A DNA stretch of 64,000 bases, from assembly GCF_001625215.2 (NCBI RefSeq), contig NC_030385.2, forward strand, positions 1,047,135-1,111,134, in the 5' to 3' direction. Shown here one piece after another: positions 1-64,000 of this stretch. The stretch comes from Daucus carota subsp. sativus. Its lineage: Eukaryota; Streptophyta; Magnoliopsida; Apiales; Apiaceae. The position numbers and the translations under genes are program-made. The notes under the pieces were generated by a model that saw only the letters and a program-made list of their open reading frames with translations, had not been told where the DNA came from and did no database searches. Every line of letters starts with the position of its first letter. The stretch's first letter is position 1.

Positions 1-3000
1 TAAGTCGATTTTCATTTAAGAAAAAGGTAGCCGAACAATCTGTTGAATCAACTCAGCACGGTCTCAAAAGCTGTCTTGCATATGTTGTTACTTATGACTT
101 GTTCAGTGATCAATACAGTAAGGAGGCGTATGGTTCATGATTAATGAGCCTGATGAGCCCGATTTACAGAAATCGGAGTCTTAAATCCATGTGTTGATGT
201 TTGGATTAGCAATTTTGTTATATTGAATGGAAATCCCGATCCCAATTGGAAGGTAAATGATTTCTTACCCTCCTTTTGGAATACTCATTCTCGTACCTCT
301 CATTCTCGTTCCCACTCACGACCAAACACCTCCTGAATTAGTGATCAAAATATTCGCGGTAATGTTAGTGGCCTCAGCAGGCGAACAATGATGCTAGATA
401 TAATGTATTTCGGGATGGAGGGAGTAGTCGTAAATAATCTTCTGCTTCGACAATGAAATTGCGTGATGCGACCGAAACCTGGTATAGTGTCCAAAATTCT
501 GCAATTGTATAATCAGTATTCCAAAGGCTTATTGGCAGGGCAAGAACTACAATTATTCTATGCTGTACAACTCATGTACAGCAGGAGTTACATTTAAGAT
601 GAATCCAATTTTACCCTCAATAAAGGCTTAAGCTGTTTGATTTGTCAACCTAGCAAGATTTTTGTGGGCTCAGAGATAGTACTGGTAGGGAAGCTGTAAA
701 TTAGCCCATGTGGAACAGCTTAGCTACAAGAGCTTCCTATCTCACCACAACTATATATTGTGCATTAAACACATTCACCTCGACGTTCTGTAAGAGAGCG
801 AGAAAGATATTATTGGACCAGGAGACGGGTTTGGCGAATTTTGTTTGAGTTGCTTATAACTAGGCCCATGTCAGATTATGTTAACTGGTTCCCACAACTT
901 GGGCTTGTAGTAACAGTCTTAACTGGAGTCTTCACAGACCAACTCTTGGACCTGAGGCTGAGACCATACAAGTTTGATATTTTCTGAGAAGGAGCCCATC
1001 TACATACGAAATCACTAGGAAGTTCATCTGTTGTTTACCTTTTATTCTTCTGCATATATTAAAAGAAATCATCAGTCACGTGTTGCATAAGATGATTGTA
1101 ATTATATATTTTAAGTTAAACTTTAAAGTTATTATATATAGATTATATAGAATGGTACAAAACTGAGCTGCTAGGGCTCTCGTGACGCTCTATAATACTG
1201 ATAATGGTGTCGATTTCCGAGCATGGTGGTAGCATATAAGAACCCGCCCATAAGAATTACACATATAGTGCACCGTCCATTACCGGAGGAAGACAGAGTA
1301 ATTCTGCAAGACTGTATTAATTATATGAAATTTACGAAGTAGATGCCTCGCATAGATTATAACTGGTGTAATCGAGCCGATCCGAGCCGAGTCGAACACT
1401 GTCATACTCGGTCCGAGTTCAATTAAAATGTTCTGACTCGATCTAGAGTTCGACCGAGTCTTTAATTTCAAGTTCGAAACTCGGCTCGTGAAAAGCTCAA
1501 TAAGCTCGAGTTTGGCTTGAACGCTCAAATCAATTATATCAAATATTGACATAAACTTGAAATCCGATCGGTCCGACTCGAATGGTATATTAAATATAAA
1601 TAAATATTAAAAATTTATATAAAAATTCAGTTATAACTGAAAATTTTAATAATAATTGAGGTTCGATAAACCTCGCGAACTTTATGAGCCGAGCAACTAG
1701 AAGCTCAAGTACGATTCGGTAAAGAATTCGAAAAGCTCAACTTTGAGCTTGGCTCGATTATTATCGAGCTAAATTAAAATATTTTACGAGTTAAAGTCAA
1801 GTACTTTACGAACTGTTTGATTCATTTACAGTTCTAAATATCAAAGTTATCAAGTTGGATGATTAGTTTTACGAAAATTTTAAATTCAAGGTGTGTATTA
1901 TAAATAGTTCACAATAAACATTACAAGTAAGGTATATTCAATAAACCACTACAAATAATAGTTTTGATGTTAATTAGATGAAAGTTGGTCGAATTAAGTT
2001 AAATTTGATCAATTCGATTCATTTTCTGAAAATAACCATCAAATCAGATAAATTCAATCAAGTCATTTTTGACTACTTCGATTTTGAAATTGGTCGAATT
2101 CAGTTAAATTTGATCACATTCAACCAATTTCAGTGAATTCGATCTATATTCTGTTTTTATATTGATTGTAATAATTTTTGATAGTGATCATCACATACGT
2201 AGGTGTAAAGGAATATAGAACATATAAAATCAAGAATATTGCAGGTTTTTTAGGAGAACGATCTTAAAGTCGGTTATCACCAAAAATTTATATATTTTAT
2301 ATGAAGATAAGAACGACTTACAGATATAATGTCAAGTTGGAGGTAAAGATATGAGCGAACAAGATATATAGGGGAAAAAGCAAGCCAAAAATCTGGGCAA
2401 GCCAAAAGTCTGGGATCTTCCGCAACAGAAAGTTTCTAATTATAGCAAAAGCAAAATCATCCGTTGCACGTACTTGTTATCCAATCCTATTCGAACAACA
2501 AATTGGTTTTAAGCGACGTGATCATTATATTCCATTAAAGTCAAGGTAACCCAACAAGAAGATCAGTTCCATTGTCAAAATGAATTATTTTTTATTTTGT
2601 TTTTTATATTCAAAATGCTAGTTAATCTGGCGTTAAGAAATGAAAGAGGATACGATCTTGTATTTTGAATTATAAAATGATACTTGAGATCATAATTCTC
2701 GTGATGATTTTTGGAATTTTTTCAAAAGAAAAGGAGATAGAAAAATGATCCCAGATCTCATAAAATTCGGAAAAAATGTTCAGAATAACAAAGTTAATAA
2801 AAATATAGCATTTTTAATTTGAGAAGAAAACGCTAGAACGTGTAGCGTTTTGTTGTTTTAACCCGACAAAAGGCTACAAGGCATTCTGTTAGGATAACCG
2901 TAATGGACGATATAGCGTTTTTTATGAATATCCAAAACGTTACATGTAACATTAATAAATGATATTTGGGGTTAACCAGGGCCAACACTGAATAGATAGA

Positions 3001-3973
3001 CCGGGTCGACACCCCTGTATGATCCGTCAGTGTTCGAACCGCTAAGCAAATTTCTTCAAAGCCAAGTACCCCTGGTTTGAGAAAGTATTTTAGGCGCAGA
3101 ATACTTTCTAGAGAGGTTATGTTTGAAAGGAACAAGATTTAACGTTATGGAAACCAAGCGAGAGGAAAAGATAAACAAGAAGAATAACTCGGGCAGATGA
3201 GATCGAACACGTGGTCGCCAATACGCGAAACATAATTAAGTAGCGAAAATCAAGAAACACGCATGCCTCTAAAATTGGACAGAATAAAGGGGACACAAAG
3301 CACTGACTGGTGAGCTGCGAGTTTATTTAGAGAATGTTTGCCTCACGCCACATTCTTCACTCTACTTGTATAAACTATTGATTGCTCTGCATTTTAACTT
3401 GAAGATCACAAAAGACACTCTTACTTTTCTTCATTTTTTAAGTTGAACTAAGCACACAAAGTTGTAAGGACATTCGGGTTCGAGTGAGAGATTGTGATCG
3501 GATTATATATATAGGAGTGTTGCAATTCCAACCTTTTCCATTATAAAACTACTTTTCCTACAACTTTTGTGTATAAAAGTGTCTAATTAATGGGGTATTT
3601 TGGCTTTAATACTCCTAGCTAAGTAGGTTAGGAACTGGGGAGGATTAATTCGGACCGAAGTCTCCGCTAATTTGAAAATTTGATGATATCTTTTTCAAGT
3701 AGTTTCTTTTTTAAAAAAAATCCGTATATTCATACAAGATACTGATTAATCTCAGAAATTCATTAAACGAATTATTTTTGATATTAGTCCCAGATAATTT
3801 GAATTTCTGGTTCCGACGCTGTTAACATGTTTATTGAATTTAAGCTGTAACTTTCATTTTGGTTCAAAAATTATAGGGAATTCATATATAATTATCCCAT
3901 GGAATATTACTCTTGGAATTAGATGAAAACATGCACAATGATAATACTACTTCTTGAGATGATTAAATACTTA
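1..3973. other. AT-rich intergenic DNA with repeat relics
   Basis: No convincing coding region is visible on either strand; open frames are short and unlike known proteins. At about 405-430 there is a single GGAGGGAGTA-like end resembling one terminus of a Stowaway MITE, with no partner. A 27-bp near-identical direct repeat beginning TTGGTCGAATT lies at 1985-2011 and 2090-2116. The rest looks like decayed repeats. Confidence 0.5.
1370..1820. repeat. Diverged GAGCCGAGC-rich repeat, probably a DNA-transposon relic
   Basis: Both ends are rich in GAGCC/GGCTC and TCGAG/CTCGA words in opposite orientation (cgagccgatccgagccgag at the left, gcttggctcgattattatcg at the right), while the middle is AT-rich. 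This resembles non-autonomous hAT-like repeats of plants, but I cannot find clean termini or a target duplication. Confidence 0.35.
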
Positions 3974-4276
3974 CTCCCGCCGTCCCAATTTATGTAAACT
4001 GGTTTGACTTTCACGGAGATTAAGAAAAAAAAGTAGTAAATGTAGTTGAAAAGTGGGTAAAGTGGTGGGACCTATCAATATTTAATAATAGATTTGAGAT
4101 AGTGGAGAAAAGTAGTGGGTGTAATAGTGTTTATGTAATAAAAAGAGAGTATAAAATATAGAGGTAGTGGGTGTAATAGTGAAAAGTAGTGTTCAAAAAT
4201 AGTAAGTATTGTAGGTTCATTCTTTTTGGGACGTCCCAAAAAGGAAATGAGTTCACATAAAATGGGACGGAGGGAG
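3974..4276. mobile_element. Stowaway-like MITE
   Basis: The left end CTCCCGCCGTCCCAATTTAT and the right end, ATAAAATGGGACGGAGGGAG, form imperfect terminal inverted repeats of the Stowaway type (consensus CTCCCTCCGTCCC). TA dinucleotides flank it on both sides (3972-3973 and 4277-4278), the usual Tc1/mariner target duplication. Its 303 bp have no credible coding capacity. It lies about 300 bp downstream of the bHLH stop codon. Confidence 0.85.
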
Positions 4277-4575
4277 TATATAACACTGGATTTTCGATAT
4301 TGCAATATAGTGGGGTTTCATAATCATGAAAATCATGATTGAGTTTAGTAGTACTGTACATATATCTGAATCTTCTAACTAGTCAAATAGAGCACTGCAT
4401 GTAGTAATGATGGCCTGGTGAATTGCATGATGATTAAGTAATGATAGGTAAACATAACTAAATCATGATATTTATGATTACATGATCGTGATAATGACTA
4501 ACTTTTTAGAAAGATATCAATCTATGGAATACATTCAAAAAAGTTTAAATTAACAGTACCATGATCACAACTTTA

Positions 4576-5763
4576 TCAAATCTTGGTGTGGCCGGTGGGA
4601 TTAGGGTTTTGAAAGGAAAAACTAGTGCTGTTCTGCATGGAAAATGGAGCTAAAGCATGGCTTTCATTTGGGGAATTCCCAAAATCACCCTTTTGGCCAA
4701 GATTTTCCAGTGCTTTAACTTGTGACCTCAAGAACTTGAGGTAATTTGCAGCCTCATCTAGCATTGATGCTGTGTCCATTTTGCTTCCACCTGGAACAAG
4801 CCTCTGCAGAACCCTAATCTTTTCGCTGATTTTTTCCCTGCGTTGCCTTGCTGCCACAGTTTGAGGATCACTGGAGATTTTCACATTCTTTCTCTTTGGT
4901 TTAGCCACCACTTCATCACCGAAATTCACTGGCCTAAACGCTGCTGCGCGGTATATCATTTCCTTCATCTGTGCTATTGCCTCGGAATCAGGCTCCTCCA
5001 GCACACAATTAGCAGTGGCCAGTGAATTATTGTTGGTTTGTTGAAAGCTTATGTTTGATGAACTTGGCGGCTTGTCCAAGATTCTCCTTTTCTTTGATTT
5101 TGGGCAGAAACCGCTGGAATTCTTGCCATCTGACGTTTGGCCTATCGACTTAGTAACCACGTTTTTGTGACTATTATCAGGATAGAAAATAGAATTTACG
5201 CCCTCGTCTTCAATGGAAGTGCTAGTATTGCTGTTTGTGGCAGATAGTAAGCAATCCAGAGACTCGAGAGAGGCAACGTTGGTGGAAGCGATGGCCTTAA
5301 AAGCATTACCGTCTTTGTATGGCATGCCAATATCAGCCATTAGGCCACTCAATGTGTTATCCATCATTACACTATGAGGCCTTTTTACAGAACACAACGC
5401 AGGGCGGCCTTGGGAGAAAGTACTGACAGCTTCTGCTTGGCTTTGTGGATAATTTGGATTCGAAGAAACAATGATTGAATCAATTGGCGGTGCTAAATGC
5501 TGAACCACTTGGTTGAGTATATTTTCAGGATTTGAATAGTATTGGAGATGATGAGATTGAGATACTGGCGCCTCAGTGACATAAGAAATTCTGTTGAGCT
5601 GTTGGATTGGATTGAATATCATATCGTCGACGTTTTTTTCAAGACCATTATAAGCACAACCGGATTCAGCAGTGAAAGCCTCTGCAACTTCATGTTCTTG
5701 ATTGCTCCATGAAGACGATATGTTTGTTATGATCGGTGAGCATTCCCAGTCCAAGTAATCCAT
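4576..5763 (-). CDS. bHLH87: bHLH transcription factor, bHLH87-like
   Basis: A 395-residue protein, uninterrupted from the chosen ATG. Residues about 299-352 form a bHLH domain: the basic part reads [18 protein letters not shown] and the second helix reads [20 protein letters not shown]. Immediately before it is the block [20 protein letters not shown], typical of the HECATE/bHLH87 group (subfamily VIIIb). Residues about 165-187 read [18 protein letters not shown], which matches Arabidopsis bHLH87 as I remember it. The basic region has QR where classic E-box binders have HxER, so DNA recognition may be atypical, as in the HECATE group. The frame stays open upstream to 5865, but that part has no ATG, and an acceptor (CTTACAG) lies near 5801, so the upstream codons are intron and MDYLDW is the likely start. 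Expected role: nuclear dimerising regulator of development. The exact role here is not shown by the sequence. Confidence 0.9.
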
Positions 5764-5800
5764 AAGTATCTGAATTACAAGATCCTTATCGTCAGTTCTG

Positions 5801-6195
5801 TAAGATTGAAAACAAACTGAGGTTAAATCACAAGCTACACAATTAAAACTGCTAAAGAAAAGCACGATTGGATAGCCCAGTGGTGGATTTATCCTCTGTT
5901 GTCCTGGAACACCCGGGTTCGACTCTGACTCACCACGAGAAGTATTAGAACAGCAAAAAACTGCTAAAGAAAACCCTGCATACCTAAAATCGATGCACCT
6001 TCAGCTCTGCTAGGGAAGACGTGATCGGATCAAGCTTCTTCTGGATATCTTTCTGTAATTTCTTCTGTAGGAAAACACACAAAACAAAAGAGAGAATACA
6101 TAAAAAAATGAACAAAACCTCTACTAATTCATAATTCAAATTATGTTAAACTATAACATTAAAATGTGTAGGAGCTGCCATAAATGACTAACCTT
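5801..6195 (-). promoter_or_regulatory. Predicted spliced 5' leader of the bHLH gene
   Basis: On the minus strand there is a donor-like AAG/GTTAGT near 6191, acceptor-like CCTACAG or ATTACAG near 6060, a second donor TTTTAG/GTATGC near 5983 and an acceptor CTTACAG near 5801 just before the coding exon. This suggests two leader introns. No transcript data are available, so the model is inference from splice consensus. Confidence 0.45.
5862..5956 (+). mobile_element. Short SINE in the leader intron of the bHLH gene
   Basis: A 95-bp insert flanked by a perfect 17-bp direct repeat (AAAACTGCTAAAGAAAA at 5845-5861 and 5957-5973). Inside are RNA polymerase III promoter boxes: box A TAGCCCAGTGG at 5873-5883, matching TRGYNNANNNG, and box B GGTTCGACTCT at 5916-5926, one base off the consensus, 32 bp apart. 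Long target duplication plus tRNA-type boxes define a SINE. It is unusually short, essentially a tRNA-like head with a short A-rich tail. It lies antisense to the bHLH gene, about 60 bp from the predicted acceptor. Confidence 0.8.
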
Positions 6196-6442
6196 GATTG
6201 TCTGTTAGAGCATGTGTGATTTGTTGAGATCCAGTGGAGGGGGATGTAGAGAAGAAGAGAACAGATGTGCAGTTAACTTATACAAGAAGATAAACATGTA
6301 AAATATGGGAAGGAGATATCTATATTTGAATAGAATATCAGTTCTGGGATATGAATAATGGATGTATTTGTAAAAGATAAGCCTTTTTTTTATTTGGTCA
6401 GTCTTGGTGGGATTGTAAGACTTAGATGAGCATTGTAAGCTG

Positions 6443-6451
6443 TTTTATATA
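6443..6451 (-). promoter_or_regulatory. Candidate TATA box of the bHLH gene
   Basis: TATATAAAA on the minus strand, about 250 bp upstream of the first predicted leader donor and 680 bp upstream of the start codon. This is the best TATA match in the right place; no other promoter element was identified. Confidence 0.4.
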
Positions 6452-6971
6452 CACATCCATTTTGTTAACCTAGCTACTCCTTCCTTTTATTCAAATGTGT
6501 GTCCCTGGAACCAGGATTCAGAGAGAGCCATGCCGAAATCAGAGGAGGCTAATCCAGGTTGAAGTCCCTGTTAAGTTAAATTTATTAATATTACTCATAT
6601 TTTGTCCTCGAAAATGAATAAATTCTTTCATCTAAGCATCGCCTGATCTCGAACATTTGGTATAATTTATTATTCAGACTTTAAGGGCGCCTGATATTTT
6701 TCATTCCCGGTTCCGTCTCTTAAGAGAGTTTTAATATATTTTTTTCAAAATTAATTTTTGAAGATCAACCGAGAATGTGGCTTTAGTTGCACCCGTCTAG
6801 TTTCACTTGTTTATGTACAAATGTGACATATATTGAGAAATTATTTGCAGCTAAGTGAGTGGGAAAACTTGCGATTCCTCTGACTTTCCTAGTTTTGGGT
6901 ACTTGTTGTAATGCTACATTTCATTCCATGCGTAGCAGCCTGGTGCCTGTAAAGTTTTCACAAAGTGCATC

Positions 6972-7013
6972 GAGAGAGACAGAGAGAGAGATAGTCAGAG
7001 AGAGAGAGAGAGC
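6972..7013. repeat. (GA)n microsatellite
   Basis: An interrupted GA tract upstream of the bHLH promoter. Confidence 0.9.
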
Positions 7014-10000
7014 ATGCATGTTTAGCCGTGCAAAGTAGTACTGCCACTGTTCTCTTTCTCTACTCAAGACATCCACTAATCATACTTTTAATCATGTACT
7101 AATCTTTCCCATGGCCACTTTCTAAACAAACAGCCAGGACTGCCACTTTCTATACTCTTTAAGATGATCCAAATATTGTCACAAGCCACATACCTTTTTA
7201 TGGTATGGTCCATGAATCTTATATTCTTGATTTTTAGTTGCTGCAATGAAATAATATTAGATTATTCATTATATTAGTGAAACAATTTGGCATTTTCCTA
7301 GGTGGAGGATGGAGGCTGATGTCTGTCAACTTATATGTCACAGTGATATGCAGGTACCTTATTTCTTAACATTTGCATCATGCTGGATTTCAGTACTAGT
7401 GGAAACGGGAAGTCATTGGAAACATGCATATGTATCGCAAGTTATAATTTAACGGAGTCGAAAAGTGTTAAGTTATCAGTTCTCTTTTAGTCGAAAAATC
7501 TGGTACGGAATTAAGTTTTTAGTTCTTCTAAAACCGTGAGGTGTGTTAGGAAATTAACTGATTAAATTATTATGTTTTAAGAGAAAGATTGCTAATTGAC
7601 ATAGCTTGAATTGCTAATGATTTACTAGTAGCTAGAGTGATTGTATTGAGAATGTCATTAGAGTGCTTAATTAGATTAGTCATCCTAAAATTATTGAATA
7701 ATTTAGGTTTAAAGTGCCTCACATGCAGCCCATTTCAATTCCTGTAACTGCACAGCTAAACCCAGTTTTTTATATTATAGCCTAGCATAATTATCACATG
7801 CCTTGACTGGGATCTATAGTCTATGTATATACACAAACGATTCAAAGAATAAATGAAGACCGGAAAAAAAAAAAAGGGGAGCTGCTATGAGTTCATACCA
7901 GGACGTTCTTGCATATTTTAATATTTCGAGGATATCATCAAACCAAAGAGTAAGTCGGAGTATTTCTTAAGAAAAAATCTCGAATCTTATAATTTGGGAT
8001 TGAAATATCCTAAATTTCATGTTTGTGAAGATATGATCCCAGATATCACACATCAAACATTAAAATTTGGGATGGTAGCGTATATTATCAGACCTTATGA
8101 TTCGAGAGATTCTTGCATGTGTTTTGTTATGGGTTTGGAGTTAAAGATATGGTAAACGGTAAACGTTTTTCGTCCTTTTAGAAAAAATATTTAATCGCCA
8201 GATAATATAACATTATAAAATGATATTTGGAATCATATTTCCAAATATGATATTTGAGATATTATTTCTTAAAATTGTGATAAACTGGACGGTTTTCTTA
8301 GACTTGATGGCTCGTGCGGCCGTGCCAAAATCAAATATGTAACTAACCATCTGTTTTCAATTTTTCCTGCTCGATTTCTTCGATTGTGTGAATTTTTTAT
8401 AATGTGCATTTTAATTTTTCTGTTTTTCTGTTAAGACAAGTAGGTATACAAACACAACTTGTAATGGTGGCGTCAGTTGTCAGGCTGTTCAGCTCATCAG
8501 CCAGCTGCTTGCTTAAGTAGTCTGTTTCTCAACAATTTTGCCTGAAAAAATTCAACAAATTCTCATAATTGATAATTCGCTAATTAGGCATGGTAATGCC
8601 TAATTTACATATATAAGTAATGATCATCACATTATTTAAACGTAACATTATGACTACAATGCCGTAAATTAAGTCGTAAGAAATTATCATGGGTTCCATT
8701 TTCACTCATCCGAGAATCCTTAAAGAACATATGTAACTCTGTCTTTGAAGGAGTTACGGAGTGATGCATGTATTGCAATATTTTCGTGTCCTATTGAGTA
8801 TCCTTTTGTTAAACAAAATGCCAAAACAAAATTAAATCCTGTGGGGTTGACAAATAATTGGACGAAGGGTAGGGACTCTACGTCTCTACCCAATCTGCCT
8901 TAAATGACTAGTCCCTTTCCGTAACATTTTCTAGAATTATCAGTAGCAGTAGCAGTAAATTGGGATTTCAGTAGCAGGAGGAGGGGAGGCAATTTCGGGT
9001 ACCAGGTCGTGTTCGTGTCAGCAATCGGGTCGAGCTAAAATCACTTAGAATTGAATAAAACTAAAAACCTCGGTCCAACTTAAATCCGGTCTACCAAGCT
9101 TTTTGTGCATCTCTGCATGGAGGAATGGTCTAGTCACTCAGGCTTGAAAGCATGTTGTTGCCAATTTAACAAGCCAGCATAAAAAATGGTCTTGCTTAGT
9201 CTCTATGATTGTTCATAATGTTCATACTTCATAGTGTTGTTTTATGAGACAAATTGGATGTAACAGTACAAGGGCAGACTAAGAAAAGTTTACATTTTGC
9301 AACATGACAACTTGACAAGTCTCTGTTAGTCACATAGCTCGTATTAGGCACAAAAGTCCGGATAACTTCTAGAAAATTGAAAGGCATCTACCCATATCCA
9401 CTATGCAGCATCTAGATAGCATTCCATGCTGCGTCGAAGATGCTGTTCTAAATTTGTAGTTAAACACTCATCAAACGCGTAATCACAGACTAGGATTTGA
9501 AATTTCAGCTGCAGCCGCGAAGTTCTCTTTTTCACTCTGATTCAAAGTCAGTTAAATCAATACTTACAGACCAGTACTGAAATGCCCGTGGAATGGTATT
9601 TGCTGCAAAAGATGACTCGGCGAGGAAACAGCCAACTTATAATGCTACTCAAAGGAATTAATACCTAACTGATGATTAAATGAGATGAGATGGAAATTTA
9701 ATTGCAGAGACAGTGTTCAGAGGTGGCAACATAAACCGATGTTCTTATGCTTGCGCCCTAATTCAATCAGCATGACTTCTACAATACTAGCTAATAAACT
9801 AAACTAACAAAATGGAAAAAACAGCGTCTTACTTATTCTGCAAAACACCACCACTTTGGAATATGAACAATGAAGAAATAGTAAAGCCCAGATACAGAAC
9901 TGAGGGTCAATTGTGTATCAGATGCTGAGCACCACAACTAAATCAGTCTGCAGACAATTCAAAGCCAAACAACCAAGCACTTAGATGAAGAAAAAGAAAA

Positions 10001-11893
10001 ACAAAATAGATTTTGGCCCATTACTTCACCTTAACATTTATAAGGATCCATCAAATTCTATTGTGTCTGAGCTGGGAATGAAAAAACACAGCTCTAGGGC
10101 TACTGACTAAAAAAAAAAGAGATACATATAAGCCTCTTTAGACAGATTGGTCATCACTGAGCAGCGAGCATCACTGCAAGCACCTACGGCACTTAGGTTC
10201 GAAGCCATTTATCTCATGCAATTTGCATATTGCTAAAAAATCTCCTTAGTCAAAATATAATTAAAATGCTATAAATGGGAGATTCAAAGAGGATAAATAC
10301 AAAATACAAGTATGAAGAAAAATCTAAAGAAGCACACTAGATAAAAGAGCCTCATAGCTTGCAACCAGAGATAATCTGTCATCATCACCACAAATTTCTA
10401 ACCATCTCATCCAAGAATGAGCTCCCCCCCCCCCCACCCCAGTAGATCTAGAATGAAATCAAAATGCTCACAAGTTTTAAAAAAACAAAAAATAATGGAT
10501 GATATAATACAATATGTGCTCCAAACATAGAACCCAACCCATGGCTGAGGCAGAGAATAAAAGCACAGAACATCATTTCAAAGATAATCATCATAAGATT
10601 ATAGCACGCAATTCCCACCCAAAAAAGCTAATAATGATTAATAAATATCATCAAACATCATTTCATTCTCTCTCCACCCCGACATAATATTACATTCATA
10701 CAAATCTCTCAAAAAAAGTTATAAGTGATGCAGAATAATATTCTTAGACAACAATGGGAGGTCCAAAACCACACTGTAGGCTACTAAATGACTGGATAAA
10801 AGCTGCTACAATAAATAAAAAAAAAGATGAAATAAAATACTCAATACAGACACCGTACGTTGTCATATTGGTTCTGCAGGTATTACCAGAATAGCAATGT
10901 TTCTAAAACAGGTAAAAATTAGTTTGTTTATAAGAGGCCTGGTCATATTGTACTTGTCATTCAAAGATCTCAATCAGTAAGCTAATTATTGTTCCAAACA
11001 ACCAAAAAAAATGACTTATAATCTTTGGTAGTAATTAGTAATTATGATGTGCAATTAAATAGTTGAGGTGTGTGAATCATCTCAATTTACGCAACAATAG
11101 TACAAACACCATAAGAACAGAGTCAATAATAGTGTACTTGCCCCAACTAGATTCTACTTAAATTACTTCTTCAGTGCTATAATTAAAAGGGTGTGCCACA
11201 TTACAACAAGCCTATCATTTCTAGAAACTCAAAAGACTCAAGTATTTCATTCAAATATCTAAATTAGTTATGATCATAATAATGGATGTTCCAAACAACC
11301 GAAAATAATTCTTTGATAAAATGTGCAAAATTAAATAGCCAAGGTGTGCTAGCCATGTCAATCATATTTAAGGGGGGACGAAACAACAGTATTCACACTA
11401 TATGAACAGAACCAATAACATACTTATCCCAACTAAATTCTACTTATAAGTAATGCAGTGCTATAACTCAAAGGGTGTGTCCATTTGCATACATGTCAAT
11501 CAAGTCTAAAGACTGATAAAACGCAACTATCAGTTCATGGGATCATTTCATGTATTTGAAGACATTTACACAAGTCTTGTACACAAAACCATTACACACT
11601 AAACATACTTATAATTAGAAATCCTGTAACAAACAAATCCTATTAAAATAACAAGAACCGCCACCAACCACATACATGTTCACTGATCAATATCAAGAGA
11701 CAAAGAACACGTATTTAAAAGAGTGACACCAAATTCACAGGAGTAAACATCGGAAGTACATAAAATATCATTACCCAATAAGTCTAGTACCACGAATCCA
11801 CAATTCATGAATTTACAAACCACGTTCAGTAGAATAGTAGAATATGACATAACATATACCACACATAACATCAATCAATAACCAAATCACTCA
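7014..11893. other. Intergenic DNA between the bHLH and CHMP1 genes
   Basis: About 4.9 kb with no coding region I can support. The part next to CHMP1 (roughly 11.2-11.9 kb) should include its 3' untranslated region. A poly-C tract occurs near 10425. Apart from the hAT-like fragment at about 8990, no element is recognised, and I found no RNA gene. Confidence 0.5.
8990..9085. repeat. hAT-like MITE fragment, inverted relative to 14395-14492
   Basis: The sequence ggcaatttcgggtaccaggt followed by cgtgttcgtgtcagcaatcg and a stretch ending in ttcaataaaac-like words is found again in reverse complement at about 14395-14490. GGGGTGGCAATTT-type termini are common in plant hAT MITEs. Only one end is present here. 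Confidence 0.5.
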
Positions 11894-12505
11894 TTACCCA
11901 CGGGCCTTAAGCTCCGCAAGCCGCCTCGTGAGATCATCCTCATCCACCTTCTCCGCACTCTTAACCGGCACAGCATGAGCAGCCGGCTGCGGCAACCCCA
12001 CCGACACCTCCAACCCGTAATCATCCGCCACCTGCTGCATCAAACTATTCACCTCCCCTTCCGGCGTCGAAAGCGACGTACTCCCCGCCATACTACTCTC
12101 CATAAACTCCGCCTGCACCTCCATATTCACAAACTGCCTCTCAAAACTATCCATCGTCTCCGACATCTTCTGCAAGTTCCCCGTCGCCAGCGTTGACTCG
12201 AGCGATTTCACTATATTCGACATCGACTTGCTGATCGTCTGCATCTTCGCCTGAGTATCGAGCCGCGCCACGACGGCGTCGAGGCGGGACGCGAGGCGGA
12301 GATAGTTCATCTGCTCGCTACGCTTTCTGATGGCGTTCTCGGCGTAGATGCGAGCGCCGTCCATGTTGCCTTTCTCGATGGCTTTCTTGACCTTGAGCTT
12401 CTCGGATTTCTCGTCTTTCTCGCACTTGCGAGCCTGGCGCTGCAGGCTTTTCGCGGTGAATTTGAGCTCCATGATCTGGTTCATCATCTTCTCGGTGTTT
12501 CCCAT
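11894..12505 (-). CDS. CHMP1: ESCRT-III-related protein CHMP1 (Vps46/Did2 family)
   Basis: A 203-residue single-exon protein, the usual length for plant CHMP1A/B. It starts [20 protein letters not shown], a basic N-terminal helix of the Snf7 fold (residues about 5-175), with [20 protein letters not shown] continuing the charged helical hairpin. The acidic C-terminus, [16 protein letters not shown], is a MIT-interacting motif of the type 1 pattern (LxxRLxxLK) that binds VPS4/SKD1 and LIP5. In plants CHMP1 acts at multivesicular endosomes in sorting of membrane cargo and in plastid protein turnover; that is family knowledge. The coding sequence is clearly richer in G and C at third positions than its AT-rich surroundings, typical of a conserved expressed gene. 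The start follows from family alignment. Confidence 0.95.
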
Positions 12506-12733
12506 GGTGGATTGGATCGGATTGAAGCGAAATGATCGAGATTGATTTTCTAGGGTTTATGTGAATTGGGGATCTGTGAATTGGGGCTGGCTTGACTTGT
12601 GTTATGGTGGTTTTATTCGATTTTTGGCCTTCATGTTACGCGGTGTTTCACAGGGAAAGCACACTTTGTTAAACTTAAATATAATAAATGAAAATTAAAA
12701 ATTAATTTTTTCAAAAAATGTAGATGTATTGAT

Positions 12734-13302
12734 CAGGGTGTTCGCGGGTCGGGTTGGGCGGATTATATGTTAAACCCTAACCCAACTCATTTAGTTTGCT
12801 TTTTTTAATTTTTAACCCAACTAAAACTCGGTTTAAATTTCATCGGGTTGGGTCAGTTAGCATTTATTTCGGTTTGGGTCGGCTAGAATAAGTTATTAGA
12901 AAATGAGTGTGAGGTAAGATCACCTAAGTTTGTAATTTCACAAATTTTTCGATACAAGTTAGAGTTCAATATCGAGTTTGTTTACCAATAACTTAGTTCT
13001 TATTAAGCGGAACTGATGATTCGTTCAAACTAGAAATTGTTTCATGCGCTTATTATGAATTTAAGTGAACGACACCTAAAATTGTTTCACTAAAAACAAA
13101 TAAAATATGTGAGAAGTAAATAAAATATGTGGGTCGGGTTAGAATGAGCTGGTTATAGGCAAAATCCTAACCCAATCCATTTAGATCGATTTTAATTTTT
13201 CAAGCCAATCGAAATTCGTTTTAATATTTTGGGTTGGTTTAGGGTTGAGTTGGGTCGGTTAGATCGGTTTGGGCGGGTTTTGGTAACCCATGGGCACCCC
13301 TA
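12734..13302. mobile_element. hAT-like MITE with 8-bp target duplication
   Basis: A 569-bp element flanked by a perfect 8-bp direct repeat GTATTGAT (12726-12733 and 13303-13310). Its termini are CAGGGTGTTCGCGGGTCGGG on the left and the complement of TAGGGGTGCCCATGGGT on the right, an imperfect inverted pair of the hAT type, with subterminal GGGTTGGGT/ACCCAACC words in opposite orientation. No transposase is encoded. It lies about 230 bp upstream of the CHMP1 start codon. Confidence 0.8.
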
Positions 13303-14921
13303 GTATTGATCATTAAATATATTTATTTCAAAATATTTTCGTGAGTTCTCGTCTTTAATATTTAATTCTCCCCGTCTCAGTTAGCTTTTCACATTTTTTC
13401 TTCTTCTTCTTTTTTTTAAGTAGGAACCCGCAGCCGCTACCCTTTGATGCGTACTGGGTAAACTCACGATCACATTTTTCACGTATGTCTTCTTGATTTT
13501 TAATCTTTCGAAATTTTATAATAATAATAAATTTCTATAATATTAATATAATTACAACCATTAAAATATCATTTTTTCTAATTGTATTAAGTAAATATTA
13601 ATACATTACATTAATTTACTCATTTCTCTTAATATTTCACACTTTTTTTATATAATTTATAAAATTTCATGCATATTTTCAAAGAAGTTGAACGGGATGA
13701 CCGAAATATTAAATTAGTGTGTGCTTATTATGGGTGAAATCGAGTCAAATACGTATTGATAACATTATATTCAGATTCGAAATTATAATTACTTGTTCAA
13801 ATTCGATTTAGATTGAATTAAAATGCAATCATTTATAGAGAATTATATTAATATAAATTCTTTTCTTACATATATTATCATAACAGAAAAAGAGGTGAAG
13901 GCTGGTTTGGTTTTGCAAAGAATTCCTTATAACAGTTATCTTATTTTCTATTTATCCGTATAACCTCAAAACAAAGAAATTATACATAACTTATCTGAGT
14001 ATTTTCTACAATTATTTTTAAGTTAACCAAACCATTCTGAATAAATATGATTTAATATTCAAGTGGTAGGACCTGATTGAGCATTGGTATCAATTGTAAA
14101 ATCATATTTGAATTCACTCATTTTTTCTGTAAATAATATATTTTTAATGAGTTAAATCCGATTCGAATCTAAAATATTCGGATTCGTTTCTCATACATGA
14201 TGACCAGTATCTAAAAATTGAAAACTAATATCCGTGCTTTTTAGATGCAAAAAATATCAGATATGATCTTAACTCGACCCAAATCCGCAACCCGATTTAT
14301 TGAGAGAAAACCCGAAAATGACCCGCAAATCACCCGATTGACCTGAAATGGACCCGAAAAGACCTGAAATTAGAATTTCATTTTTAAACACTTCAATTTT
14401 TAGTTTTATTCAATTTTAAGTGATTTTATCTTGAACCGAAATCGACTCGATTGCTGACACGAACACGACCTGTCAAATTGCCACCCCTAAGACCGGTCTA
14501 AATACGAAGGACGCAAGAAACTGTCGTGTTGCGTGTTTGTCCGAGCCCCCCCTTCCTATACGCATCAGGCATCCAGGGAAGAATGGATACAGTACACGAT
14601 ATACCAAGGGAAGTCTACTGAATAAACTTTCAAGAAGTTAGCCACAATAGACGGATGAAACTGAATCCCAGCGGAACTTTTAAAAGACAAGAATCGGATT
14701 CTGATAAACGATTGTTACGACATATTATCAACGAATTTCTCTTCTCTAAGCTATCAAGTTTAAATTTCTGATATGATTCAGGAAACTAAAGCATCTGTCA
14801 ACCAAAAATTGATGACTTATTATAAACTTTACACAACATTCAAAAATAATATGAATGACATAAGAACACAGAAAATTAGCTAACTAGCATGAACAACCTG
14901 GAAAACTATATATATAGCTAA
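13303..14921. other. AT-rich intergenic DNA with MITE relics
   Basis: No gene is visible. From about 13720 to 14220, CGAATC/GATTCG words in opposite orientation suggest a decayed MITE. The segment at about 14255-14492 is listed separately. Confidence 0.45.
14255..14492. repeat. hAT-like MITE end (inverted partner of 8990-9085)
   Basis: Contains repeated acccg/gaccc words and ends in gtcaaattgccacccct, a typical hAT MITE terminus (AGGGGTGGCAATTT on the other strand). The last roughly 95 bp match 8990-9085 in inverted orientation. A left terminus was not located. Confidence 0.5.
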
Positions 14922-15861
14922 CTAGATGGATTTCGGTAAAATTTCCCACAAATGGATTATTTCTTGATCACAATAGCAAGCTTCACATTCTAAGTCAGCA
15001 AACCTTTTCCACATATGGAATGTAGAATTTGCACGTCGGTGCGTTGTGCAACAAATCGGCCTTGCTTTTCCGATCAGGGCAGTATTTTTCACCCACATTG
15101 ATTTTAGCGTTCTTGAAAATCTTTCCCGAATTTCTGCAATTTTCTTTCTTGGCTGTAATTTTTTCATGTTAATAATAATCTTCATTCCCCTTTCTTTATC
15201 TTCACCTCCATGTAGTATCAAGATCAGACCAATCACGAAGGTAGCTTCAAGGTGTCCTGAATTTGCAGCCCTCCTCAAACACTCGATGCCTGAATTTATC
15301 TCCGCCTTCCCAAAATATTGTACCTAAAATTTTGGAATATAATATCAATAACTGAATTAGTATACAATATGATCCTGATAAAACCTCCTCTTTGCACATT
15401 GAGATTTTAGGAGATTTTAGGAGAACTGGTCACTTAATAGCTACTGAAGACAAATACAATAATACAGATGCAACTTACAATTCCATGCCGGTATAAAGCC
15501 TCTGGATTACCCGAATCGATGCAGCGGTCCAGGAAGACTATATGCTGGTTTGATGTCTTTGATGTCCATGGTACTACGTGAAACTTGTCAAGCGAAACAC
15601 GTTTAGATATGTACTTATCATTAACATCGGCAAATTTGTTAAGAGTTCTGCAGCTGCATGAACATATAACAGAGAACTTCAAGTTCAACTAGCACACAAT
15701 ATTATATATTGTTTATTGTGTTAACAGAAATTGTTAGAATACCTGAACTTGGTATTGAACAAGTCATCGAACGAAGATGCTGCTACTCGGGCCACGATTT
15801 CGACGAGTAATTCTGTTGGAATGGAGACTAGTGTGTTTTTCTTCTTGCAAGTTTTCTTCAT
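14922..15861 (-). CDS. F-box protein, At2g35280-like, three exons
   Basis: Exons on the minus strand: 15861-15743, 15653-15479 and 15323-14922. Junctions are GT-AG and the phases join, giving 231 residues. The N-terminus has an F-box with VSIPTELLVEIVARVAASSF and then a helix continuing SCRTLNKFAD across intron 1. The middle has a Sel1-like stretch: NPEALYRHGI across intron 2, then GIECLRRAANSGHLEATFVI. The C-terminal third carries paired cysteines (RPICC and LECEACYC), as in the plant At2g35280-type F-box family. Expected role: substrate-recruiting subunit of an SCF ubiquitin ligase; the target is unknown. Exon 2 has two acceptors six bases apart (CATGCAG and CTGCAG), both in frame. An earlier in-frame ATG at 15882 would add seven residues. 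Confidence 0.8.
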
Positions 15862-17460
15862 GGCTTTAACTTGAACGCCCATCTCTGAGATCAGGAATAA
15901 GACCAGGTTAGGACTATGTATAACCTGGATTAAATTTCTTTTCCTTTTCGAATTCAAGTTTGTATACTTTAAGAAGGTATAACGTGATATTCCTAATGTC
16001 CAAGATTATAAGGACAAAATATAACCCTTATCACTTGAATTATCTCATCAGGCTCAATATATTTTTTAATTTAATCAATAGACTTCGACATAATTACACA
16101 CAACCTATTCTATATCTGGATTTATATAATTTTACCCGATTCCGGATCAGAATATATATTCTAATTTCTAAGCACTCCAAGAACAAGAAGTACAATCAAA
16201 GAATATAGAAAGATTGAGCATATGTTAGTTCATGAAATATGCATTAAACAACTTACCAAATTACTGTCATCGTTCAAACCCTTCGAGCTGAACGTAAAAC
16301 AATTGTATTATCTGTTGATTTAAAAGAAGAATGCCAGACAATATTCTTCCAAAACTTGTTGATTCAAGAATACCGAGATTCGGAGTTTCAAATTCATTGA
16401 TTATTGATGGTACTAAATATCGGATTTGAGAGAAAATTATCTCCAAACAAGCTTGTTCATTCAAAAACAAAGACCCCTTACTACTATTGAGAAGTAGCAA
16501 TATAAACTGAAAAATGCAAATCCGCAAATCCTGATGAGGAAAGAATATCAGATAGTTTCTTTCTTTATCAGATAATTTAACTTCTAGAAATTAAATAAAC
16601 ATAGCAGCTGGAAATTAAATAAAGGATCTGCTTATGTAACTTGTCATATAGGAGTACTTGCATATAATTCAATGCAATATTATTTATGGTATCCACATCA
16701 TAATTATGTGTTTCTACTTACAGAAATTATGAAAGAAAGGAACATGAAGAGGTATACCAGACATGCACTCTTTGAAGTATTCATACCTCCATAATTTACA
16801 CATATTTTAAGTATTATAATATAGTTCATAATTTATTTTTTGAATTTTGTTTATCTAATAAAAGTTTAATTATTAAATTTCAATATAAAGAATTTGAGAG
16901 ACAATGTATAAAGCTACTATTTTATGCTGTTATAAAATATGTGAAAGCAACTATTATTTTGAAGACGGGGAAAATATTTTTCCACTCTTTTCTAAGAACA
17001 CAAGTATCTTTCCATTATAATTTTTATTACCAATTTATGTCGAGAAATACCTCCCGAACTGGACAAAAGGTTACTAATTTACTATTTATAAAGGAGTACG
17101 AAACAAGGCCACACCTTAATCCATAGATAATTGCACTAAATACAAAAAAACAAATGATTTTAACTGCAAAGAGATGAAAAAACCTTAGAGTGAAACATAT
17201 ATACTACTTAGAAAGATTGGACATGTGTATCATAAGATGTGAGCTACTAATTTTTTTTGTATCAAAGATGAAATCATTTGATATAATACTATATATGTCT
17301 GTTCAGATATGATGAGGTTTCAGATGTATATATCTAGTCCCATATTCATGGGAAAAGATTAAGCAATTTACACTATAATAAAGATGGTGCCATCATAATG
17401 AAACAGCAAAGATGATGTTTCAAGTGGCAAAGGCCAAAAGAATTCTTCGGTGGAGATGAT
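15862..17460. other. Intergenic DNA with a possible F-box tail relic
   Basis: No intact gene. At 16231-16300 about 50 bp resemble the 3' end of the F-box genes further right: a tail reading QLEGFER followed by a stop and by the GTAAGTTGTTTAATGCAT donor block. The upstream frame (to about 16527) does not resemble the rest of an F-box protein. The remainder is AT-rich. Confidence 0.4.
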
Positions 17461-19911
17461 TCAGCACGGAGACACAGCCTTACTGCGAATTCTGCTTGAT
17501 CGCCTTACTGGAGTTGGACTTGATGTACTACTCACTTTCCCACCTTCGGTTTGCTGCATAAGTATAGAATATAGGCCAGTTAAAAGTATTCAGAAAGTAG
17601 GTAAAACATATGCTCATGAGCTGAAGAATGCCTATACCATTGCAAAAGGACGCTAATAACTTTACCTCTTTTTTAGAAAAACTCTTTTTCTTTTGTGATG
17701 AAGTAGACGCTGCATTGGAGAGACCTGGCTGTGGTGAATAACTTTGATTCTCAACGATAGGGTCCTTGCTCAGTGAGATTTGCGTATAAAGATGATTGTT
17801 GCCATTCTTCACTCCAGAGTCTAGAACCCTTCTCCTTTTAATACTCCTGAAAGAACGGTTTGCCTCTCCTCCAATTACAAGCTCTCCAAGCAACTCAACT
17901 GTAGGAGCCTGGCTCCGCCTGCTAAACTCTTCTGCTTCTACTTTCATTGGGGAAAATGGCGCTGTTGAAGGACTAACAGCAGATTCAATCCTTTTCATCT
18001 TCTCTTCTTTCGTGCCACATATTGCATTGCTGTTTTGAATCCGATTAGCTGCTTTAGCAGTTTCAGCATTCTGATGGTGTGTGTCCAGAGGCAAATAATC
18101 TTCTTTGCCACTGTTGTTTCGTGTAGGGCAAGAATATTTACTACCAGTTTTCCTTTTCCTTGCCCGATAAAGAAATCCCAAAGCAGCGATTATGCTCAAA
18201 GATACAGCAAGAACAAGAACTTTAAACTGTAATATGATATCTTTACTTTCCATCATCACATTTTCCGCATTCATATCAGTGCTAGGCTCGATTATAGGAA
18301 GCAAATCTTCTTGAAATGATTCAAATACTTCTAAGATTTCAGCACCCTGCATCTGGTCAAAAGCCTCCTCAGTACTTTCCATTTCCTGAACCCTTTTGCA
18401 TTCAGTTGCGCTAGAATCCAAGGTTTCAGCTTTGCTATCAACCACTGCGATATCAGTATTAGCTCCACTTATTATTGGTTCTGCCTCCACTTTGCGAATC
18501 GATTCAACACTGTAAACATCTTCAGATTTCTCAATTGTTGCTTCAGGCAATCCAACAGCACTATCCACCACACCATTACCATAACCATTCACATCAGTGC
18601 TAGGCTCAATTTTAGGAAGCAAATCTTCTCGAAAATATTCAAAAATTTCTACAGTTTCAGCACCCTGGACCTGGTTGAAAGCCTCCTCAGTGCTTCTCAT
18701 TTCCTGATCAGCTTCGCTATCAACCACTTTATCATCAGTATTAGCTTCACTTTTTCTAGGGTCTTCCCACTGTAATGTAGCAGAAGCTTCCGCTTTGCTC
18801 ATCAACCAATCATTGTAAGCATCTTCAGATTTCTCGGTTGATACTCCAGGCAATCCAACAGTACTATCCCACAGTCCATTACCAGTTCCATGGCCTACAA
18901 AAATACCTATTTCTGCAAACTCATTATCAATTATATCTTGTTGTGTTACCAAATCCAGCCAACTAATGTGAGACTCCTCTGCTTTCCCATACTTGACTTC
19001 GAATCCACTGTTAGAATACTCCTTTCTTATTGCACTTTCTTCATGTACAGTACTCTGATTCACAAACTCACCTCTAAATTCCCAAACAACCTCTTGAATC
19101 AGTGAAGGATCAGGGGAATTCATGCTGTATATAAAGGAAGTCGATAGAATTAAAGAACCCAAAACCAGCAAAAATTTCAGAATCCTTAATAAGCCCCAAC
19201 ACTTATTCCCCTCAAACTCTTCACTCCCCTCCAAATCCTCCACGTCTTCATCTTCGTAATCATCACACTCATCATCAGTCTTCACCAATTCTACATCCTC
19301 TTTCTTCACACAAACTTCTTCAAATATCCTTTCTTCCACCACTTCCCCAGACTCAAAAGAACTACGAGTACTAACAAAATCCAACCCATCTTTTATCTCC
19401 CCGATTTCATTTTCTTCGCACAGAAAGATCCTGCGCTTCTTATTCGGATTATACCGCAGGAATTTAGGCCTAGGAGAAAGATAATTGGTCAAAGGATCAT
19501 AAGGTTTCTCCCTTAAAGACGAATCACCATCAAACCTATTCTGCTTATCATCACAATCAGTATCAGGACAAGAAGAAAATCGAACGGAACAAGCAGAACC
19601 AACCAAGGATTTTGGCGACATACAAAAAGTAAACCCCTCATTTCTATCAGCCAAGATTTTCTTTCTTGGAACTAAAGCAGCAGCCTTTGTAGCTGCAGAT
19701 ATAGTTGGTGACATGTAGTGCTTCCTCACAATTTTCTTAGAGTTCTCTAATTTAGGGCTACCACTTTCATCATTTTCATTATTTTCCCCTGCACAATTTA
19801 TATTACAATTTTTTCTCAATACAATTCTAAACCCTTGAATACAACACTACCAAGATACTTCAATATTAAGGTCATATAAAAAAAAATCAAGAAAACCCAT
19901 TTGTGTGTGTC

Positions 19912-19942
<31 letters not shown>

Positions 19943-20080
19943 TTGAGAGAGAGAGAGAGGGAGAGAGAGGGAGAGAGAGGGGAGAGAGAGGGGAGAGAGA
20001 GAGGGAGAGAGAGAGAAGAGGGAGAGAGACATACCAAATGGGCTTGACAATGTGAGACCCTTAACAGGAGAATCATCCAT
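17461..20080 (-). CDS. Two-pass membrane protein of unknown function, three exons
   Basis: Exons on the minus strand: 20080-20035, 19833-17666 and 17553-17461; the joined length is divisible by three and encodes 768 residues. The N-terminus MDDSPVKGLTLSSPFG joins FRIVLR, followed by YMSPTISAATKAAALVPRKK and a PLTNYLSPRPKFLRYNP block, a combination I associate with an uncharacterised plant family (At1g16630-like). An acidic tract precedes the first membrane helix (about 229-251, LLRILKFLLVLGSLILSTSF). The second helix is at about 551-572 (VLVLAVSLSIIAALGFLY), followed by RARKRK. Between them residues about 338-431 and 439-536 are a tandem duplication (DSTVGLPG to EPSTDVN, and DSAVGLPE to EPSTDMN). 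The C-terminus has TPVRRSSRIRSKAV, a basic tail. Function is unknown; the layout suggests both ends in the cytosol. Confidence 0.85.
19905..20029. repeat. (GA)n-rich microsatellite filling intron 1 of the membrane-protein gene
   Basis: An interrupted GA/GGGA tract. On the coding strand it is a CT tract beginning right after the exon 1 donor (GTATGT) and occupying about 120 of the 201 intron bases. Confidence 0.95.
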
Positions 20081-23000
20081 CTTTTCTTAGAGCTATCTTG
20101 TTTATTCTTGTTTTAATTACTTTCAAGGTTTCAAAGAAACTGCAGAACAGAGATATAAAATCTCACCTTCAGACTCTTTGAATACTAAAACCCCAGCGAA
20201 TTTTTCTCTACATTTAGCGTCGGACTGTAACGGCTACTACTAAATTGTTTTTCTTTATCGGGCTTAAATAAAACAGAACACTTTTGATAACGGGCTGCCG
20301 TTCCATCTACATAACCGGTGAAGATTTTATAATCAGGCCCATCCTTTTCTTTAATAATTTCTTTAATAATTTTAGGTTTTTTTTAACTTTTTAACTATGA
20401 TAAAGCCATAGGGATAATTTAGCGTTTCATTCTACTTGCAGTTACTTAAAGAAAAAATAGATTTTTTTTATCACCCAACTTATTTTATCTTTAGAAACTT
20501 ACTAGTCAACCAAATTGTTTTTCTTTTTACTCAATAATGTTAGGTTTAGATTTTTTTTCCCACTAACCCAAGTTAAGATTTGATTACCATGATAATATTT
20601 TGTATCATCATTAGTAGACGATGTAATATTTTGATGAGGTGGGGTAGGTTTATATCTTTATATATATATCAATATTAACATAAAATGAGCTGATAAAAAA
20701 TTTAAAATCGGAAAAAATCGTAATTAGAATTCTAAAATTCATTAAATCATCAATATGAAATCAATGACTTCAAACATTTCATCCTCCTGGATAAGATAAA
20801 GTGAGTGATAGATGCATCCTTTTTTACTATTAAACTTTCAATCCACTAGTTCAACCAAAGATCGATCTCTTTTAAATTTATCTTCATAAATTTTAGTAAC
20901 TTTATCTTATTACAATTTTCAAGATAAAAATAAATAAATAGATAGGAAAACTTAATCTTCGATAATTGTCCTCTACAATGCATCATTTTATGTTACTATT
21001 ACACTCTCTCTCCCTCTCATTTGTTTATAGTTTTTCTACTCTCATTTGTTTATAGTTTTTTCTACTAATTAGCACGTACTTTAAAACTCTTATAAAACAT
21101 AGTGTTATTGATTATTTTTTAGATTTTTTTGTGTGTATAAAAATTCAAACACTAAAATTTTATTCGGAAGAAAAAAATAAAATAATATATGAAACTACAT
21201 CTTTTAGAATACGAAAATGCATGTCAAATTCTTATCACCGAAGGTAAATGACCTTGGGAACATAAAAAGTACTGTATATAAAGATATAAACATATATCAA
21301 ATCATCAAAATATACAAACTACCATTATATTTTAACAATACTACAAAGAATTAAAATAATGCTAATAATCAAATCCGAACCTAATCTTAGTGGCAAAAAA
21401 AATTTGAACATAACATTAGTAAGTAAAATAAGAAAATTTGTCCTTAAGTGGTAAGTTTCCAAAGAAACAATAAATTGAGTGATAAAAAAAATCATTTTTC
21501 CTTAAAAGATTTTAGTTTAACGATTCTGGAAAAAGTTTGAACATAAATTTACTTCTTATATAGAAATTTAATTTATAAGTCAAGTTTTATTAACTTTTGG
21601 TATTCAAAAAAGTCAAGTTTCCTCGAATATTATTAATATTTCTTGAAGTATTGAAGTCCTCGATTATAATATAATCTAATGATCCACATTATCTTGCATT
21701 CAAATTTTATTTACTCCCTCCCTCCTTCTTTCAAATTTTATTTACTCCCTCCCTCTCTCACACACACACACACAAACAAGTAATTTTGAACTGTTACATT
21801 AAAATATCATTTTAGGAGTTTGGGTTGCTTTATCGTTATGACTTTTTATTGTTCTCCATTTTTATAGATATATTGAGCATGTTTGGTCAAGTGTTTTTTT
21901 CTAAAATCTAAGAATTTATTTTAAAATAAATATTTTAATAACTTTTTCAGATATAAATGTTAATGAGATGTTTTATATTTTTTATATAGCCAAAACAATA
22001 AAAATTTATTTTATGAAAATGAAACTCTGTGTATTTTTTAAGAAATAAGTCCTTATTCATGAAAAATAAGCAAAACCATTATAATACGGGTTTAACACTA
22101 TGAACCTTTTAATTTTATTTCTTCTAATTATCAATCCAAGTTGATTAACTTCAAATTTTTGGAAAGTAATCTTTTAAAATTATTATAATATGAACATATA
22201 TAAGTTAACTTACTATCATCGGTCACAATCATGTATAATATGAATTTTAAGTATGAATTTTTCTGTATATTACCTTCATTATGATTTTATAAGCTTCTAC
22301 ACTTTAAAGAATATAGTATTCTTACATTTATCTTAATCACAAAATAGTAGCTACTTTGTTGAAGCTCGTGTACCCCTAATTTTTTTTTAATAAATTGTCA
22401 CGTGATTTTTCAACGAAGATGTTGTCTCCCTAACGCAGATTTTTTTACATAAACTTTTTGAAACTAAAACCGATATTTATATACTCATAAAAAAATTTCA
22501 TCGTCTCACTTTTCGAGGTTGTGATCATCCAAGAGTGAAATACAATGTTGGTGTTCACAATTCCACTTATATCGAATCGTAATACAAATAATACATATTG
22601 ATCAAACAATTCATTCTATTGATCTTCAAATTGTGAAACGGTCAATAATTTGTACACATGATTTGAAATTGTTTCAGATTAGTGGATGATTTTTATACAG
22701 AACTGTTATATTCATATTAAATTTATTATATATTTGTCAAGAATTATAAAACAAATTTTATATGTCAATAGTCTTGCAATTGCATTTTCAATAGTAATGC
22801 CAAGTAAATATGATGAATTGATATAACTAATTTAACAGAATATTATAGGACTTAATAATTTAAATAGAACGATGTCAAAGTAATAATTTTAACAGGATTC
22901 TATAGAATTAGAATTTAATTTTTTGAACAAATTTCAGGTTGTGATTTCCCGCTCGAAATTGAGTGGCGGAATAACATGTCATTGATTTTAGGTGTTTAAA

Positions 23001-25594
23001 TTTGACGGCATTAGTTGTCCGACCATAGTTCAAGCTGTCGAAATTATATGTACACCGAATTTATGTCGAAATTTAAAAGTTAGACTAAACACTGTCGAAA
23101 TTACAATTTTGTAATGTATTTGACAGTGTTTATTTAAATACAAATTCAAAGTTTTTGGTTAGCTTTAGGCGGTATTCCCCCTTTTGAAATTGAGAGGCAG
23201 GAAAACACCCTCTTGCATATGTCAAAAAATATTTTGATAATGAAAATATGTTATCGAAATTAAAATTGTATTCAGCAATTTCATTATTTTATAATCGACG
23301 ATTTAAATCCTACGGCCCTTAATTGCGACATGATTTCTTTGAAGTTATTTTGGGGCGAAATTAAGTTGTTGTATTTAGTAGTTACTACTCATGTAAGAGA
23401 AATATGGTAAATTTGGGTTGAAAGCAGAGAAATTTTTGTTGCCACAATATATGAAAAGCTAGAAGAACAATATAAACTATGGAACATACAGTCCCCTAGA
23501 ACATAGTGTCACCACACTTCAACCGTTATTTGAGAATTGCATGGATAAAAACTTGAACGCCAAGTGCTAAATTCCCTGTTAGTCTCCAGTTAGCCTGATG
23601 TTGGATTTGTAAAGGCTACAACCATGTCAAATTGTTTTTCATTTGAGGAATAGACTATATTCAGACTCAAATATATCTAAAACAGCAGGATAGTTTACGA
23701 TCGCACCGCATACAACAAGGCCAATGTCATAATATCTCACAATCAAACTAACTGAAAAGCCAATGTTTCCGAAAAACAAGCAAAAGACAGCTATTTTAAT
23801 ACCAACTCTTCCAAACTCCCTCCTCGAATCGAAATGCAGAAATATCCCCTTCATCGCCACAAGCAGACATTATAGCTGGATTAACTACAAAGCAACATGT
23901 ACCATTTTCAAAGGATCAAGACAACAACAAAGAAAGAGTATCATAATGAGGCCACTTTGATCAACATAAAGAGGGAGGAATAAACAGAGAAACAATCTAA
24001 AGTTAAATGAAAAAATCAACATACTGCCTCATTATCTTCAAAGATTTACCAGAACACAGTAAAAGCTTCCTGAGGTTCTCAGCGTCCAAAATTATCTTCA
24101 GATGAACATTTTGCTAAGAAAACGTGAAGACAACTTTCTGGCCGCAGACAAAGTTCTCAGGGCATTAAATGATTTACTTCTTGGATTCGCTAATACTTTA
24201 ACGTCGAGTGGATGAACAACAATGTACTTATAATTTAATCTACTTATTAATTAGATATCTACTAATAACAATTTAATAGTGGATCCCGAAGACGTACCCA
24301 AACATAGGTTTGTGTGAATGGCAGGACATGGAATAGACCAATAGCATAACAATTGGCCAGCAAACTTCGAGAAGTTACTAACTGATCAGCATCTACATCT
24401 CTCAGCTCGAAGTCTGCCAAGTACTAGCTAGCTAGACTGGCTTTTCATCTAATTGAAGATGGTTTACAAAAGCATATTTCCAATTTTTATTTTTCAAGTT
24501 TCTTTTTCCTTTCAGGATCCAATTTACCAAGAATGACAGTGGTAGCAGCACAAGAATCCAGTTCAGGAGGGAGGAATATTATATTCAAGGTACTCCCCAG
24601 TTATAAATAGGGAGGAAAGCAAGTGAAGAGTAAGTAAACTTATATAACTTTCACTCTTATTTGTGCTCCCGAGTTTTTTAGAGGAACGAAAGCAAGTGAA
24701 AATGAATGCAATTATAACATAGTTTCGCTCCAAATCTTTCACTCCACAAGTGGGATGAGAGTGAAAGCCCATTTGCTTTCACTTACATTCCCTTGCTTTT
24801 TCTCCCCTAAAAAAACTGATCAGGAGCAGGACCTTAATAACAATTGCAATCCAAAACATACAAGGAAATGAAATTGACCTTTTATTTCTATATATTTTAT
24901 TAGAGAACCCAAAATTTGTATAAAGTCACACACTTAAGTATTTAATAGGCTTCAGAGCCTACTAAATAATGGAAACTTTCTAGCAGCAAGCAAACTCACA
25001 TCATCAAGTACTGGTTACATATCATACATACTAAGATTACGCAGGCAAATCTCAGGGTATGCCACAGGGAAGTGCGAAACATTGTTCCGCCAGGGGCTTA
25101 AGAAACCCCGACCAAGAATTAAATAAAATTAGAAGTGACATAAAAACTATATATATATAAGCACCCCTCTAAAAAAATTTAGTAGTCACAGATTTAACAT
25201 GTATGACCTTATATATGACATTGAGAACTACTAACTTTTGGGAAAAACAATTTTATGTTAATTAAGCCCGATGTTTATGAAATCCTGGATCCGCCACTGC
25301 AAGTGGCTCCTTTGCAGCCTGAAGTGGAAAAAGCAAAACCAGAAAAGTGCTGGGGGAGGTGGGGGATGAGCCTTAACTTGAGTGCCCTTTATTAATCCAT
25401 CAGTTAGATCCGGAAATAAACCAACAAACAATTAAAACAATCAAACATATTTAGGGTAACTCTCTTATCGGTTGACAAAGCAAGTTCATCATATCTAAGC
25501 AAAAATTCTTCGCAATGTACATAAACAGATTTAGCATACTTGGAAACTTAAAACAATATTAGTATTTAAAAGATGCATTAAACAACTTACCACA
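20081..25594. other. AT-rich intergenic DNA leading into the F-box array
   Basis: The first 150 bp should include the promoter and leader of the membrane-protein gene, but I see no clear TATA box. A duplicated word (ttcaaattttatttactccc) occurs near 21700-21745, before a short CA tract. From about 22083 onward the sequence is paralogous to 32625 onward. No gene is supported; the open frames at 23639-23960 and 24563-24772 lie in duplicated non-coding flank and resemble nothing. Confidence 0.5.
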
Positions 25595-26689
25595 TTAATC
25601 TTGTTGCTCAAACCCTTCAAGTGAGACCAGGCTCCCGCTGATCTGAGCAACATAAGTAAATTCTCTGAAGACACAAGAGAGAGGGGGCGTTCCTTTCTTC
25701 CTGTCATGATAAACGATGTATCCAGCACCATCATCTTTTGCAAGAAACTGGCCATCACCCAAATAAAATAGTACATGATCTATTTTCATATGGGGCTCAA
25801 TATTAAACTTCTTAGTCCAAATGATATTGCCACCAACATTAGCCAATGTCCATAAACTAAGGATGATTGATTCATTCTCACTAGATTTCAAGATGAAACC
25901 AATAGAGCCTTCAAAATCCAAAGCATCTGACATTCTTACACCTGTTTTAGGGTACTGACACGTTCCAAACACCTCATTATGCAAATTAAACAACAGAATC
26001 CCATTCGTACCTTGAAAACACAGTACCCTACTACCAACACAAACACATTCTGAGAGCGGATCTTGCCTAAAACCTCGCATTTCTTCAGGAACCATAATCA
26101 CTGTCCAAGAATCTGTATTAAAGGAGTACAACTCCGCCACTAGTTGAAATCTTTTTTCCACCCCAAGGTTAATTTTAACAAGCACAACCCTAAGAATCTT
26201 ATAATCATTGCTCACAGAATCAAACCCAAACCCAAAATTAACCACAAACTCAAGCCTATATAAACGTGATTTTCTCCGGGGCTTAACTACCCGGGGCTTG
26301 GGAAGCAACTTAAAAGACCTAGTCAACGGATTCCAAATGTATAACACAACAACATGTATATCACTAAGAATAACAAGACCATTACAAGAACGAAAAAACA
26401 GCTGCGGCACATCAGATATATACCTTGGGAGACTGAGCTTAACTGAATTTTCGCCAAGAGTGTCCATAAAGAGATCTTGCGATTCATCACTTTTGGACAC
26501 AACCCTGAGTGTTGAAAAGGGGTGTTGTTTTTTCTGAGAAATGGCAAGGTGGGCTTGGATGAAATAAGGGTTTGAGATGATTGATTTCCATGATTTGCAT
26601 ACTGATGTGCATCGGAGGAGTGAAAGTACAGGAAGCCATGAGAGAATTTCGAAGATCAAGTCTTCTGCTAGTTGATTAATGGATGCCAT
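25595..26689 (-). CDS. F-box protein with FBA-type domain (unit A), intact
   Basis: A 364-residue protein. The F-box occupies residues about 4-48 (LAEDLIFEILSWLPVLSLLR, then SVCKSWKSIISNPYFIQAHL). The rest is an F-box-associated interaction domain (TIGR01640/FBA type): SCNGLVILSD, LYIWNPLTRSFKLLP, FGFGFDSVSNDYKILRVV, AELYSFNTDSW and a tail ending SLEGFEQQD. Such proteins recruit substrates to SCF ubiquitin ligases; relatives such as CPR1/CPR30 act on immune receptors, but no target can be inferred here. The frame extends 13 codons upstream without an ATG, so MASINQLAED is the start, matching all paralogues. A GTAAGT donor five bases after the stop suggests an intron in the 3' untranslated region, conserved in every copy. 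Confidence 0.9.
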   Translation of the reverse strand: MASINQLAEDLIFEILSWLPVLSLLRCTSVCKSWKSIISNPYFIQAHLAISQKKQHPFSTLRVVSKSDESQDLFMDTLGENSVKLSLPRYISDVPQLFFRSCNGLVILSDIHVVVLYIWNPLTRSFKLLPKPRVVKPRRKSRLYRLEFVVNFGFGFDSVSNDYKILRVVLVKINLGVEKRFQLVAELYSFNTDSWTVIMVPEEMRGFRQDPLSECVCVGSRVLCFQGTNGILLFNLHNEVFGTCQYPKTGVRMSDALDFEGSIGFILKSSENESIILSLWTLANVGGNIIWTKKFNIEPHMKIDHVLFYLGDGQFLAKDDGAGYIVYHDRKKGTPPLSCVFREFTYVAQISGSLVSLEGFEQQD

Positions 26690-26749
26690 TTTAGTGTTTG
26701 AATTGGTTGTAAAGTCGCAAGTAGCCAAGTATAACAGTACTGCTCGTAT

Positions 26750-26759
26750 AAACCCTAAA
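26750..26759 (+). promoter_or_regulatory. Telo-box-like motif in the promoter or leader of F-box gene A
   Basis: AAACCCTAAA about 60 bp upstream of the start codon. The same block recurs upstream of gene B (32353-32361) and gene B' (42986-42995), each followed by cccaattgtatttctt. Gene B'' has lost it (AATCAAAATCCC at about 51200). Telo boxes are common near plant transcription starts; a function here is inference. Confidence 0.5.
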
Positions 26760-28908
26760 TCCCAATTGTATTTCTTTATTCAGTGAGTAAGTTACACAGT
26801 GCAACTGTTTATACATACCACCTCAAAACCCGTGCACCGCTTTTTATTAATTTTATAAATTTTTACTTTTAATATATTTAAAATGTTGAAAAAAATTAGT
26901 TATCAATAATAAATCATAATTTTTATTTAAATGAACATAAAATATGAAATTACATTTTTCTAAGTCAGAACTACTTATGTTGTACTAAGCTATTGTCTGG
27001 TCACATCTTGTCTTTTATCTTTGACTCTTGTTTAGCATCATTGTTGTATTGTTCGCAATTTCTTTTATTCCGATCAGTCATTTGTTGATCTTCTTCTGTA
27101 TATTTGATCTATTGTTAATATAATCGTATGCTTTTTTTTTTATTGCTCTAACACATTCATATTTTGATAGTAATAAAATTTTATATAATAATTTTTATAA
27201 AGATGAGAGGAAAAGTTGATAAGCGGAATGGTTTATGTTCAAGATCTTGACTATTATTTGAAAGATTTTGATGTTGTAGTGGAAGTTGAAGATTCTGCTA
27301 TATATAATATTTTGGGTTGATTTGTATTTGTATAGAAGGGTTTTATATATAATATACTCTTTTGTCGTCACGGTATATTCACGTCTTTCTCTTAATTTAT
27401 TTAACTAGCTTATAGCCCGTTCAAGGCACGAGAACTTTTTAATTATTTATAAACTTTTTAAATATATTGTAAGTGGTGTGAAAGAATTTAATTTATAAAT
27501 AATAAATTAAAATTTTCATTAATAAAATTTGAAATTATGATTTGTTTGTAAGTCAGAACTATTGTAAAAATATATAGGTTCTCCTTGTTTCTGTAAAAAA
27601 AACTGACTACAAATGTTGGATCATCCGACGATGCGGTATAAAATACACCGTCACACTCATTAATGGCTTCAAATAAACTATTGTAATCAAGCCATTATTT
27701 TTCTCTTATGTATCATGCCAAAGTATTATATTTTTTCTATCAAATTTTAATATATATTGAGAAGAATATGTGACATCAATTTCGATTAGATTATATTTAT
27801 AAATGTATTTTATATAAGAATTATTATAATATGATTTAAATTTGGCTTACTAATTTTAAAATATATTTGATAAAAATAATTTTGTGACAGTGCGATTTAT
27901 ATGATTCTACAATTAAAACTGGTAGGAAATATTTATTTTGAATTAAAATATCCGGCTTATTAATTTTAAAATATATTAGATAAAAATAATTTTGTGATGG
28001 TAATTTATATGATTCTATAATTAAAGCTGATAGGAAATATTTATCTTGGATTAAAAAAAATCATAAACATGTGAAAGACAGAATTTGTTTTGGATTCAGA
28101 AAAGGAATTATAAACATGCATATCAGTTGCTTTATAAAAATAGAAGTTAATATTGTTCTAATCTAACGGTACCTATTTGTTCAATATACGATCCAACGGA
28201 TAAGCTTTTGGACCATGTGACCATGCGACCAAATTATCTCCCTTACGCTTATTATATATAAGTATATAATTTGTATGTATTCGTATGACAGGGTTTTATA
28301 TATGTGACTCAAACTTCTATTAGATTATATCTATAAATGTGTTTATATTAGAAATATGACATCTGATGTAATTTATTTGTTTTTATAAAATTTATATGGT
28401 TTTAGAATTAAAATTGGTAGTCGTATTTTGTATTAAATTAAGAAAAATAATCATAAACATAAACATGCTAGCACATGCACTTGTCACGTCTCGACTTCCA
28501 TCTATAATCACACTTATCAACACATTCTTTCTTTGTGAGTTTTTCTAGACCAATATCTTTTTACTTTTTTTCCGGCTTAGCCAAGTTAATCTTTGTTGAG
28601 TTCTAGTTAGTATTGCTTGGTATTTAATCCATCTGGTTGTTCGAGCACCAACGGTCTTTACAAGTTGGATTTATAGTTATGTTACTGGTAGCATATTCTT
28701 AATTAGTTACCATTTCCTATATTCCATGCATTTAAACAGTGGAGGTTGGTAAAAAACGTGAGTTAGTAATTGAAGCATAAAACAATGACAAGATTGGGAA
28801 TGAAATTAGCTTTTAAAACGAGAGATTCTTTGCAAGAATAATTCCCAGAAACAAGCTTAAGCAGTTATTTGTAAATTACTTCCGCTTTCAATTCTGATCG
28901 TATGAATG
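26760..28908. other. Intergenic DNA with diverged repeats, lacking in the A'-B' copy
   Basis: About 2.1 kb, AT-rich, no gene. Two relics carry a cccgtgcaccgc / cccgttcaaggcacg word (26830 and 27415), typical of decayed plant transposon ends. The interval is absent between A' and B', where 26545 and 28909 equivalents are fused. Confidence 0.5.
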
Positions 28909-31900
28909 TATAGAAAAATTCATGTTCGTTTTGAAGATAATGGTTTTCAAGATGTTGCGGCGAAAGTGCACGATGAATTGGTTTTCCAGCTTCCTACAAA
29001 TTATTCATTTGACCTATAGCATATATTTAAAGTTTTGATAATTTTAGCAAACCGTTAGTATAAAATTGTAATTGAATGACTTATTATAGATATTTATAAG
29101 ACGACATAAGTTGATGAATATGTTTGTAATTAGGATGATATTTTACAATGGTTAATGGCTTACACTTTTTTATGTGAATAAATATGAATTCAGGATGATA
29201 TTTTAAAAAATATTGTATTTTTACATTTAATTGGGTGTGATCATTTAGATTGTGATACACATTAGTTGTAAACGAGAGTCTACGTTTGTATATGGATATT
29301 GGTAAAATGGGATGAACTTAGAAAAAATATCATTAGTATTGCTGGACAAACAAAAACTTACAATTGAATACTACAAATAAATTGGTGAATGAATATTTCA
29401 TTGCCGGTTATGGGATTTTATAAAATTTACGAAAGTTACTACACTTGTCAATTAATCATCCCTATCATGTCTTTCATATCATGTCGTGTTCTTATGCAGT
29501 GAGTTCCGTCATAAGTAATTAGGGTAGTCCACTAGTTAAAAAATACAATGAATATTTGGTCATCACTTATTCATTTATTGTTGAAAATAATATTACATTT
29601 CTTTTCTTTCGAATTTAAATATATAGAAAAATTAGGCTCCACCGTCAAAAATACGACAGAAATTTTTGTGGCAGAGTAATTGTTTTATTTTATTACCAAC
29701 GGAACCTCTTGTACTAATTCACAACATAATTTTGAATTTATGCCCGATATTTAAATAAAGGGCGGAGCGAAAAGAAAAGAAAGAACTATCTTAATTAACC
29801 CGATTACATAGATTTAGTGTTAGATATCCGTTGTAAATAGCCTCAAGTTGGTATTGCATGGTATTTGATCCATCTGGTTGTTTTAGCAGCAACAATAGTC
29901 TTAACAATTTTAATTTAAAAATTAAGTTACTGGCTATAATCTTAGTTACTGGATTAAGTTACTGGCTGTAATCTTATTTACTGGTATTGCATCTGACACT
30001 TGCATTTTTTTCTTAGTTTACCTCTACTACAAATTATATAGTGCTAAAAATCATTAATAAAATATGTCAGCTTTTACGAAACACACTATCTCATATCTAC
30101 CTACAAACAACTTAAAATCGTTAATAAGATATGTTTATATTTATGAAAGAGTTGGTCTCATATCTACCAACAGGCTACAACTTAAAATTGTTAAGAAATT
30201 ATGCTTATATGTATGAACCGTAAAGAGACCTTAAAAGGATGATTTTCACTAACCATAATAACTTAATTGACTAGCTATCTAACTATTTTAGTCAAATACC
30301 AATAAAAACCCATTAAAAGTCCCCGGAGTAAAAATCCATAAGGCCGGAGGCCAACATAAAATTCATGTAATAACTTGACATCTTACACCAGTACAACAAG
30401 ACCAATAAATATACACAGAAATGCCGGAGGCCGACATCAAATCCATATATCTTAACATCTTACAGCAGTACAACAAGATCAATACCAATAGTCGCGTAAA
30501 ACAAGTAAAACACCAGCTACTTAAATAACAACCTGTTGTTGCATCTTCCAAACTCTAAATTCCCTCCTTGCCAAAAGCAGACAGCACAGCTGGAGTAACT
30601 GCAAAGCAATATGCAGTAAGTCTTTCAGATTTCTACCAATTTAGAAGGATCATATTAGATGGATTAGTGTTTATTCCTAGACTCACTTCCCAACTTGACC
30701 AAGACAAAAACAAAGAAAGTGAATCAAATTTAAGAGAGGAATAAACAGCGAAACAATCTAAAGTTAATTAAAGATTAAGATAATTTTAATTAAGAAAAGA
30801 AAAAGAGATACAACATAGTGCTGCATATTGCTGCATTTTACTTGCTATGTTTGAAATTTTACCGGAACACCGTTAAAGCTTCCTAATTAAAGTTCTCAGT
30901 CTCTGAAATTATCTTCAGGAGAATTTTTTCAGAAATAGTTGTGCCTAATGTGGCTCAACCAAAATCAGAGAAGTGCTCTGAAGATTAAGCCCAAATTTTT
31001 GTGCCCCTTTAAGAGGATCAAATTATTTGAATTTTCGATCCATATATTAATCCATCAGGTAGAAAAATGAACCATAAACATCAAACCGCTAGCAAAGCAC
31101 ATTAATTAGTATATCTAAGCAAAAATCACATGCAATGTACATGAAAATTTAAGAAACTTGGAAACCTAAGACACATAATTATTAGCATTTAGAAGTTGCA
31201 TTAAACAACTTACCATATAGTTACCCTTGTAGTTCAAAGCCTTTAAGTGACAGAAGGCTCCCTCGGAATTGAACTACTGGCATATATATTCTGAATTGAT
31301 CAACAAATGTTCCTTTCTTCATATCATAAAAGAAGCATGCATGAGAGTGATCTCGTGCAACAATTAAACTTTCCATCGCCCAGATAAATAAGAACATAAG
31401 CTATCCTTTTAGCGGGCTCTATATTAAACTTTTCAGTCCACCAGAGGTTTCCATCAACCTCATCCAACGCCCACAGAGTCAGCACGGATGCCCTCTCCCC
31501 TGATCTCAGGATCAAAGCAATTGAACCTTCAAAATCCAAGACCTCTGATATTATTTCACCAGAGGCAGGATACTTATGCATTCTAAACACCTCATCTTGC
31601 AAATCAAACGACAGAATTCCATCCGTACCAGGGAGACACAATACCCTACTATCAACACAAACACATTCTGAGATAGGATCAAACTTGAAACCTTGCATTT
31701 CTTTAGGAACCTGAATCGGTTTCCAGGAATTCGCATTAAAGGAGTACAACTCCGCCACCATTCCCTCTTTCTTTTCACCATTATCCAAAAGGTCACTAAG
31801 TCTACCAAACACAACCCTAAGAATCTTATAATCACTGCTCAGAGGATCAAAACCAAATCCAATTTTATTTACGACCCCAAGACGCGCGTAATGAGCCAGG

Positions 31901-32440
31901 GGAAGTAACTTATCCATCCTCATCAATGGATTCCAAATGTATAAGAAAACAAAAAATATATCACCAAGAATAACAAGACCATTACAAGAACGAATAAGCA
32001 GCTGCGCCCGAACATCAGATATATACCTTGGGAGACTGAGCTTAACTGAATTTTCGCCAAGAGTGTCCATAAAGAGATCTTGCGATTCATCACTTCTTGA
32101 CACAACTCTGAGTGTTGAAAAGGGGTGTTGTTTCTTCTGAGAAATGGCAAGGTGGGCTTGGATGAATTTAGGGTTTGAGATGATTGATTTCCATGATTTG
32201 CATACAGATTTGCATCGAAGGAGTGAAAGTACGGGAAGCCATGAGAGTATTTGGAAGATCAAGTCTTCTGCTAGATGATTCATGGATGCCATTTTAGTGT
32301 TTGAGTCGGTTGTAAAGTCGCAAATAGCCTAGTACAGTAGGACTGCTGGTATAAACCCTAATTCCCAATTGTATTTCTTCGGTTTATATAAGTTACACGC
32401 GCTGTAACTGTTTATACACAAGCTGGAGCATAATTTTTTG
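28909..32440. repeat. Segment B, B-type F-box unit
   Basis: Collinear with 37225-43060, 47695-51200 and 52680-54276. It starts near the word gataatggttttcaagatgt, runs through ttacatttaattgggtgtga (29226), a ccatctggttgtt block (29869), a 3' flank with ccaacatcaaatccata-type words, and ends in the F-box gene and promoter. It has no large insertion, so it serves as the empty-site reference for the other copies. Confidence 0.8.
31324..32292 (-). CDS. F-box protein (unit B), C-terminus lost by a 4-bp insertion
   Basis: The open frame gives 322 residues: F-box at about 4-48 (LAEDLIFQILSWLPVLSLLR) and most of the FBA-type domain (RSCNGLVILGD, FGFGFDPLSSDYKILRVV, AELYSFNANSW). At 31366-31373 it has four extra bases compared with paralogue B' (aacaattaaac against aacaaac), which shift the frame after YLGDGKF, add a short unrelated tail and stop at 31324. 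The displaced remainder, about 48 codons, is still readable in another frame down to 31221, ending near LLSLKGFE. So the lesion is recent. The truncated protein could be made but lacks the end of its substrate-binding domain. It may be a young pseudogene; I cannot exclude that the truncated form is used. Confidence 0.8.
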   Translation of the reverse strand: MASMNHLAEDLIFQILSWLPVLSLLRCKSVCKSWKSIISNPKFIQAHLAISQKKQHPFSTLRVVSRSDESQDLFMDTLGENSVKLSLPRYISDVRAQLLIRSCNGLVILGDIFFVFLYIWNPLMRMDKLLPLAHYARLGVVNKIGFGFDPLSSDYKILRVVFGRLSDLLDNGEKKEGMVAELYSFNANSWKPIQVPKEMQGFKFDPISECVCVDSRVLCLPGTDGILSFDLQDEVFRMHKYPASGEIISEVLDFEGSIALILRSGERASVLTLWALDEVDGNLWWTEKFNIEPAKRIAYVLIYLGDGKFNCCTRSLSCMLLL

Positions 32441-34682
32441 TTTTAATGGTAACTAATATTGCTAATTATTGAAATTTATATAATTAATCTTAAATAGAAT
32501 TATTAATAAATCATTAATATCTTTCAATTTAAATAATTATTGGTATCAGTTTTTGCTTAAGAACATAACCGTAGAACCCTAAATGTCACATGTGTCACAT
32601 GTTTATAAATAATTGTTAATGACATGAGGTTTAACACTATGACCCTGTAATTTTATTTCTTCTAATTATTAATCCATGTTGACTAAATTCATATTTTTTC
32701 AAAGTAATCTTATGAAAATTTTAAAATATGAACGTATATTTGTTAACTTACCAATATCGGTCATAATTATAATATAAATTATGAAGTTTTTGGTATTTCA
32801 CCTTCATTTTGATTCAATAATTAAACTCCATGCACTTTAAGGAGTATCGTATATATTATAAGATTTATCTCAATCACAAATTGGTCGCCACTTTGTTGAA
32901 GTTCGTGTTCAAAAAACCCTAAAAATTTCTTTAGTTTGAATAAAAAAAATTTAATGTTGCATGATTCTTTAAAGAAGATGCATGTTGCTTCATTTACCAT
33001 ATCTAAAAAATTCTCATAAACTTTTTGAAACCAGCACCGATGTTCATGTACTCATAAAAATAATCATTCTCTCACTTTTTGAAGTTGTGGTCATCCAAGA
33101 TAGAAAATGCAATGTTGATGTCCACAAATTCACTTATATCCAATTTAATATAAATAATGCAACCAATATTGATCAAACAATTCTATCTATCGATCTTCAA
33201 ATTGTTCAACGGTCAAATGAATTCCCATTTGAAATTGAGTAGTGGAAAAACATGTCATTGATTTTACGTGATTAAATTCGACAACATTAGTTGTCCGACA
33301 TGGTTCAAGCTGTCGAAATTATATGTACACCGAATTAATGTTGAAATTAAAAAGCGTGACTAAATCCTGTCAAATTAATATATTTGCAATAGATTCAACA
33401 GTGTTTATTTAAATACAAATTCAAGGTTTTTGGTTAACTTTAGGCGGTATCTTTCGTGCTTGAAATTGAGAGCCGGGAAAACACCCTCTTTCAAAGACAA
33501 AAACACCACTTGTGTAAGAAAAAGATGGTAAAATTGGGTTGAAAGCAGTGAAATTTTTGTTGCCACAATATATGAAAAGCTAAATGAAAAAATCAACTGT
33601 TAAACATGCAGTCCCCTAGAACATACTGACACGACACTTCAACCGTTCTTTGAGAATTTTCAAAAAAAATTAAGATTTTGAAGAGGGAATTGCAAAACAA
33701 AGATATTGTAATTAACCATGGGTAACAACTTGAACACCAAGTGCTAAATTTCCTGTTAGTAAATGTTGGATTTGTAAAGGCTACAACCTTGTCGAGGTAT
33801 AGTTTATAGGTCTGATCACCGCAGTACAACAAGGCCAATGCCGTAATATCTCACAATCAAACTAACTGAAAAGCCAATGTTTCTGAAAAACAAGTAAAAG
33901 ACAGCTACTTTAATACTAACTCATCCAAACTCCCTCCTCAAACAGGAATGCAGAAAGATCCCCTTCATCGCCACATGCAGACATCATAGCTGGATTAACT
34001 CCAAAGCAATAAGCAGCAAGTTTTACGGATTATATAATTCTACCATTTTAAAAGGATCATATACAGATAATTAGTATTTATGTCTAGACAGACTTCCCAA
34101 CTTGATCAAGACAACAACAAAGAAAGAGTATCATAATGAGCCCACTCTGATCAAAATTAAGGGAGGAATAGACAGAGAAACAATCTAAAGTTAAATGAAA
34201 AGGATTGAAATTTTTTAATTAAGAGAACTTTGATATTAAAAGAACAGACATCTTCATTTCCAAGAGATCAACATACTGCTGCATTTGACTTGCTGCATCA
34301 AAGATTTACCAGAACACAGTAAAAGCTTCCTGAGGTTCTCAGTGTCCAAATTTATCTTCGGATGAACATTTTGCTAAGAAATGGTGAAGACAACTTTCTG
34401 CCCGCAGACAAAGTTCTCAGGGCATTAAATGATCCACTTCTTGGATTGGTGCGTATAATTTAATTTACTTATTAGATATCTACGAATAACAATCTGAAAT
34501 ATATTAACCAGTGTATGTCAGTTGGCCTCCAAGTCAACTCCAGAAAAATTTGATAGTGGATCCCCAAGACCCAAACATAGGTTTGTGTGAAATTGACCTT
34601 TTATTTCTATATATTTTATTAGAGAACCAAAAATTTGTATGAAGTTACACTTAAGTACAATAGGCTTCAGAGCCTATCAAAT

Positions 34683-35487
34683 TGTTGGAAACGTGTATGG
34701 GCCTTAAACCAAAAACTTCCGATATATTAAGATACAAACACGCACAACTTGTATATTAATACTGTAACATGCAGCTACACTACTTATAATTTTGTTACAC
34801 ACGCTAGCTAGGCTTCAGCCTTTCTTGTTACACACAGAGATGGCACGCGGCCTTTTCACTCAGAGCTTCAGCTCTTCTAAATTTCTCTCTACAACTGCTG
34901 TTGTAGTTTTTTTCCCAGTGTGTTATCTACTACAGATGGACAGCCTTATATATAGGCTTTAAGTTCACATTCTAACATCACGGCACACCTCACATTTTTA
35001 TCCTTATACATATTTATAGCCTACCATATTTTAAGGACATTATTACAACCTGCAGCCTGTTATTTTGACCATGAAAACCTACTATATTTTCTTCTGTTCT
35101 CATGCACAGCCACCTTTTATTTCTCCCATGCACAGCTACCATTCTTTAAAACCTTGATTCCTGGAGCTGTTGTAGTTCACCTATTTCGCCACCTTCTGAT
35201 CTTATACCAAGTACCAAGAGCTTATATTAGGATGCTTGTTTATATTTTCAGCACACCACAATTGACCCTCTTTATTTTCTTGCATTGATATTACTGCTTC
35301 TATTATATCTATAAACCCCAGCTGTTTATTTGACCAAGCTGCTGCTCTTTTATTTTCTACACTTGACTGCAATGTATTTTATAAAACCCAGCTTCCATTT
35401 TATGTTTCTGATAATTAATCCCAATGTCCAGTATTTGAGAATATTTGTCTCTACTGCATTGCTTTGAGCCGGGTTTGAATTCTAACA
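34683..35487 (+). mobile_element. Solo LTR with 5-bp target duplication
   Basis: An 805-bp insert starting TGTTGGAAACGTG and ending GAATTCTAACA, flanked by CAAAT at 34678-34682 and 35488-35492. Segment A at about 24960 is the empty site (cctactaaataatgg). TG...CA ends, inverted TGTTRG/YTAACA termini and the 5-bp duplication identify an LTR. A TATATATAGG box near 34950 gives a plus orientation. Size and end type suggest Ty1/copia, but without internal sequence this is uncertain. Confidence 0.85.
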
Positions 35488-36145
35488 CAAATAATGGAAA
35501 TTAAAATTTATAGCAGCAAAGCAAACTCACATCATCAAGTACTGGTTACAGATCATACATACTAAGATTACGCAGGCAAATCTCTCGGTATACCACAGGA
35601 AAGTGCGAAACATGATTCCGCCCGGGGCTTAAGCAACCCCGACCAAAAATAGAATAAAATTAGTAGTGACATAAAAACTTTGTATATATAAGAACCCCTC
35701 TAAGAAAAATTAGTAGTCACAGATTTAACATGTATGACCTTATATATGACATTGAGAACTATTAACTTTTTGGAAAAACAATTCTATGTTAATTAAGCCC
35801 GATGTTTATGAAATCCTGGATCCGCCACTGCAAGTGGCTCCTTTGCAGCCTCAAGTGGAAAAAGCAAAACCAGAGAAGTGCTGGGGAAGCTGGCGGATGA
35901 GCCTTAACTTGAGTGCCCCTTTAAGAGGCTCAAAGTTATATATATTAATTAATCAATCAATTAGATCCGGAAATAAACCATAAAACAATGAAACATATTT
36001 AGGGTAACCGTCTTATCCGTTGACAAAGCAAGTTCATTATATCTAAGCAAAAATTCTTCGCAATGTACATAAACAGATTTAGCATACTTGGAAACTTAAA
36101 ACAATATTAGTATTTAAAAGATGCATTAAACAACTTACCACATTA

Positions 36146-37223
36146 ATCTTGTTGCTCAAATCCTTCAAGTTGCTCAAACCCTTCAAGTAAGACCAGGCTC
36201 CCGCTGACCATCATCTTCTTCCTTTCTTCCTGTCATCATAAACGATGTATCCAGCACCATCATCTTCTGCAAGAAACTGGCCATCACCCACTACTAGAAA
36301 AATGGGTAAAATTAACCGCCATTTCCGGTCAATTTTAGTTAAATTTGACATGATCTGTTATTTTATTTGGGTACCCATAAGATCTCTTATTTTATTTGAC
36401 ATGATCCTTATTTTATTTGGGTACCCAAATAAAATAGTACATGATCTATCTTCATATGGGGCTCAATATTAAACTTCTTAGTCCAAAAGAACTTGCAACC
36501 AACATCATCCAATGTCCATAAACTAAGGATGATTGATTCATTCTCACTAGATTTCAAGATGAAACCAATAGAGCCTTCAAAATCCAAAGCATCTGACATT
36601 CTTACACCCGTTTTAGGGTACTGATATGTTTCAAACACCTCATAATGCAAATAAAACAACAGAATCCCATTCGCACCTTGAAAACACAGTACCCTACTAT
36701 CAACACAAACACATTCTGAGATCGGATCTTGCATAAAACCACGCATTTCTTCAGGAATCTTAATCGGTGTCCAAGAATCCGTATTGAAGGAGTACAGCTC
36801 CGCCACTATTTGACATATTTCTTCCACCCCATGGTTAATTTTAACAAGCACAACCCTAAGAATCTTATAATCATTGCTCAGAGAATCAAACCCAAACCCA
36901 AAATTAACCACAAACTCAAGACTATATAAACATGGTTTTCTCCGGGGCTTAATTTCCCGGAGCTTGGGAAGCAACTTAATTAAAAGACCTAGTCAACGGA
37001 TTCCAAATGTATAACAAAACAACATGTATATCACCAAGAATAACAAGACCATTACAAGAACGAAAAAACATCTGCGCCACATCAGATATATACCTTGGGA
37101 GACTGAGCTTAACCGAATTTTCGCCAAAAGTATCCATAAAGAAATGCTGCAAAAAATCACTTCTCAACACAACCCTGAGTGTTGAAAAGGGGTGTTGGTT
37201 TTTCTGAGAAATGGCAATGAATT
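36146..37223 (-). pseudogene. F-box pseudogene A' (no F-box, frameshift, insertion)
   Basis: Paralogue of the A gene with several lesions. The first about 52 codons, including the whole F-box, are missing: the copy begins inside AISQK and is joined to unrelated B-flank DNA at about 37217-37225. A 4-bp duplication (ttaattaaaa against ttaaaa, near 36978) shifts the frame after WNPLTRSF. The FBA-type part then reads on to about 36426 (FGFGFDSLSNDYKILRVV, ECVCVDSRVLCFQG). At 36290-36420 an insert starting CACTACTAGAAAAA interrupts the C-terminal part, and about 50 bp are deleted near 36210. Two open frames remain (36976-37281 and 36408-36974); neither can give a normal F-box protein. Confidence 0.85.
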
Positions 37224-37523
37224 TATAGAAATTCTTCTTTTGGAAGATAATGGTTTTCAAGATGTTGCGGCGAAAGTGCACGATATATTGGTTTTCGAGC
37301 TTCCTACAAATTATTTATTTGACCTATATTAGCATAAATTATAAAGTTTTGGTAATTTTAGCAAACCATTGTATATATAAAATTATAATTTTATGAATTA
37401 TTATAGATATTTATAAGACGATATAAATTGGATGAATATGTTTGTAAGATGATATTTTATGATGGCTTATACTTTTTTATGTCAATAAATATGAATTTGG
37501 GACAATATCTTTAAAAATTATTG

Positions 37524-37915
37524 CACTACAAGAAAAGTGGCTATTTTCGACAAAATCTGGTATTTTCGACCGCTTCTGGTCGAAAATAATTAATTTTGAC
37601 CCCTCTAAAATGGTCGAATATAAGCTGGTCTTAATTACCAATCCGGTGGAACATAATTATTTTCAACCGCAATTTCATATATTCGACTATATAATTATCT
37701 TCGACTAAAGCCATGGGGGATAAACTGCAGGGCGTAGTCGAATTTATGCGGTTGAATATAAGTTTATTTTTTACCGATTATCTTTGATCGGGTTTATTTT
37801 CGATCGAGTGCGGTCGTTGTTATTGTTTTTGACCGGATTTATTTTCGACTATAAACAGTCGAAAATAGTTTCCAGTCGAAAAAAGCGATAAAAAATAGCC
37901 GTTTTTCTTGTAGTG
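37524..37915. mobile_element. CACTA-type MITE with TTG target duplication
   Basis: A 392-bp element with terminal inverted repeats CACTACAAGAAAAGTGGCTA and its near-complement ending TTTTTCTTGTAGTG, flanked by TTG on both sides (37521-37523, 37916-37918). The empty site reads attgtatttttacattt at 29218 and 52848. A 3-bp duplication and CACTA ends define the superfamily. The interior is a lattice of GTCGAAAAT/ATTTTCGAC subterminal motifs in both orientations. Non-coding. Confidence 0.9.
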
Positions 37916-38084
37916 TTGTATTTTTACATTTAATTGGGTGTGATCATTTGGATTGTGCTACACATTAGTTGTAGATGACAACCTATGTTTGTATATGGAT
38001 GGTGCTAAAATGAGATGGAATTAGAAAATATATCATTAGTGCTATTGGACAAACAAACAACTTATGATTAGATATTACAAATAA

Positions 38085-38410
38085 CTCTACATGAAAAGCG
38101 GTCATTTTCGACCGTCAATTTCTGGTCGAAAATGACAATTTTCGACCGTATACGGTCGAAAATAGCCGTTTTCGACTGGAGGAAAACCGGTCGAAATTAG
38201 GCTGGTCGAAAATAAATTCCGGTCGAAAATAATTAAATTCGACCGCTATTTTCGACCGTCTTTTTCAACCCAAAATTCGTTTTCCATGAAAATTTGAACT
38301 TCCCTGCTCAAGTTTTTAAAAAAAATTGAAAAATTGAGTTTCCCACCATATATAAATGACCGACAACGGTCGAATTTATTAAGCCTTTGAATTTAAATTT
38401 TGGTCGAAAT
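38085..38410. mobile_element. Degenerate relative of the GTCGAAAAT-type CACTA element
   Basis: Starts CTCTACATGAAAAGCGGTCA, a mutated CACTA-like end, followed by about a dozen TTTTCGACC/GGTCGAAAA motifs. The opposite terminal repeat is not recognisable. It is absent at the same place in B (29374) and B'' (48234). Confidence 0.6.
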
Positions 38411-38414
38411 AAAC

Positions 38415-38464
38415 ATATATATTCTTTCACCAGTTTTTATAAAAACTAGTGAAAGAATATATAT
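38415..38464. repeat. 50-bp near-perfect palindrome
   Basis: Two 25-bp arms meet at 38439/38440 with no loop and one mismatch pair (ccagtttttat against aaaaactagt). It abuts the right side of the degenerate CACTA relic. Confidence 0.85.
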
Positions 38465-40377
38465 TTCATCACGAGTTATCGGCGAACGAAGTGATATATG
38501 ACCTCCACTTGAGTGATCATTTTGATATTTAACTTTTTTATAAAATTTACTAAAGTTACTACATTTGTTAATTAATCATCCGTATCAGGTCATTCATATC
38601 ATGTCGGTGTACTTATTTCTGTACTTAAGTCCACTAATTAAAAACAATGAATATTAGGTCTAACTTTTTTTTTTGAGAAAATATTAGGTCTAACTTATTC
38701 ATCTATTTTGAAAATAATATTATATTTCTTTTCTGTCGAATTAAAATAAATAGGAAGTTGGGTGCTCCACCGTAAAAAATGCAACAGAAATTTTGTGGCA
38801 AGTAATTTTGTTATTTTATTACCGACAGGGAACCTCTTGTACTAATTCACAACATAATTTTGAACTTATGACCGATTTTTGAATAAAGGGCCGAGCACAA
38901 ACAAAAGAAAGAACTGTGGTAATTATTCTAATTCTGTTATATTGAGTGTTAAAAATGTGTTGTAAATAGCCTTATATGTTGTAATGAATTGCGGAGTTCA
39001 AATTGGTATTGCGTGGTATTTCATCCATCTGGTTGCTCCGGCAGCAACAGTAGTCTAATTAACAAGTTTAATTTAATGTTAAGTTATTGGCTGCATATTC
39101 TTAGTTACTAGTATTGCATCGGGCAGATTCTCCTTAATTAGTTTACCTGTACTACAAATTATATATAGCATTAAAATCATTAATAAAATATGCCAACTTT
39201 TATGAAACACATGTGTAGTGACATTATCTCATATCCACCTCCACATCGATACAGACAACTTAAAATCGTTAATAAGATATGTTATATTATGAAAGAGTTG
39301 GTCTCGTATCTACCTACATGCCAGCTAATTAATTTGCATCCCATGCAAGGCTATAATTTTTGTTAGGGTTGTAACCAGAGCTTTTTTTAACAAAACAAAT
39401 ACGGTAAAGAGATAGTAAAATGATGATTTTCATTAACCATGATAACTAAATTGACTAGCTAGCTATTTAACTATTTTAGTTACATAGCTCAATATTCTAA
39501 TATTATTAAGAGAGACATTAAAAGGAGAATGAGCTAAAATATATATAGTGACCAATAAAAATCCATTGAAAAGGCCCGAGGCCAATATCAAATCCATGTA
39601 ACTTAAACATCTGCAGTACAGCAAAGGTCTGAGGGCTAACATCAAATCCATATAAATTAACATCTTACAGCAGTACAACAAGACCAGTACCAATAGTCTC
39701 GAAAAACAAGTAAAACACAAGCTACTTTAATACCAACTTGTTGCATCTTCCAAACTCGATCTATCCTCAAATCATCAGGCAGACAAAATCCCTCCTTGCC
39801 AAAATCAGACAACACAGCTGGAGTAACTGCAAAGCAATGTGCAGTAAGTTTTTCAGATTTCTACCAATTCAGAAGGATTAGATGGATTAGTGTTTATGCC
39901 TAGACTCACTTTCCAACTTGACCAAGACAAAAACAAAGAAAGTGAATCAAATTTAAGAGAGGAATAAACAGAGAAACAATCTAAAGTTAATTAAAGGTAA
40001 AGAATTTATAATTAAGAAAAGAAAACGAGAGATCAACATAGTGCTGCATATTGCTGCATTTGACTTGCTATGTATGAAATTTCACCGGAACACAGTTCAA
40101 GCTTCCTAATTAAGGTTCTCAGTCTCTGAAATTATCTTCAGGAGAACTTTTAGCAGAACAGTTGTGCCTCAAGTGGCTGTGCCCCTTTAAGAGGATCAAA
40201 TTTTAATTGCCAAACCACATATTAATCCATCAGGTACGTAGAAATATAAACCATAAACATCAAACCGCTAGAAAAGCACATTCATTAGTATATCTAAGCA
40301 AAAATCCCATGGAATGTACAAGAAAATATAAGAAACTTTGGAAACTTAAGACTTGATTATTATCATTTAAAAGTGGC

Positions 40378-40397
40378 ATTAAACAACTTACCATATA
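40378..40397 (-). pseudogene. 3' stub of a deleted F-box gene
   Basis: GCATTAAACAACTTACCATA followed by tagtc is the conserved 3' intron donor region that in every intact copy directly follows the F-box coding sequence. Here it is joined to another copy of the 3' flank (aataaatccatatatcttaa), so the whole coding region and promoter of one unit are gone. Confidence 0.65.
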
Positions 40398-40554
40398 GTC
40401 AATAAATCCATATATCTTAACATCTTACAGTAGTATCAATAGTCTCGAAAAACAAGTAAAACACCAGCTACTTAAATAACAACTTGTTGCATCTTCCAAA
40501 CTCTAAATTCCCTCCTTGCCAAAAGCAGACAGCAAAGCTGGAGTAACAGCAAAG

Positions 40555-40555
<1 letters not shown>

Positions 40556-40630
<75 letters not shown>

Positions 40631-41211
40631 TTACTTCAATAAAAACCTCCTTATCCTAGAAACTAAAAACTAAACTGAAATATCACTAAATCCTAAATCA
40701 AATACCACTAAATTTTAAACAACCCCATCTCCACCTCCATCTTCACCAAACCCACCTCCATCTTCACCAACCCCACCTCCACCGCCACCACCTCCGTCGT
40801 CGCCTCCTTCATAACCAATACTACCTCTATGCTATCGATGTTTCAACCTCCTTCAGCCCCGTTCATACTTCTTTCTCCACCTCGACTCAACTTCAAACGC
40901 GGAGCCGCCACTATTCCGGCAACGCTCCAACCCCCTACTTCAAGCCGCCCAAACCTCCGCTACAATCATCTTTCCTCCATCTCCACCTTCACCTCCACCA
41001 TCTCCACCACTATCACCACCATCTGAATCGAAAACGTGAACAGATCTGGAGATTCTAAACTGGAACATATCTAGAGATTAAGTTTTCACTAATTTCTGCA
41101 ACACATATCACTAAATCCTAAAGAGAATATTACTAAATTGTACTGAGAATATCACTAACCTGTATTGGTTTCTAGTTTTTATTTTAAGATTGGTTTCTAT
41201 TTGATCATGAG

Positions 41212-41248
<37 letters not shown>
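40556..41248. mobile_element. Insertion bounded by (TA)n on both sides
   Basis: Compared with B and B'' (gcaaagcaatatgcagtaag) about 690 bp are inserted here. The insert begins with about 70 bp of (TA)n and ends with about 35 bp of (TA)n. Its ends carry agaaactaaaaactaaact and the complement of agaaaccaatct-like words, with tatcactaaatcctaa repeated inside. The centre (about 40720-41030) is richer in C and proline codons and may be captured DNA. Transposon class is unclear. Confidence 0.6.
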
Positions 41249-41251
<3 letters not shown>

Positions 41252-41863
41252 GTAAGTTTTTCAGATTTCTACAAATTTAGAAGGATCATATACAGATGGA
41301 TTAGTGTTTATGCCTAGACTCACTTCCCAACTTGACCAAGACAAAACCAAAGAAAGTGAATCAGAATTTAGGGAGGAATAAACAGAGAAACAATCAAAAG
41401 TTAATTAAAGATTATTATAATTTTATTTAAGAAAAGAAAAAGAGATACAGACATATATAGTGCCGCATATTGCTGCATTTTACTCGTTATGTATGAAATT
41501 TTACGAGAACACAGTTAAAGCTTCCTAGTTAAGGTTCTCGGGCTCCAAAGTTATCTTCAGGAGAAATTTTGCAGAAACAGTTGTGCCTAAAGTGGCTCAA
41601 CCAAACTCAGAGAAGTGCTCAGAAGATTGAGCCCCAATTTTTGTGCCCCTCTAAGAGGATCAAGTTTGAATTGTCGATCCATATATTAATCCATATATCA
41701 GGTAGAAAAATGAACCATAAACATCAAACCGCTAGCAAACCACATTCATTAGTATATCTAAGCAAAAATCCCATGCAATGTACATGAAAATTTAAGAAAC
41801 TTGGAAACTTAAGACGCATAAGTATTAGCATTTAGAAGTTGCATTAAACAACTTACCATATAG

Positions 41864-42925
41864 TTAATCTTGTCGTTCAAAGCCTTTAAGTGACAGAAGG
41901 CTCCCACTGAATTGAACTGCTGACATATGTATTCTGAATTGAACAAATGTTCCTTTCTTCATATCATAAAAGAAGCATGCACGAGAATGATCTCGTGCAA
42001 CAAACTTTCCATCGCCGAGATATATAAGAACATAAGCTATCCTTTTAGCAGGCTCTATAATATTAAACTTTTCAGTCCATGAGAGGTTTCCTTCAACCTC
42101 ATCCAACGCCCACAGAGTCAGCACGGATGCCCTCTCCCCTGATCTCAGGATCAAAGCAATTGAACCTTCAAAGTCCAAGACCTCCGATATTATTTCACCA
42201 GAGGCAGGATACTTATGCATTCTGAACACCTCATCATGCAAATCAAACGACAGAATTCCATCCGTACCAGGGAGACACAGTGCCCTACCATCAACACAAA
42301 CACATTCTGAGATAGGATCAAACTTGAAACCTTGAATTTCTTTAGGAACCTGAATCGGTTTCCAGGAATCCGCATTATAGGAGTACAACTCCGCCACTAA
42401 ACCCTTTTTCTCTTCACCATCGAAAAGGTCACTAAATCTACCAAACAGAACCCTAAGAATCTTATAATCACTGCTCAGAGAATCAAAACCAAATCCAATT
42501 TTATTTACGACCCCAATATGCAAGTAATGAGCCGGGGGAAGTAACTTACCCAACCTAATCAACGGATTCCAAATGTATAACAAAACAACATGTCTATCAC
42601 TAAGAATAACAAGACCATTACAAGAACAAATAAGCAGCCGCCGCTCATAAGCTATATACCTCGGGAGACTGAGCTTAACCGAATTTTCGCCAAGAGTGTC
42701 CATAAAGAGATCTTGCGATTCATCACTTTTCGTCACAACCCTGAGTGTTGAAAAGGGGTGTTGTTTTTGCTGAGAAATGGCAAGGTGGGCTTGGATGAAT
42801 TTAGGGTTTGAGATGATTGATTTCCATGATTTGCATACAGATATGCATCGAAGGAGTGAAAGCACGGGTAGCCATGAGAGAATTTCGAAGATCAAGTCTT
42901 CTGCTAGATGATTAATGGATGCCAT
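41864..42925 (-). CDS. F-box protein with FBA-type domain (unit B'), intact
   Basis: A 353-residue protein starting MASINHLAEDL. F-box at about 4-48 (ILSWLPVLSLLRCISVCKSW). FBA-type domain follows: CSCNGLVILSDRHVVLLYIW, NKIGFGFDSLSSDYKILRVL, LVAELYSYNADSWKPIQVPK, VLTLWALDEVEGNLSWTEKF, KFVARDHSRACFFYDMKKGT and the tail SLLSLKGFERQD. It is the full-length reference for the frameshifted gene B, with which it shares nearly all its sequence. Likely an SCF substrate receptor; the substrate is unknown. The conserved GTAAGT donor (on the plus strand cttaccatatag, about 41853) follows the stop. Confidence 0.9.
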   Translation of the reverse strand: MASINHLAEDLIFEILSWLPVLSLLRCISVCKSWKSIISNPKFIQAHLAISQQKQHPFSTLRVVTKSDESQDLFMDTLGENSVKLSLPRYIAYERRLLICSCNGLVILSDRHVVLLYIWNPLIRLGKLLPPAHYLHIGVVNKIGFGFDSLSSDYKILRVLFGRFSDLFDGEEKKGLVAELYSYNADSWKPIQVPKEIQGFKFDPISECVCVDGRALCLPGTDGILSFDLHDEVFRMHKYPASGEIISEVLDFEGSIALILRSGERASVLTLWALDEVEGNLSWTEKFNIIEPAKRIAYVLIYLGDGKFVARDHSRACFFYDMKKGTFVQFRIHMSAVQFSGSLLSLKGFERQD

Positions 42926-43060
42926 TTTAGTGCTTCAATTGGTTGTAAAGCCGCAATTAGCCAAGTATAATAGTACTGCTCGTATAAACCCTAAATCCCA
43001 ATTGTATTTCTTCGGTGTGTAATTTACACAGTGTGTCTGTTTATACATATAGTGTATACG

Positions 43061-44763
43061 GAGTAGGCAAGCTGGAGCATAATTTTTTTCGTTTAATGAT
43101 AAATAATATGTTAATTATGAAAATTTATATATTTAGTCTTAAATATAATTATTAATAAATCCACTAACATCTTTAAATTAAATCTTTCAATTTAAATAAT
43201 TATTAGTATTATTTTTTGCTTAAGATCATCATATATAACGGTAGAACCGTGAATGTAACATGTCACATGTTTATCAATAATATAAAAAAATTAAAATTTT
43301 TAGATTATATTTTATACAATCTTGACTCCAATAGTCCAATATTTTGGGTACTTCTTACTTGTTCAAAAAATATATTAAACGATATTTAATACAACTATAT
43401 ATATATTGGCCCAAAATTAATATAATATATTATAAATCTCAATGTACTTAATTAAAATTTAAGATTATTGTGATTTATTAAGATTAGATAAAAATCAATG
43501 ATATTCAAAAACTCGATAAGTTTTTATTTTTACTTTGGAATTTGTTGTGAAATGAATAATATATTATTGTATTGTATTTTCTTATAAATCTCTTCAAAAG
43601 TTGAGGGAATTTTAAAAAAATTTATTTGATGAAATCAAAATCAATTATAATTTATAAAAGTTCTCAATAATATGTTAATATCTTAAAATCCGAATCGCAT
43701 ACAAGCCAACATATTTAGGGCTTTTTTCATATATAACCATGTTTAAAATAGTTTTTGCAAAAATACTATCACTTTTTAAAATAAATTGTAAAATACTAAA
43801 TTTCAAAAAATATTTGGAAAATTACGGTGGTGCAACCATATCAACCATATATGCAACCTAAAATGCAACTTTGAAAAAATCACTAAAATAAGTTGCCAAT
43901 GGTGAGTTATCACAAAAACTACCATGAAATCATCTGAAAAAAACTATGAAATCAAATAAAAACGGTGTTGTGCCTTGCGACCCTAACAACCACAAAATCA
44001 ACCAACTACAATTTAAGACACCCACCTCCTGCCACCACCACGGACATTCACGACGCACACCTCCTGCCACCACCACCATCACCGTATCCACCACCAATTA
44101 TAACCAATTTCACAAAAAACAACCCAAACGAAGCAAGCTATTTTTCAATATATAATTAGTATCTCTTTCGGAATTGAAGATTGAAGCAGATGAACTTGAG
44201 AAGGAACGAAAAACTATTTTCGGCCAAGAATGCGGTCGTGGAGATATCGAGCGTGTGCCATTCATTTTGAGGCAGGTGATTTGTACAACTTTGCGGAAAA
44301 GCCTATAGAAGAGAGAGGGATGGAAGAGAGAGAGTGAGAAGAGAGAGAATAGAATGAGGAAGTTATATGGTATTTTTGCAATTTAATAGTTTGCATGTTA
44401 TAAAAGATAGTATATTTGCAAGATTTCACAAAAGGTAGTAGTAGTATATTTGCAAATAAGATCCAAAGATTAGTTTACTTGGTAAATTTCCTATTTTTTT
44501 TATCCAAGTTCATACTTTTTCGAAGTAATACGTGGACTTAAGAAAAATAAAAAAGGAATCCACTCGATTCACAATTTTTTTCAGGCAGTTACGACATATT
44601 TTCAAAAATCCCCATCATAAATATATATATAGTGACCAATAAAAATCCAATGAAAGGCTATTTGCCAACAGAAAATTCATGCAATTAACTTAACATCTTA
44701 CACCAGTACAACATGACCAATAAAATACACCGAAAAACCGGAGGCCAACATCAAATCCATATT
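43061..44763. other. Upstream flank of gene B' and start of the next unit fragment
   Basis: 43061-43270 matches the flank at 32420-32620. A transposon-like insert follows (listed separately). 44620-44763 resembles the 3' flank (gtgaccaataaaaatccaat, aacatcaaatccatat) of the next unit, interrupted by the CACTA relic. No gene. Confidence 0.5.
43718..44470. mobile_element. Mutator-like non-autonomous element (tentative)
   Basis: The left side has gtttttgcaaaaatactatc and the right side has related words in opposite orientation (ggtatttttgcaatttaata, gatagtatatttgcaag), giving long imperfect terminal inverted repeats. The centre has a CCACC-rich stretch (44010-44100) and a GA-rich stretch (44300-44350). 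No target duplication found. Confidence 0.4.
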
Positions 44764-45410
44764 AATGTGTGGAGAATCACAATGACCCTGGACATATGTA
44801 TTTGCATATTTGGTAATGCTCCCCATTCTCTTAAACTAGTATTTGCACACTCTTGTGTTTAGGTGATATTAGTTTAGGTGATACAAGATCAGCTAGAGTC
44901 CCTAAACCACGACCAAATCTACCTAAAATTTTATACTATGAACACAGATTTTATAGTATTACTATTATGCAACTAAGCAAGTTTGTATATGGTAATAGTA
45001 GATGTCATATGAATTGCAGACTGGTTAACAGGGGATTTCAAGTGCAATTTTTCTTTTAATAGCATTGTGACTTGCGTTGGGGATTAATAAGTTAGTATAT
45101 ATGTATAAGTTAGTAAATATGTATAAATTAGTTTGTATTACTACTTATTGTAGGAGACATGTTCTTTTATATGTTATTTGTATGGTGTCTAAACTATAGC
45201 AGCCTGCCAACTCTAGAAAGTAATATGTGTAGTGATAACTTAGTAGTGATGATATTATATATATATATATATATATTTAGTATTCATGATATTTAGGCTT
45301 ATATATTGTATATATGTTTGTAAATATATTTGTTAGGTACTACTGTTAGGTATGGTACTACTATTATATGTTGTATAATTGAGTTGTATTTTATTGAACA
45401 GAACGTAAAG

Positions 45411-46862
45411 ATGAGTGAAATATGGATTAATCTTCCAAGGTTCAGTGAAGAGTACAGCAAGGGGGTTAAAGATTTTGTAGAAAATGCTATGGTTCATTAT
45501 GCTGTAGAAAATGAAATGAAGAGTACAGTAAGAGAGTTTGTCTCTCTTACATGTCGTAGTTGGACTGAAGTTCCACAAAAAGATATCCTGTGGGAATATG
45601 TGAAGGTAATATAATTTTTTTCTTAATTTTTGGCTATTTTCTGAGAATTGTTTAGTTAAATTTATGAATTAACTCCTCAATTAGCTCCTAAATTATATGT
45701 AAAACATGTTTCATTTTTAGGACAAGTACGTAATCCCTGAAGAAGGTTATGACTGGGTTATGACGACGATGCGGGACTTGTTTAGGGGGTACAAAGCTCG
45801 GATCAAGAGGGATTACTATTATAAATATCAAACTGATGAGGAGAGGCTAGAAAATAGGCCTAGGGAGGTTCCATTGAAAGACTTCAAGATATTGTTAGAA
45901 TATTGGGCTGATGAGAAAATAGCGGTAACATGAAATATAATTTTCTTTGTCACTGCATTATTTATCTCTTAAAGGATGTTCGAATTGTTTTTTCTCTCTT
46001 TTTCAGAAAAAAGCAAGAACAAATTCAGAATCTCGAAGGCTTATAACTGAAACACATACTGCTGGAAGTAGGAGTTTCGCACAAATAAGTCACAATATGG
46101 TAAGTGTTTTCATTTAAATATTTGTTAGGATTATGCTTGTCCTTTTGTTTGTTTCTATAAGTATGAACTGGTTGATGTGGTGAAAACCTTTTTTTTTTTG
46201 CAAGGCACTTGAAAGAGCATTGAAGGCTACCCGTGAACAACCACCAGCGCCAATATCAGATGCTGATGTTTATGTTAAAACACGCAAACGGGAAAGCACA
46301 AGAACATACAAGCTACCTACTGAAGTTGTTGAGAAAAAAGTGGTAAGTTCTCGGACTTCATAATTAGAATACAAATATAAATTATAATCTGTACTGTTAT
46401 ATCCTTGATATTTAGTTTTGCTATTTTAAATACTTTTTGGTAGTTGTAGATGATCAAGACATTTTCTTGCTCAATGTATGCATGTTATTGTTATAGGAAA
46501 ATGTAAAGAAGCTGCTGAAAGATGGAACAATTGACGAAGCTGATGAAGTTGTTTATGGTGGGAAGGATCACAGTCGCACATTTTTAGTGGGGAGGCTTAT
46601 TGAGAAAAGGGAACCAAAGAAAAAAATTGCACGCCCTTTGCCTACCATTCCAGAGAAGTATGTGGCTAGTTTAACTGAACAGATTCGAGATCAAATTGCA
46701 AAGGAGATGGAAGAACAAGTGCAGAAGAAGGTTGAAGATAATGTCAAGCTCATGATGTCCAAGCTGGCAGAAAAGAATCCAGGCCTTAATCTCGATATCG
46801 AGCTAACCAGTGCAACTGAGCCAACAGTTGAGCCATCACAGGCCAACAATGGCAGTGATTAA
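45411..46862 (+). CDS. Transposase_24 family protein (Ptta/En/Spm type), five exons
   Basis: Exons 45411-45605, 45721-45924, 46007-46099, 46205-46342 and 46497-46862; every intron has GT-AG ends and every exon is in phase 0, giving 331 residues. Features of Pfam Transposase_24 (PF03004): KYVIPEEGYDWVMTTMRDLF near residue 70, RRLITETHTAGSRSFAQI near 145, a DADVYVKTRKRE block near 180, then DEADEVVYGGKDHSRTFLVG. The C-terminus has a coiled coil (residues about 260-310) and an acidic end. Proteins of this kind are encoded beside the main transposase in CACTA elements and probably bind subterminal repeats. An acceptor-like ttgaacag just before the start suggests an upstream exon I could not identify; 44853-45059 is a candidate without support. 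No frameshift or stop is seen despite truncation of the element. Confidence 0.75.
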
Positions 46863-47139
46863 CAACCCTTGATTGATATTTTCCGTATTCTGAACTAAAC
46901 ATGTCCTTGCTTAACTTTTATTTAGCTTTTATATTAAGATGAATTTGTATTTTGGAGAAGTTGGAGGATCTCGTTTTATTTTGAAAGATGTGATGTATTT
47001 TGGAGTTGGGGAATTGTCAGTTAGTCAGTACTGTTTGAGGATTTGGTTGTTTGTTTGCTTGGAAACTTGATATTGTTATTTATAAAGGGATGATCTAATT
47101 TTCAAACAAAAGCTTGCAAATTTTTTATTTGAACCTGTT

Positions 47140-47534
47140 GCCATAGCTTAGAAAAATGTTGCTAAGAAAATTAATTTACAGTGTTGCTATAACATTAAAA
47201 GTGTTGGCATAACCATATAATTTGATTTTAGTTATACTTTATGGTAACATAAAAAGTGGTGTTGCTATCTAAAAGAGGTGTTGCTATAACCTTTAAAGCA
47301 ACAGTATAATACATGTTGCTGTTAACCAAATAGATGTTGCCATACACTCTATGGCAACGTTATTTACTATGTTACCAAAAAATGGACAAAGTGTTAGCAA
47401 AACCTCTATGGCCACATGGATTTTCGCAACATCTTCGAAATTGGAAAAAATGTTGCCTTAAACACAATAGCAACATAAATGATGGTTTTAGCAACGAAAA
47501 TTCGGTGTTAGGATAGACCTTATATGGTGTAGTG
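47140..47534. repeat. Subterminal repeats of the CACTA relic
   Basis: At least nine variants of TGTTGCTATAACC-like words (for example gtgttgctataacat, ggtgttgctatct, gatgttgccataca, gtgttagcaaaacc) fill the last about 390 bp before the terminus, as in the subterminal regions of CACTA elements. Confidence 0.75.
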
Positions 47535-47756
47535 TATCTTAACATCTTACAGTAGTATCAATAGTCTCAAAAAACAAGTAAAACACCATCTACTTAAATA
47601 ACAACTTGTTGCATCTTCCAAACTCTAAATTCCCTCCTTGCCAAAAGCAGACAACAAAGCGGAGTAACTGCAAAGCAATATATATATATATATATATTTG
47701 TAAAACGATATAAGTTGATGAATATGTTTGTAAAATGATATTTTACGATGGCTTGA

Positions 47757-47791
<35 letters not shown>

Positions 47792-47792
47792 T

Positions 47793-47966
47793 AGAGTTAA
47801 GTTCTATGGAGTACATAAAAATATTGGAGTATTGGAGTACAAATCATAATTTTTTAGTTTGATCCTATATAATATCTTTGATTATCCAAATTTTAATATA
47901 ATCTATCATTTATAAGTTGTCTTGCACATAATTGTCAATTAATTTTTTGTACTCCATAGAACTTAA

Positions 47967-47970
<4 letters not shown>
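47793..47970. mobile_element. MITE with perfect terminal inverted repeats, bounded by microsatellites
   Basis: A 178-bp element whose two ends are exact complements over 23 bp (AGAGTTAAGTTCTATGGAG and four further bases). It is preceded by (TA)n(CA)n at 47757-47792 and followed by (CT)n(TA)n at 47971-48047, all inside segment B'' where the other units have plain sequence. Non-coding. Confidence 0.85.

Positions 47971-48047
<77 letters not shown>
47971..48047. repeat. (CT)n(TA)n microsatellite
   Basis: About 22 bp of CT followed by about 55 bp of TA, directly abutting the MITE. Confidence 0.95.
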
Positions 48048-48051
<4 letters not shown>

Positions 48052-50080
48052 CGGGATGATATCTCTATAAATTATTGTATTATTACATTTAATTGGGTGT
48101 GATCATTTAGATTGTGCTACACATTAGTTGTAAGTAAGAGTCTATGTTATTATATGGATGCTGGTAAAATCGGATAAACTTCGAAAAAATAACATTTGTG
48201 GTACTGGACAAACAAAAACCTACGATTGAATATTACAAATAAACTGGTAAACGAATATTGCATTGCCGATTATGGATTTTTTTTATAAAATTCACTAAAG
48301 TTACTACACTTGTTAATTAATCATCCATGTCATCTCCTGTCGTGTACTTATGCAGTGAGTTCCGTCATAAGTAATTGGGGTAGTCCACTAATTAAAAACA
48401 ATGAATATTCGGTCATAACTTATTCATTTATTGTTGAACATAGTATTATATTTCTTTTTCTTAAATAGGAAAACTAGTCTCCACAGTCAAAAATACAACC
48501 GAAATTTATGTTGCAAGTAATTGTGTTATTTTAATAGCGACAGAGAACCTCTTGTACTAATTCACAACATAATTTTGAATTTATGTCCGATTTTCAAATA
48601 AAGGACCGAGTGAAAAAAATTGTCTTAATCAACCCAATTACATAGGTTTAGTGTTAAATATCGGTTGTAAATAGCCTCAAATTTGGTATTGCTTGGTATT
48701 TGATCCATCTGGTTGTTTTAGCAGCAACAGTAGTCTTAACAAGTTTGATTTAAAGTTAAAGTTTCTGGCTACATATTCTTAGTTACTGGTATTGCATCGG
48801 ACACTTGCAAAATCTACTTAGTTTACGTGTATTACAAATTATATAGCGCTAAAAATCATTAATAAAATATGTCAGGTTTTACCTACAAACAACTTAAAAT
48901 CGTTAATAAGATATGTTTATATTTATGAAAGAGTTGGTCTCATATCTAAGGCCAGCTAATTTGCATTCCATATATGCAAGGCTATACTGCTAGTTAGGGT
49001 TGAAGCCCGAGCATTTTTTGACAAAATAAATAAAAGGATAATATTTATTAACTATAATAACTAAATTGACTAGGTATCTAACTATTTTAGCCAAATAACT
49101 CAATATTCCAAGTTTCCAACATTATTAAGAGATATTAACATGAGAGTAGGCTAAATATATAGTGACCAATAAAAATCCATTGAAAGGCCGGATTAAAAAT
49201 CCATTAAAAGGCCGGAGGCCAACATAAAATTCATGTAACTTAACATCTTAAACCAGTACAACAAGACCAATACAAATACACGGAAAGGCGGGAGGCCAAC
49301 ATCAAATCTATATATCTTAACATCTTACAGCAGTACAACAAGACCAATACCAATAGTCTCGAAAAACAAGTAAAACACCAGCTACTTAAATAACAACTTG
49401 TTGCATCTTCCAAACTCTAAATTCCTTCCTTGCCAAATGCAGACAGCACAGCTGGAGTAACTGCAAAGCAATATGCAGTAAGATTTTCATATTTCTACCA
49501 ATTTAATTAGAAGGATCATATACAGATGGATTAGTGTTTATGCCTAGACTCACTTCCCAACTTGACCAAGACAAAAACAAAGAAAGTGAATCAAATTTAA
49601 GAGAGGAATAAACAGATAAACAATCTAAAGTTAATTAAAGATTAAGATAATTTTAATTAAGAAAAGAAAAAGAGATACAACATATTGCTGCATTTTACTT
49701 GCTATGTATGAAATTTTACCGGAATACAGTTAAACGTTCCTAATTAAGTTTTTCAATCTCCGAAATTATCTTCAGGAGAATTTTTTTCAGATACAGTTGT
49801 GCCTAAAGTGGCTCAATTCCAAAATCAGAGAAGTGCTCAGATTTTAATTTGTGCCCCTGTAATAGGATCAAATTTGAATTGTCGATCCATATATTAATCC
49901 ATCAGGTAGTAAAAAGAACCAACATCAAACCGCTAGCAAAGCACATCATTAGTATATATATCTAAGAAAAAGTGAAAAACTCCCATGCAATATACATGAA
50001 AATTTGATAAACTTGGAAACTTAAGACTTAATTATTAGCATTTAAAAGTGGCATAAATTAAACAACTTACCATATTATAT
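48048..50080. other. Non-coding flank of unit B''
   Basis: Paralogous to 29200-31220. It holds no open frame resembling a protein. The part nearest the gene contains the conserved 3' intron donor (cttaccatattat at about 50067). Confidence 0.6.
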
Positions 50081-51139
50081 TTACTCTAGTCGTCCAAAGC
50101 CTTGAAGTGACAGAAGGCTCCCACGGAATTGAACTACTGATATGTATCTTCTGAATTCCACACATGTTCGTTTATTCATATCATAAAAGAAGCCTGCACG
50201 AGAATAATCTCGTGCTACAAATTTTCCATCCCCTATATAAATAAGAACATAAGCTATCTTTCTAGCCGGCTCTATAATATTAAACTTTTCAGCCCACAAG
50301 AGGTTTCCATCAACCTCATCCAACGCCCACACAGTCAGCACCGATGCCCACTGATCCCCTGATCTCAGGATCAAAGCAATTGAACCTTCAAAATCCAAGA
50401 CCTCCGATATTATTTTACCAGAGGCAGGATACTTATGCATTTTAAAGACCTCATCATGCAAATCAAACGACAGAATTCCATCCGTACCTCGGACACACAG
50501 TACCCTACTATCAACACAAACACATTTTGACATAGGATCAAGCTTCAAACCTTGCATTTCTTTAGGAACCTGAATCGATTTCCAGGATTCCGCATTAAAG
50601 GAGTACAACTCTGCCACAATTCCCTCTTCCTCTTCACCATCGAAAAGGTCACTAAATCTACCAAACACAACCCTAAGAATCTTATAATCACTGCTCAGAG
50701 AATCAAAACCAAATCCAATTTTATTTACGATCTCAAGATGCAAGTAATGAGCCCGGGGAAGCAACTTACCCATCCTAATCAACGGATTCCAAATATATAA
50801 CTTAACACCAGTACCAAGAGTAACAAGACCATTACAAGAACCAATAAGCAGCTGTGGCACATCAGATATATACCTTGGGAGACTGAGCTTAACCGAATTT
50901 TCGCCAAGAGTGTCCATAAAGAAATCTTGCGATTCATCACTTCTCAACACAACCCTGAGTGTTGAAAAGGGGTGTTGTTTTTTCTGAGAAATGGCAAGGT
51001 GGGCTTGGATAAAATTAGGGCTTGAAATGATTGAATTCCATGATCTGCATACTAATTTGCATTGGAAAAGTGAAAGTACCGGGAGCCATGAGAGTATCTG
51101 GAAGATCATTTCTTCAGCTAAATGATTAATCGATGCCAT
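50081..51139 (-). CDS. F-box protein with FBA-type domain (unit B''), intact
   Basis: A 352-residue protein starting MASINHLAEEMIFQILSWLP. F-box at about 4-48; the helix here reads LFQCKLVCRSWNSI, the most diverged F-box of the array. FBA-type domain: GSCNGLVTLGTGVKLYIWNP, GFGFDSLSSDYKILRVV, GIVAELYSFNAESWKSIQVP, KFVARDYSRAGFFYDMNKRT and a tail SLLSLQGFGRLE. The frame runs ten codons further upstream but opens with GTG, so the paralogue-matched ATG is preferred. Its promoter lacks the AAACCCTAA block of the other copies, so its expression may differ. Confidence 0.9.
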   Translation of the reverse strand: MASINHLAEEMIFQILSWLPVLSLFQCKLVCRSWNSIISSPNFIQAHLAISQKKQHPFSTLRVVLRSDESQDFFMDTLGENSVKLSLPRYISDVPQLLIGSCNGLVTLGTGVKLYIWNPLIRMGKLLPRAHYLHLEIVNKIGFGFDSLSSDYKILRVVFGRFSDLFDGEEEEGIVAELYSFNAESWKSIQVPKEMQGLKLDPMSKCVCVDSRVLCVRGTDGILSFDLHDEVFKMHKYPASGKIISEVLDFEGSIALILRSGDQWASVLTVWALDEVDGNLLWAEKFNIIEPARKIAYVLIYIGDGKFVARDYSRAGFFYDMNKRTCVEFRRYISVVQFRGSLLSLQGFGRLE

Positions 51140-51541
51140 GAGAGTAGTGTTTGATTGGCAGGTGATCACAAGAAAGATGATACTGAGCTCTCTTGTTAAT
51201 CAAAATCCCAATTAAATTATTTAGAGGTGTGTAAGTTGCACCATATGACCGTTATTAATTAAGTTGAGCGGGCCTACATTTATTTTTCAAATTTGATTTC
51301 AATTTATGACATGGGATATATTTAAAATCTTGAAATCAAATATATTTTAGTATTTAATTGATATTATTTATTAAGTAGTTTAATATATTTTATTCTTTAT
51401 AATAATGTAAGTTAGCTAAAAGTATTGGTTCTTATCATATATATATTTCACAAAAGAATTATCAAGTAAACAAAAAATATTCCAATAACTAAATATTCTA
51501 ATATGGTGTATAATTATTAGGAGATATAACATGAGAATAGG

Positions 51542-51542
<1 letters not shown>

Positions 51543-51597
<55 letters not shown>
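51543..51597. repeat. (TA)n microsatellite
   Basis: About 55 bp of TA upstream of gene B''. Confidence 0.95.
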
Positions 51598-51600
<3 letters not shown>

Positions 51601-51765
51601 GACCAATAAAAATTTATTAAAAGACCCGAGGCTAACATCAAATCCTTGTAATTTAAACATGTGCACTACAACGAGATCAATAAAAATATATTAAAAGGCT
51701 GGAGGCCAACATCAAATCCATATAACTTAACATCTTAGAGCAGTACAACAAGACCAATAACACGG

Positions 51766-52677
51766 GCGTTTGGTTTGCCCTTGTTCTTGGATAATTGTAT
51801 ATTTGCGTGAATGGATTCGATGATTTAATTTGATAACTTTGATGTTTATGGTAATTGTTAGTGATCTTGTGGTTTTAGTTTATTTGGTTGGTTTGTTGGT
51901 TGTTGGTCGCATGTAATGGCAATAAAAAAAACACGATAAACCTTTTTTCTAAGAAAAACCCAGAAAACCGACCGAAATGGGTCACAACCAACCATAAATA
52001 CCATTCCACATTCCAGAAAACCAACTGAAATAGGTCATAACCGATCGTAATTACCATTTGACATCATAGAAAACCGACTGGATTCGAAAGAAGACGTTCG
52101 ATTATGGTTGGTTAGATTTAGAGAACTGCAGGGGCTCCAGAGATAACCCGACCAAGGTTAAAACCGACCGCCTTAGGCGGTCGGTTAAGGGTGGGTCGTT
52201 TTAACCCAACAAAACCCATCTTCTTTTATTATAAACCCGAACTAATTTAAACCGACCACCCCGGCCATTCGGTTTTAAGTGGTCAATCTCTGAAAGGCCA
52301 TAACTTCCTTTGGAATAAACCCGACCATATGTTAAAACCGACCCCCATCGGCCGGTTTTATTATGCTCGGAAAACATTTGACCATTTTTGGTCAAATATT
52401 TTAACCGACTGAAAACCGATCGGTTACATGTACACACATGGAACTTGCGTTCAAGTGGCACCAGCTGATAAAGTAGGCTCTGGTCGGGCGTGTTTTTTAC
52501 GATTGTTAAAACCGACCACCATGATGGTCGGTTTTATACATTAAACACGACCAATGTTCCTAAACTGATCAGGTTAAAACCAACCAGGGGTGTTGGTCGG
52601 TTCTACCTCTAAAATCGACCGTTTCCGGACATAACCGATCATTTTAGGCGGTCAGTTTTGTCCTGTTTTTTGTAGTG
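51766..52677. mobile_element. CACTA-type fragment rich in AACCGACC motifs
   Basis: The right end is GTTTTTTGTAGTG, the complement of a CACTACAAAAAAC terminus. The left junction follows gaccaata of the F-box 3' flank, but no CACTA end is seen there. Between about 51960 and 52670, AACCGACC/GGTCGGTT motifs recur in both orientations. No coding capacity. Confidence 0.6.
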
Positions 52678-52679
52678 TA

Positions 52680-54276
52680 TATCATATATTATTATGTTTT
52701 GGTAATTTTAACAAATCGTTACTATAAAATTATTGATATTTATAAGATGATATAAGTTCATGAATATGTTTGTACGATGATCTTTTTTATGATGGCTTAC
52801 ACATTTAGATGCGAATAAAAATGAATGCGAGATTCTTTAAAAACTATTGTATTTTTACATTTAATTGGGTCTGATTACTTAGATTATGCTTAGGGCTGAG
52901 CAAAACCGAACCAGAACCGAAGAACCGAACCGAATTGTGAAAATTCGGTCCGGTTCGGTTCCAAGATTTTCAAAATTTCGGTTTTTTCGGTTTTTCGGTC
53001 CGGACCGAATTAAATTTCGGTTCGGTCCGGTCCTTTTAAAAAAAATTCGGTTCCGGACCGAATGGACCGAACTTTTTATATTAATAATTTAATATATCAA
53101 ATATAATATATTAATTATAATCTGTAAGAGTAAGTCTGCAGCCACCACACCCACATACTTATATACACATACACTCAGATGCGACTCCCTAATCAAATCA
53201 GCAGCCCCGTCTGAAACCCTAATCAGTAATCAGTATCAAAGTTCCATACCCACTACTACCAATCTCAAATCGACTATTGCGAATCTCAAATAAAGATTCA
53301 ATAATCTATTACCAAATCGAGATTCAAGCATTCAAGTGTGAAGAATCGGAGCAAGAGCGTGCTGTTTGAAGAATCAGTGCATGTGGAGGCAGGTGTAGGC
53401 TATGCAACACTGAGTTGATTTTAATTCTTTTATGAACTAGCAGACTAGTAGTAATGATTCTGGAGCCTGCTGTTTGTGTTGGTTATATTAGCTTTTTTAT
53501 AATTTTTGGGGAAAAACTTCGGTTCTGAAGGGAAAAACCGAACCGAACTGAATTATTTCGGTTCGGTTCCGGTTCGGTCCATATGTAATTTCGGTCCGGT
53601 TCGGTCCAAAAAAAATCAGAAATTCGGTTTTCGGTTCTTTCGGTTCGGTCCGGTTCTGGACCGAACCGACCGAATGCTCAGCCCTAATTATGCTACATAT
53701 TAGTTGAAGATGAGAGTCAATGTTTGTACATGGATGCTCGTAAAATGGGAAGGAATTAGAAAAATATCTTTTTTGTTATTGGACAAACAAACAATTTATG
53801 ACTGAATATTTCATCACGGGTTACGGGTTTTTCTAAAATTTACGAGAGTTACTACATTTGTTAATCATCCTTATCGTGTCATATATATCATGTGTGTACT
53901 TATGCAGTGAGTTCCGCCATAAGTAATTGTGGTAGTTCACTACTTAAAAACAATGAATATTCAGTTATAACTTATTCATTTATTGTTGAAAATAGTATTA
54001 AATTTCTTCTCTTTCGAATTTAAATAAATAGGAAAACTACGCTTCACTGTCAAATATAAGACATAAATTTTTGTCACAAGTAATTTTGTTATTTTATTAC
54101 GGAAAGGGAACCTCTTATACTAATTCACACCACAATTTTAAACTTACTTCCGATTTCTGAATAAAGGGCGGAGCAAAAACAAAAGAAAGAACTGTCGTAT
54201 TTAACTTAATTCCGTCATATCTAGTGTTACAAATCTGTTCTAAATAACCTCATATGTCGTAATGAATTGCGGAGTT
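52680..54276. repeat. Partial B-type unit cut by the LTR retrotransposon
   Basis: Collinear with 29010-29800 and 37350-39010 (gttttggtaattttaacaaa, acatttaattgggtctgatt, ctcttatactaattcacacc, gtaatgaattgcggagtt). It contains the hAT-like MITE and ends where the retrotransposon LTR starts. Confidence 0.75.
52891..53686. mobile_element. hAT-like MITE with ATTATGCT target duplication
   Basis: A 796-bp element with ends TAGGGCTGAGCAAAACCGAA and the complement of TAGGGCTGAGCATTCGGTCG, flanked by an exact 8-bp repeat ATTATGCT (52883-52890, 53687-53694). The empty site is attgtgctacacattagttg in the paralogous units (about 29250, 48112). Subterminal CCGAACC/GGTTCGG motifs fill both ends. Two short open frames inside are repeat translations and not genes. 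Confidence 0.9.
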
Positions 54277-54965
54277 TGATAACGCCAATCTCCGATCCCG
54301 GTCCTTCCTCCGCCGTGACTGGTGGTTCCGTGGTGCAGCTGCTGGATGGGAGCCTACAAAACAACACCGGCGGGGGGGTTTTGCCCCAAAGCGCCTCCGG
54401 CGTGAGAGTAAGCGTAGGCTTCGGAAGGATAAAGATTAGAGAAAGTGCTATCTATGTGTGGTGGTGAAGGTGTATGGCTGGTGGTTGCTGGTGGCTGAGA
54501 GTGTTTGAGTATATGCTGAGTGTAAGTGTGTGTATGAATGAGTGTAAAGAGAGAGTGAAGTTACCCTTAAACTCTGGATCCTTGGTCTATTTATAGGCCA
54601 AGGATTAGGGTTTAAGGGTGCGTACCTGGATCCTGGTCCTACACGTGTAAGGGTTTGATCCCCTACACGTGTCCAGGTGTCAGCGTAGGAGTAGTATTTT
54701 GGAATGTTCCCTGGCTTGTCTCTATCGCCAGTAGTTGACCGTTATGTTTTGTCTTCATTGTGTCAGTCTGTGACTTGTGCAGCAAGTGTCGGCTGGTACA
54801 AATGTATCCGGGTGGGTAGCATGTTCTCAGGTGTCCGGGTAAATTATGTTGTCCGGGTGGCATGACCTGGTAAGCCTGGGGGATGTCCCAAGGTGTTGGC
54901 GGCCACCCGGGGTATGGACTCCTCTAAAGGACCCGGGTATTGCTGAATTAGGTTACACCCTATCA
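54277..54965 (-). repeat. 3' LTR of the Tat element
   Basis: 689 bp. In element orientation it begins TGATAGGGTGTAACC and ends GGCGTTATCA, so it has TG...CA ends in a TGATA/TATCA inverted pair. Its left boundary is fixed by the paralogous empty site and its right boundary by the adjacent polypurine tract. Confidence 0.85.
54587..54595 (-). promoter_or_regulatory. TATA box of the LTR promoter, inside an inverted repeat
   Basis: TATAAATAG on the element strand, flanked symmetrically by ATCCTTGG and CCAAGGAT, so the box sits in the loop of a possible hairpin. The start of transcription would be near 54560. Confidence 0.65.
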
Positions 54966-54981
54966 TTTGCCCCCCACTCCC
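54966..54981 (-). other. Polypurine tract
   Basis: GGGAGTGGGGGGCAAA on the element strand, immediately before the 3' LTR. It is the usual plus-strand primer site of LTR retrotransposons. Confidence 0.8.
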
Positions 54982-55408
54982 TTATATAGATTTTCTATGT
55001 GAGGGAGTAGAGCGGAGTTTTTCTTGTATTTGCTTTTGTATCCGGGTATTCATGTACGGGTAATGACTTTGGCTCCTTGTCCTGTTAGACCCGGGTAGAG
55101 GTAAACTTTTTCATGTTTGCCGTGTTGAGTGTATCCGGGTAACAGATGTTTGCTCCGCCGTCCGGGTGGACCCGGGGAAGGATCGAGAGTTCTTGTCTTC
55201 TTTCGCATCTGTCGGCGGGATCATGCCCGGTTCGGTTTTTGACGCCCGGGTCTGGGGGATGTGAAACGTTTGTAATATGAAGGGGTTTTTACAACTGTTT
55301 GTTTTGAAAATTGAGCCATCGCGCCTTTTGAGGGGGTGAATTATTACAGCTGTAATAACTCCACTTCCCCCAATAGGAAACTGCCACGTCGCCTATGATC
55401 TGGTGGTC

Positions 55409-55416
55409 TATAAAAA
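55409..55416 (+). promoter_or_regulatory. TATA box of the convergent gene inside the retrotransposon
   Basis: TATAAAAA on the plus strand, with a CCACGTCG (ACGT core) word about 25 bp upstream. The likely start is near 55440. The leader exon from there to the donor CACG/GTAAGT at 55592 contains no ATG. Confidence 0.6.
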
Positions 55417-56340
55417 GGTTTCTCTCCAACCCCACTTCTCTTTTTTATTTTCACTTCGAGTTTTTCTTTCTTTTTCTTCATAGTTCTTCTTTGCGCTTTT
55501 GCCCCCATTCGTGTGTCTGTTTTTCGAAAAGCTTCGCTGGAGTTTCCGAGGTCATTGTCATCGCAGTTTTTGCTCCGTCGCCGGTTAGCACGGTAAGTCC
55601 CCTTTCTGTTCTCTTTGTTTGTCTCTTTTATTTCATACCCCATTGTTGTTGTTTTGCGTGAGTTTTCTTTTCGAAATGCTTGTTTTTTGGTGCGTTGATC
55701 GTTGCGTAGATAGTTTCGTGTGTTGTGTATGAACTGCGTGTGTACTTGTGGTGTGTTTCGTTTATAGGTTTTGGGAGGTGGTTCGATTTTGGGTGGTTTT
55801 GAGTGTTTCGGGTGGGTCTGTGGACTTAGGCTTTGTTTTGGAGTTCTTAGCTTCTGAATTTTGGTTTTGTGTTCTTGGCGGGATATATGTATGTATATGT
55901 GTATAGCGGTTAGGGTTTGAAGTTTGATCCATGATTTTTGGCTTGAAAATGATTTAGAAACTGTTTGCGGCTGTTGGGATCCTTGGGGTTTTGACTGGAC
56001 CCGGGTAGGGATTTCTTGCCCGGGTTGGGTAGGTGGCATGGAGGTTTCTATGTGGATGGGGGGAGTACCCGGGTAGAGGTCTTGTTGTTTCTTGGCACTT
56101 GTAAACTTTTCCATGATAGTGCGGTTGTAGGCTCGGGATCCGGGTAGCGTTTCCGTGACTAGGAGTCTTCTTTCCTTGTAGATATGAGAATGGGACCCGG
56201 GTAGACTTGTGTACTTGTGTTTTTCTTGCCCTTTTTCGCTTTTCGGAACTGTTAAGTAACTCAGGTTGTCTGTCGCTTTCTAACCCGGTCATTGTCTGTC
56301 TGCAGGTTTGCCGTATTTTGATAAAAATCTGTGGAAGAGT

Positions 56341-57526
56341 ATGGCTAACGAACATTTTGCTGCTGCTTTGAGGAACCTGGGGGGAATTCATTCGATCCCC
56401 AAGTCTACTCCTAAGCCTAAGACCGGAGCTGGGAAGAATGATGAATCCGGGTCTTCTAGGCAAGAGGCAACCGGCGGTGAATCCAGCGCTGCAATGGAGA
56501 AAATTGCCTTGGGAGAGACTGAGGAGGTTGTGGAAGCTGGCAGCCAAGAGTTGGTGACCCGGGGGAGGAAGAGGAAACAGGTCTCGGCGCAGAAGGCCCC
56601 TGCTAAAGTTCCCAAAGTTGGCCGGGGAAAAGGGGTTTTGCTGGATTCTGACTCAGATTCTGATGATGAAGATGATGACGGGGAAGGTGCCCGGGTTCCC
56701 CTTGGTGCCGGGAAGTACTCTGCCCGGGAAATAATTAAGATAATGTCGGAGATTCCGACCGAGGAAGACTGGGTTAGGATGGATGATTCCGGGATGGTGA
56801 GCACTTTCAAGGAACTAGGGAGTCTTTGGGGTCAGGTGAGTATGTCTTCACTTTTGTGTTGTCTTTTGTATGCTCTTTCTTATGTATGTTTCTGATCCTG
56901 TGAGTCCGGTGTTTGCAGCTGGGGTTTTGTCTAGCCGGGTTCAATACCGTTGCTTTTAATTTGATAAAATCGGAAAGGACACTGCTGAGACTTTTGGGGC
57001 AAGAGCCCGGAAAGCTGAGTCGGACTTGGCCCTGGAGAGGTCGGCTAAGGAGAAGTTGGAGTCCGAGTTAGAGAAGCGGGTGGAGGAGGCCGAAACCCGA
57101 TTGGAAGCCGAGTGGAAGCGGAAACTGGAGGAGGCTGAGACCCGGGCGGGTGATTTTGAGAAGAGGGTGGCCGGGCTCGAGGAGGATGCGGAGAAGCTGA
57201 AGAAACAACTCGAGGACCGAAAGGAACCAGAAGTTGTGATCGCTGATTTCAAGAAATCTGAAGAGTATAAGGGTGATCTGGCCAATGCTGCCGCTGCGGA
57301 GGTTGTCCAATGCTGGAATGTTGCCGAGAGGCACATCAAAACAGATCCGGTGGCAGATCTGACCAGTTTCATCAACCTTTATATCCAGGCCAAGGATGAT
57401 GTTTCGGCCGGCAAGGGTGAACCCGAACCCTTCGAGGGTCCTTCTCCGAGCTTCATCGCTCCAGCCAATCCGGTTGCTCCCGTCGATGCGGCTCTCCAGA
57501 CAAACAACCTTCCTCCTGCTACTTAG
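56341..57526 (+). CDS. Antisense gene of the Tat element, nuclear coiled-coil protein, possibly frameshifted
   Basis: After a leader intron (55593-56305, GTAAGT to CTGCAG) the first ATG of the spliced transcript is at 56341. Exon 56341-56835 encodes about 165 residues with a basic RGRKRKQ, a KVPKVGRGKG stretch (candidate nuclear signals), a serine-aspartate acidic run and SAREIIKIMSEIPTEEDW. It ends at a clean CAG/GTGAGT donor. The natural acceptor (TTTGCAG, 56918) leads after about 50 codons to a stop because of an apparent one-base shift near 56960. A weaker acceptor at 56977 would keep the frame open to 57526. The last exon is a coiled coil (about 57010-57240), then FKKSEEYKGDLANAAAAEVV and a proline-rich end. 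Such proteins, with similarity to plant Transposase_28-type gypsy proteins as I recall them, lie antisense to pol in other Tat elements. Function unknown. Confidence 0.65.
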
Positions 57527-57746
57527 TCACTTTTTCTTTGATCTTGAATATGTTCTTTGAAACAATCTTTTGTATCTCTGGATTAGTTTTTGCTGGATTC
57601 GAATATTTATCCGAGGTCCGTGTGGACCCGGGATTGTGGATGCTTGCTTTGCTGCTTTTTATCAAATATTTTCTTGTCATATTTGTTTGTGAATGCTTTT
57701 GTATGCTTTGTGTATTCCAGATTGGCTGTTTGCAATAGTTCTGCAC

Positions 57747-58640
57747 TTAGAAAATTTTCTAAGCAATTGTAACGCAGGTGTGCCCGGGTCAGTTGTACCC
57801 CGGGTGGATCGCTTTTAGGATACTTTGTACTTAGAAAATTTTTCCAAGTAAATAAATAAGGAAATAAAATAGATGGATCCGGGCAATGCTTACCCGGGTT
57901 GATTGCTTTATTCATGTTTGTACTTAGAAATTTTTCCAAGTAAAATGAACCGTTGGACCCGGGCAACATCTACCCGGGTTGCACTTAGAATATTTTTCGA
58001 AGTAGATAGAATAGATGGACCCGGGCAATGCTTACCCGGGTTGATTGCTTTATATGTGCTTGCACTTAGAAATTTTTCTAAGGAAATAAAATAGATGGAT
58101 CCGGGCAATGCTTACCCGGGTTGATTGCTTTATTCATGTTTGTACTTAGAAATTTTTCGAAGTAGATAGAATAGATGGACCCGGGCAATGCTTACCCGGG
58201 TTGATTGCTTTATATGTGCTTGCACTTAGAAATTTTTCTAAGGAAATAAAATAGATGGATCCGGGCAATGCTTACCCGGGTTGATTGCTTTATTCATGTT
58301 TGTACTTAGAAATTTTTCGAAGTAGATAGAATAGATGGACCCGGGCAATGCTTACCCGGGTTGATTGCTTTATATGTGCTTGCACTTAGAAATTTTTCTA
58401 AGGAAATAAAATAGATGGATCCGGGCAATGCTTACCCGGGTTGATTGCTTTATTCATGTTTGTACTTAGAAATTTTTCGAAGTAGATAGAATAGATGGAC
58501 CCGGGCAATGCTTACCCGGGTTGATTGCTTTATACATGTTTGTACTTAGAAATTTTTCCAAGCAAATAAAATGGATGGACCCGGGTAGATCTTTCCCGGG
58601 GTGATTGCTTTAGTATGCTTTTGGTTGCCTTAGAAATTTT
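57747..58640. repeat. 80-bp tandem array (160-bp dimers) with AATAAA on both strands
   Basis: CTTAGAAA marks each monomer: 57984, 58065, 58145, 58225, 58305, 58385, 58465, 58545 and 58629, spaced 80 bp apart in the regular part, with looser copies at 57747, 57830 and 57923. Two variants alternate, so the true period is 160 bp. Each monomer has two inverted repeats, CCGGG(CAATGCTTA)CCCGG and CTTAGAAATTTTTCTAAG. AATAAA occurs on the plus strand at 58085, 58245, 58405 and 58565 and on the minus strand at 58134, 58294 and 58454. The array lies between the ends of the convergent gene and gag-pol. Tandem repeats in this region are known from Tat/Ogre elements. Confidence 0.9.
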
Positions 58641-58786
58641 CTAAGTAAATAACAATATAGATTCATTAGTAGCAAAAGACTTCATTCATATTCAGACGAT
58701 TACACAGCTTTGATAATGATCAAAAGTACATGATTGCTTTTTAGGGGTATATGGCTGTCTTCTAGGATCCTTCCTTCTCGTTGATT

Positions 58787-61700
58787 TTACTGATAGAACT
58801 TCCTCAACCTAAGACCATGCCAGGTGTTGGATACTTCTGACCCGTCCATATGCTCCAATTTGTAGGTGCCCGGCCTTAGGACTTCTTTGACTTTGTAAGG
58901 GCCTTCCCACTTAGGCATCAGCTTGCCAGTGTTGGTTGGGTCAGAGGCTTCGGTGTCTCGTAGGACCAGGTCTCCTTTGTGAAAATTCCTAACCCGGGAT
59001 TTTTTGCTGAAATGATCCCGGGTCTTCTCTTTGTACTTTTCCATTCTTGCGATTGCCTGATCTCGGACCTCATCTACCAAGTCCAGGTTGACCCGGAGTC
59101 CTTCTTCATTCGCAATTTCATCAAAGTTGATCGCTCTGTGGGAAGGTGACCCGACTTCGATTGGGAGCATTGCCTCCGTTCCATAGGCCAATTTGAAGGG
59201 AGTTTCTCCGGTGCTTGTCCGAGGACTAGTTCGGTATGACCAGAGGACATGAGGTAGTTCTTCTGGCCACTTGCTCTTGCTTTCTTCCAGCCTTTTTTCA
59301 ATTCCTCTCAGGAGGATCCGGTTGGTGACCTCTACCTGGCCATTTCCTTGAGGGTAGGAGACTGAAGATTTTTTATGCTTGATGCCCCTTTCGGCCAGGT
59401 AGCTTTCGAAGTCCGACCCTATGAACTGGGGTCCATTGTCTGAGACCAGGACTCTTGGTAGCCCGAATCTCATCAGGATGTTGTCCATGAATCGGATGAC
59501 ATCTTGCTGGTTGATCGTCCGCATTGCCTTGGCTTCAACCCACTTGGTCATATAATCAATGGAGACAAGCAAATATCTGAGGTCTCCTTTAGCCCGGGGA
59601 AAGGGTCCCATGATGTCTATCCCCCATACAGCAAAGGGGATCGGGGATAAGACCGAGGAGGGTAGGACAGGGCTTACCCGGGGCACGTTGCTGAAAAGTT
59701 GGCAATTTTTGCACTTCTTAACAAACTCGACGGAGTCTTGATGAATTGTTGGCCAGTAGTAGCCTTGCCGGATGATTTTATATGCCAGGCCTTTTGCCGA
59801 CATGTGATCTCCACAGATCCCTTCGTGAACTTCTCTTAGACAATATTCGGCCTCCTCCGGACCTATGCATTTCAGGATTGGGGATGAGTAGGTCCGGCGG
59901 AAGAGTGTTCCTCCTTCGACAAAAAATTTGGCCGCCTTAGCCTTCAGCCGTTGTGCTTTCCCCTTGTCTTCGGGTAACTCTCCCTTCTCTATGTAGTTGA
60001 TCAGGGGAGTCATCCAGGTAGGGTCGTTGTTGATTTCAAAGATTTCTTCATGATCTATTGTTGGCTTGTGCAATTCCTCGAAATAGACTGAGCTATCCAG
60101 GTCTGCTGAATTTTGGACCAACCTGGAGAGGTTGTCCGCTTCAGCATTTTCTTCCCTGTTGACCTGCAAGATCTTGCATCCGGGGATCAGAGTGAGGTAG
60201 CCTTTTACCAAGGCCTGATACTTGGTCAGGATCGGGTCTTTGGCAAGGTACTCCCCATTGGTCTGTCTGACCACGATCTGGGAATCACTGTAGATGGTGA
60301 GGTTCCGGATTGACAAGGTCCGGACCAACCTCAATCCCGCTAATAGGGCTTCATATTCTGCTTGATTGTTGGTTGCTGCGAAGTTGAAAGAGATTGATGT
60401 TTTGATGGTGAACCCATCTGGGCTCTTCAGGATTAGCCCGGCTCCTGATCTTTCGGTTGTTGAGGAACCGTCGACATGGAGTATCCAAGACCCCGGGTTA
60501 GACTCTACCGGGGCTTCAGGTTCGGTTTCCATGGGAGTTGTTTGATTTTCTGGGAAGTTGCATTCCACTACGAAGTCTGCCAAGACCTGGGCTTTGACTG
60601 CTGTCCGGGGTAGAAACGTTAGGCTGAACTGGCTAAGTTCGATTGCCCAGTTCACCAGTCTCCCGGAGATGTCTGGCTTGTGAATGATTTTCCTTAGCGG
60701 TTGGTCTGTGACAATCCTGATTTCTCTTCCTTGGAAGTAATGTCTGAGTTTTCTGGACGCGGTGATCAGTGCGAAAGCAAATTTCTCTAAGTTGGGGTAT
60801 CTGGTCTCCGCATCTTTGAGGACCTGGCTGACATAGTAGACGGGCTTCTGCTGCCCGGCTTCTTCCCTGATTAAGGCTGCCCCGACGGCAAAGGGACTGG
60901 CTGACAGGTATAGGTAGAGAGGTTCTCTGGGTAAGGCTTTTGTCAGGATCGGGGGTTTGGACAGGTATGCTTTGATCTCATCAAGGGCTTTTTGGCAATC
61001 CGGGCTCCATTCTACTAATTTCTGGTTTTTTGCCCCTTTTAGCAACTCAAAGAAGGGTAGACATCGTTCAGCAAGTTTGGAGACAAACCTTCGAAGTGCC
61101 GCTAAGGAGCCTGCTAGCTTTTGGACTTCCCTCTGAGTCCGAGGTGGTTGCATCTCTTGTACAGCTTTGATCTTCTCCGGGTTGGCTTCGATACCCCGAT
61201 TGCTTACCATAAAACCCAAAAATTTTCCAGCTTCTACCCCAAAGGTGCATTTGTCCGGGTTGAGCTTTAGCTTAGTCCTTCTCATGTTCTCAAAACATTC
61301 TCTGAGATCTGAAATGTGACCCGGGACTGATGTTGATTTAGAGATGATGTCGTCGACATAGCATTCCAAATTTCTTCCAAGTTGGTCTTTGAAAATTTCA
61401 TTCATTGCCTTCTGGTATGTAGACCCGGCGTTCCTTAACCCGAAAGGCATCAGTTTGTAAGCATACACTGCCCGGTGGGTTATGAAGGCTGTTTTGGCTA
61501 TGTCTGCTGGGTTCATCTTAACCTGGTTGTACCCGGAGAAGGCGTCCATAAAGCTTAACATCAGGTGTCCTGATGTGGCATCAATAAGCTGGTCTATGCT
61601 TGGTAGAGGATAAGGGTCCTTCGGGCATGCCGCATTCAGATCCGTGTAGTCAACACACATCCTCCACTTTCCGTTTGCTTTCTTTACCATGACTACATTA

Positions 61701-64000
61701 GCTAGCCACTCCGGGTATTTGATCTCGCAGATGATATCTGCCTTCATCAATTTGCCAACTTCCTCATCTATTGCCTTCTGCCTTTCTGGTGCAAAATTTC
61801 TTCGTTTTTGTTTGACCGGTTTTTTCTTGGGGTCCACATCCAGGCTGTGCATTGCTAGTGACTCATCCAACCCGGGCATGTCGTCCGGGCTCCAGGCAAA
61901 AACATCTGCGTAGCTCCGAAGTAGTTGGATGAGTTCTTCTTTAAAAACGGTATCCAGGCCTTTTCCAATTTTGATTTTCCTTGTCGGGTTGTCTTTCTCG
62001 ATCAGGACAGACTCGGTTTCGACTGCAGCTTCGACCTTAGTCAATTCTTGTGCCGAGATCATTTGTTGGATCCGGGCATCGGTGTTCTTTTCAACAAAAT
62101 TTTGAGCTGGGCTCATGGTTGCTTTCTGGTTGCTTTGTCCAGGATCAGGGTTGGTTGCTCCCGGGTTCTGACTGCCCGGGTCTAGGTCGATGACCTGGAC
62201 TTCACCCTTAGGGTTTGTTCTCGGGTAAGGTCGATGTTTTTTGTTGCTTCTCTGTTTTTGGAAGACGGTAGCCTTTCTCTTGTTGTCCATATGGGTTTCC
62301 GCCATAACCAAGGCTTGGCTGTAGCATACCCCGGCTGTTTCCGAATCTCCTTTGACTTCGCCTACCCCGAACGGAGTTGGGAATTTGAATTTCAGGTGCG
62401 TGACAGAAGTGATGGCTTCGATTTTGTTCAGACCCGGACGGCCAATGATCACATTGTAAGAGGAAGGAGTGTCTGTGACATAGAATTTGATCATATGGAC
62501 GACCTGGGTTGGGGCTGTGCCAAAACGAACCGGGAGGTAAAGGGTTCCTAGTACCGGGACAATGCTGTTCCCGAATCCGTATAAGGGGTCCTCCCTGTAG
62601 TCGTTCATCCGGATGTTCCCTAGTTGCATTCGGTCCATGGTATGTTTGAACAAGATGTTTGCTGAGGAGCCGTTGTCGACTAGGATCCGTCTGACCTCAT
62701 TCTCGGCTATGTCCAAGGTTACCACCAGGGCCTGATTGTGACCCCGGGTGACGCCCTCGAAGTCCTTGCTGCTGAAGGAAATGACTTGTTCGGGGAAGGC
62801 TTGGATGGACATGACTTCTTGACAGGAGTCCGGGCTGGGAGGAGGGGAACAGGATCCGCCCAGTACTACGTTGACAATGTTCTTTTGTTTCCCCGAACCC
62901 TCTCCCTTGTTTGCTGTGTTCCGGGCGATGTATTGCCCCATGTTGCCTTTGCTGATTTGCTCTTCAATGAAATACTTGAGGGATATGCAGTTTTCCGTTT
63001 TGTGACCGTGGGTGCCATGATAGTCACAGTGTCTGTTGGTGGGTCTGCTTTCAGGAGGAGTCTGCATGGGTTTTGGTGGGTAGTAGAAGGGTTTGTCCCT
63101 GACCTCCTTGAGTATGTCCTCGCGGGATCTGTTTCGAGGAGTCCATTCGGGCTCTGGTTTTGGTTCCCTGGTTGCTTTGTTTGGACCGGGGTCACTTCTG
63201 GACCCGGATCCCTGTTGGCTGGTCCTCTTGGAACCTGATTGCTGGATGAAGTTTGTCTGTCTGTCCGGTTTGAATTTCTTATCCTGGTGATATTCTTTCC
63301 GGGGTCTATCCTCGACCTGTTTTCCTCTTGAGCTGCCCTGTCTGGTCATTCTCATGGCTTGGAGTACGTCGGTTTCTTTGATGAATTTTGCAGCCATGGC
63401 ATAAGCAGCCGCCAGGCTCTGGGGTTCTTTGTTGATCAGCTCGACAACATATCTCTCATTTTGTTCCGGGTCTAGGTTTCTTCTGAAAATGCTCAAAGCC
63501 TCACGCTCGTCCAGGTTGGAGATTTTGTTGATTGCTTCCTGGAAACGTTTCATGTAATCTGAGAGTGCCTCATTGTCATACTGACGAACCGTTTCCAGGT
63601 GACACATATGAAGTTCATGTGTCTTGTTTGCTCGGAACCTTCTGAGGAAGGCTTCCCTGAAGTCTTTCCAGGATCCGATGCTCCGGGAGGGGATCCGGCT
63701 GAACCATCTCTGGGCCCCTCCCTTGAATGTGGATGCGAAGAAGCGGCATTTTGTCAGATCATTGTAGTAGTATATCAGGGCTATCTGTTCAAAGTAGTGC
63801 AGGTGTTCCTCCGGGTCTCCCAGTCCATTGAAAGATTCAAAGTTGTAGTGTTTCATACCCTTTTGTCGGGGTATGGATTCCAGGGAGTGGCTGAAGGGGG
63901 TCAGGGTTCCCCCAATTTCAAGCCCGGCATCATTTCCGATTTTCCGGTTGAGTTCATTGATCATGTCCCTGAGGTTGGTCTGCCCCGGTCTCTCATCCTC
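58787..64000 (-). CDS. Gag-pro-pol polyprotein of the Tat retrotransposon (partial at the right edge)
   Basis: Open without interruption for 1725 codons from the ATG at 63964 and for 12 more codons up to the edge, so the true start lies outside. Numbering from that ATG: Gag about 40-200; a CxxH-type knuckle CDYHGTHGHKTENC at 313-326; aspartic protease with VDNGSS at 429-434 (DNG where D-S/T-G is usual); reverse transcriptase about 745-920 with YVDD at 869-872; first RNase H about 1013-1125, where the usual TDAS is LSAS so the first catalytic aspartate is missing; a second RNase H about 1158-1285 with HVDGS, QAEYEAL and YSDSQ, catalytic residues intact; integrase with an HHCC finger (H1380, H1387, C1418, C1421) and D1450, D1509, E1545; and a GPY-type end PKWEGPYKV at 1684-1692. 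The polyprotein makes and inserts element cDNA. Confidence 0.95.
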   Translation of the reverse strand, partial: EDERPGQTNLRDMINELNRKIGNDAGLEIGGTLTPFSHSLESIPRQKGMKHYNFESFNGLGDPEEHLHYFEQIALIYYYNDLTKCRFFASTFKGGAQRWFSRIPSRSIGSWKDFREAFLRRFRANKTHELHMCHLETVRQYDNEALSDYMKRFQEAINKISNLDEREALSIFRRNLDPEQNERYVVELINKEPQSLAAAYAMAAKFIKETDVLQAMRMTRQGSSRGKQVEDRPRKEYHQDKKFKPDRQTNFIQQSGSKRTSQQGSGSRSDPGPNKATREPKPEPEWTPRNRSREDILKEVRDKPFYYPPKPMQTPPESRPTNRHCDYHGTHGHKTENCISLKYFIEEQISKGNMGQYIARNTANKGEGSGKQKNIVNVVLGGSCSPPPSPDSCQEVMSIQAFPEQVISFSSKDFEGVTRGHNQALVVTLDIAENEVRRILVDNGSSANILFKHTMDRMQLGNIRMNDYREDPLYGFGNSIVPVLGTLYLPVRFGTAPTQVVHMIKFYVTDTPSSYNVIIGRPGLNKIEAITSVTHLKFKFPTPFGVGEVKGDSETAGVCYSQALVMAETHMDNKRKATVFQKQRSNKKHRPYPRTNPKGEVQVIDLDPGSQNPGATNPDPGQSNQKATMSPAQNFVEKNTDARIQQMISAQELTKVEAAVETESVLIEKDNPTRKIKIGKGLDTVFKEELIQLLRSYADVFAWSPDDMPGLDESLAMHSLDVDPKKKPVKQKRRNFAPERQKAIDEEVGKLMKADIICEIKYPEWLANVVMVKKANGKWRMCVDYTDLNAACPKDPYPLPSIDQLIDATSGHLMLSFMDAFSGYNQVKMNPADIAKTAFITHRAVYAYKLMPFGLRNAGSTYQKAMNEIFKDQLGRNLECYVDDIISKSTSVPGHISDLRECFENMRRTKLKLNPDKCTFGVEAGKFLGFMVSNRGIEANPEKIKAVQEMQPPRTQREVQKLAGSLAALRRFVSKLAERCLPFFELLKGAKNQKLVEWSPDCQKALDEIKAYLSKPPILTKALPREPLYLYLSASPFAVGAALIREEAGQQKPVYYVSQVLKDAETRYPNLEKFAFALITASRKLRHYFQGREIRIVTDQPLRKIIHKPDISGRLVNWAIELSQFSLTFLPRTAVKAQVLADFVVECNFPENQTTPMETEPEAPVESNPGSWILHVDGSSTTERSGAGLILKSPDGFTIKTSISFNFAATNNQAEYEALLAGLRLVRTLSIRNLTIYSDSQIVVRQTNGEYLAKDPILTKYQALVKGYLTLIPGCKILQVNREENAEADNLSRLVQNSADLDSSVYFEELHKPTIDHEEIFEINNDPTWMTPLINYIEKGELPEDKGKAQRLKAKAAKFFVEGGTLFRRTYSSPILKCIGPEEAEYCLREVHEGICGDHMSAKGLAYKIIRQGYYWPTIHQDSVEFVKKCKNCQLFSNVPRVSPVLPSSVLSPIPFAVWGIDIMGPFPRAKGDLRYLLVSIDYMTKWVEAKAMRTINQQDVIRFMDNILMRFGLPRVLVSDNGPQFIGSDFESYLAERGIKHKKSSVSYPQGNGQVEVTNRILLRGIEKRLEESKSKWPEELPHVLWSYRTSPRTSTGETPFKLAYGTEAMLPIEVGSPSHRAINFDEIANEEGLRVNLDLVDEVRDQAIARMEKYKEKTRDHFSKKSRVRNFHKGDLVLRDTEASDPTNTGKLMPKWEGPYKVKEVLRPGTYKLEHMDGSEVSNTWHGLRLRKFYQ

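Follow-up and report, generated by a model that had tools for sequence, protein, structure and literature searches.

A Retand-type retrotransposon of carrot with an antisense gene and a tandem array whose palindrome differs in step with the antisense protein

Background

Retand elements, as set out in the available text of Vicient (2025, PMC11963269), have a region of 2.9-6.6 kb between pol and the 3' LTR, LTRs of 315-1194 bp, an antisense gene with a TRP28 domain, which occurs in 97% of the published clusters, and tandem arrays adjacent to pol, and clusters with arrays are listed for the Apiaceae celery and hogweed. The functions of the antisense TRP28 protein and of the arrays are stated there to be unknown, and the available text describes no array palindrome, element-wide motif or protein-motif difference of the kind reported here; the carrot copy analysed below further differs in having lost its TRP28 exon. 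An accessory gene placed antisense in the pol-3' LTR region is likewise known from gene23 of the maize element Grande and from further antisense ORFs described by Vicient and Casacuberta (2020, PMC7264820). The Grande gene has its own promoter and its protein is nuclear, and unlike for the carrot element no cis motif is named for Grande in the accessible parts of that paper. The architecture of the element studied here is already published (PMC11963269, PMC7264820).

A transposon-encoded protein with short target motifs that lie in tandem repeats and differ between related families is described in the Arabidopsis VANC/VANDAL anti-silencing system (PMC5735166, PMC10398659). Binding and demethylation have been shown there, whereas for the carrot element they would be predictions, and VANC targets are confined to noncoding DNA while the carrot motif is enriched in gag-pol coding DNA too. 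Our literature search, which covered titles and the openings of abstracts with subscription journals mostly outside it, returned no report of a conserved array palindrome or of a joint protein-motif difference in Retand.

Results

A young Retand-type element at the edge of the window

The window is a 64,000-nucleotide stretch of the carrot genome (C5:1047135-1111134), and relatives of the element it contains were sought in 441 Mb of sequence on 11 contigs. Its main parts are as follows.

C5:1112101-1112789, beyond the window edge: 5' LTR, paired with the 3' LTR
54277-54965, minus strand: 3' LTR, 689 bp, paired with the 5' LTR
54966-54981, minus strand: purine-rich stretch adjoining the 3' LTR, read from the sequence, which we take to be the probable polypurine tract
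58787-64000, minus strand: gag-pol, open to the window edge and rich in CCCGG/CCGGG

The two LTRs are 99.86% identical over 689 bp, with a single mismatch, and the target-site duplication GAGTT flanks the element at both ends. The gag-pol frame is uninterrupted from the window edge at 64000 to a stop codon at 58787-58789, in agreement with the preliminary description of this DNA. Both the 3.8 kb between pol and the 3' LTR (54966-58786) and the LTR length lie inside the Retand ranges, and this 3.8-kb region contains the antisense ORF that characterises the group; the TRP28 domain (PF04195), also characteristic of Retand in the available text (PMC11963269), is missing from the window copy through deletion. 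The element is a young Retand-type (Tat) LTR retrotransposon on the minus strand. An Rfam scan of 53000-64000 gave zero matches. The convergence of an antisense gene on gag-pol with an array at the meeting point, as proposed earlier for this locus, is real and recurs in the family.

The antisense gene has lost its TRP28 exon in the window copy

The antisense gene of the window copy consists of the following parts.

55269-56205, plus strand: promoter-side block, with TATAAAAA at 55409-55416 and GTAAGT at 55593
56206-56207, plus strand: junction at which the TRP28-exon-bearing DNA of relatives is missing (1.38 kb relative to copy L010, 1.33 kb relative to L012)
56306-56832, plus strand: middle coding exon, its ATG at 56341 internal to the longer frame of relatives
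56833-56919, plus strand: second intron, splice sites compared in 12 aligned copies
56920-57526, plus strand: last exon, a coiled coil plus helices, its frame broken between 56920 and 56960

The preliminary description had read this region as a simple gene with a TATA box, an ATG-free leader, a leader intron and translation from the first ATG. Its landmarks are where it placed them: the plus-strand TATA box is present as TATAAAAA, no ATG occurs from there to the GTAAGT at 55593 (the next, at 55676, falls within the proposed intron) and the stop of the antisense frame ends at 57526. The proposed leader intron closes with TGCAG ending at 56305, which makes 56341 the first ATG in spliced order. 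The gene model itself did not hold, as relatives carry a TRP28 exon in between and the window copy is damaged. The promoter-side block has matches at nine other places in the genome that each cover 886 or more query bases with 70-89% identity, and every one of the nine has a TRP28 match situated between the promoter block and the last exon; PF04195 scored above its curated cut-off in 6/6 relatives scanned. No TRP28 match fell in the window among the 150 matches scored, and Pfam searches with the two antisense coding stretches of the window and one ORF of the gag region returned nothing over the cut-offs. Since the TRP28 exon is missing at 56206, the proposed leader intron fuses promoter-side DNA to the acceptor of exon 2. 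The frame of L010 continues open, in the same frame, upstream of the position that matches ATG 56341, so this ATG is internal.

Absence of TRP28 as a trait of the family was considered and ruled out, the piece being missing from the window and the exon present in relatives. In an alignment of 12 copies with the window the promoter gave no alignment upstream of exon 2, and in 12 aligned copies the donor and acceptor of the second intron are retained with small changes. Reading frames and comparison with L010 both place the frame break of exon 3 at 56920-56960. That the antisense gene is broken despite the young insertion fits either a factor that other copies supply in trans or damage after insertion.

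Purifying selection on the last antisense exon

The last exon is free of internal stops in 38 sequences, the window fragment included, and its genomic matches lack a stop in 99/108 cases. With a median dN/dS of 0.17 over 134 pairs, this exon is under purifying selection. In its predicted fold a long helix is accompanied by three short ones (pLDDT 82.7, pTM 0.38), and the prediction for the TRP28 exon was unusable (mean pLDDT 36). A profile of the family's last exon weakly matched the profile of the last exon of other TRP28 elements (probability 60, E 8.5e-5, 76 columns).

Arrays conserve palindromes rather than poly(A) signals

Most of the gap between the antisense and pol stops is occupied by the array, in which the preliminary description had placed poly(A) signals on both strands.

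57745-58657, plus strand: tandem array, main part 57979-58612, period 80/160
58085-58570, plus strand: AATAAA at 58085, 58245, 58405 and 58565, with further ones at 57851 and 57863
57907-58454, minus strand: AATAAA ending at 57912, 58134, 58294 and 58454

Units of 80 bp with a higher period of 160 bp were confirmed over 57979-58612 (96% matches), as were two inverted repeats per monomer. Each unit contains one AT-rich palindrome and two CCCGGG palindromes (ACCCGGGT), and the main array consists of two alternating 80-bp unit types, one of which bears AATAAA on both strands. The AATAAA positions reported earlier are correct on both strands, and those at 57851, 57863 (plus) and 57912 (minus) are additional.

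Array regions were fetched from 39 loci, of which 36 usable, non-identical other copies with 338 monomers were analysed. L018 and L028 (spacers the same as those of L017 and L027) and L019 (no pol anchor) were excluded. L020 was dropped for want of a last-exon match yet kept in the monomer count, L048 was left out of later counts (protein the same as that of L047) and L065 was dropped, having no array in the piece counted. Across these 36 copies the CCCGGG blocks carry 1.80 and 1.83 bits per column and the AT-rich palindrome 1.68 bits, against a monomer mean of 1.46, with the minimum, 0.77, in the loop that separates the two CCCGGGs. Both AATAAA positions, whose conservation the preliminary description had proposed as a check, lie below that mean (plus 1.13 bits, minus 1.19), only 12 (plus) and 15 (minus) of 74 six-column windows scoring lower. 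The minus hexamer occurs in 13 and the plus hexamer in 96 of the 338 monomers, counts made with insertion columns cut out, so that raw counts may differ slightly. Palindromes, rather than poly(A) signals, are what the arrays conserve.

Among the spacers of the other copies 24/36 contain the plus hexamer, 14/36 the minus hexamer and 10/36 both. In raw count the spacers together contain 94 plus hexamers and 26 minus hexamers; first-order shuffles predict 33 and 100, a null that is rough because repeats are not independent. Per copy, plus exceeds minus in 21, minus exceeds plus in 6 and 12 are tied (39 copies, window included); in the second clade described below the figures are 6, 3 and 4 (13 copies). 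The plus bias is common to neighbouring A-rich words. If the array has a role in ending RNAs, it is mainly for the antisense gene.

Searched with up to three mismatches, the array core has 193 occurrences in the genome and its reversed control none. We also considered an independent satellite; no long array lay outside elements among the matches listed.

CCCGG is enriched and retained throughout the element

Between 54277 and 57700 the hexamers furthest above expectation are ACCCGG, with 28 sites counted over both strands where about 2 would be expected, and CCCGGG, with 14 (about 1.3), and they again rank first and second in gag-pol (19 vs 2.3 and 10 vs 1.7). Against 2000 synonymous codon shuffles gag-pol contains 28 CCCGG where 10.3 are expected, while CG overall is depleted (187 vs 269). 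Upstream of the array one of these two hexamers is the most over-represented in 39/39 copies. CCCGGG occurs 0-5 times per roughly 4.5 kb in eight TRP28 elements from other families, without enrichment, and six coding pieces of these elements hold 0-3 CCCGG/CCGGG, near expectation. A nearer relative (L075, integrase 70% identical) lacks CCCGGG, TCCGGA and any such array, and enrichment was absent in 9/9 other TRP28 elements examined. Host frames show a small CCCGG/CCGGG excess in 2/5 (3 vs 0.5 and 3 vs 0.3). Another element, L050, has an 89-bp array with repeated words of its own, none of them clearly enriched upstream and one weakly enriched downstream, so an element-wide motif is not general.

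The sites are also retained. In a comparison with 31 copies that are 40-67% identical to the window over the part compared, 292/775 window CCCGG/CCGGG sites recur; for seven control word pairs the shared fraction is 2-28%, and site density holds at 16-34 per 1600 bp across these copies. In 15 polarised triplets CG was lost at 17/471 positions within the motif and 135/735 elsewhere, with the same direction in exons (15/343 vs 123/741) and in 5' noncoding DNA (2/114 vs 17/104); unpolarised loss in the ACCCGGGT clade is 12% for the motif and 43% for other CG. In two control TRP28 groups CG in CCGG context was lost at 27/48 and 12/33 positions and other CG at 52% and 36%, so that neither group, on small numbers in each case, shows such protection. 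Polarised gains of the motif are not clearly raised (CCCGG 15/1215, a rate of 0.0123 vs 0.0107 overall), and an unpolarised gain-rate test was discarded, gains and losses being interdependent in it. The motif is retained rather than formed anew.

A sister clade has another palindrome and another antisense protein

Searching with the antisense protein yielded 18 further copies, selected chiefly on account of low identity or after the array search had passed them over. The arrays are of the ATCCGGAT/TCCGGA type in thirteen and of the ACCCGGGT type in four, and the remaining copy has no array in the piece counted. Copies were classed by array counts, so the array totals of CCCGGG:TCCGGA (654:13 in 39 copies and 2:189 in 13) restate the classes. 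Independently of this classification, over the 1300 bp that end at the antisense stop the same ratio is 152:55 in ACCCGGGT copies and 13:45 in ATCCGGAT copies (Fisher 3e-12, from copies that are not independent). A tree of the antisense protein with 53 sequences splits the classes at a single branch with support 100/100; clade and palindrome agree fully, through one switch only, so that a common tree may be all that connects the protein with the palindrome.

Five ATCCGGAT copies measured have an integrase 90.3-97.3% identical to that of the window (DNA 78-89%). Over the last exon, identity to the window is 47-56% for the ATCCGGAT clade and 50-93% for ACCCGGGT copies, and as ACCCGGGT copies down to 50% have an unchanged palindrome, distance alone does not decide the palindrome. 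TRP28 identity to a ACCCGGGT query is 56-69% in ATCCGGAT copies (some partial), 70-100% in the ACCCGGGT copies fetched and, some unfetched matches apart, at most 39% in other families. The pol pieces of five ATCCGGAT copies contain 0-1 TCCGGA, with one CCGG in L058 and L068 and three CCCGGG retained in L060; pol has therefore not switched. CG was lost in this clade at 24/179 positions in CCCGG(G), 21/96 in TCCGGA and 427/1201 elsewhere, so that the clade's own palindrome is not its best-kept site. In L058 and L068 each unit has only one ATCCGGAT.

Discussion

We tentatively favour, at a little under even confidence, the explanation that the array is a cluster of palindromic sites for a sequence-specific trans factor, most likely the antisense TRP28 protein, which counters silencing or regulates transcription. 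We infer the binding, the identity of the factor and its effect, the effect by analogy only. In the clade of the window the sites would be ACCCGGGT, in its sister clade ATCCGGAT, and isolated ones would be spread over the rest of the element; these palindromes would be read by a trans-acting factor, the prime candidate being the family's antisense-encoded TRP28/coiled-coil protein, and this factor would counter the silencing, or regulate the transcription, of copies that bear them. The palindrome differs in step with the antisense protein, and hence the element's own protein may be what reads it. TRP28 is the first candidate because the element itself encodes it as a conserved antisense product, because it varies with the palindrome and because others have predicted that it binds DNA (PMC11963269, available text). 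VANC is a precedent for a transposon protein that works through tandem arrays of short motifs (PMC5735166).

Several observations stand against the site-cluster reading. There was a single switch, and ACCCGGGT copies diverge to 50% last-exon identity without a change of palindrome. In the ATCCGGAT clade the clade's own palindrome is less kept than CCCGG(G), and pol there is unswitched. Motif gains are not clearly raised, coding DNA is enriched too and other TRP28 elements exist without the motif. The gene is broken in the window copy, and the TRP28 fold prediction is unusable.

The preliminary description proposed a two-way terminator, in which the AATAAA hexamers of the two strands stop antisense RNAs and gag-pol RNAs alike, an arrangement that describes the window copy and the 10/36 other spacers with both hexamers; given weakly conserved hexamer columns and a minus hexamer in so few monomers (13/338), this proposal is unsupported and we regard it as highly improbable. 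An array that acts chiefly in one direction, providing the antisense gene with poly(A) signals while signals on the gag-pol strand stay rare so that full-length RNA can reach the 3' LTR, agrees with the spacer counts of 94 plus and 26 minus against shuffles of 33 and 100, and with 82 plus and 9 minus AATAAA in the 13 ATCCGGAT copies. It is compatible with the site-cluster reading, yet plus AATAAA is absent from 12/36 spacers, the bias is common to nearby A-rich words and the palindromes go unexplained, so that we consider it unlikely. Neutral growth by slippage or template switching, with the clade palindromes stemming from different seeds, seems to us rather unlikely: there has been one switch only, and about half of the published recent Retand elements have arrays whose sequence and copy number vary within clusters (PMC11963269, available text), but palindromes are retained here while the loop drifts, and the motif is enriched and protected outside arrays.

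Two further alternatives would act through RNA. Convergent transcription over the array could yield double-stranded RNA and small RNAs that silence the element, and the genes are indeed convergent; antisense transcription has been reported in Grande and Retand and others have stated the idea (PMC7264820, accessible parts). Such a role predicts no base-specific conservation, and we hold it to be very unlikely. Inverted repeats that act as hairpins within gag-pol RNA, for example in packaging or export, would account for the pairing of the two CCCGGG arms in nearly all monomers. Few changes are double-sided, however, the AT-rich palindrome pair 5-16 is unpaired in 141/319 monomers and L058 and L068 have units with a single ATCCGGAT, which makes hairpins hardly probable. 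The symmetric clade difference together with these single-palindrome units fits recognition in double-stranded DNA better than RNA hairpins.

A broader form of the site-cluster reading is that Retand antisense TRP28 proteins are sequence-specific anti-silencing or activating factors, a counterpart of VANC among LTR retrotransposons, with palindromic targets amplified in the array and kept element-wide, and with protein and palindrome switching together while the pol protein changes little. We find this doubtful. VANDALs are transposons, and VANC a protein, of a different kind. Like VANC targets, the carrot motif forms tandem repeats in a noncoding part of the element.

A conserved palindrome whose clade difference parallels that of the antisense protein links the arrays of Retand to its TRP28 proteins. 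If each clade's protein prefers its own palindrome, these elements would be a second kind of transposon with sequence-specific self-recognition, possibly directed against host silencing. Should the parallel with VANC be true, it would explain why Retand elements have retained both the antisense gene and the arrays.

Arrays in related elements

In L050, a TRP28 element of another family, a tandem array lies between the antisense stop and pol, as it does in the window element, and it carries CCGTAGCG words in place of CCCGGG. A GC-rich repeat is found within the pol side of L055, another TRP28 element.

L050 (C3:7089218-7093703) 2848-3626, reverse strand, array of period 89 bp and 6.5 copies
L055 3697-3918, strand not given, 50-bp GC-rich repeat with GCGCGC words

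AATAAA is abundant on the plus strand of some ATCCGGAT arrays (spacers of L057, L059, L071 and L072), which hold 16-23 plus-strand copies of the hexamer and 0-1 minus-strand ones. At two further genomic places the genome array matches come in pairs, overlapping or consecutive, and these look as if the array had been duplicated.

L019 region, C3:47816672-47818717, strand not given, paired array matches
L025 region, C1:55495870-55497364, strand not given, paired array matches

Reading frames elsewhere in the window

Five similar frames form a tandem cluster that we take, from their sequence, to resemble F-box genes.

25595-26779, minus strand, reading frame
31324-32328, minus strand, reading frame
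36408-36992, minus strand, reading frame
41864-42934, minus strand, reading frame
50081-51199, minus strand, reading frame
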